Shown here piece by piece: positions 1-64,000 of a DNA stretch of 64,000 nucleotides. Origin of the DNA: Phycomyces blakesleeanus NRRL 1555(-) (lineage: Eukaryota; Mucoromycota; Mucoromycetes; Mucorales; Phycomycetaceae); NCBI RefSeq assembly GCF_001638985.1, contig NW_017265148.1, positions 451,367 to 515,366 on the forward strand. Direction: 5' to 3'. A program made the position numbers and the translations under genes. The notes under the pieces were generated by a model that searched no databases, was not told the origin of the DNA, and saw only the letters and a program-made list of their open reading frames with translations. Position 1 is the stretch's first letter. Each line of letters starts with the position of its first letter.

Positions 1-90
1 AAGCAATCATACATCGCATTAAAGTCTTATATCTCTGTTCAAAACCCTCTTCCTCTTTTTCCTCTTTCTGTCCCTTTGTATCTGTGTGAT

Positions 91-355
91 TGTCCTGAGT
101 GAAATCAACAGCGTTCTCTTAAATTCTTCTCTAAACTTATCTTCTCGTACCTTGCTGTCTATCTGTCTTGATTGTCCCGAGTGAAATCAGCAGTATTTTT
201 ATTTTCTTCTTCTACCTTACCTTCCTGTGCCTTGCTGTTTTACCTGTTTGGATTGTCCCGAGCGAAATCGACAGTGTTCCTATACCTCCTTTCACCTTTT
301 ACCTTAACACTTTTATTTCTTTTCCATCCTCAACTGTCCCGAGTGAAGTTGAACA
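91..355. repeat. tandem array of ~81-bp units, left end
   Basis: Four copies of a conserved core, TGTCCCGAGTGAAATCAACAG with small changes, start near 91, 173, 254 and 335, so the period is about 81-82 bp. The spacers between cores are pyrimidine-rich and poorly conserved. The same core occurs four times in inverted orientation at the other end of the window (about 63130-63400). I cannot assign it to a named satellite or transposon family. Confidence 0.75.
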
Positions 356-711
356 TTCAATCGCCTTTCTAAATACTCTGTATCCCTTCCATATTCACCT
401 TTCTCTTTATTATCCTCTTTCCCACCCGAACTCGTGCTCCAGAATTACATTTGTAATTCTTCTTCAATATATTTTATTCTTATTTTCTGACCAAGTTACA
501 CACACAACAAACTCAACACGCGTCAGTAGCTATTAAAATTGTTTGTATGCTTATGAAATAAAGAAAGTAAAATAGTAATAATAAGATGGGTAATATAGAG
601 TGCTGGAGCTTAAATGCTTGGCGAAGATGTCTTTGGTTATTTGACACTATAGCTTTGCTCAAAGTAGTCCGCGTGAGTTTCTTCTACTGTATGAAGTATA
701 AAATTAACCCC

Positions 712-2633
712 TTAGTCTTTTGTTGGCTGTTTTATATCTCCTTGAAGGGTAGAAATTGACCCTTGAGTACTTTCAGAAAATCTGCTATCAAAGGATCTGG
801 AGGAACGTTGGGTGCCGTGACGTATTATGGACGTTGTTAAATTATCTACAATGGTACTAGTATCAGATACACTTGAGTTTCTATGGCTCATTGCGATTGA
901 CAAGGCTATTGGTATTGAAGACCGATGTATGTCTGGACAGCGAGTAAGGGTTCGAGTGGGTGATATGGGATTTCGGTTGGCTCCTTCTGACGGTATATCC
1001 ACACAAAATGTCTCTTCATGTGGATGGGGTATATTGGATTTTTCGTCTTTAAGAAACTCTGTTAATGTAGGAGATGAGATCCCAAACTGTGAGAGATTAA
1101 GGTTACTACTCTCTTTGCTTTGGCATCGTTTCTTTTCCTCTGCCTGTTCTAGCGCTTCTTGTTCTTCATCGTAGTCATCTTCACCGTCAATAAAAAGTTC
1201 TGGTCTTGGAAATGTGCCGATTAGTACCGGCAGTTCCATAAAAACAAAGAGTTTAGGATTGTCTGGCTGGATTGTTCTTTCATTCATATTAACAATGATC
1301 CGAATGAAATATTCAACACTTATTAATCTACCACAACGATCTATGGTAGGGGGGGTTTTGGTAGGTATGAATATGTTTGCTAGGCATACTTGGGAGAAGT
1401 TGGCGGGATTTTTAATGTTGATGTTCAAGAGATTAGTTTTTATGCTAATTTGTTCGAGGATATTTCCTCTAGAAATGTTTGTTGATGAATAAGTCAAATA
1501 TTCTCTGTTTACTACGCTTACAGCTCTAGTTAGTCTACTTACTTGGTCTTTCCATAGTGAAGACGACGTATTAACTGTACTTTGATTGCCGATTTTCGAC
1601 TCATAACACAAAAGTGTTTAATTTCGATGGTCACAGGTAGAATATCACCTAAACGACAGTAATACAATTCAATTTATACAAAATAAATATATAATCAAAG
1701 GCTTGATAATTATATAGATACATGCTTGGTTCCTTTACCTCGAACTATAGCTGTTTTTGGAATACTTGCTTTCATATGGACTTTGTGGTCATGGATAGTA
1801 GTAGCTGGGGACAATATTGCGGTCACCTCTGCTGTTTTGTTGTAATGCGGCAAACTGACATCAATGTGTTCAAGGATTGCTAAGCTCCTTTTTGTTTGTA
1901 AAGACAGTGCACCAAAAAGGGCTGCCTTGTTGTGTGTAGCTAATAAGTAGTACCGAATAGTACCGTGTTTCAATGTCTGTACAGAGTGTATAAGCTGGGT
2001 GGTCTTGATTTACCAAAAGAGAAATACAAAATAAAAGCTGGTTACCTCTGCACTACTTGGAAGATCGCATTCTTGTTTTGTGGGTATCTGTATTTCAAAT
2101 GGGAATTTATGGAGCTTGGCTGGTAAAATATACGTCTTTTTATTGTCGGGAGCCTCGGCCAAAAGTATTGTTTTTGTAAATAGTTTGACCGAATTGCTAT
2201 CTGCTTGAACATCGCCAGTTAAAGCAAGTTTGATGTGCTGTGTTTTTGTGGGTTTTGCAAGATCAAGTATCACTTCGCCTGAAAAGATATATGTATATAT
2301 ATATATATATAATTTTATTCGTATTCGTATTCGTATTCGTATTGGTATTGGTATTGGTATTGGTATTGGTATTGGTATTGGTATTGGTATTGGTATTGGT
2401 ATTGGTATTGGTATTGGTATTGGTATTGGTATTTGTATTTGTATTTGTATTTGTATTTGTATTTGTGCTTGTGATTGTGATTGTGCTTGTGCTTGATATT
2501 TGGTGGGATATAGAGCTAAGAATAAAACCGTACACATCTCTCTTTTACCTCGAACGATGTCTCCTGGAAAGTAAAATCGATTGTTGTGAAGATCAATGTC
2601 AATGTATGTTTGCGATCTGCCCGATATACCCAT
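712..2633 (-). CDS. arrestin-domain (alpha-arrestin) protein
   Basis: A five-exon gene, 484 aa: 2633-2549, 2278-2046, 1976-1739, 1648-1543, 1504-712. All junctions are GT-AG and phase closes throughout. Residues 1-30 hold an arrestin N-terminal strand pattern (FYFPGDIVRGEV), followed by the arrestin_N sandwich. The C-terminal domain begins at GDILPVTIEIKH and includes the family signature CGRLISVEYFIRI. The tail (about residue 270 on) is acidic then Ser/Thr-rich. Alpha-arrestins are usually adaptors that bring Rsp5/Nedd4-type ubiquitin ligases to membrane transporters. I see no clear PPxY motif, so the ligase link is not shown here. The ATG at 2633 is preferred over an upstream TTG. The first intron carries a large hexanucleotide microsatellite. 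Confidence 0.85.
2279..2548 (-). repeat. intron 1 of the arrestin gene filled by (ATTGGT)n microsatellite
   Basis: About 150 bp of the 270-bp intron (2318-2466) is a run of ATTCGT, then ATTGGT (about 15 units), then ATTTGT units on the + strand. It is bounded by a TA run at 2291-2310 and GTGCTT/GTGATT units at 2465-2495. Every reading frame stays open through the tract, which produces spurious long ORFs on both strands. Confidence 0.9.
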
Positions 2634-2649
2634 TATTATCAAATAAATA

Positions 2650-4981
2650 ATTAAGAAAGTAAAAGTAAAATTAAAAAAAGAGGTAAGAAGAGGAAGTTTT
2701 GAAGATCAGGGTAATAAAAAAAAATCACAAGAAAAATAATAATATGGAAGAGAAAAGGGGGACCTGTACAACATGCGGAACGAACCTACTTGGTTACCTT
2801 ACCCGCTGGAAAGTAGATACACTTTCTACTTTATAGAATTTGCATGGTTATCAGTGCACCAGCATAGAGCACTAACCTTCAATTCTTATTTTTTATGTAT
2901 ATATACATATATATACTAAATGCAACCTCTTTGCTGTATTTTTTTTTTAAAAAAAGAAACTTATTCTAAGCTGTGTATATATGTATGTTTTTGTGTTTAT
3001 TTATTTTTGGTCTCCTTCCATGTTGTACAGATATTTGACGCCTTTGGTTGTTTTGTAGCTTGTTTTTGATTGTTTCCAGTAAATATTCTCTCGGGTAATC
3101 ACAGGTCCCACTGTAGTGCACATCAGTCAAAATAGAAGGTGGTGAGATGAGTATAGATTTGGGTATGGAGGCAGCTGACAGCTATACCGCGTCCCAGGTG
3201 TGATATTCGTGTGACACGAACATATCCTTTCTCATAATTAAGCCAAAACTGATGTGGCGCGAATCATACATCCTTTTATACGTTCATTAGTAGACAATAG
3301 AGCAAAAAAGAAGATGATGATTGTATTTATACCTTGAATAAATATTAATCGCATATTCTGTTTATACGATTTGTGCAAAATCTTATATTTCAATAGGGTT
3401 ATCTCGTCTTACATCATTCTATATCGACGTTACAAGCTGTGCTTGATGGCTAAATAGAATTTTCAGAAGATGATATAGATTTGCTTTACTTCACCTTTCT
3501 TTATTTTACGTTTTTAATTTTCAATTTTTAATTTAATTTTCTCCACCTATATTTATATTGTGCTTTAGTCGATATTTAAGATTTCTCGTTAAAAGGTCTA
3601 TCTAGTCCTGTGTGGTAGGACAAGTCTTTATCAAATCTCACAACAGAGAGACAGTAAGGAAGAGAGAAAGAAAAATAAACAACCACCTTCGTCTAAACAC
3701 CATTTAAAGAAATTATTCAGGAAGTATGTTAAGCTTGGAATTATAATTTAATTTTGTCAAGGAGAATAAATACTTTTGGACAAAAGTCATTAAACTATTC
3801 ATGGGCATTTTTGTATATTTAGATAAGTCTATAATGCTTTAAAATATGATGCAGGATCATAGATATATTCTACGCTTGCACTATATTGTGATCTTTGAAG
3901 TTTTATAATTTGATCCCAAGGCATAAACCTCGTAAGGTAATAGGTACCCATTTTTTTTTTAAAAAAAAAAACTTTACAATACTTATGAAAAAGACTTTTC
4001 AGTTTTATTATTTCCGAAAGTTTAAAAGCCTTTGAAGAAGAAAAAGAAGAAGAAGAAAAATAGGTACAGCAAAAAATCATAAGATAAAATATTTTCCAAT
4101 AAATCAAAAAGGATTAATAAATAAGACTTCGTATTTGCTACATCGCACAATTCATCAGATAGTGTTTTCTTGGTAAAATGGTGTGAAACATTTAAATAAG
4201 GAAAAATATAGTCCATAGTTACAAAAGTGTTTTTATGGCCAGAATATGCTTAAATATAACTAATTCAGGCTTGCTGCGTCTTTTGTTATACGAAACTTAA
4301 CTGTAACATACAAAATCCTTCTTCTTTTCTTATATATTTGGAAATAGCACACATATAAATTTATAATCTATGGTATCTCTTACTGTATAGTATTTAATAG
4401 CTGGAATAAAGCATATTCTTTTCTTTTCAACATACGAAAAAAATATCAATATTGGTTATTCTCGAATAAGCAATAGAAACTCTTATACTTTCTTCTGAAA
4501 TGAGTCATACACTAGCATATGCCCTTGTGACGCGGGTATCGCGTCCGGAACTATGCACCCAGCAGTTCGAATAAGTAATACACAAGCCATTCCCTGTTTC
4601 GATATCCCGCTAAACATTTTTTCTTTCTTTCTTAACATATATAAATATAAATATAATTGTGGCGTACATTCCATTTTCTATCTCAAAGCCGTACATGTTA
4701 TATATATATATATATTTATTTAACAATTTAAAATCACCTAATAAATCCAAAAGATTACAAGTAAAAGATACTCAAAACAAAATCCAGGTCTTGTGGAACT
4801 CAATATCCAAGCCAGACATTCATTTATATACATATGCTTTAATTATGTAATTAATAATAAGGTTTTCTATATCACAGTATAATATATTGAATTTAATACA
4901 AAAAAAATATGCTGGTTTATTAGATGTATATTCTTTTTTAAGTAATTATTAGCTATAGTATCATAAAACAAAATATCGAAT
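2650..4981. other. gene-poor intergenic region
   Basis: No supported gene lies between the arrestin start and the end of the asparaginyl-tRNA synthetase. The DNA is AT-rich, with poly-A/poly-T runs and short TA microsatellites. ORFs here are short, low-complexity and lack splice support. Confidence 0.6.
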
Positions 4982-6626
4982 TTAGGGTGTGCATCTTCCA
5001 GTGAAACGGGGGTAGAGAGAACAATCACGGACAGTGTGGCGGTTGAGGAGCCATGCAAGGAAACGTTCAACACCAAGACCATAACCACCATGAGGTGTGG
5101 TTCCGTACTTACGCTGGTCAGTGTACCAGTAGTAAGGGGTAGGGTCAATTCCTGCTTTGTTATATGCCTCTAAAAGCTCTTCCTAAACACAGAAGTATTA
5201 ATATTAGTATATATATATATATATATATGCATAGGCATTCTAGACTTACTCTGTTGTCCATTCTCATACTACCACCAACAATTTCACCGACGTTAGGCAT
5301 CAGTACATCGACACTTTCAGTGACTCTGCGATCTCCGGGCACCTTTTGCATGTAGAATGCCTTGATTTCGGCGGGGAAATGAGTCAAAAAGATAGGGCGA
5401 TTGATTTTGTCAGTCATGGCACGTTCGGGGGCTTCAGGAATATCCTCGCCGAACACATAGTAGCTGCCATCCTCCTTCTTGATATCATTAGCACGGAGGT
5501 ATTCAATGGCATCTGCGTACTTCATACGCATAAAAGGTCGCTCTGGCATCTTGAAGTTGGGGTTAAGCTGTTCAACCAACTTGCGAGTAGGTTCATCAGC
5601 CATCACACGCTCAATAGTATCACACAGGAGGTCTTCAAGGCTCTCAAGAAGATCATCAAATGACAAGAAAGCCATTTCAGCTTCCAAATGAGAGTACTCA
5701 GACAAATGTCTACGAGTATGGGACTTCTCGGCACGGTAAGACTCGGCCAGGCAGAAAACATCACCAAGCGAAGGTAAACAGGTCTCGAGGTAGAGCTGGG
5801 AAGACTGGGTCAAGTATGCCTATATCATATATAAATGTGCACGCGTAATTGTTAATAACCTTTGAATATGTATTTATAAATCTTATTTACCTTCTCTCCG
5901 TAGTAGTTGAATTCGAACAAGGTAGAGCCACCTTCAACCTGAGTCTGGACCATACAAGGGGGAGTAACTTCAGTATATCCACGTGAGTCGTAATGGGCAC
6001 GGAAAGCTTTGATAACCTGAGCTCTAGCCTTCAGAACAGCAGACTGAGTCTCACCACGGATGACAAGGTGACGACTATCCAAGAGGAAAGAGGGATCGGC
6101 ATCCTGAGTGACCTTGTTGTTGAAAGCGTCATCACCACTGGGGGCTTTACCAACAACTTCCCAGAAGTCAACAACCAATTCATGGTTATCTGGAGCCTTT
6201 GCGAGGTACATACAATTAGATTCACCTCATTAAATATATTCTAGAGTATCCAAACTTACGGTTTTTCCTTCAGGGAGAGCGTTGATGACACCGTAGACAG
6301 TTATTGTAGACTCAACGGACAAGGTGATAGCATCGTAGTTGTGGCACTATATATATCAAATTCAAGTTTAATAAGTGAATGTTTATTATTCAGCTCTGCT
6401 CTTTCTCAATTCATATACATGAACCACAAGAAACAGCACTTACTAATTTTCCTGTGAGAACGCACTGGAGGTAGCCAGTACCATCACGGAGAACAACGAA
6501 CATCATGTCCTTACCCTGGACACGAAGGCGATGAACCCAACCAGAAACCTTCACACGTTTTCCTCTGGACTCAATACTCTGCTTAACCTTGATCTATAGT
6601 ATAATCCCGATAAATATCAGCCCGTG

Positions 6627-6665
<39 letters not shown>

Positions 6666-7179
6666 CAACCAATGTTTACCTTTTGGGCCTTGGGAAGACT
6701 GTTATCTTCAACCAAGACAACGGACTTGGCATATTCAATAGCCTTGGCCTCTTCTTCGACCTTCTTTTTTAGTTCAGCTTCTTGCTTCTTCTTTTGTTCT
6801 TCCTGCTTCTGACGTTTCTTGAGTTGCTCAGCAATTGTCTTCTTTGCCTTTTTGATAGCAGCGCCTGAGGCATCCTTGTAACCGTCGGCATCTTTCTTGA
6901 CGAGAACTTTAGCGGTCTCACCAGCGGTTTCGAGGGCTTTCAATACAGTCTTAAAGGGAGCAGTTTCAGAACCTTTACCGGTATCATCAGAGCCAGTAAT
7001 CTCATCCACGTACATAGCTTTTGTTTTGTTTAGTATATTCAGAAAGAGAAAATGTTGTCAGATATGGTATACTTTGATAGCGTAGAATGATAGTAAAAAC
7101 TAAGTGCCTATAGTTTTTCAAGTTACATACTGTCTACAAGAGAAAGTTTTTGGGCACTTTCCGAGATGTTTGTTGTCAT
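4982..7179 (-). CDS. DED81: asparaginyl-tRNA synthetase, cytosolic
   Basis: Seven exons, 566 aa: 7179-7131, 7017-6680, 6593-6444, 6346-6260, 6196-5891, 5819-5250, 5182-4982. Phase closes throughout. It charges tRNA-Asn with asparagine using ATP. The N-terminal eukaryote-specific segment ([15 protein letters not shown]) is followed by a charged Lys/Glu/Gln helix. Next come an OB-fold anticodon-binding domain ([13 protein letters not shown]) and the class II catalytic core: motif 1 near [13 protein letters not shown], motif 2 at [12 protein letters not shown], motif 3 at [10 protein letters not shown] near the C-terminus. The start at 7179 is chosen because a 49-nt first exon ([16 protein letters not shown]) splices in phase to the conserved MYVDE segment. 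Length matches the yeast enzyme (about 550 aa). It is divergent from the next gene. Confidence 0.95.
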
Positions 7180-7361
7180 TGTATAATAGCTTTCAATAAG
7201 TGATTTCTAAGGTCAAAAAACAAGAATGTAGAAAAGCGGGGCCTTTAAAAATAATAAAAATTGGCACCAGTGCTCAGGTCAAAGCCACAATCCCAGCACT
7301 GGGACCAGTATCAAAGCGGAGGGAGAAAGCGGGAAATTAAGTTTGGAAAGAAGGATTCATC
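7180..7361. promoter_or_regulatory. shared divergent promoter, AsnRS / molybdopterin synthase
   Basis: Only 182 bp separate the start codons of two divergently transcribed genes, so both core promoters must lie or overlap here. The stretch contains a GC-richer block near 7260-7325 with a CAGTGCTCAG/CCCAGCACTGGG pair. No clear TATA box for either gene was identified. Confidence 0.6.
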
Positions 7362-7922
7362 ATGAGTCAATACAACAAGGAGTATTTGGTTGTGACTAAA
7401 GACGAGTTACCTTTAGTAGATACGATAACAAAATTGGTTCAGGATGACTCTGCTGGTGCAACAACAGTTTTTTTGGGAACAACTCGAGATTCATTTCAAG
7501 GTAATTAGAATAGAATGTTGAGGAGTTGATTATTATAGGACAGTTTATTTATTGTATTGTATTGTATTGTATTGTATTGTATCATATTTTGTTAAACTAT
7601 AGGAAAACGAGTTTTGCAATTAGACTATGAGGCCTACGAGCTCATGTCTATTAAGATTCTTAAAGCCATTATTCAAGAGGCACGTGCACGATGGAAGATT
7701 CAGCATGTAGCCATCTATCATCGTGTTGGATGTGTTCCTGTAGGACAAACAAGCGTAATTGCCGCAGTATCTTCAACACATCGCGGGGATTCTATTAATT
7801 CCACGGCATATTTAATCGATGAACTCAAGGACCGATGTCCAATATGGAAAAAAGAAGTGTATGAGGATGGAAGTATCTGGAAAGGTGCATGTGAAGGATC
7901 TCGCTCTGAAAAAACACAATAA
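7362..7922 (+). CDS. MOCS2B: molybdopterin synthase catalytic (large) subunit, MoaE/MOCS2B
   Basis: Two exons, 152 aa: 7362-7500 and 7603-7922, joined in phase. This subunit transfers sulfur from the thiocarboxylated small subunit to precursor Z, making molybdopterin in molybdenum cofactor synthesis. Family landmarks are FLGTTRDSFQGK near the N-terminus, VAIYHRVGCVPVGQTSV in the middle, and PIWKKEVYEDGSIWK at the end, which holds the conserved lysines of the active site. Length equals the usual 140-160 aa. The intron contains a short (ATTGT)n pentamer run (7546-7580). The cofactor implies molybdoenzymes such as nitrate reductase elsewhere in the genome. Confidence 0.95.
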
Positions 7923-9419
7923 AGAAGTGTAGATTGTTAAATAAACACTTAATTAAGTCGGATTATAAAAATAAAGCCATTCGTTTTTGACTTGGATACA
8001 GGTGAAGCTGTCTTATGTATTGTGCTATGTAAGTGATCCAATGAAAGCTAAAGAATGATTTTTTTAAAAAAAATATGTAAAGAAATACATAAATGAGCAA
8101 AAAGTAGTTGAGAAGGCATAACAAGAGTAGCTAGCGAAACACAGGAGGACAGATGATAAAAAGACTTTGTTCTTTATACAAAAAAAACAATGTATTTTGA
8201 TATTTTAAAAACAATTAAAAATCCAACATTTTCTTCTGCTTACATCCAAAAGTTTGACATTTGGTTCTTCGATTATATAGTGAGTAGCCACATACTCCTT
8301 GATGCAATCTACAATTATTTTACATTTCTTGAAGAGCTGTTAATCATCATTTCTCCACGCAACACCATATCTCATCTCCATCTCCTGTAGAAACACGACC
8401 AGAAAATCTCTACATGTCAGGCAAAGTCTGCACACATCTTTTCATTCTATACCTAGCAAATATATCTGGCTGATGGGTGCTCTGTATCCTAATTTTTTCT
8501 TGATCCACAAGAAACAGCGTGCAATAGTATTAAACAAACGGGCGAACAAAGCTGAAACATTGTTACAATGTATATAGACGTTCATGAACATTTGGGTTTG
8601 TTTTTATGATTAAATGATTGAAATTCTTATAAATTAATAATAGCAAAAAAAACTTTCAATAAGGTATCTCAGAAATATCATCGGACAGCAACAAAATACA
8701 AGCTGTATTTGTAAGTATAGATACAATACAGCAAAATAAAACAGCGTTACTTCCCCTAAAATGGATTATTTTTGATTTTGACCACACACTTCTTTTCTTT
8801 TACTGCCTTTTTTATTCCAAGATATAGCATAAAAAAGTTGAAGAGTAGTTTGTTTGGGGTCGAAAAGCAAGAAGTATTGCGGTGATCTCTCTGGTAGAAG
8901 TGAACTAGAGTGTATAGAAGGCTGGCATAGCATTGTAAAAGAAGACAAGCTCTTTATCGAGAAGAAACTTGGTGGTATATTTATACCAACAACTCTCCAT
9001 GAAATTGATGAAAAATCCGAACTGACCCTCCAATTATTGTACACTTCAAATGTAAGCTTGTTTTCAAGATAAATTCAGTATTTTTCTTTACATTAATGCT
9101 TTCAATACAAGAATAAATGACACAAGATGTAATTTCATTTTATATGAACTTGTTTTTTTACTATCACAGATGTGAAGTTTCGGTATCCAAAACATTAATA
9201 AAATAGATAGAAATGTATAAAAGAATGCTTTGAGACTTTATAGAGTTTATTGAAGAATATGTTTGTTTTAATAAAATAAGCTCAAATACAAGTTAATACA
9301 ATATAAATTTTTTTTTACCAGTAAAAAAAACTGAAAACAAAAGAACATATAGATATATGAACAAGATTAGAAATAAACTCGCAGAAAAAAGGCAAATGTA
9401 ATAGCTCTATTTCTGACAG
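7923..9419. other. gene-poor stretch with one exon-like ORF
   Basis: AT-rich intergenic DNA. The only protein-like segment is 8842-9054 (+), which ends at a good donor (AAT|GTAAGC) and contains LECIEGWHSIVKEDKLF. It has no ATG, no identified partner exon and no family match that I know. It may be a relic exon. Confidence 0.4.
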
Positions 9420-10318
9420 ATGGCAATTCGTTTCAAATCAAAATTGTATAATGTTAAAGATATTTCTCCAGTTAACAGAGTCCAGATTAAAAGAAAAATA
9501 CGTAAATGACTTAGACGGAGGACCGAACTATTGTGAATCCTGATGAGTTTAACTATGCGGGCACTGACAATGACCTGGTGAATATGATAACGTCAATACC
9601 GATGTATTTACCAAGAATGAAGTTTTACCCAAAACTTTTCAACCATTACATCGCGTTAAGCAATGAATCCAATAAAGATAGTACCAGCTTAAATTTATCT
9701 AACGAAGAATCATTTCTACGTTTGCCATCAGTTACGAATACGAAGGCTAGTGATGTTGATGTTGGCTATGGGTGTTTTCGGCAACGGAGATATTTAGAAA
9801 GACGAAAGAATCATAGAAATGAAGGAAAAGAGGTGCTTTTAATAGAAGATTCAATGAGAGAAACGGAGTCTACCCCAATCACTTCTATTGGCATGGCAAT
9901 AAAAAACTTTCGTGATAAATACGAACAACGACAAAGACTGCGGGATTTCTACAGCTCAGCGAAAATCATCAACCAAAAAAGACAAGTAGAAATCCAACAA
10001 CATCGATATCGTCATCACCTCTGCCGATGAGAAAGATTGAGACTTAAGCATTCAGAGAGTAATAATTTGTTACCAATATTACTATTGTAATCGATTTTTA
10101 TTAACGCGTAATTTTTTGGCTTACCAGATAAGTCCTCCACCAAAATGCCCTTGATACTCTTTATTATTGACAGGGAGACCGGTGCAAGTTCCCAAATCAA
10201 AAGCTTTAGAAAATATTGTGAGAAGTGGAATCAGAAGATACACGGGAAGACAGCCAATGTCTGCATCACAAATGAATGTAAGACCTCCCAAACGTGTATA
10301 TTCTGACTTTCGCCTTTA
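9420..10318 (+). CDS. unrecognised basic protein, exon structure uncertain
   Basis: The main exon is open from an acceptor at 9514 (CTTAG|ACG GAG) to a stop at 10030. It encodes about 170 residues with a charged, Arg-rich second half (FRDKYEQRQRLRDFYSSAK). An ATG at 9420 can be joined in phase through a 44-nt intron with a weak donor. A separate open segment from about 10172 to the stop at 10318 (ending PKRVYSDFRL) looks like a terminal exon. It could be joined through a weak donor near 10008, replacing the 10030 stop. I do not recognise the protein. Only the central exon is well supported. Confidence 0.35.
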
Positions 10319-10878
10319 ACCAGCCCAAGGATTTCTGGAAAGAAGGAAAGTTACAAAGTCAATAAAGGTACCTTACTTTGTATAAATCCTAACTGCATAA
10401 TTTTCAAGAATCGATGTGCAGGTAAGCCGAGAGATGCCCTTTAGCTCTCGTGATTGCACTCGTAAGCCTAAGCTCTGTTATGTTTGGTGCCACGCCCTCT
10501 CATTTTTACAACATCAGCCAGATAACCGCCCGAAATTATACAAAAACAACATCTGGCTTCTGTTCACGAAGAGGCGATTTGGGAGCTGCGTTGGAGCTCT
10601 GTAGGTTACTATCATTGTATATTACCAAAGCCTATATGAATTTTTAATTTATTAATTATTACCATTTCTTTTTTTGTATAAAAATAAGTGACTGTCAATG
10701 TTCCGTGGGGAAATAATGACACTCTTCACTAACAAAGAATTGAACGATGACCCTTTGGTGAACGCCTAAAGCATCAGTTTTATTTATATATTTTTTAAAA
10801 AAAAGCCCTAATTAAAAACCAACGCAAGGAAACACGTTTATTCTCGACATTTTTTTTCTGTCTTAAACAAATATTATT
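10319..10878. other. intergenic region
   Basis: No supported gene. The stretch from about 10415 to 10610 is less AT-rich than its surroundings and stays open in two + frames, but has no conserved motif or splice support. Confidence 0.4.
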
Positions 10879-12723
10879 ATGCCACCTAAAACTCGACTAA
10901 AACCTGCTGCCGTTACTAGCACCAAGCTATTCAATAAGCAAAAAACTGGTGTCAACGAGGCTCCCAATGAATACCTTTACCTCAAAAATCATCTCAACAA
11001 TCCTGAACACAACTCAAACGATCTTTCTGAAAATAGTTCTCAATCTACTAGTTTTTCTGATTACCCAGATCAAGCTACCTTTAGAATCGATCAATTATGC
11101 ACACAATCTTACCTTACTAAACGCAAAACACCTATTGACAATTGGCATATAATCGAATCAGACCACGGTAGGAATTAATAAAAATAGTAATATTTTTAAA
11201 GTAATTTAAGTACAGAGTTTAAAGAGAGAAAATGCGTATTTGTTTCTTGCGTGTCTTTTATATATAATCTTAGATGTATTTACAAAGATGATCAAATCAT
11301 ATGGGATTAGAGACATTATCGCTCGAGAGGTCGTTACTTTGAACTTTGATGAGCTTAGGGAGACCACGTAAGATTAAGTCCTAAATTCTTTGAGATGCCA
11401 ACCAAACAGAATGTGTATTATCTAACTATTGGAGGTTAAACATTAATATAGTCAAGTATATGGCCTTATTTTCGTGTCGGATTATAAAGACCAAAAATCC
11501 AATGAATACGCTGCTCCCAACGATCCAGACGATCCGGACGATCCCGAAGTCAAAGATTTTTTTTTCGCAACTAAAGTAATTAAAAGTATTTTTCTTTAAA
11601 AAGTTAACAGTCAGATATGCTTAAGAAAAATATTACTATTCATTGTATAGGTTGTCAAGAATGCATGTGCTACAGCTGCACTTTTAAGTGTTCTCCTTAA
11701 CTGTGATAGCAGTCTTGAGACTTGTAAAGAACTCAAGAATTTGAATAGATTATCTAAAAGAGCCAATTCAGATGTAAGATTTGTTAGTACCATTTGAGTA
11801 CAAGAGACTATTCAACAATGAGGATACGCATGCTTAAACCAATTGCGTAACACACACACACACACATACATACATATATACAGGATGTAGGTGCTGCCAT
11901 TGGTAAAAGTAAAATGTTACGTGAAACGAACAATTCACTTTCCAGGTAAGAAGACAAGAGAAGTAACAATATCGAACAGACCTAAATTGTATACATTCCA
12001 TTATTGTACCAAACGATGGTTGTAGCCCAGAGATCAATGCAGTATCCTCAAGTTCTGAATGCTCTGACTATCATTTTGTGAGCTATGTATTCAAGAATGG
12101 GTTCCTATGGGAGACGGATAGTACAAAATCTGCACCTGTGAAAATAAGTATGTCTACATAATAATATAATGCATCCTATGCTAATATATGTGCTGTAACA
12201 TCCAGAACTTTCCCCTGCTGAAAACTGGGTCGATTCAGTAAAAGGAATTTTAGAAGAGTTAATCGAAAGGTAATGTAATATCAAAGATAATGGTTTATTT
12301 TATTGATTGTTTGATTCATGAACTAACTGATTCACTATATAATAATGTGTATTTCATTTCCCTAGAACCCCTTTCAACAACTCCTTCAACTTAATTGCGA
12401 TTGTACATGATGAACTATCTAGCTACAAAAGACTTTTTCACGAGAAAAATATGTCTGCCAATGCATATAGAAACCGAATAAAACTTGAAAAGAAAACATT
12501 GGAAGAAGCCGAAAAGTCGAGTTCGACTTCGTTAGAATACACAGCTTCGGATCAGCTAGTTACCAAACATGTTCTACGCGTACTTACGAAGAAGTATACC
12601 AAAATTGAAGCTGACCTAACAGTTATCAAGAAGAAGATTTTAAAATTCACAAGAAAGAGAGAGGAAGAACGGGTAAGTGAAAAAGAAAAAGTCGTGGAAC
12701 CCGTGAGTGCTTATTCACCATAA
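10879..12723 (+). CDS. UCHL5: ubiquitin carboxyl-terminal hydrolase, UCH37/UCHL5-like, variant active site
   Basis: Eight exons, 411 aa: 10879-11167, 11274-11367, 11452-11575, 11651-11773, 11884-11945, 12026-12147, 12206-12269, 12366-12723. All are GT-AG with phase closed throughout. Residues 1-85 are a low-complexity extension. The UCH (C12) fold then starts at WHIIESDHDVFTKMIKSYG. The nucleophile is the Cys in VVKNACATAALLSVLLN, the His is in YHFVSYVFKNG and the Asp in LWETDS. The ULD-like tail FNLIAIVHDELSSYK and a long coiled-coil C-terminus follow. UCH37 acts on ubiquitin chains at the proteasome (via Rpn13) or in INO80. The oxyanion-hole Gln expected six residues before the Cys is Lys (AAA, last codon of exon 3). 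The usual ATQA after the Cys is ATAA. Activity is therefore uncertain. Confidence 0.9.
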
Positions 12724-14851
12724 GTAGATTAATAAAGTGCGCAGGAAGCACGACTATTATCCTTTCATTGACGCTTTTATAAGGACTCTTCATAATAAAA
12801 GCTTACTGCCTGATGCACCATTGGGGAAGTAAAGGCAAGTTTGCAGAAATACACGTCGTTATACATACACGGAAATGAATAAATATATCATATATAGCAA
12901 TATTCATTTCTGATTTTTAATCCTATATAGTCCAATTATTTCAAGTTTAAATATACGTGTATCAGCTTTAACGTTGGCAAAAAAAAAGTTAAGCCATTCC
13001 AAAAGAATATCATTTTTTCTCACTTATTATTTAAACCAGTCAAACAGTTAGGGTAAATATACACTTAATATACTCAACTTCAACCATCTGAACAATACGT
13101 TTGATGCAATCTTATAAATCAATTTTTAAATATAAAGTTTATCTTCCTAACTGAAATAGCACGCTAAATATGCTCACGGAATGGAACTACATAGAAATCG
13201 CGATTGATAAGGTGCTCATCGAATGAATACTCGAACGATGAAAAATAATCCTTGATCAACTCATTGGGTAATATAAGAGTAAAACACGCTATACAAGGCG
13301 CACGATTTTAAAATACAAGTCGTATAATTTGAATATGCAAGTCGACCTTTTAAGAGTAATTGGCTGTTATGAATGGATATTCTTTTCCAATAAGCAGTAT
13401 AAAAAAAGTATCTAATTTATTATTATTATTACTTATATAATAATCACTATTCTTTGTTTAAATATAAAGCAATATCGGATATTTTTGATTCCCAAAATGC
13501 GACACTTTACTTCGTGAGTATATATTACTTTAATGTGCTGCCCTTTTAAAGAGTGAAAATTCTGTCTATAAATGTAAACTGAGACCAGTTAACCACCAAG
13601 AAAAAACGGTCGACCACAATTAGATAAGCACCACCATGGCTGAGTATTCATTTCAATACAAGTCTTGATGTTCCTCACTATGCTAAGAGCGCTTTAAGGA
13701 TGATCGGATTGTTTAACTTATGAATGGTTGCAAGTTTTTATTTATTTATTTATATTCAAAAACTGGGACCTTATTTTCTACAGTATACCTTTTATTCTTA
13801 ACACGCACAGATACATAAAAGCTTCAAGTGTGTAACACAATATTATTCTGTACTCAACCTCGTGAGGACGTGATGAGGCACTTGAAGACTGTTGTAAGCT
13901 GTATTTTTAGGTGCAGTCAAGGCGAAATAAACCACCATATTTTATAACAATCAGAAAAATTGACAGTTTGAATGGAATATGTATTGTTTGTCTTGGGTTG
14001 GACATTATAATAATGATATACGATGTATCGACTCGAGCTGCAGAAGACAAAATTGAGCCCGGATGATTAGTTTGTTTATTATTCTGCTTTCAAGGAGGAT
14101 CATGACAGAGAGCGTATGAATGTATGCAGTGTATACAAAGAGTTAGAATCAGTCTACATGTAAGAATCTCTAATAATCAGCAAAAACAAGATGTGCTAAT
14201 TCTCTCATTGTAAGGTTGCTTATTAACCAATATTCATGAACAACTGTAAGTACAAACCACACCTTGACTGAACTTATAAATATATCACCCGTCCTTACAA
14301 TTGACCGACAGGACGGACTGGTTGGTAAAATAATAATGCTTGTACCACAGTCCAAGCAAATCTTATTCAAAATACACTTCATCATTGCTTATTAACTAGC
14401 TTAAATGCGAGGTTTGACATTACTTTTCTTCTCAACTATATATGTATCCGTAGGCTTTGTATACAAAAGACATCTTTTTTTGGTAGCTTGCAATTATGCG
14501 CTTATGACGGAATATAAGTGACCATAAAAATAAAAATATGAAAGTGGTCTTTATGCCTTTGGGCGTTTATTTAAACAACTATGGATACATTTTACAAGGT
14601 ACCATTGAAAATTCATTCTTGTTTAATATAGTATATATAGATATGTATGTTCGTATGTATAAACGATGAATAGAGTTCATCTTTTTTTGTTTTGTTTTGT
14701 TTTGTTTATACAAGGATTCAAAAAGACAATAAGGACGATACAAGGCCAGACGATTTTTTTTCACCCAATTATCATTTCTTTACGGTTTCTTTTTTATTCC
14801 ATGCTTTCTTTCTTTTGTTTCTTGCATTTTACATTTACTTAATAGCAAGCA
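12724..14851. other. 2.1-kb gene-poor region
   Basis: I see no supported gene between the UCH gene and the Fab1-like gene. The DNA is AT-rich, with poly-A/T tracts and a (TTTG)n run at 14686-14707 upstream of the next start. Short ORFs here lack splice or motif support. Confidence 0.5.
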
Positions 14852-17397
14852 ATGAGCTCGACCCCTCCTTCATTAACCTCATCCAATCTTCGGCCACCTT
14901 CTATTCCTTTCTTTACTCCGGAAATGAATCCTAACCAGGCCATGTTACCTCTTGACGTAGAATCCCGAGCACATTTATGGAAGCTATTGAATGTGTGGCT
15001 GGCTCAGGAACAAGTACCAACATCACCATGGGCACATGTGCTGATGGACATTGGCATCAAAGTTTCGGATGAACTGGTCATGACACGACAAAAAATAACG
15101 GTGGCCAGTATGGCAACCAATGTGCCGCACGAAGCACAGAGCGGAATGTTTATACAAGCCTTTTCATGTGATACGGCTAGTCACTCACGTTATATACCTG
15201 ATGCACACCATGGAGACCTACTATCAAGCTTGTTGCGTAAGTGATTAATTAAATACATAGCCTTGATTCAAACTTTGCTTCTTTATTTCTTTCATTCTTT
15301 ATATGTATCTTGTAATGCATCTTTGATTGATTGAGTTTATTTATTCTGTATTTTAATTTGTGCTACAATTTTTTTTCAAGCTGATTTACCCTGGCATGCC
15401 TTGACTGTGAGTGGATTAATTAGGCTTTACGGAGTCCCCACCTGGGCTACATTGAAGATCTCTAAAATAATGGCAGCCACAATATATGTCTTACATAGTT
15501 TGACACTCGAGATTCATGTTATGCGAGACCATCACATTAATCTCGTCTCGTATTCACCCGACCCTCCTGTAGTAGATGTACAGCAATTAGATCCAGACCC
15601 CGAACCAGTTATTCCAGAAAAACATACAATGAAATTCAAACCCTTTGGTTGGCTCTGGCCTAGAAAAAAGTCTACAGCGGATCCGCCAAAACAAAAACCT
15701 AGAAGAGGGTCCCATTTTATCCCACGCCTGTCAATATCCAAGAAACCCGATGGGTTAGCTAGTTCCGGAGACACTGCCGTATCCTTGTCGGGTGGACTGT
15801 CCTTTAAGTCTTTCAGAAGAAATAGTCAAGAGTACCAGTCAAAAGAATCAAATCAACCAGGACCCATCGCATCAGATCTAGACCACTATTCAAAGATGCA
15901 CAAGCAGTTTGAAATGGCAGTTGTATCCTCATCTCCCGATTGCTCGTTTTCTGTCCCAAGCATAATTCTGAAACTTGAGGCTGAAGAAGAAAACCTGAAC
16001 GTTATTCGATCCGTTGTGTATGACACTCAGCAACCTCAGCAACCTCTCCAGCCAATCATGCCCTCAAAACTGCATCTTATTCGTCGAGCATCGAGTCTTT
16101 TTTTAGGCCAACGTAGAAAGGTTGATGGTGAACGCGAAGAAGATCCCCCACAAAAATCCTTCTTATTACCTTCGATTGTCTTGCCTCAATCAGTGGAAGC
16201 GTATTCTTTGTTGCGCATTCCAGAATCAGTAAGGGATCACAAGCTAGGACTTGATCATCTATTATTAGAGAACAACACCCTCGATAGTTTTGTACGCCAT
16301 CAGCAAATGACACTTGCGTACACATGTTATCCAGTTGGATGCCCCGATCGACCTTGTATCGGGCCTATTCTGTGCAAGACTGTATATTTTGATTATCATC
16401 TTTGTAAAGATGATGACCTGGAAGCATTTCACCCTACGGCAGATCAGCCACTTGGGAAAATAATTGAACATTGGTGTAATCGCAGCCAGGAAGCATGTAA
16501 ACATCGTATTGAAGAACGTTTTAGCTCCCCAGATGGACAACCTCTTGCGCCCGCACTTGTACATCAACCAAGCCTTACTTTTCGTATTCCACCTGACAGC
16601 CCTTCACTTGAAAAAGGATCTCCTCTCGCCCAACCAACCAACAAACCTGAAACACGCAAGACAATATTTCATGAGTGCAGTCAGCCTATGCTCGATCACA
16701 TCTTACGATTCGCGCAGGCTAAGCATCGAGTTGATGTCTACCTGTGTCAAGAAGACGGACCTAATACCCCTGAAACTGTTTCCACATCAGTACACAATAT
16801 AACAATATGGATGACCTGCAATGTGTGTGATGCTACAACCGCTCCTGTACCCATGTCCACTGGCACATACAATTACTCGTTTTCAAAATACCTAGAGTTG
16901 ATGTTTTACAGCAAAAGATTTGTTGCTCCATCGACATTGTGTTCACACGCCAATAGTCGGAAGGCTATCACCCGATGTTTTCGGCTGGGATCAAGTGCCC
17001 ATAGTATTACGGTCAAGATGGCATACGAAACCACAAATGTGTACAATCTTAATGCCCCTCAAATTCAAGTTGTGCCTGATGAAATTGTGGCTCGTCCTGT
17101 AGACCAAGAAGTACATTTTGACTTACCCCCTGCTATTTCTGAGGTTCCCCCCAGCCGTAGTTCTCGCTTGAGCGAGGCTGTTCAAAAACGATGGCGCGGG
17201 GTTGTGGAACAGGAAATCAATGGTTTCTTTGATGCGATAGCTCGACATCTGGTGATCCTCCAAAATTCTTTAATGGTTATCACAGCTCCTACTGCTGTCG
17301 CTACTGCTGCTGATGGCAATTCTGCTGACACTATTGTTACTACTGCTACGACTGCTACTGCTATAGATGAAAGGAATTCTGGTACCAATCCAACTGT

Positions 17398-17462
<65 letters not shown>

Positions 17463-19983
17463 CTAATGTAGTTGAAATCAAGGCGTCACTTGCTGCTCTC
17501 AAAAAGACGTTGCTGATTGACAAGGAAGAGTTTATGCACGAATTGGGTATGACCGATGGCTGTGATCTCAATGATTATCGACGGTCGTTCTCTTTCAAGA
17601 CCACCAGTTTACTACAACGTCTGTCCGAATGGCAACACGAGCATGACATCCAAGCCCCCGAATGTGTATGGGATGCCCCTGAATATGTCCGATCAAAGCA
17701 AATACATTGTTTCCCATCTTCTTCCATTCTTGTACGTGAAGATGAGCCATCGTCCATCATAGCTTACACTTTAAGGTATTGATCTTTTTTTTTCACTATA
17801 CAACTTATAATTGTTTAATTTCATTTAATATTTTTTAAAAAAAATCCTTGCTAACATTTATTCAGTTCTGGTGATTATGTGGAGGAAATGAAACTAGAAT
17901 CTGCACCTTTTAGGAAGACTAACTGTGAGCGATCAAAGGGTCTCAAACGATCTGATACCATAAAGTCTAACGATTCAATTCGTTCTAATGGAACTCAGCG
18001 GACAACCCTGAAATCAACCGATATTCCACTGCCTACAATGTCTTCGTTTGATTCAACCGATAATATGAGAGACGTTTCAAAGGCTGCTATTGAAAAGACC
18101 CAATTATCAAATCAACCAAATGTTGTCGATGGATACTATTCTACTATTGAGCGCAAATACATTGCACCCTCTACTGGTGCCGCAAGTGAAACAGCATCGT
18201 TTAGAACAATGGTAATGGAAACATTTAAAATCAATGTAGATGAGGCTCGGAATAGTTCACATGGTAGTATATCTGGCATTTTGAAGAACTATCTGTGGAC
18301 TCCAACTGCAAAAGAGCCTGTGACTCCTTCTGAAAAGGAAGATCTTGAGCGACAGATGAGTGTACGAGTGCTAGACACAAAAACAACCGAGAAAGCAACT
18401 GCACCGATGGCTGCAAATGAATCTACAAAAGAAATCAAGCTATCGTCATACTTCCATGGAAGAAGGTCATCACATCAGACTCTTGGATTATCTCTTGTAA
18501 ATGAGCCGGACAACAAAGTTATGAGCCCACATCTTAAACATAGTAAGTATAAATATATTAAATACATAAATGAAAAAAAAAGGTTAATCCACGTGTTGAT
18601 TTTTTTTTTGGAGAATTTGTACATGAAACTATGGAATTTACATGCGTTGTATATTATGCCAAAGAATTCGAAGGTCTTCGAAAACAGTGTGGTATTGATC
18701 AATTGTTTCTACAATCTCTTAGTCGATGCCAAGGATGGGCAATTGGCGGAGGTAAAAGCAAGAGTCACTTTTATAAGACACGAGGTAAATCCAAGATGTA
18801 TTCAATGACTTGGGAAATTCGATTAACCGATCAGAATTATGTACACATATACATACATATATACCCGTATACCCGTATATGCGTGTAAACGTAAATGCAT
18901 ATGGTAGATGATCGTTTGATAGTCAAAGAAATGGTCAACGCGTGGAATTTAACCGAAAAAGATACCTTTCTTAAATTTGCGCCTAAATATTTTGATGCGA
19001 TGAAACAGTGTGCCGAGGTAAAATGAATTCTAGTATGGTTTTCATATGATATATATATATATATATATATTCTTAATTAATCTTTATTTATTCATTTACT
19101 TTTAAAAACAAAAACAAAAACAAATAGGCACCTTCATTACTAACAAAGATCTTTGGATTTTACACTATCCGTATGCGGTCTCTTGAAGATAAGAAAGTAT
19201 TTTTGAATATAGATGTTCTGGTTATGGAGCACTTGTTCTATGGACAGTCTATTATCAAAGTAAGGATTCGTTTATATATATATAAATGCGTTTAAGAAAT
19301 GTATGTTTTTTCTGACCTGACTTTATTTTCAGAGATTTGACTTTAAAGGGATTCAGGATCGACGAATGGAAGAGAGCCGGAAAGAGAAGAGTGTCACGAC
19401 CTTGTGGGACGGGGATTGGGTTAATGGTAAATGCTTGAATGATAATGATAATGATCTTATAATCCGTACATTATATTATATAATTATTATAAAGGAACAT
19501 TTTTAGAAGCATAAAAAATAATATTTGATATTGTCAGAGAAAGCTAATTTTTGTCTTACCTTTAGACTATCGTATGGAATTTCCTATTCATGAGCAAGCC
19601 CGCGCTTTGTTGAAAGAGGCAATTGAGCGAGATACTGAATTTTTGATGAAGAGCAATATAATGGATTATTCATTGTTAGTTGGAATTGATGAGCAAAAAC
19701 AAGAATTGAGTGTAGGCTTAGTTGGTAAGTTAATAATGATTACTATTAATATTATTACTAATGCTCGTTTGTAACTAAATTATATATATATACTTCCATA
19801 ATAGATTTTATTGGTACTTTTACTTGGTACAAGATGATAGAGTCCAAAAGTAAATTGAAACTTCAGCCACATAAAGAGGTTACAGTACTCCCTCCAGAGC
19901 TTTATAGAGCGCGTTTTTGCCGTGAAGTATCGGATTACTTTGTAGCTATACCAGGTAATAGTATTGTTGTTATTGCAGCTTGA
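14852..19983 (+). CDS. Fab1/PIKfyve-like phosphatidylinositol 3-phosphate 5-kinase, FYVE-less paralogue
   Basis: Nine exons, 1433 aa: 14852-15236, 15381-17775, 17866-18542, 18614-18784, 18908-19017, 19128-19259, 19333-19426, 19566-19724, 19805-19983. Phase closes. Type III PIP kinases make PI(3,5)P2 on endosomes and vacuoles. Seen here: the start and end of a CCT chaperonin-like domain (LWKLLNVWLAQEQ; then ISKIMAATIYVLHSLTLEIHV) with most of its body missing. A Cys/His-rich CHK region covers roughly residues 430-650 (CKTVYFDYHLC; TCNVCDATTAPVPMS; FSKYLELMFYSK). A Thr/Ala repeat, a Ser-rich linker and a C-terminal kinase domain follow: GGGKSKSHFYKT, LIVKEM, RFDFKG, MDYSLLVG. There is no FYVE zinc finger. 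The activation loop reads TFTWYKMIES where Fab1 proteins have TFTWDKKLE. It is probably a divergent paralogue, and catalysis is unproven. Confidence 0.85.
17396..17462 (+). repeat. coding (ACT)n-(GCT)n trinucleotide tract
   Basis: Consecutive ACT codons switch to consecutive GCT codons inside the Fab1-like gene, encoding a poly-Thr block followed by a poly-Ala block in the linker before the kinase domain. The tract is uninterrupted, so it should be length-polymorphic. Confidence 0.9.
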
Positions 19984-20127
19984 GAGGGTATTAATATATC
20001 AACAGATAAATTTGACATTGTTGACTCTAGAAACCTATTCTCCAGCTCTCTCTTTTGAGAGTATGTATAGATAGTAATTATAACCACTATAATTACTATC
20101 GCTACCAAAACAGCAGGCACATAAATA

Positions 20128-20175
20128 ATAACTCATACATACATACATACATACATACATACATACATACATACA
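20128..20175. repeat. (CATA)n microsatellite
   Basis: About eleven tandem CATA units lie just left of MITE copy A1 in the Fab1-like 3' flank. Confidence 0.9.
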
Positions 20176-20239
20176 TTATATTATTTCACTTTCTAATTTG
20201 AATCAAGAGAAATTGAAGACATAAATTTTTGGCGTTCTA

Positions 20240-20646
20240 TTGTCATTCACCAGCGTACGAGGGAATTGTCGAGGGAATTGCATCGAGGGAATTGAAAGAA
20301 AAATTACTTTTCATAGTAATTTATTCGATTCCGAATGGATATATTTGTCAATTCCCTCGACAATTACATGGTCAAAAACACCATGTAATTGTCGAGGGAA
20401 TTGACAAAATTTCTAAAATAAGGACTCTAGTTACAAAAAGGAATATACTAAACAACCATACTTTAAAAAGCTCATTCTATATAGCCAAAATGAAACAAAT
20501 CATTAACAAAAAAACAAAAATAGGCAGGGTATTTTAGTATATAATTAAAAACCAGATGCTGAATAACAATCGGAATCGTATATGACGTGGCTCAATTCCC
20601 TCGATCCAATTCCCTCGACAATTCCCTCGTACGCTGGTGAATAGCA
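20240..20646 (+). mobile_element. MITE family A, copy 1
   Basis: A 407-bp element with terminal inverted repeats (CATTCACCAGCGTACGAGGG at the left, its complement at the right), flanked by TA on both sides. Inside is the repeated motif CGAGGGAATTG. A central palindrome at about 20347-20405 has arms around CAATTACATGG/CCATGTAATTG. It codes for nothing plausible. TA duplication and TIR structure point to mobilisation by a Tc1/mariner-type transposase; that is inference. Confidence 0.88.
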
Positions 20647-20649
20647 TTA

Positions 20650-22553
20650 TATAAATAATAATAGTAGTAAAAATAGTAAAAATAGGGACTGGTTGTAGTA
20701 TTTACCTTAGGAGACAAAGCCATGCCACAGTTGGCGTTTGAGTGCAGCGATACTGGCGAGGGGTTTCGACTAGCTTACTCTATCTGTTAAAAGCGAACAT
20801 TAGATCGCGTGCCAACTCGGCAAGAACTATGTACCTAACGAGTGTGTAGGTGCGTGTGTTGCAACTGTTTGGACCTTAGAAACCAGGCTTTGTAGGAGTC
20901 CAAGGAACTTTAGCCTTTATCGGTTTTTTTGTATTAATACCTTGACAGTAAGGTTTCAGAATAGGGTAGTTCTGTTAATTATCTTCTAATTCACAAAGGA
21001 CTAGAGAGATAAGATTTGCTTGGTCGATGCTTTTGAAAGTGCCAACTAACAGAGATGATATACTAAGAGATTGAGTGAGTATATATACTGTAAATAAGTC
21101 GATGGAATACTTACAAGAGTAAAAGATAAAGGTGTGTAAATTTAAAATTCTTGTCCATCAATCGTGCTGTCTTTTATAGATTTTTTTTTAATCTATTATA
21201 AATATTTGTCATATGTAAATTTGATACATGAAAACATAGTAAATAAGTAACCAGATAGAAATATTGATAGATAGACATAAAGGAAAACCGTTTAAAGACA
21301 TTGACCATTTAATCTTTTGAAAAATTGCTAGTTTAATAATTATGTATTGATTATGTTCTTGATAAGCTTTGACTGTAATGGAATTGGCAAGTAATTCTGT
21401 GAGTTTGATGATTTGGTAAAATACACTAAGCATACCCCGGCGAACATTAAAAAATACATCCCTAAACACACACTTTTTTCCGTGGTCTATGGCAGCAAGT
21501 AAACATGTTGTTAGAGCACAAGTCTCATATTATTACAGCTATCTCGCATTCGATCATTCGGTTTTCTATCTATTGATCCAGCAATACTTTAAAGGCATTA
21601 TTAGATTGGTAGACAATATGCTTTAAGTAGGAACTGTTAAATGAAATGAAATTGTATTCTTTTTCAAAATTCTTTTTTTTTATATTATTCAACCGCCTAT
21701 TTACAAATTTTATGTGCCGATAATTACTTATTTTGTAGTTGCCAATAATTTTTTTTTATTTTGTGAAGCGTCAATTTCCACCATACTGGCTGTACAACTA
21801 AACAAATTTGGGACTCAATGTGACACATTATTCCGGAGAACGAAAGAAGACCAGAAACGGCGTGATCAGCAACATGGCAAAGGTAAGACAAAAACAGGGA
21901 CTATGAGACAGAAAAGGCTTTGTCATCTACTATTAATTGTGCACGTAAACTTATTAAACATTAAGAGACTATGTAAGGCCATTCTAATGATTTATTAACT
22001 TATTTATATATAAGACATACTATAAAATAATATAATAAGTATATATGTAAATATGTTTGTAAATATGTGTTAATGAACTATTGTTATTTAAATAAAATAA
22101 AATAAAATGGCGTGTCTTGCGGGAGAGTCGGATAAATTAAAATAGACAGAACAGATATATATATATATATATATATATTTACTAGAGTTGACTCGTGGAG
22201 AGCATACCTGGAGATCTCACTCGAGCCACAATGATCTGTGTTCATTAAGTTGTAATTTTTATTCTTGTATATTTTCTTGATTTATTGAATGACTCAATGA
22301 TAGATATTGCATTTTTATATATCTATATATATATTACCTATAATAATAATAATAATAATAATACAATTTCATTATACATATATATATATATATATCGAAT
22401 AGAGCATTTAACTAACGCTCGTCCTACTCAAGGCGTATTTATTTTCTGTCTACAAATTAAGCACTTACTCTCTCTTTCTTTCTTTCTTTCTTTCTCTTCC
22501 TTCCTTCCTCCCTTTCCTTCATTCCTTGTCACTCCAATTTGCTTCGTTTACCT
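20650..22553. other. 1.9-kb intergenic region with simple repeats
   Basis: No supported gene. It holds TA runs (22160-22180, 22376-22396), a (TAA)n run near 22330-22355 and a long pyrimidine tract (22466-22530) directly upstream of the Ras exchange factor start, a common fungal promoter feature. An ORF at 21714-21998 ends near a good donor (AAAG|GTAAGAC at 21882) but has no partner exon. Confidence 0.5.
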
Positions 22554-24345
22554 ATGGCAGCAACCCCTCCTATTATCCTTTGTAGAGTGAAGGCTCTTTA
22601 CGCATTTGACTCTAGAGAGACATCCTCACTTAACTTTGAAAAAGACGATTATATTGATGTCCTGACGCAGCTTGATTCTGGCTGGTGGGATGGCTGGTAA
22701 ATTCAATTAACAGTCCTGAAAACCCGGTTAATAAAAAAAATCTATCTATATGTGTTATTATATTATATAGGTGCAATGGATTGCGAGGATGGTTCCCGAG
22801 CAATTATGTTGAAATTGTATCAATCGAGACCCGAGAATTGCCGCCACAACCTGATGTCGCACTTAACCCTGTAAGAAAACCAACAGCCAATATCCTGCCG
22901 AGAAGAGAGCGATCAAGCCAACGACAAAGCACTGCGACAAACAACAGTAACCATCACCATCGTAGCTTTAGTCAGATCCAAAGCTCTAGTCATAGTCTCA
23001 GTCAACAACAACAACCTAACCAGAGCCAGTCTACACCCAGTCCGTTGCTTCCTCGTCACTTCCCTATCAACCAACCATCGAACCTTGGCTGGAGCGGTCG
23101 TCGAAACCATTCAAGTGATAGCAATGCCAGCTCAGACGGAAGTCTTGGGCGATCTTTCTACTTTAATCAGATGCGTCATGAACTCAATGGAAACTCGGAT
23201 GAAAGTGACTATGACAGTGATGAATTCAATCGTCGTAATCGGGGATCATTCGACAATTCAGACGAAGAGGATCACACACACTACAAAGATCTAAAACCAT
23301 CTCAACGCACTCCTGATGATTATAAACGTCTTTCGCTTGACTCGCTACCTGCAAATGTCGAGAGTCCTATTGCAGATTTGATGGATAATAGTAGTGTGAG
23401 TCAATTACAACTGTTTATATTCTTTTATTTTCATCTGTAGATCAGCTATTATAAGTCAAGTTTATTAAGTGTATTAACCAGTATATATGATGCTAGATGT
23501 CGCAATGGGTAGAACGTGTCACACCACAGGGCAGAATTTATTTCTGCAATTTGTCCACTCAAGAAACCACCTGGGAGTTTGATGAAATTGACCAGTTAAC
23601 TGGAAGACTTGTACGTACGCCGTATTATTTTGTTTTCAGCCTGTTTTCGTTTTTTTATAAAAAAATAGTAATTGACTAAAGTTTACAATATTTATATATA
23701 TAGAGAGTCGAAAAGGCTCCTTTAGACCAAGACACACGGTCCGAACCAATAGAATTCATGAATCATCAGCCGTCAGATAGGGCCGCGTCTCCTGCAGCTG
23801 ATTTGGAGGTAGAAGAACCTCTTTCATGGCAAAAACTTTCAACAGACATTGCTCAAACTGTGCAACAACTCAACACATCTGCCCAACGAGGGGAATACGA
23901 ACGTCTGGGAGGAAATGTAACCACCATTGTAGAAGCAGTTAGAATGATGCTCTATTCATCACGCTCGATGGATAAGGACTCTATACATATGCAGGATCGT
24001 GTTTTGCGTGACCCACATCGTGCCGTTATGGCATCATTATCTAAACTCGTCCTATCGGTCAAAATGGCATCAGAATATTCTGATGCCATTACGCCCGATC
24101 TTATACACAAGGTTCAAAAGGACGCCAGTGATCTATTGGTGGCCGTCCGTTTATTTGTCACATTGTGTCAGGAAAGAAGAGTTGCCATCGAACAAGTCAA
24201 ACCACGTCTGTTGGAAGATATTAGACAAATGGCCCAATTCAATCCTTCCAAGGAAGATGCATCTGATGGAACATTTACTTCATCTCCTGCTACAACTGCA
24301 TACGAGCCTAAAAACTCACAACAACAACAACAACAACAACAACAC

Positions 24346-24412
<67 letters not shown>

Positions 24413-24460
24413 AACAGGAACAGGAACAGCAACAGCAACAGCAACAGCAACAGGAACAGG

Positions 24461-24530
<70 letters not shown>

Positions 24531-26994
24531 ACAACAACAACAACAACAGCAGGTTACGGACCAAGAAATGATGCAAAAGGCTAAATACCCACTCAATCAA
24601 GACTTGACAGTCAGTTTGCAGACTCATGCTAATCAAATTTATGGATCTACCGATGCTCTCTCTCGTGCAGCTGCTTTTATTCTTTCTCAGCAAGAAAAGC
24701 AAGATGATGACGATGAGGACGATGATAATATGAATGGAGGAAAAGAACGCTCAAACGTAGTTCTTCTGTTTCGCAGTCTCTCGATGAAGATTGGACAATA
24801 CTTGGGTATTCTTGAAGATATTGACTTGACCAACATTGACAGTTCCCAGATCCTTTCCTTACCTGACTATCGTGTCAACAAACAGAACCTGTATAACGCG
24901 ACTGGATGCTTATTCGGTGCTATCCAGCTACTGACCGATGTACAAGCTGATACAGCAACCAGTGTGATTGGGATCGAAAGCAGCATCCGACGAGTAGAGG
25001 ATACAATTGAAAGCATATTTTCTAGTGTGGACCAGATGGTTGGCCAGCGTAAGCTGTGGTTGATGCGTGGTGGATCTTCTTCCGAACTGCCGGACACTAA
25101 GGTTGATAACTCGCCAACAAGTTCACCTGACATGGTGTTTAATGGAGCGGATGATGAAGGTGGTGTACGACGTTATGATAGTGGAACTGATGTTGAGGAT
25201 CCTATGCGTGCACGCTCCCCTCTTCATCAGCGACCATCGATTGGTGGAAATGCTAGTGATTACAAGCAAAAGATGGTGGATAAAGCACGAAAACGCCAAA
25301 ATGGATCAAAGACGGCCGATGGACGTGCTGGTGTGCCCGATAACTGGTATCTTGGGTACGACTATGCAGAGAGCGATATTATTTTTACCAAGGAAAACAC
25401 CCTCAAGGGCGGTACTTTGCCCGCCCTTGTGGAACGCCTCACTCTTCATGATACCCTGGGTAAGTCAAAGACAGAAAACACGGACTATTTTGTTTTTCAG
25501 AATTACAAAGATTAGAACTAATTATTATTATTATTATTTAGATATGAGCTTTATTGCCAACTTTCTACTCACATATCGCTCATTCTGTACAAGTGACGAG
25601 TTTCTTGGCCTGCTTGAGCAACGTTACAATCTTCTCGCTCCAGAAGGGTTGACGCCCGAGGAGCTTGAGACATGGACTGAACGCAAACAGAAGCTTGTTC
25701 GACTACGGTATGTGTGACAAAGAACTCCTTTTGAGCGTCCGTGTGTTGTTTGGCATCTTTTTCCCTATTCGGCTCGTATGTTATTTCAGCTTTTACTTAC
25801 CGGTCCTTAATTGTCATAGCGTGTTTAATGTGATGAAGAACTGGCTCGAAAATTATTATACTGACGAAGACGAACCAATCCTCGCCCGTCTTGAATTCTT
25901 CACTAATACAGTAATTCGCGATGCCTCCTCTTTTTCGGCTGACCAACTCAATAGACTGATCCGTAAGCGCCGCGAGCTCGATCCAAATAAAAATCTTAAG
26001 AAGCTCGTTCCAAACAACGCTGCTGGTCCTACGTCGATCATGCCTAAAAATATAACGGATATCAAGATGCTTGAAATTGATCCATTAGAAATGGCCCGTC
26101 AACTCAGCATAAGAGATTTCAAGTTGTACAGCAGTATCTTACCCATTGAGTGTCTTGGTCAAGGATGGTCCAGAGATGATAATGATAGTAATGCGGCTAC
26201 AAATGTAAAACAATCTATTGATTACTGCAACAGACTCACGGCCTGGGCAACCGAAAGTATTCTTGTTCACGAAGAACCCAAGAGACGAGTTGTGATCATT
26301 AAATATTGGGTCCAAGTAGCCAACGTATGTTGAACAAAAAAAAACATTCTCTCCGCCCAATATATATATATACATAAAAGGGTCAAGGAGTGGGGAGTCA
26401 TCATTATTTTGTAAAAGATATGCCACTAACAAATACACTTTACAGCATTGTCGTATTCTAAACAACTATAACACTTGCATGGCAATCCTATCCGCATTTG
26501 ATAATAGTGCTATCGGACGTCTGCGTAAGACCTGGGAGGTAAATAAAATAAAATAAAATGTTTACTTAATATGATATTGTTTTATTGACTATTTGTAATA
26601 GCTGGTTGGAAATCGTACAAACCAAACATTAGGTTATATTCGTAAATTAATGGGTGCCAATCGCAATTTTGTGGAGTACCGTGAGATGATCCATTCAGTC
26701 AATCCTCCCTGTATTCCATTCCTTGGGATCTATCTCCAAGATCTTACGTTTATTGAAGACGGAAATCCTGACTACCTTAAGAAATCTTCAAATTTGATCA
26801 ACTTTGCCAAAAAACAAAAGGCTGCTGAAGTCATCCGTGAACTCAAGCAGTTCCAAACCCCACCCTACACCTTCCGTCTTATCCCCGAACTCCAGGATTT
26901 CATCAAAACACGCCTTGAAAATAGTCATGATATTGAACAACTCTATGAACGATCCGTACGACTCGAGCCGCGCAATGTGGAACCTACAGTTTAA
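22554..26994 (+). CDS. CDC25: SH3-WW-RasGEF protein, Cdc25-like Ras guanine nucleotide exchange factor
   Basis: Eight exons, 1264 aa: 22554-22696, 22771-23395, 23497-23610, 23704-25459, 25542-25707, 25820-26324, 26446-26538, 26602-26994. Phase closes. It activates Ras by catalysing GDP release, upstream of cAMP signalling in fungi. Domains in order: SH3 (residues 11-70; ALYAFDSRETSSLNF, GWWDGWCNGLRGWFPSNYVE), Ser/Gln-rich linker, WW domain (WVERVTPQGRIYFCNLSTQ, TTWEF), a region rich in predicted helices, polyQ tract, RasGEF_N (LDMSFIANFLLTYRSF), and the Cdc25 catalytic domain. The last begins at LEIDPLEMARQLSIRDFKL and includes NHCRILNNYNTCMAILSAF and PPCIPFLGIYLQDLTFIEDG. A pyrimidine tract precedes the ATG. 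SH3 plus RasGEF is the Saccharomyces Cdc25 layout; the WW domain is an addition seen in other fungi. Confidence 0.93.
24319..24552 (+). repeat. polyglutamine-encoding CAA/CAG tract
   Basis: About 78 codons, almost all CAA or CAG, with one His and several interspersed GAA (Glu) codons, encode a long Gln tract between the WW and RasGEF domains. The regular CAACAG alternation gives open frames on both strands, which are spurious. Confidence 0.95.
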
Positions 26995-27571
26995 ACACAC
27001 TTTTACATGGTCCGTTTTTTATACTCTTTACCTTATTTTTATGCATTCACAGTCCATTCTTTTCTTTCTTTTTCTTTTAATTATTATTATTATTGTTGTT
27101 CTTTATTACTACTTAGTGTACTGTATTTAAACTATTTCTCCCTCACACACACATACATCTTTTCTCTCTTTCTTCTTCTTCTATTTATTCATCATCTTCA
27201 TGTCCATCATGCCCCCACCCTGTTCCTCTCCTTTCTTGTAACCCTTTCTTTTTTTTTTGAAAAAAATTGTACATGCATTCTCTCATTTTTCGGTTGACAG
27301 GTACACCACTTTAGAGCAATACAAAACAAACAAACAGACTAAATAAATAAATAACTCACTTAATATACATATATACATATACACATATACACATGCATAC
27401 TTACTCACTCATTTACACAGTACAATATCTACCTGCTCATATAGTCGTGTCAATAACATGAAAAAAAAACTTAAAACAAAGAAAGAGAGAATTGAGAATC
27501 TTATTATTATAACTATTTCATATAACAGCAGATATTTTTATTTTTTAAAAATATCATATAAAAATTTATTA
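26995..27571. other. 3' flank of the Ras exchange factor gene
   Basis: Pyrimidine-rich then AT-rich DNA with no supported gene. It likely carries the 3' untranslated region. It runs up to the TA duplication of MITE copy A2. Confidence 0.5.
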
Positions 27572-27967
27572 ATGCCATTCACCAGCGTACGAGGGAATTG
27601 GATCGAGGGAATTGAAAGAAAAATTACTTTTCATAGTAATTTATTCGATTCCGAATGGATATATTTGTCAATTCCTTCGACAATTACATGGTGTTTTTAA
27701 CCATGTAATTGTCGAGGGAATTGACAAAATTTCTAAAATAAGGACTCTAGTTACAAAAAGGAATATACTAAACAACCATACTTTAAAAAGCTCATTCTAT
27801 ATAGCCAAAATGAAACAAATCATTAACAAAAAAACAAAAATGGGCAGGGTATTTTAGTATATAATTAAAAACCAGATGCTGAATAACAATCGGAATCGTA
27901 TATGACGTGATTCAATTCCCTCGATCCAATTCCCTCAACAATTCCCTCGTACGCTGGTGAATGGCAT
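27572..27967 (+). mobile_element. MITE family A, copy 2
   Basis: A 396-bp element in the same orientation as copy 1 and nearly identical to it across most of its length. TIRs begin ATGCCATTCACCAGCGTACG, and TA flanks both ends. The loop of the central palindrome differs from copy 1 (GTTTTTA instead of CAAAAAC), consistent with loop inversion. Confidence 0.92.
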
Positions 27968-27989
27968 TACTAAAAGCCAGTATTCTATT

Positions 27990-28050
27990 GGCAGACATTA
28001 CAACTCCGCGACCGTATAATTCCTACGGTCGCGGAGTTGTAATATCTGCC
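27990..28050. repeat. short near-perfect hairpin
   Basis: Two 27-bp arms (left arm contains ACTCCGCGACCGTA, right arm TACGGTCGCGGAGT) with one mismatch and a 7-nt loop, 23 bp from MITE copy A2. It is much more GC-rich than its surroundings. It is too short for a standard MITE. Confidence 0.9.
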
Positions 28051-28234
28051 ATTTACTACTGATTTTTTTTTGGAGAAAAAAAACTACATTCTTACAACAC
28101 ATTCTAATATAATGACGTAGACTATTTTTTATAGCAATCCAAAAAATCTGGTCAACCTTTTTCTTTCTATTGCCTTTTTTTTATAGTCCATCATTGATTG
28201 ATTTATGAACAATAGTATTTTTTAAGAAATCATA

Positions 28235-31200
28235 ATGCTGGATAATGTGTTTGCAAGGCTCAAGCAAGAAATAGCCATTGATGGTGCCAGAGGCAAGCAT
28301 TGGAAATAAATAAATAAAAATAAAAATAAATTATCAATTCATTAATCAATTCCTTTACTCATGTCAAAAAATACATTATACAAATACATGCAATAAATTA
28401 GGCACTTGCATCGATGACGTTTGGGCTCATGTCAAAGTTATTACAACCTCTGAGATCGTACAGCGTGAGGGAGAATTATCCACTCCAGTAAATATAGACA
28501 TGGCCTACAAGTGCTATGTCTGGCGATTCATCAGACGTTTTCCGGAACTTCTTTTTTATGAAAAATTAGACAGGACTGGCCAAAACGAAGATGATCTAAA
28601 TGATAATAACTCTGAAAACGATCTTATTGAGAGCTCGGATAACAGTTGCGATGGAAAAGTCAGACCTTTTACTCAATTGAAGGCAATATATATATATTTA
28701 AAAAAAGACTTTTTATTCGATGAATCTAACTAAACAAAAAACATTGGTTTACAGCTTAAATACGGATTGACAAAGAACTTCAGACTCTTAGAGGATATTG
28801 GCTCTCTTGAATATGGAAAAGTGGTAGAAAAATATGGAGATCGTCTCTATGTAATAGCCACTCCTCAGTACCAAAAAGAACAGTTACTTTTTGGCGTACC
28901 TGTAAGTAAAATACTTGCACAAGCCTCTTTCAGTTCCCCGCTTTTTTTTTTGGTTAAATATACGACTTATGAAAATATATTATTAATACACGATTATCTT
29001 GAAGCCTGGTCCAGAATTTACGCAAAACTTAATCGTACTCTTGCAAAGAATCATAAAATCTCGTCATGATGGAATTACGCAGGCTGATATCACCAGGCTC
29101 TATGATCTTGACCCTCGTTCAACTGGTCACTATGTAAAGTCACTTGAAAAAATGGGCGCAATGTAAGCATTATTGCTTCTTTGTATCAAGAACAAGTCTA
29201 ATAATTGTTACGAATTAGTACGAGAACAACTTACTCCTACGCTCGCATTCGTACCAATATGTGTGTACATATCCGCTTTAGCAGGATTAAGAAACTTTCT
29301 CAACCAGACGAAGAGGAAGAAGAAGAAGATAAAGCTGGGGACAATGACGAGAAAACTTGTCCTTACAATGTCAACACACTTGGCGTTGTTTTTTCAGCAA
29401 AGTCTCTGTTGCATTCAATCACAGAATTGCTTTTGGATGCCAAGGACAATGTTATGTTTACTGATGACATTCTTAATGCATTGGTAAGATTTTTTATTGA
29501 TGTGTGTTGTTGTATCCTAAATTATTGTTATTTACATTATGTACTTTTTGTTATATTTATAGGGCTTTAATTCAAAGAAGAAAGGTGTTAGAAAATGGTT
29601 TAATCGAGCTATTGATATTATGTGTCTTCGTGGCTACCTTAAAAAATTTGTTGCAAAAGAGAATAATGTAGGGAGACAACTTCGATGCCTTAAACTTCTC
29701 AAAACCGAGCTGTGTAAGTTTATCATTTCTGTTTTCCGATTATTTGTTTATGATATGATTTTATTAAATATTATGTACACATTTACTTATTTACTTCTCC
29801 ACTATTATATATATATATATATGCGTGTGTGTGTGCTACACTAGCTATGAAAAAACAGCATAGTATTCTACTAAAGGAACTACCAAAAGAAAACAGTCAT
29901 AATAGAACACTTGTTGTTCCACGTATTTATGGAAAGCCTCGCGAATCAAGTCCTCCTGTATTCTATCGAGGCTTTACACTTGAATTCCAAATTATCAATA
30001 CTTTGAGATCAGCCGGAGTTCACGGGATTACTCAGAGGGTACGGTATCTTCCCTGGAAAACTGGCTTTTGTACTTATAAGCTTACCTTCTTTTTTAGAAT
30101 ATCGGCCGAGAAGCAAACTGCATAGACTCTCGTATGCTTTATAGAGCTTTGGAAAGAATGGTAGTCGAACAAGGAATTGCGATTGAAAACTATGGTGTCT
30201 GCCGTCATCTTGAATTTGAAGGTCGTAACCGCAGATACCGTTATTTTACCTATATAAACTATAAAAAGGTTGTTGAAGATAAGGATGTCTTTCCCATTAA
30301 GTACGAAACCTTCACACCAGACGAAAGTCTTATCGTGGAGCATGACTATCTCAACCAGCTCGTTATAACACCCATTCACTGGAAAAAACCAAGTCAAAGG
30401 CTACCATTATTACCACGCCCAAAACGACCTGAGCCAGATATTGAGAGAGACTATGCATCTGTCAACAATTCTCCCGCTTTTGATCTTGTACCATTAGTCG
30501 TGAACCCAGATGCATTCACCAAACAGTTGAGAGGAAGGCATAAAAAGCGTGGGAGACCAGTAGAAAATAAACCAAAACCTAGAAAGCGAAAGACCCGATC
30601 GGTACCAGAAGACGAAGAGAGCAGCGAATATGGCGAATCAGAGACTGAATCAACGAAAGGAAAGAAGTCATATCAAGGGCGAGTCACGAGAGCCACTAAA
30701 AGGACATCCTTGAAAACCCTTGAGAAAACTGAGCCAGAAAGTACTCCAAGTAATACATCCAAAGTGGAAACCAGATCTAAAGTTTTGCCTGAACACGTTA
30801 ACCCATCAAAAGAGATCGCTGAAGTATTGGACCAGTGCAATATAGTAACCTCGACTCCTGAAAGTCTACAACCTGAAATAATGTCTGTTAACTTGAATCC
30901 TCTGTCGATAAGAACGGGAAAAGATCAAATATTATCATCACAAGCAACGGAAAGTCAGATTCCTCAAAAACGTACAGATATATCTGTAGAACATTATAGT
31001 CAGCCAAAAGCCAAGAAACCCTCAACAACACTTTTGTCAGATCCAAAAACATTTACCAGACCGAAAACAAGATCTACTGCGACTCGTCAAACAACCTTAT
31101 TCGAATTGTTTTCTGCACGTCCTAAAGAACCAAAAACCCTTAATGCTAAGCAGAATGTATCGAATGAACAGTCTGCTACATTTCATATCAATGGAAGCTC

Positions 31201-34200
31201 TACTAAAGCGATAAAAGACAAAGAGGTATCTAAGTCAGCTGGATCACTGACTCGGGAGCCAGACCAAGAAAAATGTTCTCCTAGTATATCCCAGGCTTTT
31301 TTAGAATTGGGGCCAGTCAATCATAAGGTTGGCGAAGTGCCCGAAGTGCCCGAAGAAATCCAGAACACTACTACGAATGGCGATAGACTTTCACGTAAAT
31401 CCAGACCTACAAGAATGTATGGCAAAGATAATGAGCTCATTCCAAAAGACAATACTATTATACCACCGATTAATAAACCTGGAAATACTTCACATATAGC
31501 ACCGGAAAGAAAATCCCAGAAAAAAAATAGGCCTGCTTTGGACGATAACTATGAAGGTGAAGATGAAGACTATGAAGATGAAGGCAATGAAGATGAAGAC
31601 GATGAAGATGAAGACGATGAAGATGAAGACGATGAAAACCATAAAGGGTCTTTAAAATTAAAATCCAATGATAAAGATACAGCGACAGAATTAAAACTCG
31701 GGTTTACACAAAGGTCACGGGAAATAAAAGCTGCGAAGGGAACGACGAATCTTTATATGCTTCAGAGAAAGGCTGTAATTCTGGCTCTTCTGGAAAGTTA
31801 TCCAATCATGGAACGTAATTTTCACTTTAAGAGGCTCTTTGAAGATAAGACAAAGGAAATGTTTGGGGAAAGTCTACTTCCCACATCTATAGTTTGTATT
31901 AAAACTATCTGGAGAGCAGTAGAAGAGCTTGCACGAGAAAACGTAGTATGTACTCGCGAAGTCACGTTATCAAACATCAGTGGGAAAAAAGCGAAGAGGG
32001 ATATTCTGTTTCGTCGAGATATAGAAGCTGACGGAGAAATTATGAATGATTACTTAAAGTATGTGGGCAAAGGAGAAGCTATTTGGAAAAGCATTCGTAC
32101 TCCAGTACAATTCGAGAAGATTGAACAACCTGAGCGCCTTTTGGATCGTATGGCTCGTATGGAGGCCGAGCACAACTTGGCTGTAGAAGAAAAGAATATA
32201 ACTGAAGCAGTGAAGATCCAGGGCAAACTGAAAAAATTCAGAAAGAATGTCAATTTGGCTAGAGCATACCCAGAAAAGCTGACGAATCCAGCATCTAGTC
32301 GGAAATGCGGACCTAGCAAACTTCTTATTGGCCTTAAATATGGGTTCATTTCTTCGAAATTTATACGAGCCAAAAGGTTGCATCAATATTTAAACAATTT
32401 ACTAAGCAGAAACGTATCAGACGTCGACCCTGAGACTCGTCAGATTCCTATTGTTAGGATTATACAAAATTTGACATTTGGAGAGTACCTTAAAATAATT
32501 GGTATCTTCTTTGAGTCAACTGAAATCCAAGAATTTGCCAATGGATTGCCTAGCAATTACGAAATCATCCTTTCCCAGCTTCCGATTAATATCCAAGATA
32601 TCTTGTTTAGCAGAAAAACTAGGCTATTACGTCGTCTACGCATAGTCCTAGATGTACTTGAAGGCTTCGAGATTATCGAACGTGGTATTCGTGGCACAAC
32701 CTCACTCGATAATTATTTTTCGAACTGGACTGTTGATACTACAAAAGTCTGCACCCTCAATTCAGAAGTGCCAATGCGTGACGTCTTGCACCCAGACCAA
32801 GTAATTATCCGTACATACTCCATTTGCACACCTGCAGATATTCAAATTTTCTGGAGTGACCTTCAATACAGATGCACCAATCAACCCGTTAAATTGGCAG
32901 ATATCCGTAAGCTTCAATTATCTAATTCTCGGCGCTCCTTCGTCAGTGGCATGTTCTTTTTAAAGAATTGGAAGACTACATACCAGATGTCTGCCGAACA
33001 AAAGAAAATCCTCGAAAGTTATGTTGACAGGGTGAACAAAACCACCCCTTTGAAAGAAAATGATATTTGCAATAAGGCTGCGGAAGAAAGTGAAATGAAC
33101 ATCACTATGGTTAGAGCCTATTACCGCAAAGTTGAGGTCTCCTTTCTCACTCGCCAAGAGAAAATATCTGTCCGAATGATAGAACGACATGTTCATGGCA
33201 GAAAAAGATTCAGAAAACCTAGAATCCAGCAGAATATCCCAATGGGACAAAATTCCCTAAAAGAATTTTCTGGTATTTTCAAACTATCCAGATCTGCAGA
33301 CCATTTGAATGACGAAACAATATATCCAAATTGGTATCATAAGATTAGTCTCAATAATATGCTTGGTATCAATAAAGACGCAGATGAACGGCAAGATAAA
33401 AACGGCTCCTTGGATTTCTTCACAGATGGTAAAATTGTTCAGAAAAAACACTCGTACTTCAATATATTAAATAAAATAACTATTTTTATAGTGCAATATA
33501 AACTACTTGATGACAAGACAGGTCGAAAAAGATATAGTTGGAGCGATCAAGAAGATGATTTGCTTATCTACGGTTATGCCATCGTGGCGGAGCGTCTCAA
33601 AGGACATCGTTTTATGTGGGGTGCACTTAGCCGGGTTTTCTCTGATCGCACAACTTCTAGTCTTCGCAATCGCTTAAAGAGATTGCATGAAACAGCCTCG
33701 GCTGGTTCACAGATCAAAATTCTGCGCCACCTGTGGGGAGATATATATAAAAAGGGGTGCAATAGCGGTGCTATTGTTGAGGATGAAAAAAGCATTCATG
33801 ATAACATACATTTTAACCTTTTGGGTCAAGTTCATTACTTCCTCGAGCAACTACAGGAAGCTCCAAGGTAAATATAAAAGTGAATATGTATATACTACTA
33901 AGGATATATTACTAACCTCCTGTATACTTGTTTGTTGTTCTTTGTGTTAGTACTTTTGCGTTTACTAGCGAGCTTATATTAAGCACAAGTACGGAATTCA
34001 AAAAGAATATTGTAAAACCTCAAGAAAAGAAACTCTATGAAGATATATACCATGCTCAGATTACACGCCTAGCTAAAAAGGCAGTTCTTTGTTACAATAC
34101 ACCTCGTTTAAGATTTTCACCAAAGGGAGGCTTTAATACAGGATCCTGCTCTGTATACTCTGAGATGAATCGAGATAAAAGAAGTGTTTCTTTTTTAAAG

Positions 34201-35804
34201 ATATTCATTATGGTAAGCATTCAGGCTCTAAATGATTTAATCAGTAATACATATTTCTATTAATTTGGTCTTTAATAGATGATCCTATTGACGCCGGAGG
34301 ACAAATATGAGCCATATTTTGCATATGCTATTTTACAAAAATTCCCTGTAAAGCTTGTCACGTTAGCTGTGGATGCATTTAGTGACGAAGGGTCTATTAT
34401 CAAAAATTCGCGATACAGAAGACGTATTCCTGGACGAAAAGAAGGTTTATCACACAAGTATGCATGTGTTTATCTTTGATTGGGCTTTAGATAAGAAATA
34501 ACTCTGGAAAACAATATAGATTCTCGAGATATATGAATGGGGAAGCGGGACTGAATTTTTCTATCCATGCAAAAGGATATGAACAATATATTACTGAGAG
34601 AAGAGATGTTGAGTTTATGCCCCTTAATTCTGGGAAGGCAATAATGGCTTGTATTCTAGATCTATTTTCAGATGGAAGAGTAAGTATAATACACAACCAT
34701 AGGAGCGTATTGGTATATATTATGATTGATTGGAAAATGAAAACATTATTGTTTAGCTTCGGTTAGATATCAAAGACAAGTCGAATATTGAAGGTCCTAA
34801 AGTCATGTTTCACTCAAAATCACGTTCCATTGGTAAATTGATTGAGTATTTTTTGTTTTTGTTTTTTTTTTCTTTCGAAATAAGCCTTAAAACAAACAAT
34901 ATACTAATAACCTTTATAGAGAGTTCTCATGCTTATTTCGATATAAAAATGAAACTTGAAACACCTCGAAAACAATATGATATTCCAAACATTGGGAACC
35001 ACAATGAAAATGTTGTTCCACTCCAAGAAGATGCTTTTGAAGATGCTTTCGATAATCTTTATATTAAAAACAATATATTGAAAACAACTGCGAGTCAAAT
35101 TGTCAACAAGCTCTCTAAAATGGGTTCAGATGGTGCTACTTTATGGGAACTTAAGGTATTTAAATTATTTTATAGATTTTGTGTAATATTCAAATACATG
35201 TTTACTAAAATATTTATCGTAGGAACATATAAAAATATTATCCATTAATATAACAGATGATCATATCTTCAAAGCCATTGGTATTTTGACTAAAAACGAT
35301 CCACCTCTGGTTGCCCGCGTTGGCTTTGAGGCATATCGTTTTGTTTTGACGATATACCTGGAAAACTGGCTTATCGTTCCATCAGGTGTCATAATCCCCA
35401 AGCCTTCAGATCCGGAAAAAAAGGCCATTGTTGAGGAGCTTGCAAAAGTCCGCAAGCCAGCTATTAACTTGCGCAGGTGGAACGATTTGAGTGGATCTCG
35501 AATTGATCGAGTTTGGCGAATAAGTCTTCAATCAATTCTCGAGCTAGTGATGACACGACCTGGAATTTTTACGAATGCAATCCAACAACATTTCAAGAAT
35601 CGCTTTACACCGATAGAAGTGGAAGATCTTCTAGAAAACTTGGTTGAATCAAGAGCACTTAAAAAACTAGTTGTACAATGCAATACTCGTAAAGTCTGTA
35701 TTTTTGGAAATTCCTCCACTTTTGAGGTGCGAAACTCTAGCCAGATCGACAGTGGAGCAAAAACATGTTACTGGACAATTTCTGGATATTACAACAGAAT
35801 TTGA
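28235..35804 (+). CDS. TFC3: TFIIIC largest subunit, B-block-binding (Tfc3/GTF3C1-like)
   Basis: About 2151 aa, reconstructed from exons 28235-28292, 28402-28682, 28755-28901, 29005-29162, 29219-29483, 29563-29713, 29845-30038, 30098-33428, 33492-33867, 33951-34212, 34279-34457, 34520-34679, 34757-34832, 34920-35155 and 35223-35804. Phase closes throughout. It binds the tRNA-gene B box and recruits TFIIIB for RNA polymerase III. The B-block signature is QADITRLYDLDPRSTGHYV near residue 190. Also present are a winged-helix region, an AT-hook-like RHKKRGRPVE, an acidic run (EDEDDEDEDD), a SANT/Myb-like segment (YSWSDQEDDLLIYGY) and a conserved C-terminal region. Introns 1 and possibly 2 appear to use GC donors. 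The 33429-33491 intron is 63 nt, so leaving it in does not break the frame. Confidence 0.9.
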
Positions 35805-35913
35805 TACAATAACTGCATAATAAGATATCTATTATTTAGTTGAATTAATCTTCAGAAAATATCCATATTATCACTATATTAAGCCATTACTATATTGTCA
35901 TCTAAATAAACTA

Positions 35914-36509
35914 TGGGTGCTCACGGAGTGAAGTGTCAATCGACCAAAAAGTGTCAATCGACCAATGCCATTCACCAGCGTACGAGGGAATTGAGCCACG
36001 TCATATACGATTCCGATTGTTATTCAGCATCTGTTTTTTAATTACTTACTAAAATACCTTGCCAATTTTTATTTTTTTGTTAATGATTTGTTTTATATTG
36101 GCTATATAGAATGAGCTTTTTAAAGTATGGTCGTTTAGTATATTCCTTTTTGTAGCTAGAGTCCTTATTTTAGAAATTTTGTCAATTCCCTCGACAATTA
36201 CATGGTGTTTTTGACCATGTAATTGTCGAGGGAATTGACAAATATATCCATTCGGAATCGAATAAATTACTATGAAAAGTAATTTTTCTTTCAATTCCCT
36301 CGTACGCTGGTGAATGGCATATATCGAATATCACTATATCGAGCTTTGACTGTAGCAATAAAAATTAAATACCATATATGTTATTTAAAAATAATTTGTC
36401 CCTGGTCAAGAGCAGGGACATTCTTTGTGGACTTTAAAAGTTATATACCATATTTAGGATTGAGACCCTTCCAAATTGGTCGATTGACACTTCACTCCGT
36501 GAGCACCTT
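35914..36509. mobile_element. MITE family B carrying a nested family A copy
   Basis: TIRs share GGTGCTCACGGAGTGAAGTG at the left and its complement at the right (identity continues through TCAATCGACCAA). TA flanks both ends (35912-35913 and 36510-36511). Total length is 596 bp; without the nested element it would be about 240 bp. The segment AAGTGTCAATCGACCA is duplicated in direct orientation just left of the nested copy. Confidence 0.85.
35965..36320 (-). mobile_element. MITE family A, copy 3 (inverted, nested)
   Basis: A 356-bp copy in the opposite orientation to copies 1 and 2, with TIRs beginning ATGCCATTCACCAGCGTACG and the same central palindrome. It lies inside the family B element. 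No TA duplication is visible (CA on the left, AT on the right), and one subterminal block present in copies 1 and 2 is missing. Confidence 0.88.
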
Positions 36510-36512
36510 TAG

Positions 36513-37056
36513 CTAATATGGGGGGGGGTTCAGTAATACCTTTTTTATATTCATTATTATTGGTTAAAACCTAAAACTCAGAAAAATAAAATAAAATCTA
36601 AAACAGATAATAGAGAACCCGCTGTCGAGTGAAAATTCTAAATTTTCACACACTTTTGCTTTACGCGGCGATTGAAATTCCAATGAAAAGATGTAAAATT
36701 TTACTGAGGGAGGCCATTTAGTGATGAAATAGAGTGAAAAATTGGGAGTTTTCTAGTTTTTCACTACATTTCATCACCAAGTCTTTATTAAGAATTGAGC
36801 TTGTTTCTTCGCCTTCAAACATAAACACAATATATTCAAGAGTCGTCTCTATATATCTACTTAAGAGAATAAGTTTTGGAAAGCCAAGTTTATTAAGATG
36901 TATCTCTCGTATGTTTGTCACAGTACTTATGTTTTCATCAACTGTGGTTGAGTTTTTCTTTTTTTTTTTGACTGGGTTTCACTAATAATTCTTTTTTAGC
37001 AGTCTTTGAAAATATCACATCCCAACGGGTTCTCTAATGAAACCCCCTAATATAAA
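36513..37056. mobile_element. candidate MITE family D (ends uncertain)
   Basis: Two sets of inverted ends are visible. The inner set is TA|GAGAACCCGCTG at 36613 and CAACGGGTTCTC|TA ending at 37034. The outer set is a G-rich GGGGGGTTCAGTAA near 36525 facing TGAAACCCCC near 37038-37047. A hairpin with 21-bp arms (two mismatches) sits at 36720-36777. No coding capacity. Confidence 0.5.
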
Positions 37057-37406
37057 CAGACGATTAATACCAGTATTTTGGGGTTAAGATCGTTGTTAGT
37101 TATTATTTACTGAAGTTATTTGTTTCTTTGACCGTTGGTTCCCTTGCACAGCACAACCAACACACACACGCGTCAGAAATGAAATGTGTAATTACACTTT
37201 CCTCGAAGGTCGCTAATTAGAACTTTTAACGACACTATCAACTTTCCCCAAAGGTCGCTAATACATTTAAAAAGTCTAAAGACTTTTAAACTTCCCTAAT
37301 TGTTATGAATATTTCTGATTCTTTTACTAAAAAATTAAGCTTGCTCTTAGAAGCTGTCTTCCTCTTCTGTTGCTTTTTCTTCTAGCTAGCTATTGTTCAA
37401 TGTATT
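37057..37406. other. intergenic region downstream of the peptidase gene
   Basis: Nothing supported. Two similar CGAAGGTCGCTAAT / AAAGGTCGCTAAT motifs (near 37204 and 37250) form a short imperfect direct repeat. Confidence 0.4.
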
Positions 37407-39999
37407 CTACACATTAATTCCCCAGTCTCCTACAGTTTGCATTGCTTCTTTGTCTCCTGCTGCTATCCGCGCTCCATCTTCTCCATCTAGTACATCAGCC
37501 ACGCATTCCCATGGATCGCGTGCTCCTCCCCATTTAAGAAGATTATCTCTAAATGCCAATCCTTTCTCACGATCCAATGGATTCTTCTCAAAGCATCTTT
37601 CCCATATTCTACGCGCAAGCGTACGGTCAAACAGGTAAGAGTAGTATCCTGCGCCATATCCAAATAAATGGCCAAACTGAACAGGCCACATAGTCCCGGG
37701 AACACTAGGGAAAAGCCCATTGGTATTTTGCAATTCATGCCAGATATTGACACTGGAGAAACGAGAATCCATTGAAGCTTCAGAATGGTACCGTTGATCC
37801 AACATAGCCATTAAAATCTGGCTATTTACTTCGATTCCACTAAAATTGCGTCTTTGCTTCAAATGTGCATTCACAGCTTCACGAGAGACTGGATTTTCTA
37901 TTCCTTTGGTAAAGAGAGGTAATACGCTTGGATGCCAAACGAAATGCTCCATTAGAATAGAAGGAAGCTCGACAAAATCTGTAGCACATCTTGTACCAGC
38001 AACGTTATGGAAATCTGTACGACCCAGCATTGAGTGCATTGCATGTCCCATTTCGTGAAATAAGGTTTCGACTTCGTACATAGACAGCAATGCAGGGCTG
38101 CCTAGTTGGGTTCGTGAGTTTGTAAAATCACATGTCAAAGCCACCACGGGCATTTGAAATTGACCATCGCGACCAGGTATAGTGCTCGAGGGCTGATATA
38201 CGGGTGGCATAATTTTGGTTAAGGAGATGTCTTGATGAGGAAAGGCATGTCGAACATCGTTTTCTTGATCGTCATCATCAACACGTCTAGAAGTACGGAC
38301 AGTATAATGAGCTGCATTGGTTGTCTTCCCAGGTCGTGAAAACAAATCACAGTAAATTGTACCAATGCTACCTTCACGCTCACACACCACATTGAGTTTT
38401 CTGACATCGTCATGCCATGACTCTCCTGGTTGTAAGCGAGCAGGTTCGAATTGGACTCCGTACATATGATTAAAAAGACGGGATATACCCTGCATTACAG
38501 ATCCAACGGAGAAATAAGGTGTAAAAGATGTATGTTGAGCTATGTTGCGTTGAGTTGCATTTGCCATATGCATATAATAATCACGATCCCATGCATTCAA
38601 TTGGGGTGGATAATCAAGTCTTTGATATCGTTGCTTAATTTTTTGTAAAGTCTTGATATCCTTTTGAGCATCAGGAGTTTGGTGTTGGATCAAAGTTTGT
38701 AGAAATGCTTCGACGTTCTCTAAGTTTAAAATTTTTCTGTTATCAGTAAGCTATTTCAGAAGAGGACTCCAAGTAAAGTAACGTGCAATTTAGTAAAAGA
38801 TTATGCTAAAAACTCACGGGGATTCTTGGCCATCTTGTCCTGAAGCTGTAATTCGGCAAATGAACTTCTTCCTACAAGACCAGCTAGTTCTGCACGGGTT
38901 CTCATCAATTGTTCCAATATCGTGATACTTTCTCGATTGGCTGAATTTATAGATTCGTATACCTGCTGACGAACCTCTGAGCTTGTGCAGTACTTGAGTA
39001 CCATCTGGCACTCGGCAGAATCGGTTTGGATATACGCATAACCATCTTTTCTTAAAAGTGGCTGGATTGTTGAATGACTCATACCTGTCAAAGCAGACTT
39101 TGGGATCTTAATATGAGAAATTGCCCGTGGGTTACGTTGGATGAATTCACGGCCAAGATGAATGATTTTGTCAGAAAGATCAACAAACTGAGTACGTTGC
39201 TTTTTAGGTAAATGAATACCCGATTTTTCGAAATCTCTTAAAAACACTTCAGCTGCAGCATGCTCATCTCGAGAGAAGTTCTTTACAATATTCTTGTCAG
39301 CCAATACCTGAGAAAGGACCTAACACCACGCAAACACGCACAGACACACACATATACCGTATTATTTCTTGATCTTTTATATATTAACGTATATTTATTT
39401 TTGGTTAATGTTAAACTGCTTTTATTTACCTGGTGAATTCGTGTGTCTGTATTGAGAGTATTCATATAAGAACAGAGGTCAGAGTAAGCTTTGTTGGCAG
39501 CTTCCATAAGTACTGGGTTAGGATGAGCATTTCGAATAAACTCGGCCATATCAATCACATTACAGAGTGTGTCTGAGAGTCTATCTAGATTCTTGACCAC
39601 CCTTTGCATTTCTTCGAGGCCATTTTCAGGCGCATGCCATATACGCTCTACGATTATCTGGGCCCGTTGAATAGCCTGCTGTGCAGCATAATCAAAGCCA
39701 GGGGCATCGACAAAGTTTGGGTTTTCAAATAGACCGGCTGATCCTCCGATATTCTTGGATTTGTATAGTGTTTTTCCTTTACTCGTATTTTTTCCAAGAG
39801 AAATTAACTGGTGTTGTTTCCAAACAGACCTGTCATCGAATATTAATCGGAGGTAATCATTGGTGGCCTCGCTCAAAACATTAAGATCTTTTGTTGGAAT
39901 GGACTGCGAAGTAGTAAGAAATCGTTGACCCACTCGAGATTTTAACACGAGCCCAGATCTAGTATTAATTCGTAGTGCCGAAAGGATCTGTAATGACAT
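37407..39999 (-). CDS. OCT1: mitochondrial intermediate peptidase (M3 family)
   Basis: Three exons, 790 aa: 39999-39430, 39307-38818, 38719-37407; phase closes. This metallopeptidase removes an N-terminal octapeptide from imported mitochondrial precursors in the matrix. The first about 30 residues are basic, hydroxylated and free of acids (ALRINTRSGLVLKSRVGQRFLTTSQ), a typical presequence. The M3 catalytic site is HEMGHAMH, with FVELPSILMEH supplying the third zinc ligand. The following GRTDFHNVAGTRCATDF stretch is typical of the family, as is the conserved FGYGAGYYSYLFDR near the C-terminus. Length is close to yeast Oct1 (772 aa). The exon 2-3 join (NP|QNVEAFL) uses donor GTGAGT. Confidence 0.95.
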
Positions 40000-40458
40000 T
40001 TACAGCAGATGCCAAGGTACAAAAATAAAATGAAATAAAATGTAGTAAAACACTTTTGTAAGGCGCACAATTCGAAAATTTAAGGCGCACTTTTAAGATT
40101 TTAATTTCTTTTTTAGAAAAACAAAAAGTGACATGCCAAGCACGTTCTATTTATTTTTTCTTGCACAAAATCATGTAATGAGTACATCAAGTTCCCTTCA
40201 TATATAGGACACCTAAGAAATAAAAAGACTTTTTTCAAAATGTTAGGGGCAACAAGAAGCTATAAAAGCAAAAACCTCAGTTTCAGTGTATAGCATGTGG
40301 CTTAATGCAATACCTTGTGACTGACTCTATTAACATATGAATGAATTTCACAAAGATTCTGCTTGTATAAAATTTTACTTGTAATCAAGTAAACAATACG
40401 CACCTCTCTCAATTATTTAAGCTTTTACTATACCAAATTGTCCTCCATTAAATTCGTA

Positions 40459-40894
40459 TGGTGCTATCGGACTTAAGTATCTATGTTTTTGCATTTGTTT
40501 CAATTTCTTCTTTGAAATTTTTTTATATGTAATAATTATTCAATATCCGCTAAATGTAGGGAAAAATGTGTGTTCCTAAAGCTTGGTCACTTTCTTAATC
40601 ACATGACTTTCCGTTTTAGGATAAATATTTTCATGTACCGCCTATGGGAGCCATCAAGATGTTTCAACTTCTGAAAAAAGTTAAACTCCGCAAAGGAATC
40701 TATCAAAACACCCAAACTTTGAAGGGTATCAACTTTTGCAAAAATGAATTTAATACAAAACGCTTCAATAGAATTATAGATAATAGCATGCTTAATAATT
40801 CTGTTCAAGGATTTTTTATTAAATTTATTTTTGCAAAAGTTGATATCTTTTGAAAAATACCATTATACATAGATACTTAAGTCCGATAGCACCA
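40459..40894. mobile_element. MITE family C
   Basis: 436 bp with 27-bp perfect TIRs beginning TGGTGCTATCGGACTTAAGT, flanked by TA (40457-40458 and 40895-40896). A second, inner inverted pair (ATCAACTTTTGC... and ...GCAAAAGTTGAT) makes the whole element a foldback. No coding capacity. It lies about 0.5 kb upstream of the peptidase gene start. Confidence 0.9.
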
Positions 40895-41099
40895 TATATG
40901 AAAACAGTTCTTAAGCTTTGAGTTATATAATTGATGAGGATTGTCATGGTCTTGAGACTATAGCAACCCATTCCAAATTTTTTGAATCAAGAAATAAAGA
41001 TAGAATTTCAAAGCCTCAGAGGTATTTTTTTTTTTAAAAAAAAAGTGATAATTAAAAGTATATTTAAATATATATCCAAAGTAGAGTGACTAACAGGAA

Positions 41100-42040
41100 G
41101 TCCAATCATCCCCCAAGGAAAAAAGCAAGACTATTCGTCAGCGTAATACTTACACTGATGAGGATATCATTAAATTCTTCAAGCTGAAGGACGAGAAATT
41201 GCTGAGTTCCAGAGCTGCAGCAAAGCAGTTGAATATTGATTCAAGAGTGGCACAACGTTGGGAGAAGAAATACGATGAAGATCCGGACAACTTGTTTAAC
41301 CTTGGTAAGAAGAGCGGGAAAAAAAAGTTGACCGACGAGCACAAGAAGTAGATACAAGAATTTGTCGCCAAAGATTCATCTATCCATGTCAAAGGCATGA
41401 TGGACCATCTCATCTGTATTTGGTGAGAACAACGTGCCGACAGAGATAGTTAGGAAGTTTATGGTCAACGAATGTAACCTCACGCTCAACAAGGTCTAGG
41501 AACAGCTTGTAGTGAAGAACAGCGAGGAGAATATCGAAGTCATATATAACTGGATAGTGTAGATGAAGCAAACATGTGAGGAATATATGACGAACTGTTT
41601 TCTTGGACGAGTCTGCCTTTGGCATTAACATGCGTCAAGGAAGAGGATGGTCCTTGGACGGAAAAAAGGGAGTCACCACCACCCCTTAACTATTCTTGGG
41701 GCTATATTGGCCAAAGACCTTATCCACGTCAGCTTGATGAACCCTAAGTTCAGTGAGCAGTCGTCTACTGGTGAGTCCGGTCCAAAGGGTATAGTGACCG
41801 GTCATTTCTTTATGTTTGTAAAAGCTGTCCTTGGTGAGACGGACAAGTATGGCACTATGAAAGACAACTTTCTGGTGATGAATAACGCACCCATATACCA
41901 GAGTGCAGATATTAGCCGCTATATCTCCTCTAATGAATATAATCCCATTTACCTTCCTGTATACTCTCCAGAACTGAACACTATCGAGATGTTCTGGAAA
42001 GTAGTAAAGGACAGAGTAAGACGAAAAGTCTAAAATACAA
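41100..42040 (+). pseudogene. degenerate Tc1/mariner-like transposase
   Basis: The N-terminal helix-turn-helix part (NTYTDEDIIKFFKLKDE ... RAAAKQLNIDSRVAQRW) runs to an in-frame TAG at 41349. A later frame gives LDESAFGINMRQGRGWS (first catalytic Asp), and after another frame change the C-terminal part from 41647. The motif expected as MDNAPI reads MNNAPIYQ, so the second Asp is Asn. The final Glu is kept in LNTIEMFWKVVKD. Stops, frameshifts and the lost Asp mean it is inactive. No convincing TIRs were found around it. Confidence 0.85.
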
Positions 42041-42316
42041 TGAGTCTATTCTCGCTAAGATCGAGGAGGGGTGACTTAGTTTAAGTGATGAGGATTATCA
42101 CAGCATTATGCACCATTCTGTGAATTCTCACTTTTTACATAACATAACATGCACTCAATTGTGCGACTTGTATAGTGTGTTTCATTGTATAACTGATAGT
42201 GAAAGAAAAAAGGTTGAGTTGACAAGCGTGATGTCATGAAACCCCGACTTTCTTTACTGGCTATGACTATTTTTGGCAATTCACCTCTTTTCTTTTTCCT
42301 ATTCCTCGTTTTGACC
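42041..42316. other. intergenic region left of PAN1
   Basis: Remnant flank of the transposase pseudogene and presumed PAN1 promoter. Nothing else supported. Confidence 0.4.
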
Positions 42317-44858
42317 ATGACTTGTAAGTAAAGGAAGAATGTACATCATCAATTGATTATTTTAGGACATAAACGAAATTTCAACAGAAAATAAACTCGA
42401 AAGCAAGCTTTTTAAATAGAGTTATAGAAAATTCTCTTAAATGACCCAAAGAAAATACTTGAATAAATTATCTGCTCATTTTCTTATTTATACCTTTTTG
42501 TCTGCACGATTTAGCCATTAGTCTGAGCTTTCTTGCTCAAGCCGACCAAAGTCGATATGAATCCTTATTCAACCAAGCGTCTGGAAATTTGACTTATTTA
42601 TCTGGTGAGACATCTTTAATCTTACTGTTCTTATTTAATAATTACAAAAAAACTCCCAACTAATGATTTGATAATATAAAATCTTCTGTTTAAAAGCAGT
42701 GGATGCTAGAAACGTACTCTCTCGGTCAAATTTAGGCGACGATGTATTAGCAAAGATTTGGTAAAATATTTACCTGAATATCTATATACTATTATAGGAA
42801 TATACTCTGCTTGAATCATCAATAAGACAACAACTCTTCAATAGTGTTATACCTAAACATATATTACTGCTTTAATATTTACAGGGATCTTTCCAATGTC
42901 ACACAATCTCCTCGACTTACATTCCCAGAATTTGCTCTAGCTATGTATCTAACGTCTATAAAAATGACTGGAAGGGAAATCCCAAATGCACTTCCTGACA
43001 ATATTCGAGGAGAGATCGAAACAGCCGTTGCCATGATCCAATCTACCGATCCACGCAACCAGGCATCATCAATTGTCCCTACAGTACAGCAATCTTTACC
43101 TACAGGTTTAAACTCTGGAATCGGACCACAGCGCTCTTTATCCACATCCATGCTCAACTATATGCCAACAGGACAACCTTCACTCCAAGCACAAATTACA
43201 GGATTCCAGTCAATGCAACCGACAGGAATACAAGGATACAATCTTGATTTCACTAATGGAATGATGCCCCAGGCTACAGGAGCATATCCAATGCAAAAAC
43301 GATCTTTTGCAAGTCTGCCTGGAAAAGTCAAAATTCCTTGGGCAGTCAGTAAAGAAGAAAAAGAGAGATATACCAAGATATTCAAAGCATGGGACAAAGA
43401 AAGAAAAGGATATTTGACAGGCGAGGTTGCAAAAGAGATCTTTACACAATCCGGTCTTCCCCAGAACGTATTGATGCAAATCTGGTAATTATGGAATAAT
43501 ATCAACTGATAATACATTTTTAAGTAAACTTTTGGAATTACCATTCTTTCTAAACTCCAATTCTTAGGAATCTATCTGATCTAAACAACCAAGGAAAACT
43601 CAATGTAGATGAATTTTCGGTTGGAATGCACCTTATATATCGAAAGATAAATGGTTATGATGTTCCTATAAGCCTTCCTGCAGAATTAATTCCACCTTCT
43701 ACACGAGAATTGAACGACAGTGTTAGCGAACTGAAGAAATCAATTCTCCAAGGCATCGCACAAAAAAAAGGAATATCAAACTTTAGTTCTTCCCCCTCCC
43801 TTCTCTCCCCTCACACTCAACCATCGCGTACACGATCTGTTAGTCCGGCGCGCAACAAAGAACGCTCACAGGAACCAGACGAAGTGGGGTATGTTTCAAG
43901 TGCACGGCGTATGGGCCCTGATAGAGGTCGATGGGGACAAGCGAGAGACAAATCGCCTGGTCCAGCTGCGACACGTTCAGTGACATCTAGCTATGAGTAC
44001 CGTGGAAAAACAACACGAATGATGGATTTGCGCAAAAACATTGCTGAAGAAAAGAAGAGAATTGAAAATTTTGAGCATGATGCTATCCATGTCAAGCCAA
44101 AGTCATTAAGCAAGCTATCTTATCTTGACCGCAAAGATATTGACGATCTTAAAGAAAGGATCCGAGAACTTCAGACTGAGATAATGAAATCTGAAGGTGA
44201 TAGTGCTGGCCATATATGGGACTCTTATATTGAGAAAACGGCCGAATTGAGCCATGTAGCAGATCAAGAAAAGGCTTTGGAGCAGGAGATATATTATTTG
44301 CTCGAAGATACTCTTAGGGGACTTGTACGACAAGTCAAAGAAACTGAAGAGGACTTGAAAAATAAAAAGGTCCAGCTAGTTAAAATGAATGCCGAGAAGA
44401 CTTCTAAATCCGGGTCACCTTCCCTTGAGATCATAGGCACAGGCCCAGGTGGTGCTGTCACAGAAAGTGATCGTATTCGGGCTAAAGCCAAGGCAATGGT
44501 GGCAGCTCGTATGGGAAAGATTACGGGCAAGATTAGTACTGTCGATATCAGAGCAGAAACCAAGAAGATTGAAGATGAATGTGAAGAGTTTAAAGAGTAT
44601 GCTGAGTCCGTATCTGATGGTCTCAAAGAAATCGAAAATTCTGTACGGTCGATTCATATGGAAATTAGTATGATTGGATTGGATAGTGGCAAACAGGCTC
44701 AAGACCAGAAGAAGATTGAAGAAAGAAACCGATTTGAGCACGGAGTTCGAGTAGCCGACGATCTAAAAGCATTTATACAGCAGCTTTCGTTCGAAACTGC
44801 AACTGCGAAAGCACCAGAAGTAGATCCTTCGTTTGAACGTCGGTTTCCAGAGTTCTAA
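42317..44858 (+). CDS. PAN1: Pan1-like EH-domain endocytic protein
   Basis: Best model is five exons, 682 aa: 42317-42323, 42515-42604, 42700-42760, 42885-43484, 43568-44858; phase closes. Pan1 works with End3 and Sla1 at cortical actin patches and activates Arp2/3 during endocytosis. EH domain 1 spans residues 10-100 (ADQSRYESLFNQASG; RLTFPEFALAMYL). EH domain 2 is near 220-320 (KIFKAWDKERKGYLTGEVAK; WNLSDLNNQGKLNVDEFSVGM). The Pan1-typical NGYDVPISLPAELIPPSTREL and GYVSSARRMGPDR follow, then a long coiled coil. The 7-nt first exon (M-T-S) is the only in-phase ATG I found, and the real start may lie elsewhere. The protein stops after the coiled coil, far shorter than yeast Pan1 (about 1480 aa), and lacks the Pro-rich/WH2 tail. 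Confidence 0.85.
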
Positions 44859-45328
44859 CTCGTATTTTTTTTTACATATATAATACTGGGTGGAAATAAT
44901 AGGATAAAATTCCCTTGTTTATTCTCTCTCTTTCTCACATACGCATTCAACTACACGATGTTTTGTGATAAATTTTGCCTTGCTTTATTTCAGTTTTTTT
45001 TTCTCCTGGGTTTTGAATTTAAAGGAGGAGGAGGAGGAGGAGGAGGAGGGGGGGGGGGGGGGGGGGGGTTACCATAGTTTGAGTAAAGAGGAAAAGATAC
45101 CCAAAAATAAAATAAAGCTTTTTTTTTCTTACTGGCACGTCCTTACAGCAACTATCTTGCTATCCATGATAATTCCAAATATGTGAATGGTAGGGCGATA
45201 AGTAATAGGTTGGGTATTCGAAAACTACAGGTGTACTTTATATTTAACATATGCTATAATAAATTGAAGAATTTAAGGTATTTGTGCTTGGTCATAAAAT
45301 ATACGTTAGCACAACAATAAACATTATA
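44859..45328. other. PAN1 3' flank with G-run
   Basis: No gene. It contains the (GGA)n-G21 tract described separately and ends at the TA target of the DDE transposon. Confidence 0.6.
45024..45068 (+). repeat. (GGA)n followed by a 21-G homopolymer
   Basis: Eight GGA units at 45024-45047 pass directly into 21 consecutive G at 45048-45068, about 170 bp beyond the PAN1 stop. Such a tract can form a G-quadruplex, and its exact length is prone to sequencing error. Confidence 0.95.
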
Positions 45329-45361
45329 GGGTGCACCTTTTTTATAATCGACAATTTTTAT

Positions 45362-45860
45362 ATGTAAAATTAGAAAACCATAAGGCTTTATGGGATCTTA
45401 ATTTTTTTGAATTTTGTTACCGCTGAGTCGTTTGCTTTACTATTTACAAGATCTCTGCGGTGAGACTTCTTTTACTTCTCTGCAAAAAAAAAAAACTTTA
45501 AGCAAGATGAAGTTTCGATATTTAAGCAGGGAGGCTCAAAAAATGTCCTCATTTTCCGGCCAATAATAATGCTCCCTGTGTTTTAATTTGATATTTGTGT
45601 AACGTATAGTGTATCTTTTTATAGTGTGTATTTTTTATTAATAAAACTAGAAAGCCAAAAGGCTTTCTGGGATCTTAATATTTTTGAGTTCTGTTTGCTT
45701 TAATATGCTCTTAATGCTATTTAGAAACTCTCTGCGGTGAGACATCTACTACTTTTCTGCAAAAATATTTTTTTAAACAAGGTAACATCTCAGTGTTTAA
45801 GCAGTGCGGCCAAAATGATGGCTTCATTTTTCAACCAATAATATAACCAACTGAGTTCTT
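45362..45860. repeat. diverged tandem duplication in the DDE element 5' region
   Basis: Two related copies start near 45366 and 45649. Shared landmarks are AGGCTTT..GGGATCTTAA, TCTCTGCGGTGAGAC, CTTCTCTGCAAAAA/CTTTTCTGCAAAAA and TTTAAGCAG. The period is about 283 bp. The second copy carries a perfect AGAAAGCC/GGCTTTCT hairpin. The unit is non-coding and lies between the left TIR and the transposase start. Confidence 0.8.
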
Positions 45861-48063
45861 TATCAACTTACATAATGTAAAACGTTACTAAATAAGACAA
45901 TTTATTTTAAAAAAAAACAATTTGTTCCTGATAAAAACACAATCGACAATGCCAAAAATCAATTCTAAAATGAGAGCTTTATCTCAAAAAGCTGCTGCTA
46001 AAAGACTTTCTCACTCTCAGAGCGAAAGTGTAGAGTTAGTTAGAAAGGAAGTTGATCCTACCCCCGAGATTTCGGAATCTTCTGGCAGTGATGTCAAAAA
46101 TCTCGGACTTTCTTGGACCAAAAAAGCTGAAGATGCTCTCAATGGAAAATACAGTCGCAATCGTTCATCATACTCATCTCGACATGTTCGTAGACTGAAA
46201 AAGGCAGAAAGAGAAGCAGCAAAAGGAAGTGCTAGAGTTGACTCCTTTTTTTTGCCTATCGCAAACTCTTCTTCTGCTGAGACAGAAATTGGATTGGATG
46301 AAGAAAGTGATAGTGCAGATGAAGTCGAGTCAAAGGAAGAGTTCAAAAGCAGAGTAAAAGACGCAATCATTGACTTGTCAAAGTTCGCAGTACCTGTCAT
46401 CAGTTCGACTTCAGAGCAGCAAAAACTTGGTGTAGCAGAGATGGGAAATTACGAAGGAGCATATCATTACTTATATGCTTTGATCAATACGGACATGAAG
46501 AAAATGGCAGCTTCTAAGTTTGCAAGCGACATTGTATACAAGCAAAAATCTACTTGGTACAGAGCCCGTAAGATTCGCCAACATGCAAAGGAGTATTTGG
46601 AGACTAGACGAATCAGTCTTGGTGCACAAGGCAAGCATGCCAAACGTGTCTCTGTTCTTGATGATGAAGACATCAGGCAGCAAATACTCGAATGGTTCAG
46701 AAGTCAGCCAAGAGCTAAAAGAAGTATTGCTGGACTTTCAGTCCACTTGAAAGAAGTCATTCTGCCTAAGGCCATTGGTAGCAGCTTACTATCAGATGAG
46801 TTAGAGATCGAAGGTAGTGCAATTAAGCCGTTGTCTACAGATTGCCTAAGACGAAAGCTGATATCTTGGGGATTTCATTTTAAGCATTTAGGTAGGCAAA
46901 TATAGAAACCAGAATGCGGTTTTCTCTATAAAAATAGAATGTCACATTAATATAACTTATGTTTATTTTACAGGAAAAGTTGTATACTTTGATGGGCATG
47001 AGCGCGAGGATGTGCTTACTTATAGAAATGCATGGAGCAAACGCATGATGGAATACTATCAATACTCTGAGAAATATGACAATGTTACACCTTCTCTTGT
47101 GTCATATCCTCAATTGCCAGAAGGTGTCAAACAGCATGTATTTGTCACACATGACGAAAGTACATTCTATGCTAATGACTATCAAAAATACGCCTGGGTG
47201 GAAGATGGTGAAAGCTATTGTTTGCCAAAGTCTGAGGGTAGATCAATAATGATCTCCGAGTTCCAATGCCCTTGTCATGGAACAATGAGAGGATATGTAG
47301 GAGACCAGTACAAAACTTCGCGAGTGGTATTTTATCCTGGAGCTCAATACGAAAGCTATTGGAAAAGTAGTCATATGTGTGCCCAGCTTACAGATATAAT
47401 ACCTCTTTTCAATGCCATACACCCAAATGCAGTAGCTGTCTTTCTTTTTGATCAAAGCAGCAATCATAAAGCCTATCCTGAAGACGCTCTTTTGGCACAA
47501 AACATGAACTTGTGTGCAATTGAAGTAAAAGACAGTGACTCAGGCCAGGGAAAATTTCGTGACAGCTCATTTTATGTCAGAAAGCAATACGACTATGCAG
47601 AACAGCAAAAAGTTTTTTTTTCAAAAAAAGAGTAATGAAGAAAAACTTAAAGAATATGAAGTAATCGAGTCTCGGCTCCATAAAGTAAGTGATTTATATA
47701 CAATCCTATCCGAATAGAAACATAATTTATACAATTACAATAAGGGATCACTTTATGCTAAAAGACGTGTCTATAAACTATTCATACTTAGAATAAAAAA
47801 TACAAAAAATATTTCATTGGCCTTCGCGGCATATTACAGCAACGTTCTATGTATAGAAACGAAGCAGAGAGATACTCTTTAAAACGTTCTTGCAATAATG
47901 TCGCGACAGCTGATTCTAGATGTTGTGCAATCCATATTATGGAGAGACAACCAGACTTTGCCAACCAAAAATCAGCACTCGAAGAAATAGTTGAAGGCAG
48001 TGGACACAAATTTGAACTGTATCCAAAATACCACTGTGAATGTAATTGAATCGAAAGATACTG

Positions 48064-51000
48064 AGTGGGTATTTTTGGTGGGCCATAGTCTGACTGAGTT
48101 TTATTCTCGCTATTTTTGGTGTGATGAGATTGAGCGTAGAGATACCCTTTTTCGAAAAATTAGGTTCATTTCCCGAAAAAAAATCCAAATTTGTTAATAA
48201 AAAGAGGACGATTTCGACGTTTTTATCATAATGGATGTCTTTATTTTAACATGAATATGTGTCGACTAAAAGTTATATAATTCAAGGCTGGCTACTACTA
48301 CTACTAGAATGGACCTTTCTTGACAGCTTTCCTACCTTATAATGCTCTAATATATATGATTATTGATTGGAATTACTTATATTTGTAATGATTTATTACT
48401 CATACAGTTTTCTGGAAAGCCATAAAATAAAGACATATATTTTGATATAACAGTGAAAGTAGTACATATTTATTGAATATAATAAGAAGTATTTATGTAG
48501 AAAAATAATTAAATGAAGATAGTTTTATATCTTTTACGATAATCGAGCTCTATATTTATCTAGAGAAATTCCAAGCTGAACTCGGTCATTCTCCATTCTT
48601 TGAGCAGCTTCTTCAGGGGATATATTCTCTAACTCTGCTCTTTCATTAATTGCATCGTACAGCTCTTTTCTTCTACTAAAAAATCTAGACTCTTTACGAT
48701 ATTTTCTCCATGCAGTTCCGTACTTATTTTCTAAGGATTGAATGGATGGGCTGCCATTAAAGCTGAAAACATATTCTCTCCATACATCAGTAACATAGAA
48801 AATTCTTTGGCTCATTGTATACTGTTCCGGCTGTTCTGGGTGTGTTGGCTGTTGAGATGTTACGGCACTATGTAATGGAGTACTTTGGGGTGGTGGTTGT
48901 AGAGGTTGTGATGTAATGATGTTACGCTGTAAAGGTAGGTTCGATGGTGTTGCAATTGTAGAGTTACTGAATTGATTGTATCCGAGAGCAAAAAAATCGG
49001 TAAAATTGTTGTTTAATCTATTAATGGAGGCAGCGTGTGAAGAGAGGTGGGCATATATCATGGACTGCATCGAATTCATGGTGGCGTGAACTGTTCCGAA
49101 ACCAGCTCTGACACTATCTACCATCTCTGGCATAACCATATCCATCCTGTTATTGCTCATGAACACCTCTTCTTCTTGCTGTACTGCGGAGAGAACTTGC
49201 TGTTCGAAGCTTTTGTATTCCTCTGAGCTGAAGATAGCACATGTCCAAAGATAATAACCTGGGAATTTCTTTTTCAGAAGAACAGAGTCCTAAAAAAAAA
49301 AGCAGCAAAGAAATATTACTTAGAGAAAATATTACAAACAGTGCTTTAATAACAACATGTACCTGTAGAAATACCACTCGAAGTCGCGAAAGTAAATCCA
49401 AAAAAATTGGGCCAGCTATGTCCTCTTGGACATCTCCATTTGCAAATTTCTGTTTCCAAGATTCGATATTTGGGAAAACTATTGTTTGTAGAGAAGCCGA
49501 AGGTTGAACCACTGCTCGTGCTAAAAAGAAGTTGCTACTGTTTCCAGAGAACCCTGCTAAAGCCTTCATTGCTTCCACAGGCAATGTTGACATATAACAT
49601 CCCACCATACGGTCTGTTCCCCACCTTCCAACCATTCGTTGTTGGTCGCCGGAAACGTTCTCTTGTGCAATCATATTGAGAGAACTTTTGCGGTTGGCAT
49701 GGGTGACCTTTGAAGTATGGATCCCAACTGATTTGAATGCCTTAAGGTATATTTTATGCTGCGTCTTGTATCGTATCGGCTTGAAGCGGTCGTCACCTTT
49801 AAAAAGAGCTGTTTCATACCATTTTTCACGGGAAGAAAAGTCGGGAAATGGCTCATTCTCATAATAAAATCTTGAGAATAAACTCATGGCCAATGCACCA
49901 ACGGAACAGACTTCAAATTGACGATGACGGATTGACGATCCATACTCAATCTTTCCGTGTTGATTGGTTTTTCCAAAGGTCATGGTTGCCACCAGAGCAA
50001 TGCATTGTGTGGCGCCTTGGTTGTCTAATTCCAAAGAGAAAAGGTCGGCAAATTGTATTCCAAGAACTGTTTGACTTCGGCATAGCATTGCATGACTTAT
50101 AAGAAAGCAAAGTCGATCTCGACATGCGCGGGTATCGTTTTTTTCCATGAAATATTGACTGATTCTTTCTAATTCTTGCTTGGTGTATCCATCGTTAAGT
50201 GTATTCTTTTCACGATCTTCGAAGTTTTTTCTAACAGTCTGTGCGCGTGCCTTATTTGCGGTATCAAGGAAAGCACGGACAAGTGGTCCTCTTGCTACAC
50301 CATTGGGATTCAATCCAAGAGCTTTCTGCTTGCTACATATATCGGCTACTGCCTTGACATAGGCCGCTATTGATTCTTTGCCTAATGGAATCGGGGAGTT
50401 GTTATCATCCCTCTTTAATTTACGTCCTCTATTCATGACATGATCCATCATGAAAAAGCTTAGTTTCTGATCATTCACAAGTTCACCATCTCCGAATTCT
50501 TTCTTGAGACACCATTGCTGTTTGAAATGTATAAAAACACTTTTAATATTTTTTTATACAGAAAACTATATTATACATACTCTCCATTCTTCTTGCTTTG
50601 CAAGATATGCTTTCGTCGTATTTGTAGGGCGCTGGTCCAGGTTTTGAGCTAATACCAATTGGTTGCTACTGTACATTGCTGATGTGTTGTCCATCATACG
50701 CTGAAGACTTGGATCATTGACGGTAGTGTTGTTTCCGTTGTTCATTTGAGGCTGAATAAATAGAAATAAAATAATGTATAATATATCAACAACATTATTC
50801 ATAAAGTCTTTGAAAATTTGAAGTAATAACGTATTAATTATGGCAAGATATACTTACAGCTCTTTATGAGAATGTTTGGTTTGTTATAAAGGTAGTTTCT
50901 TTTTCTATTAATTGTAGTACTCTTTATATCCTTTTTTTTTAATGAAAACTATCAGAGTACATCGTACTAAAAATACATTATGAAGAGAACTAATCACATT

Positions 51001-51430
51001 CAAGTATAATAGTGTATTGGAAGTATAGAAGACATTGTCAGGAACCAATGTCTTTGTTTGTTAAAGGTAAACCAATCCTAGACTTCAAATGCCTTGCAAA
51101 TAAAGATATCTTTTTATTATTAGATGAACCACTAAGGATTTATACTTCTCTTCCTAATATATTGTAGTGTAACATGTAAAATAAATATAAAAATAAATAT
51201 TGACTATAATAAGTAACCAAAAGCCAAAAGTCGTTGTTCATTGGATGTATCTGAGCTTGCGTTTCATATGAGTCCGATATGCGATATATCATGGTATTCG
51301 TCATGGTATTTTTATAAAAATTATATGGAAACAGAAAAATACTTTTCTTTTTTCAAAAAAGTACTGCCAATTTTTAAAAACCCGCCGAAAAATACCTGAG
51401 TTTTGTGTGAGTCTCAAGAATCAGATACTG
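48064..51430 (-). mobile_element. Crypton (tyrosine-recombinase transposon)
   Basis: A 3367-bp insertion whose two junctions share the 8-bp direct repeat AGATACTG (48056-48063 and 51423-51430), with no target duplication beyond it. Taking out one repeat plus the intervening DNA restores the host reading IERY|WEAAKK. That is the pattern expected from site-specific recombination between a circular element and a matching core. It carries a single tyrosine recombinase gene on the - strand. A weak inverted similarity (GGTATTTTT-GG near 48069 and its complement near 51393) lies just inside both ends. Confidence 0.85.
48534..50745 (-). CDS. Crypton tyrosine recombinase with GCR1_C-type DNA-binding domain
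   Basis: Three exons, 691 aa: 50745-50581, 50517-49363, 49289-48534; GT-AG and in phase. It catalyses cut-and-rejoin recombination through a Tyr nucleophile. The core-binding part starts KAYLAKQEEWRQWCLKK. The catalytic part has the first Arg in AMLCRSQTVLG, a Lys region near MTFGKTNQ, His-x-x-Arg in KVTHANRKSS, and GRWGTDRMVGCYMSTLP with the nucleophilic Tyr. The last 90 residues (RIFYVTDVWREYVFSFNGSP, KYGTAWRKYRKESRFFSRRKELYD) match the fungal GCR1_C domain found in Cryptons. All exons are open and catalytic residues are present, so it may be functional. A 5' untranslated exon ending at the donor near 50858 is possible. Confidence 0.9.
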
Positions 51431-51456
51431 GGAAGCAGCCAAGAAAGAAGCACGAC

Positions 51457-53135
51457 CACTACGGGAAAAAAAGTGGGAATTCCGCTGGGGATTCAGCTGG
51501 AGATTCAGCTTGGGATTGAGCTGGCGATTCTCGCGAATCGCAGTGGAATCTCTAGTTCCCTTTTAAGTAATATATTTTAATCGCCGTTGACTTATTGATG
51601 TTAGGTTTTATTCATATCCCGCTATATTTATCCATCTGCTATAACCTTATTTTCATTGGTAGGAAAAAAAATATAAAAAGATTTCTATTGGTAAGAATGA
51701 AAAAAGAAGTTCTTAAATTGGTAATAAAATATTATTTTGGTTTTTATAATTATTTTAATTGGATAAAATACATTCTATTATTGTATATGCTTCAATGGTA
51801 TTGGTCATTTCAACAGAAACATTCTCTCAAATGGCCCTCATTTATATATATTCTGATTTGTTCACAATTTTAATTGGGTAAAAAAGTTTCATTTCATAGA
51901 GGATTTTTATTTAAAAATACTTTTATTAATTGTTATAAAAAGGATAATTCTTTATTCATTAATTGTATTGGCTAAATATCATTTGAATAATTCCATGTTT
52001 TCATATTAAGTATACAATTTATTATACCTACCTGACATGAACTTACGAGTTCTTTCCTTCACGCGGTTTTTCTATGACTGAAAGACTTTTGCAACAAATA
52101 TCCGGTTTTTGTGACATGTGGTAAAGCCGACGCAACTTTGTTTAAGTAGACACACATGTTTGGCGCACATTATGCCCTTGTTTTCTTGAGATAGACATCG
52201 TATTTGGATTTATTTCTAAAGATTGTACAGAAAGATAGACGGCCATTTCATTACATATAAGACGTGAACGTGTTAATAGTTGTTTTGTTTTTCTTGTTGA
52301 GTTAAACCAAGAACATGACTCATCATTTTAAAGTCGTGTTTCAAAGTTATAGTTTTAATACAAGCATTAATCTCGAGATTAGGACATCAAAGAACTATAT
52401 TGCTTTACATTAGCTTATATGTTTTTCTTTGCTTTATTATTTCTTACATCATAGTCTGGGGTGGGCTTCTCAAGTGTGTATTCATTTATGTCATTAGGTA
52501 GTTCAGAAATCTCCAGTCGTAGAATGCCTGTTACTTTTAGAGTGCTTTTTGGCCCTTCTGCAAAATAATAAGCATTTCTTGTATATCCCGAAGTGTTTCT
52601 CGCATACCTTGAAGCAGATAAATTACTGAATCTTCTTAATTATTCATGATAATAATAAAAATCCGGCGTCAGGGTTTGTTATGAACAAAAGAAAGAACAA
52701 GAAAGAAAAATTTTCTAAGTCGTCATTAGCGTCATATATTTTGTACAAATGTATTGGTTACTCTTTGATATGAAATATCAATATAGTAATTTTACAATGA
52801 TGACATACACTTCCCTATTCTAATTTTTTAGCGTGTCTTTGAATTGTCCACATATTTTATTCAAGTAATAAAAGTTTGATATTTTCTTTCTCTTTACTTC
52901 TGACTTGTAATAGCCATCAATTGCAATAAACACTTACTAAAAATGTAAAGTCTGTAGTTAAAATGCACTTTTGTCTATTAGGAGATTTAATTTTCGGTGG
53001 TCAATTTGCTTTTTATCAACTTCTTCAAAAAACAGAGACTTTCTTATTTCATTTTGAATTTTTGGTGAATTTTTAATTATTATAGACCAAAAAGAAAGTC
53101 ACTAATTCGAAAATCCCGAGTTTTTTCCCGTAGTG
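51457..53135. mobile_element. non-autonomous CACTA (EnSpm-like) element
   Basis: 1679 bp with terminal inverted repeats CACTACGGGAAAAAA and its exact complement, becoming imperfect beyond 15 bp. A 3-bp GAC duplication flanks it (51454-51456 and 53136-53138). Just inside the left end are degenerate subterminal repeats of the type GGGATTCAGCTGGAGATTCAGC, in units of about 13 bp. The interior is AT-rich and encodes no transposase. TIR sequence, 3-bp duplication and subterminal repeats are the CACTA hallmarks. Confidence 0.88.
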
Positions 53136-53167
53136 GACGTGTATCATGGCTTCCTCCGCTATATAAC

Positions 53168-54417
53168 CGGACCCCCCCACAGGGGAACACCTCATAAACG
53201 GCCATACAAACAATTCACCCACTATCACAACACCCACACCCGGACTCCCTCTCACCTACTTGACTGCCCTAACAAACACCGCACCGACATTCCGCCATGC
53301 AATCGTACTTGGGTCTAATGACCCCCTGACAAAACCTCGCACTTGGCGAGAAAGTACTAGCCAGTTCTCCGTTTACTACACTACTCCCCCGGAAACCTCT
53401 CCCGAATTCATTGTTTTCTTTGACGCTCTGCTCCAGTCCTTTTTGCCTGGCGAAATCTTTGGCCTGAACCCTTCCAATAAAGCTGGTACCCTCTTTGAGC
53501 TCCACTTGAGCTCCAAAGATGTTTGTGCTCGTGCTTGTCGTGTAGGCTTTCGGTACAACAACGAAACTGTTCTTGCCTCCCCTGCCATTGCTAGCTCATC
53601 CAAATTGTTTAAGCTGACTTTGTCAAAGCTCCCCCGATTCCCTCCTCAAGAGTACGCTACCTTGGATACCAAACTTCGTAATGCTCTCACGAAATATGGC
53701 TATGTGCACGATATCTCCATTAACACGTTGTTTGGGTTTATGGATGGAAGTGGACACGCATATGTGGAGCGTCCTCCATATGAGGAAGGTGCCCTCCTTC
53801 CACTTCGCTTTAAAATGGATTTCGATGATAACACGACGTTCTTGGCCACTTGGCTCAATATGGGAGCCCATTGCGCTCTATGTCAAACCATGGGCCATGA
53901 CCGCGACAACTGCCCCACTCGACCAAAAGAAACTCGCTCGTGCTATGGCTGCCATCAGATCGGCCATCTTCGCTCTAAATGCCCTCGTGCTGCCGAAGTG
54001 GACAACTCATACAAACGGGATCGCAAGGTTCCTGAACCGCATGGCCCCCATCGCACCACTGCCACCCGCAACACCACCAACCGACCCACTGTCACTCACT
54101 CTGGCTCACATATGAAGAAGACCCTCCCCCCCTCCTTCACCACAGCCAACCCTTATGCCCTACTTGACCCTTCCCTCTCTTCTGCCGGGTCTCAACACAA
54201 CCCCGCCAACACCACCAAAGCTGTACCCGCCGATTCACGCACCAAGACACCAAAAACACCTCCACTCCCTTTTGAGGCGAACTTAGTTGATAGGGAAACA
54301 CTCCCCGCTGATGATCCCACGCTCACCGATGACGACTTGGCAGAGGTGGAGGCATACTTTGAGAAAAACTGCGAAGACGACCCTATGAAGGGTATTGAAG
54401 AAACTATCCCCCAATAA
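53168..54417 (+). CDS. LINE ORF1, zinc-knuckle nucleic-acid-binding protein
   Basis: The frame is open from just after a TAA at about 53165 to the stop at 54415-54417, but contains no ATG before the conserved body. The first ATG of the element (53147) meets that stop after six codons. So either the 5' end is truncated, a frameshift hit the start, or a non-ATG start (for example TTG at 53260) is used. The middle holds a folded domain (VYYTTPPETSPEFIVFFDALL). It is followed by two CCHC knuckles, CALCQTMGHDRDNC and CYGCHQIGHLRSKC, then a Pro/Thr-rich tail. ORF1 proteins bind LINE RNA to form the retrotransposition particle. Confidence 0.8.
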
Positions 54418-54422
54418 TAATT

Positions 54423-57400
54423 ATGATAAAAATTGCATCTATGAATTGCCGTGGATTAGCCAAAACTAACCACCCACAAACGCGCTCCCTATTTATAAGA
54501 CACCTTCGATCCTGCGGGATCGATTTACTCGCCCTTCAAGAAACTCATGCCAATACTGAACCTCTCCAACAGATGTTCCATACACAATTCCATGCCCAAG
54601 ATTCCTTATGGTCTCCGCACTGCGGTCTTGTTTCTCTTTCTCCGCACCTATCTTTCATTAACCCTCTATTCAGCCCTTGTGGCCGTTGCATCTCTACTAC
54701 AGTCATACATACTAATAATTCCATTCCCTCTTTCCGTATATGCGTTGTTTATGCCCCAGCTTCCTACCGGGACCGCTTTTCTTTCCTCCGCTCTCTTCTC
54801 AACTCTCCAGCACTACTTCCTCGTCTCCCATCCTCATGCATACTTTTGGGCGACTTCAATTATACCTACCGCACTACTTCTTCTAACCCTCGCCAGGCCC
54901 CTCCCGAATGGCTTAACTTTATTTCTAACCATTTCGTGGATTGTGTCACATTGAGTGGTGAAGTCCCTGCCCCAACCTTCCACCGACAACTTTGCTCCTC
55001 CTCCATAGATTATGTATTTGCTTCTTCCGACCTTGCCCCGTGCCGTCAGTCCTCTTCTGTGTCCTATATACATCCGAATTGGTCCGATCATTGTCTAGTA
55101 GCCACTACTTTTAAGTTTACCGCCAACCATGCAACAGGAAAGGGAATGTGGCGCGCCAACCCTCGTCTTGCCCGCAACCCCACTTTTTGCACTGAATTTG
55201 ACGCCTATATTTCTACCTCCGTATTTCTACTTTCTCCCTATATGTCCCCACAAGACCAATGGGATAGATTAAAACATATGCTTACAAAATTCATTAAGTC
55301 CTTTACTAGGCGCCGCACACAAACACTCACTACACTGGAGGCCAGACTTCAAAGTAAACGTGACAAGTTAATCCACAAGTTCAGACAACAACCCGCCCAA
55401 AACTTCCAATTGCCCATTATTGAAAGACAGTTGCAACAAGTCCAGCTGGAGAGAGTGGAAATTCTTGCCCTGCGTGCAGGCAAACATTGGCGAGAGAATG
55501 GAGAGATCTCCGCAGGATACCTCAAGCGAACAGTTGCAGAACGCCAAGCCCGAAAGAACATCACCAAACTACGCCATCCCATCACTGACCACTTACACAC
55601 TGAGCCTGATGGCATGACTGAAGCTGCCGCTTCTTTCTACGAAGGCCTGTATACACCTGAACCAATAGATCAACTAGCCATAGACGATTTACTTCGCCAC
55701 CTTCCCAACGATCTCTGCCTCTCTGATACCGTATGTTCCTCTCTGACTGCTGAACTTTGCATCGAAGACATACGAGAAGGCGTGTCTCGCTCTCCACGAA
55801 CAAGTAGCCCAGGACCGGACGGCCTCCCTTATGAGATCCTCCAACTCATTTTTCATCACCATTCTTGCTCCCAGTTGCTGACACAAGTGTACAATGATGC
55901 TCTTAGTAGTGGCCAATTCCCTTCATCCTGGCAAACAACATGTGTTTCTCTGTTGCCCAAGAAAGGCGATCTCTCATCCCTGAAGAATTGGCGACCGATT
56001 GCTCTGATCAACGCCGATGCCAAGATTTTCACTCGGCTTCTCAACGCTCGAATGGTCAAAGCTGCTGGAGTGCTTGTATCTCCGTATCAAACAGGATTTG
56101 TCCGTGGTCGCTTCATTGCTGATAACGGTATACTTACGAAGCTGGTTATGGATCATGCCAATTCTACTGGTCACTCTGGAATCGGTCTTCTCTTGGATCA
56201 GGAAAAGGCTTACGATCGGGTTCACCCTGACTATCTTCAACAAGTTCTTGTTAAATTCGGTTTTCCTCCTTCAATTATAACCTGCACCACTAATCTTTTC
56301 TTCTCTTCCGACCTTAAGATTAATGTGAACGGTTTTCTCTCTCGTCCTCTTTGTCAAGCACGTGGACTCAGACAGGGTGACCCCATGTCCCCTGTTCTGT
56401 TTAACCTGGCCTTTGAACCACTTTTGCGCCGACTCATACACGACCCTCAGTTTCCTGGATTTGAGATCCAAAGTACGCCTGAACATCCCGCACCTCCACC
56501 CATAAAGCTACTCGCTTATGCCGACGATCTTCTGGTTTTCCTCCCGCAGATCCAGGACATGTCCCGATTGCAGCACCACCTCGCCACCTATGCCTCTGCT
56601 TCCAACGCACGCATCAACCTTCACAAGACCCAAGCTTTCTCCCTGTCAGGCAGACCTCATCCTCACTGGGCGGACACCCTTCACAGCTTGCAGATTGTCG
56701 AGTGGCATGATAGTCGCTCTCCAGAACCTCTCCGCTACCTTGGCTTTCCGATCATCTCCTCCCTCACCCAACGCAACTCCTTCTGCTCACAAATCTTGTC
56801 TAAGATAGAGCGAGCTTCACATATCCACCTCTCCCGCGCCTTGTCCTTCCGTGGCCGTGCTACTGTCCTAAACTCTCTTATATTGTCAAAGCTCTGGCAC
56901 GTTCTTCGTGTTGTATCTGTTCCCGGCACGTTCTTTACCAAAGTTCGCTCTCTCATGGGTCGCTTTCTTCAGCATCGAAGCTTCCCACCGATTAGACTTG
57001 ACACTCTATGTCTCCCCACAAAAATGGGCGGTTTAGGGGTTTTGAATCCAAAACTGCAACAAAATGCCCTTCAGCTCCGTTGGCTTCAACCTCTATTCCA
57101 ATCCACTTCGTCTCCTTCTGGTCTGGTGTTGCCTTGGCTGCTATATCTTCTTCGGCATTATCTACCTGATGTCCATCCCCATCTTCCTTTCATTTTTCCT
57201 GACCTCAGACACCCTCGATTCCGAACTTATACCAGTCCTTTCTTTAACCTTTTTGCTGCCTGCGATCTCTTGCCTCACGATTTTGACTCTACTGTGATAA
57301 ATCTACCGACTTGTCTGGACATTCCTCTCGCCTCTGCAGTTGTGGTTCCACATGGTCTCCCTGCTTTTCTTGCTTCTTGGCGTCACCTCCGGATCCGGGA

Positions 57401-58220
57401 TGCCTACGAGATCAACACCACTTTGGATATCCTTTCTCGCCGCTTACTTTCTTCCTTTCCTCGTTCACCACGCATCCTCCGCAAAGTCCTTCAGCGGGTG
57501 GATGATCACTCTCTTTTCCTTCACGCATTCATCATTCGCGCTTGCCTGCCTCAAAGTATCTTGACCGAACAATTCCCTGACTTGATGGCTCGCACGGGCA
57601 CTGAGGTTGACCCTTCCACACTCCTGTTGGCCCTCTCTCCTACCTCTCCTTGGAAACGCTTGTCTACACGCCAATTCCGTTCCTCCTGTGAAGTCGTCAC
57701 TTCTTCTATCGAGGATGTACCGCACAACATACGAGCCATCAAATGGCGTCAATTCTGGTCTTTCATCCTTCCGTATGCCTCTCGCAACATTTGGTTCCGG
57801 CTGCTTCACCACAAGATCTCATGTCAATCCGTGCTGCATAACCGTATTCCCACCTCATTTCCCTCCCCTAATTGTTCGCTGTGTGGAACGGAAATTGACT
57901 CTCAAGACCATTTTCTCTACGCATGCCCACTCAAGCTTCCTCTCTGGCACACACTCTGGCTCGCGCATTTCGGCTTTTCCCCCCAATCCTCTGACATTCA
58001 CAATGCGCTATACAAGTTTTCCTTCCCTCCCACCCTTGATCCCACTTCACATCCTGCCTCAATCCTTGGCTCTGTTCTTTTAGCCTTGTGGAGACATCAC
58101 TGGGCTTTCATATTCGATCAATCACCTTTCGTTGCCGCTAATGCCACTACCACTGCCAATTCCCTGCTTTCCCGTTTACAATCCGAAGAAAACCTTGATC
58201 AACGCCCTTTTTCTGTCTAA
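54423..58220 (+). CDS. LINE ORF2: AP endonuclease - reverse transcriptase
   Basis: One uninterrupted frame of 1265 aa, starting 5 nt after ORF1 stops. Residues 1-235 are an APE-type endonuclease: IASMNCRGLA, LLALQETHA, LLGDFNYTYR, SSIDYVF and SDHCL hold the catalytic and metal-binding residues. The reverse transcriptase covers about 480-730: LKNWRPIALINADAKIF, TGFVRGRFIADN, LLLDQEKAYDRV, GLRQGDPMSPVLFNLAFEPL and the catalytic LLAYADDLLVF. The C-terminus has the CSLCG-x-DHFLYACP zinc motif typical of L1/Tx1-type and plant-like LINEs. No RNase H domain is seen. The enzyme nicks target DNA and primes cDNA on it. Every key residue is intact, so the copy may be competent. Confidence 0.95.
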   Translation: MIKIASMNCRGLAKTNHPQTRSLFIRHLRSCGIDLLALQETHANTEPLQQMFHTQFHAQDSLWSPHCGLVSLSPHLSFINPLFSPCGRCISTTVIHTNNSIPSFRICVVYAPASYRDRFSFLRSLLNSPALLPRLPSSCILLGDFNYTYRTTSSNPRQAPPEWLNFISNHFVDCVTLSGEVPAPTFHRQLCSSSIDYVFASSDLAPCRQSSSVSYIHPNWSDHCLVATTFKFTANHATGKGMWRANPRLARNPTFCTEFDAYISTSVFLLSPYMSPQDQWDRLKHMLTKFIKSFTRRRTQTLTTLEARLQSKRDKLIHKFRQQPAQNFQLPIIERQLQQVQLERVEILALRAGKHWRENGEISAGYLKRTVAERQARKNITKLRHPITDHLHTEPDGMTEAAASFYEGLYTPEPIDQLAIDDLLRHLPNDLCLSDTVCSSLTAELCIEDIREGVSRSPRTSSPGPDGLPYEILQLIFHHHSCSQLLTQVYNDALSSGQFPSSWQTTCVSLLPKKGDLSSLKNWRPIALINADAKIFTRLLNARMVKAAGVLVSPYQTGFVRGRFIADNGILTKLVMDHANSTGHSGIGLLLDQEKAYDRVHPDYLQQVLVKFGFPPSIITCTTNLFFSSDLKINVNGFLSRPLCQARGLRQGDPMSPVLFNLAFEPLLRRLIHDPQFPGFEIQSTPEHPAPPPIKLLAYADDLLVFLPQIQDMSRLQHHLATYASASNARINLHKTQAFSLSGRPHPHWADTLHSLQIVEWHDSRSPEPLRYLGFPIISSLTQRNSFCSQILSKIERASHIHLSRALSFRGRATVLNSLILSKLWHVLRVVSVPGTFFTKVRSLMGRFLQHRSFPPIRLDTLCLPTKMGGLGVLNPKLQQNALQLRWLQPLFQSTSSPSGLVLPWLLYLLRHYLPDVHPHLPFIFPDLRHPRFRTYTSPFFNLFAACDLLPHDFDSTVINLPTCLDIPLASAVVVPHGLPAFLASWRHLRIRDAYEINTTLDILSRRLLSSFPRSPRILRKVLQRVDDHSLFLHAFIIRACLPQSILTEQFPDLMARTGTEVDPSTLLLALSPTSPWKRLSTRQFRSSCEVVTSSIEDVPHNIRAIKWRQFWSFILPYASRNIWFRLLHHKISCQSVLHNRIPTSFPSPNCSLCGTEIDSQDHFLYACPLKLPLWHTLWLAHFGFSPQSSDIHNALYKFSFPPTLDPTSHPASILGSVLLALWRHHWAFIFDQSPFVAANATTTANSLLSRLQSEENLDQRPFSV

Positions 58221-59003
58221 GTTCATCGCGTTTCTTCGTTTCCACTTTTTTTTTTTTTTTTTTTTACATTACATTTACAACTTAAAACACAAAATCCCCA
58301 AAAACATTTAAATAATAGAAAAACCAAAAACAAGTTGTGGCGCCTCTTAAGCCTTTTGGACAAGAGTCCCACCAATAAACCAGAGCTCCGCTCCATACAA
58401 ACAAAAAACCGTAGTGGACGTGAATGTGATTATTCTTTTCAATCATTGAATAGAAAAATCAATTCATTTCTGGATAGTGTTTGCCCACCAGAAGATGATG
58501 TCCCTGAAAAGATTCGAAGATATTTCCACAAAAGTTTTGCCTACATCAATGCCTACAGTCTTGGTCATGATGCTGAACATGCATTTGAAATCGTGAAACA
58601 ATTCTCAAAGCTTTACAAATCTCATCGTAAGCTGAGATTAAATCAATAAATATCACATTTCTGACTTTAAAAATACTATTTTGGGATCGGTACTTAAATT
58701 CCAAAAAATGTCCTCTTTTCAAAAATTGTCTATTATAAAAAAGGTGCACCCTATGCAATTTATATTTAAAAGGGAAATTTAAAAGCTAAAAACATCATAT
58801 ATACTACAAAACCTTACAAACAAATATTTTAATTTTCTCTTTTCCTATTCAATCAGAGACCTTTAATAAAATCCTGAGCTTTTTCTTCCTGGCTCCATAC
58901 AAAAAAAAAATTAAAAGGGAAAAGCGTACAAACCATGTCTCAACAAAATACGAATGATAATTATAAAGCATAAATATCTTGTACAAAAGGATGTAAATTA
59001 GAC

Positions 59004-60813
59004 TTATGGTTTTCTATTTGAGTTTCTTCGGCGGCTATTGGAATGATGCGGCTGAGACGAATAATGGGAATGTCGTGAATGTTTTTGAGAAGTATGGGAT
59101 GTGTGCGAACGATGTTGGTCTTGTTTTGCCTTGCGACGATTGAATTCATGGGAAGCTTCATATTTTGGAAGACTAAATAAATAAAAACAATTAATATGTT
59201 AGAAGGCTATGAGCTAACAAGCATCCTAAGGAAGCTTACAGTGCTGGGTCTGCCGGTAAAGGTTCAGAATAGAAATAATTATGATCCAATGCTTCAAGTG
59301 CTGTGTATCTACTAGAAGGGTCTAGTACTAGAAGTTTGTCGATTAAATCTGCTGCCAATGCATCGTAGCGTGAGAACTCTTCCAACACACGCCTTTTTGA
59401 AGGTTCAAACCGGACTTTACTAGCGTCTGGTAACTTTGACCATCCGGGCATGTTTTCGTTTGTAGGGGACCCGCACAGTAGAAAAATTCTTTTGAGCTGC
59501 TCCATATCATCTACACCTTGTAGTATAGGTCGTAATCTGAGGAATTCCCCAAATACACATCTATGATAAAATGAGAATATGCTTCCTATATATGTATTCT
59601 TACCCTACTCCCCACATGTCAATAGCGCTTGTATAGCGGCGCTCACCCAGTAGTAACTCTGGTGGGCGGTACCATCTGGTAACTACACACTGGGTATATT
59701 CTCTATTGTCTTCTTCCACTCCACGTGCCAATCCAAAATCTGCTATTTGAAGAATACCTTCGTTGTTTATTAGAAGATTGGCCGCTATTAAAAAATGTAT
59801 ATGTGTTTTAGTGTCAATTTATTGTTACATTATGTTTTTAATATTCTTTCTTTTGTTTTTGGTTTGTTGTTCTTTACCTTTCATATCACGATGGAGGACC
59901 ATGTTCTATAAAAACACAAATAATGAGCTTTTTTTATGTTTGTGTTTGGATTAGATAAGACGATCTTACGTGGTGAAGATATGCGGTTCCCTCTAGTAGC
60001 TGTTTCATATATGTCTTGATTTGGGGTGTTGTGAGACGTACTGAAGTGTTGTCGAGTAAACCGGCAAGATCGTGGTCCATGTAAGGGAAAACCATGTAAA
60101 TGATACCTGGTTCTTTTCGGCTTGTATCTCCTAAGTAGTGTTTTTATCACACATTAGCACCTTAAATGTATACATAATATTATTATTTACTGGATTCGTG
60201 TGTGTGTATTCAAAAGCTCGTAATAGCAGTCTTACCTGTTTCTACGGCAATATCAGAAAGCGGTACAATATTCTTGTGTTGTAGCTGCTTTAAAATTTTA
60301 ATTTCACGCATGGCTGTGATGGGAAGCTATGGCAAAGAAAATATAGCACAAATAAATTTACTATGCTTATTACTCGCGCTTTCGAATTTGCCATATAAAC
60401 ACAAACATAATTCGTATCTTCGACTTACACCTTCTTTTGCGTTGTGCATTAGAATGCGTTTAAGAGCAACCAGTTGACCTGTATCTCTGTGACGGGCCTT
60501 GTGGACTTCGCTAGTTTTGCAAGGTAATTATTATTAAAGAAGTGAAGATACATGTAGATAAAGAGAAACGAAATGTTTGTCATATAGAGTACCCGAAAGT
60601 TCCTTCGCCTAGTTTCGTTTTAAACTCGTAATTTGTAATCTTTGAACAGCCTGTAAAACGATGCTGATTGGCATGAACACTTGGGCGAGGAACAGGAGGA
60701 GATGACCATGAACGCGCAGGAGATGGTATAGCTGTATCTGAATGTCTATCGTATGAGCGGGCATCTCTATAAGAACGTTCGCTTGAGGAATCTCCAGAAA
60801 ATGAACGTTTCAT
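59004..60813 (-). CDS. BUR1: cyclin-dependent kinase, Bur1/CDK9-like
   Basis: Eight exons, 417 aa: 60813-60593, 60510-60429, 60326-60236, 60130-59970, 59905-59878, 59784-59604, 59560-59240, 59172-59004; phase closes, and exon 5 is only 28 nt. It is a P-TEFb-type kinase acting on the Pol II CTD linker, Spt5 and histone-modification pathways with a cyclin partner. Seen: Gly-loop [13 protein letters not shown], catalytic Lys in LVALKRIL, cyclin-binding helix PITAMREIK (PITALRE in CDK9), HRDMKAANLL, DFGLARG, and T-loop Thr in [18 protein letters not shown]. The N-terminal 65 residues are Ser/Arg-rich and the C-terminal tail is His/Ser/Arg-rich. The tail is much shorter than yeast Bur1's. The ATG at 60813 is preferred to an upstream TTG. 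Confidence 0.93.
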
Positions 60814-61210
60814 AGTAGACAGCTCTGACTTATTTACTAGATTTGATTTCAATAATATAATAAAGAGATAAAAGGAAGAAAGAGGCGAGTGTAAGACTAA
60901 ATATGGATTTAAAGTCTTGTATTGCTCTCATTTTGTATTATTATTTTTATAATATATAATATATATCAACTAAATTGTATCGGCATTATAAATTCAAAAG
61001 AAAGAAAAAAAGGCAGAGACAAATTATCCATTTGGAAGTGTCGTTTATAAAAAATTGTAATCAGCATGCTAAATTATACAGAGGAGAGAAAGAGTTAGAA
61101 AATAGTACAAATGGAATAGGGGTAGTAGAGAAAAAAAATATATGGTAACTTATTTATACTTCATTTGTAAAAGAAAAAAGGAATAAGAAGGAGGAATCTT
61201 TAGAAGGTGT
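60814..61210. other. intergenic region, kinase promoter and neighbour 3' end
   Basis: AT- and purine-rich on the + strand. No ORF or motif supported. It must hold the kinase promoter and the 3' end of the next - strand gene. Confidence 0.4.
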
Positions 61211-62732
61211 CTAAGAAGTGCCATTGAGCCACTTCTTGCCAAATTCAAATACTGAGTGAACATTGAGTCCTTGGTTTTCTCCCAAACTGTTTCTGTTTGA
61301 AGATGTTTGCGATGCAATTACAGGTGATCGTTCAAAGTACGTAAATGGATGTTGGTCAGACCCGAATGGTGTGGAGTGGTTATCAGCTAGTGGCATATTG
61401 AAATCTGATGCCCCTGAGTTCTTTCGTATACCAAGACGTGAATGATTAATTTCTTCAGCAGTATGGTTACTTATAGTTTTGTTGTTGAGAACCACATTTC
61501 CGTATTCTTCTAGTGCTTCTGATGCAATTGAGTCTAGGTCAGACATGGCTCTACATTATTATTTATATGGAAATATCAAACAGCATCAGCCACGTGAACA
61601 TTCTTGGGCTACTATTGTTATTCTTCAATATCAGTATAAAATAGTGCAGTTACCTTTCCGAGTTTGATATCATAGATAAATGCTTCAATGGGCGCAATAC
61701 TGCACTTGTCCTGGGGTCTACCTTACTATCTTTTACACCAATATCCATGATATTACGCTTAATATAAACCAGCTTTTCAGTCAGATCATCCAACTGCTCA
61801 GTTAGCATCGTTTGTGCAACCGTTGGTCTAGTCACCGGTCCAGCATCAGACTCATCAACTTCATCTGGCTCATCTGGGTCATAACAACCATCTGTTTCGT
61901 TGTTTCGATAATTTTCGTACTCTGTATCTTCTTCATACCCAGTGTCTTCATCGTACTCTGTTTCGATTTCCATTCTGTCATTTAAATATGGCGTACTCTG
62001 AAGCCCGTATTTAGTCGTCTCTCCAGGATGAGTCGTTGGAGGAAACATCTCCTGTACCTTGGGGCCACCTCGTGGTACTGTAATATAAAGCTCCTCGTCG
62101 TATTGATCTGAAGTCTATGCCATAAAAAAGGAGCAACTTTTAGTTAGAAGTAAGAATGAAAATAAATTGTATAGTATTACCTTGGGTTTGAATACAAGAT
62201 TAGCGATCTGATCGTCCCCAAGTGACTCAGCATCCACTCTATCTTGTTCTTCTGAAAATATCTCATACACTGCCGGTTCATCGTGCTCTTCTTGTATTAA
62301 ATGAGCTCTTTCTTTTCTTCGTCTCGGGCGCTTTCTCCTGTTCCTACCAAATGGATTTCGAGTAACAAAGCTTGGCATATAATCCCCTCTGGAAAACGCA
62401 CCATCTTCTCCGCCTCCATTCTCTAAAACCGACTCAAATTCTCGGTCTCTGGAATTTCTCAAATAACCTTGGATAGTCCGGCCTTGGTAGATTGACTGAT
62501 CATTGTAATAATGCGGCCCGAGATTTCCGGTGCTTTCGTCATCGTCATCGAGCTGAATAGATCCTCCTTTAAATATACCAAAGCAAGGACAAAGTTGTGT
62601 CATTGAAGGTAGGTAGTTTCTCCATGTGAGGTCGAATGCGTTAAGTTCATCGTCCGGCTGCGACTTCGGTATACAAAATAAGGTGTGTGTATTTGAAGAG
62701 CTCATTGACAAGTCGTTCTTATTGTTCATCAT
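61211..62732 (-). CDS. unrecognised acidic protein, conserved-looking three-exon gene
   Basis: Exons 62732-62181, 62114-61654 and 61550-61211 give 450 aa; GT-AG, phase closed. An ATG at 62849 would add 39 residues with a hydrophobic run, but that stretch (pyrimidine tract ending ACAAAAG) looks more like an intron or leader. Seen: an aromatic/Cys segment near residue 35-50 (FDLTWRNYLPSMTQLCPCFGIF), a basic patch RNPFGRNRRKRPRRRKERAH (possible nuclear signal), and an acidic block of E/D/Y repeats near 240-280. A helical segment (TEQLDDLTEKLVYIKRNI) and a C-terminal EFGKKWLN follow. I do not recognise the family and assign no function. Confidence 0.7.
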
Positions 62733-62849
62733 AAAGATGCATAGCTTTCTCCTTTTGTAGAAGAAGAAGAGAGAGAGAGAAAAGAAAACAAAGATGTATT
62801 TTATTAATCTTTTAACCCCAGAATCACAAGTTACTGTATCGTAGCTCAT

Positions 62850-63120
62850 TTTATTTTATTTTGGAAATAAAGAATGAAATTCTCCAATGAGATGTCTTCA
62901 TTTTTGCTCAAAATTTTCAAATATGGTAGTGTATAGTTGTGAAACCGAGAGTTGAGTTGAAAATGACGCGTGCTGAGTTTGTTATGTGTGCAACTTGGGC
63001 AGAAAGTGAAATGATTGAAAATGAACTACAAATGTAATTCGAGAGTACAAGTTCGAAGGGTAATTGATATAATGAAGAGAAAGGTAAGAGTAGATAAGAT
63101 ATGATGTATCTGAAATAGAG
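62850..63120. other. upstream region of the acidic-protein gene
   Basis: Purine-rich on the + strand. Likely promoter DNA. No supported feature. Confidence 0.35.
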
Positions 63121-63129
63121 ATTTAATCC

Positions 63130-63400
63130 TCAAATTCACTTGAGACAGTTGAGAGTAGAAAAACAGTGAATGTACAAGGAATTTTAAGTAGGAAGAAGGA
63201 ATAACTATCAATTCCACTCAAGACAATCGTGATAATTGGACAGCAAGATACAGGGAATTTAAATAGGAAAAATAAGGAAGAAATGCAGTCGACTTCGCTC
63301 GGGGCAGTCAAGATAATTAAAACAGAAAGGTACTGGTAATGGATGAAAAAAATAATAGAAAAACCGAATCACTGCTTATTTCATTCGGGACAATCGGCAG
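63130..63400. repeat. tandem array, right end, inverted relative to the left-end array
   Basis: Four cores near 63136, 63212, 63291 and 63379 (for example TTCGCTCGGGGCAGTC) are the reverse complement of the left-end core TGTCCCGAGTGAAATC. Spacing is about 77-79 bp and the spacers are purine-rich, as expected for inverted orientation. Confidence 0.72.
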
Positions 63401-63675
63401 ACAAAAAGAGGAGTAAAAAGAAAAATAGGAAACGCTAATCCTAAGGGGACGACGTTGTCAGGTCGGAGACGACATGTTGATTCAACCGGACCACTAATCG
63501 TGACCTTTTTTCCAGTATCAAATAATTATATCTGGTCCCTAAGGATTCATCCTTGCCTTAATAAAACTATTTTAATATGACAAGATAATAGCTTTGACTA
63601 AGTTTAAAATCACTATAGTAAGTGCGTAGTTTTATACATACAGGATTTTAACTGCAAAATAGTGACTTTTCCTTT
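63401..63675. other. non-coding stretch between the two right-end arrays
   Basis: Contains an imperfect inverted pair (TCCTAAGGGGAC near 63440 and GTCCCTAAGGA near 63536). No coding capacity seen. Confidence 0.35.
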
Positions 63676-63790
63676 TAATATAGTGACATTCCCAAATTAA
63701 CTTAGGCAAACTCCCAAGTTGATTTAGGCAAACTCCCAAGTTAATTTAGTGAAAAGCCCAAATTGATTTAGGCAACCTCCCAAGTTGTTT
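63676..63790 (+). repeat. 22-bp tandem array
   Basis: About five units of the form CAAACTCCCAAGTTGATTTAG, with variants AAGCCCAAATTGATTTAG and CAACCTCCCAAGTTG. Period is 22 bp. A related TATAGTGACATTCCCAAAT flank extends it to the left. Confidence 0.82.
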
Positions 63791-64000
63791 TTTTTTTTGG
63801 CTGTTACATGTAAAATCAATGTAAATTATAAAGAATGCAAAAAGTAATATCAATGCAAGATGTTTTTATTTTAATAAATTTCTTTACAATATTGGCGACT
63901 GTTAAAAAAACTAATGCTGTGTTGGACCCAGCCTTGGCAGTTTTCTCTTGTTATTTGTGAGCTACATTCTGACAAGTATGTCAAAAAGTCATCAGTCACC

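Follow-up and report, generated by a model that had tools for sequence, protein, structure and literature searches.

LINEs that integrate into other transposable elements are treated as an accepted class in passages of PMC8869645 and PMC4640811, the former of which refers to a paper on Tx1L of Xenopus laevis for the target class of 'other TEs'. For the telomere-specific LINEs SART1 and TRAS1, part of PMC7265360 describes that the endonuclease sets the site and that swapping it changes the site. Similarly, an excerpt of PMC3212892 characterizes the fungal CryptonF elements by a protein with a tyrosine recombinase and a GCR1_C domain and by short terminal direct repeats, mostly of 6 bp.

The window analysed here is a stretch of 64,000 nucleotides from Phycomyces blakesleeanus NRRL 1555(-). 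At 45329–58751 it had been predicted to hold a TA-target transposon interrupted by a Crypton, a CACTA element and a LINE. The nest is real, with its empty site demonstrated at the assembly level, and as a nest it is ordinary. Very probably its LINE belongs to a family, here called LINE-A, that repeatedly integrates at CACTA 3′ ends by a nick presumably made by its own APE endonuclease.

The host transposon and its empty site

The nest is composed of the following features.

45329–48063, plus strand: host TA-target transposon, left part, with a TIR from 45329 and transposase frames at 45892–47635
48064–51430, minus strand: CryptonF-type element, identified by NDC10_II and GCR1_C Pfam matches, other copies and junctions
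51431–51456, plus strand: host island of 26 bp between the Crypton and the CACTA element, contiguous in 10/10 uninterrupted copies
51457–53135, plus strand: non-autonomous CACTA element whose termini, CACTACGGGAAAAA and TTTTTCCCGTAGTG, are both complete, GAC being found again at 53136–53138
53128–53141, plus strand: left target-site duplication of the LINE, CCGTAGTGGACGTG, made of the last 8 bp of CACTA, GAC and 3 bp of host
53142–58408, plus strand: LINE-A, with ORF1 from 53146 and ORF2 at 54399–58220 carrying EN, RT and zf-RVT
58409–58422, plus strand: right target-site duplication of the LINE, CCGTAGTGGACGTG
58420–58751, plus strand: host transposon, right part, with the right TIR at its end and TA following at 58752

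The host TIRs at 45329 and 58751 adjoin TA, and 30 of their first 31 bases match. TA lies on both sides in seven of the eight host copies readable by the search, which included the window and missed three further copies; the eighth has TG on the right. The TA duplication together with the TIRs is that of Tc1/mariner-like TA-target elements. The two transposase pieces match no Pfam family even at E 1, and the label 'DDE' is our assumption from the TA, the TIRs and the general appearance of the protein.

The left part of the host closes with the target's own AGATACTG at 48056–48063. The final 3 bp of the 26-bp island are GAC, the CACTA duplication, and the first 3 bp of the right part double as the end of the LINE duplication. 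Joining 45329–48063, 51431–51456 and 58420–58751 gives a predicted host of 3,093 bp, which aligns to all 10 other host copies fetched from the same genome. Eight of these align nearly completely at 95.6–99.0% identity, one aligns from base 304 (94.0%) and one in two pieces (91–92%). Both junctions within a 111-bp test stretch are crossed without a gap by 10/10. The joined C-terminal host peptide of 89 aa has nine relatives in the protein database, eight of them full-length at 66–80% identity. The original prediction had proposed that uninterrupted host copies be aligned across the junctions; with this done, all 10 match the joined sequence and are uninterrupted across the joins, which bears out the four-element nest. 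The boundary landmarks, namely the TIRs with TA, the 8-bp core, GAC and the 14-bp duplication, also lie where they had been placed. A nest by chance is ruled out because each insert has several other copies in the genome at 95–99%.

Two inserts in the host are no more than 26 bp apart, for which the chance is 0.017, and this closeness is treated as a coincidence.

Crypton junctions and order of insertion

The minus-strand frames of the Crypton carry NDC10_II at 49150–50553 (E 6.8e-46) and GCR1_C at 48534–49289 (E 4e-23), the combination of a recombinase-related domain with GCR1_C that defines CryptonF. The recombinase frame contains HxxR and a subsequent Tyr, which we take to be the tyrosine recombinase motif. 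Five other near-complete copies are present in the genome at 96–99%.

The 8-bp core had been read as a repeat bounding the element. The core is indeed present at both ends, AGATACTG at 48056–48063 and at 51423–51430, in agreement with the short terminal direct repeats of CryptonF. It is not a simple duplication, since the right copy is borne by the element and the left one is target DNA. Junctions were read at 11 other places for each end, with loci at the same place counted once and the truncated left ends L026 and L042 dropped. The left ends at these places read TACTG in 8/11 (ATACTG in six of these), TAATG in 2/11 and TATTG in 1/11, with AGATACTG at 0/11. At the right ends, AGATACTG is found in 8/11 and variants in 3/11. 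The joined flank of one Crypton copy finds 10 empty places; the two that were fetched have AAATACTG at the site, whereas AGATACTG stands at the right junction of the inserted copy. From the junctions and empty sites it follows that the Crypton brings the right core with it and that the left core is target sequence. The empty sites thus separate the element part from the target part of the repeat. That the repeat reaches 8 bp in the window is due to the host transposase gene, which has AGATACTG of its own here and in 10/10 uninterrupted copies. Eight base pairs is therefore not the general repeat length of this Crypton and is partly a property of the target at 48056–48063.

The LINE must have entered after the CACTA element, as predicted, because the final 8 bp of CACTA recur in the right-hand LINE duplication; in this respect the nest gives a clean relative date. 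Private substitutions over gapless columns, which also include changes that preceded insertion, amount to 2/3,360 in the Crypton, 3/1,670 in CACTA, 11/4,637 in the LINE and 8/2,446 in the host. These counts would make the Crypton the latest arrival, but the difference is significant neither against CACTA (p 0.34) nor against the LINE (p 0.087). This agrees with the earlier view that the Crypton cannot be placed in the order.

LINE-A insertions and CACTA termini

The CACTA element in the window has CACTA termini and GAC on both sides as a 3-bp duplication, and holds no frame of at least 150 aa. At least seven other copies exist at 97–99% (40 of 219 candidates scored). Four were fetched: GTT flanks L064 on either side, L061 has TTA together with a mutation of its first base, L062 shows no 3 bp that match, and the left end of L063 is damaged. 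A related 4.8-kb CACTA element on C11 with the same termini (844853, 849634) encodes Transposase_21 (E 6.3e-11).

LINE-A has at least five other near-complete copies at 95–99% (40 of 138 candidates scored). ORF1 of the window copy has a stop at codon 7 that is absent in the six other copies read. With EN and RT domains, and L1 ORF2p as the nearest solved structure (E 2.7e-40, versus 5.1e-25 for R2), the element is by sequence a putative APE-type LINE of the L1 group. Among the matches listed (120 of 1,128), the named relatives are all Mucorales, from Rhizopus, Mucor, Parasitella, Thamnidium, Absidia and Lichtheimia.

The 3′ end of LINE-A gives 28 matches, of which the 15 best preserved, together with one 3′-truncated piece, were taken as the family of 16; flanks were read on both sides where possible. 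A CACTA terminus stands at the 3′ junction in 9/16. In six of them (the window, C11, C1:2328141, C9, C32 and C8, the last with a CAGTG variant) the CACTA end is found on both sides within a duplication of 14–18 bp, and the CACTA 3′ subterminal region lies to the left of the LINE in all six. In three (C27, C15:1223176 and C14:536149) the CACTA end is at the 3′ side only and the left flanks have no explanation. Excision of CACTA after LINE insertion was considered for these three and found no support, as the left-over duplication it would be expected to leave is absent by eye from the left flanks; no empty site for them was found among the scored candidates. Two more copies are weak cases, C14:561333 being diverged and C6:1519183 having a LINE that lacks its last bases. 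The sequence beyond the tip differs among all 11 CACTA-associated copies, which are therefore separate insertions. The CACTA families targeted are only 65–77% alike over their shared parts, and one encodes Transposase_21.

The remaining five copies (C28, C4:2699372, C3, C1:3393915 and C18:92924) lie elsewhere. Those on C28 and C4 lie at an identical site of a short repeated element, a site that is unoccupied at nine places; with 75% identity between the compared parts of the two LINEs, these are independent insertions. The C3 copy sits in a repeat of which 32 unoccupied places were found. At least five insertions off CACTA ends show the same kind of duplication.

Could the LINE have reached the CACTA tip at random, given that transposon-rich DNA tends to accumulate further transposons? 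Nesting is common and the five copies elsewhere would fit, yet we regard this as extremely improbable, since independent insertions recur at one base. In 53.5 Mb there are 151 exact matches to CACTAYGGGAAAAA and 2 to its reversed control, and three of the 16 LINEs lie at such sites, for which the chance is 4e-14, or 2e-9 without the window copy. The 5′ junction pattern likewise gives 4 matches versus 0 in the control. The 3′ junction pattern AACAAAAAN{0,4}CRTAGT was discarded as too unspecific (25 matches versus 24 in the control); eight of its 25 matches are at LINE-A ends.

An endonuclease preferring G-rich DNA with an A-tract such as GGGAAAAA, for which CACTA ends merely supply sites, would be in line with the C3 site, where, by eye, the nicked strand likewise continues past the nick in a purine-rich sequence, GAAAGAA. 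This explanation is improbable, though the least so of those weighed here. GGGAAAAA occurs six times in the window, on both strands and with CACTA copies included, which extrapolates from this one window to thousands genome-wide versus 151 exact CACTA ends. Under such a preference a few percent of the copies, and not 9/16, would be expected at CACTA ends.

The copies point instead to recurrent targeting: by comparison of these flanks, the LINE-A family has repeatedly entered CACTA 3′ ends of diverged families at one and the same base. The original prediction had counted the LINE as one layer of the nest, and the insert is real, but it represents a recurrent target choice of its family and not a random layer. 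Recurrence at one sequence position amounts to a strong preference that is not strict. In the younger subfamily, 11/13 copies are at CACTA tips (two of them weak), versus 0/3 in an older subfamily at 80–82% (p 0.018). More distant LINEs have 0/12 of their 3′ ends at CACTA tips; seven share one flank by eye, leaving about five independent. Compared with five independent distant LINEs, LINE-A gives p 0.012 for 11/16 and 0.039 for 9/16. A second target repeat was considered for the distant group and dropped: of 711 candidates 40 were scored, and among these the 3′ flank of the group turned up nowhere but at four of the group's own copies. This flank is probably part of that element.

Proposed mechanism and comparison with known elements

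The nest was built by a Crypton that entered at a point where the host transposase gene resembles the Crypton core, by a CACTA element that entered the host 26 bp from the Crypton and, after CACTA, by the LINE at the CACTA 3′ tip. The APE endonuclease of LINE-A is predicted to nick CACTAYGG^GAAAAA, 8 bp inside the CACTA 3′ end. Reverse transcription would be primed at this nick, and the other strand may be cut about 13–18 bp from it.

Alternatively, the LINE could use breaks made by the CACTA transposase instead of its own endonuclease, which would account for both the association with CACTA ends and the restriction to the 3′ tip. This is a quite improbable route, a little more so than the A-tract preference. 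CACTA transposases cut at the element border, whereas the predicted nick lies 8 bp inside. LINE-A copies also have ordinary duplications of 13–18 bp, and the same type of duplication is seen at the five or more insertions off CACTA ends.

Since the final 8 bp of CACTA form part of the duplication, CACTA keeps two complete ends with the LINE just outside. A CACTA element carrying a LINE at its tip could thus stay mobile. If so, CACTA tips would be a dispersed landing pad that insertion does not use up. We lean towards the reading that LINE-A is an L1-group LINE whose endonuclease recently specialised on CACTA 3′ termini, with the ends of its host element spared and the preference residing in the younger subfamily. 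LINE-A would then be a parasite of a parasite that leaves the host element unbroken. It would also provide a natural experiment on an L1-type endonuclease gaining specificity, in a genome that contains both an on-target and an off-target subfamily, and since the preference seems limited to one subfamily, the change of target could be mapped.

LINEs with a preference for another transposon form a small class. No title or abstract opening found in the open literature describes a LINE targeting CACTA ends. LINE targeting of other transposons is known, with Tx1L of Xenopus as the example, and within the open literature CACTA ends as a LINE target are apparently new.

The CACTA element resembles EnSpm/CACTA elements in its termini, its 3-bp duplication and the Transposase_21 of the related 4.8-kb element, and differs in that the window copy has no long frame. 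The Crypton shares with fungal CryptonF the protein with a tyrosine recombinase and GCR1_C and the short terminal direct repeats; it differs in the 8 bp of the window, where the target matches the element core further than usual. SART1 and TRAS1 also have a target that insertion does not use up, but theirs are telomeric repeats, whereas LINE-A appears to target a transposon tip. The target of Tx1L is the DNA transposon Tx1D. Like Tx1L, LINE-A would be a LINE with an APE-type endonuclease that uses another mobile element as its site; unlike Tx1L, its target would be the terminal 8 or more bp of diverged CACTA families, which are left whole.

Cryptons on two other contigs

Two Cryptons lie in the same orientation on contig C46 of the source genome (G000), with 8.6 kb between them:

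G000:C46:117789-121149, Crypton (locus L022)
G000:C46:129734-133093, Crypton (locus L023)

At three other places (C12, C7 and C17), the sequence flanking one Crypton on its left directly adjoins the sequence flanking the other on its right, and the adjacency was confirmed at the two of these that were fetched. The outer flanks of the pair are without a further match among the scored candidates. The arrangement looks as if a Crypton-bearing circle had been integrated.

A third locus is on contig C2:

G000:C2:3191997-3206749, Crypton broken by two insertions (loci L025, L029 and L040)

The insertions measure about 6.0 and 5.4 kb; the overlaps in the element amount to 5 and 14 bp. Since the Crypton is interrupted twice, this locus is a further nest.

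LINE insertion sites and CACTA-type elements

The genome is rich in CACTA-type elements; for Transposase_21, the whole genome gave 558 candidates and at least 150 matches above the cut-off. Three LINE copies (L056 on C27, L069 at C15:1223176 and L071 at C14:536149) carry a CACTA tip at the 3′ junction only, and a duplication matching the 3′ side is absent from their left flanks. Two independent copies of the same LINE lineage (L057 on C28; L077/L078 at C4:2699372) share one insertion site within a repeated short element that has inverted ends; this is possibly a second preferred target.

Neighbouring genes and copies of the host transposon

Three frames in the window are apparently ordinary neighbouring genes:

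30098-33871, match to the GTF3C1 winged-helix domain
37407-38750, match to peptidase M3
43554-44858, match to the EH domain

In its 5′ part (window 45329-46042), the host transposon carries internal repeats, each about 230 bp long, that have diverged and are 71-76% alike; they were detected as secondary matches in the alignment of the joined host sequence. Two copies of this transposon, L012 on C27 and L013 on C3, have zero private differences across gapless columns, and therefore reflect a very recent move or duplication.
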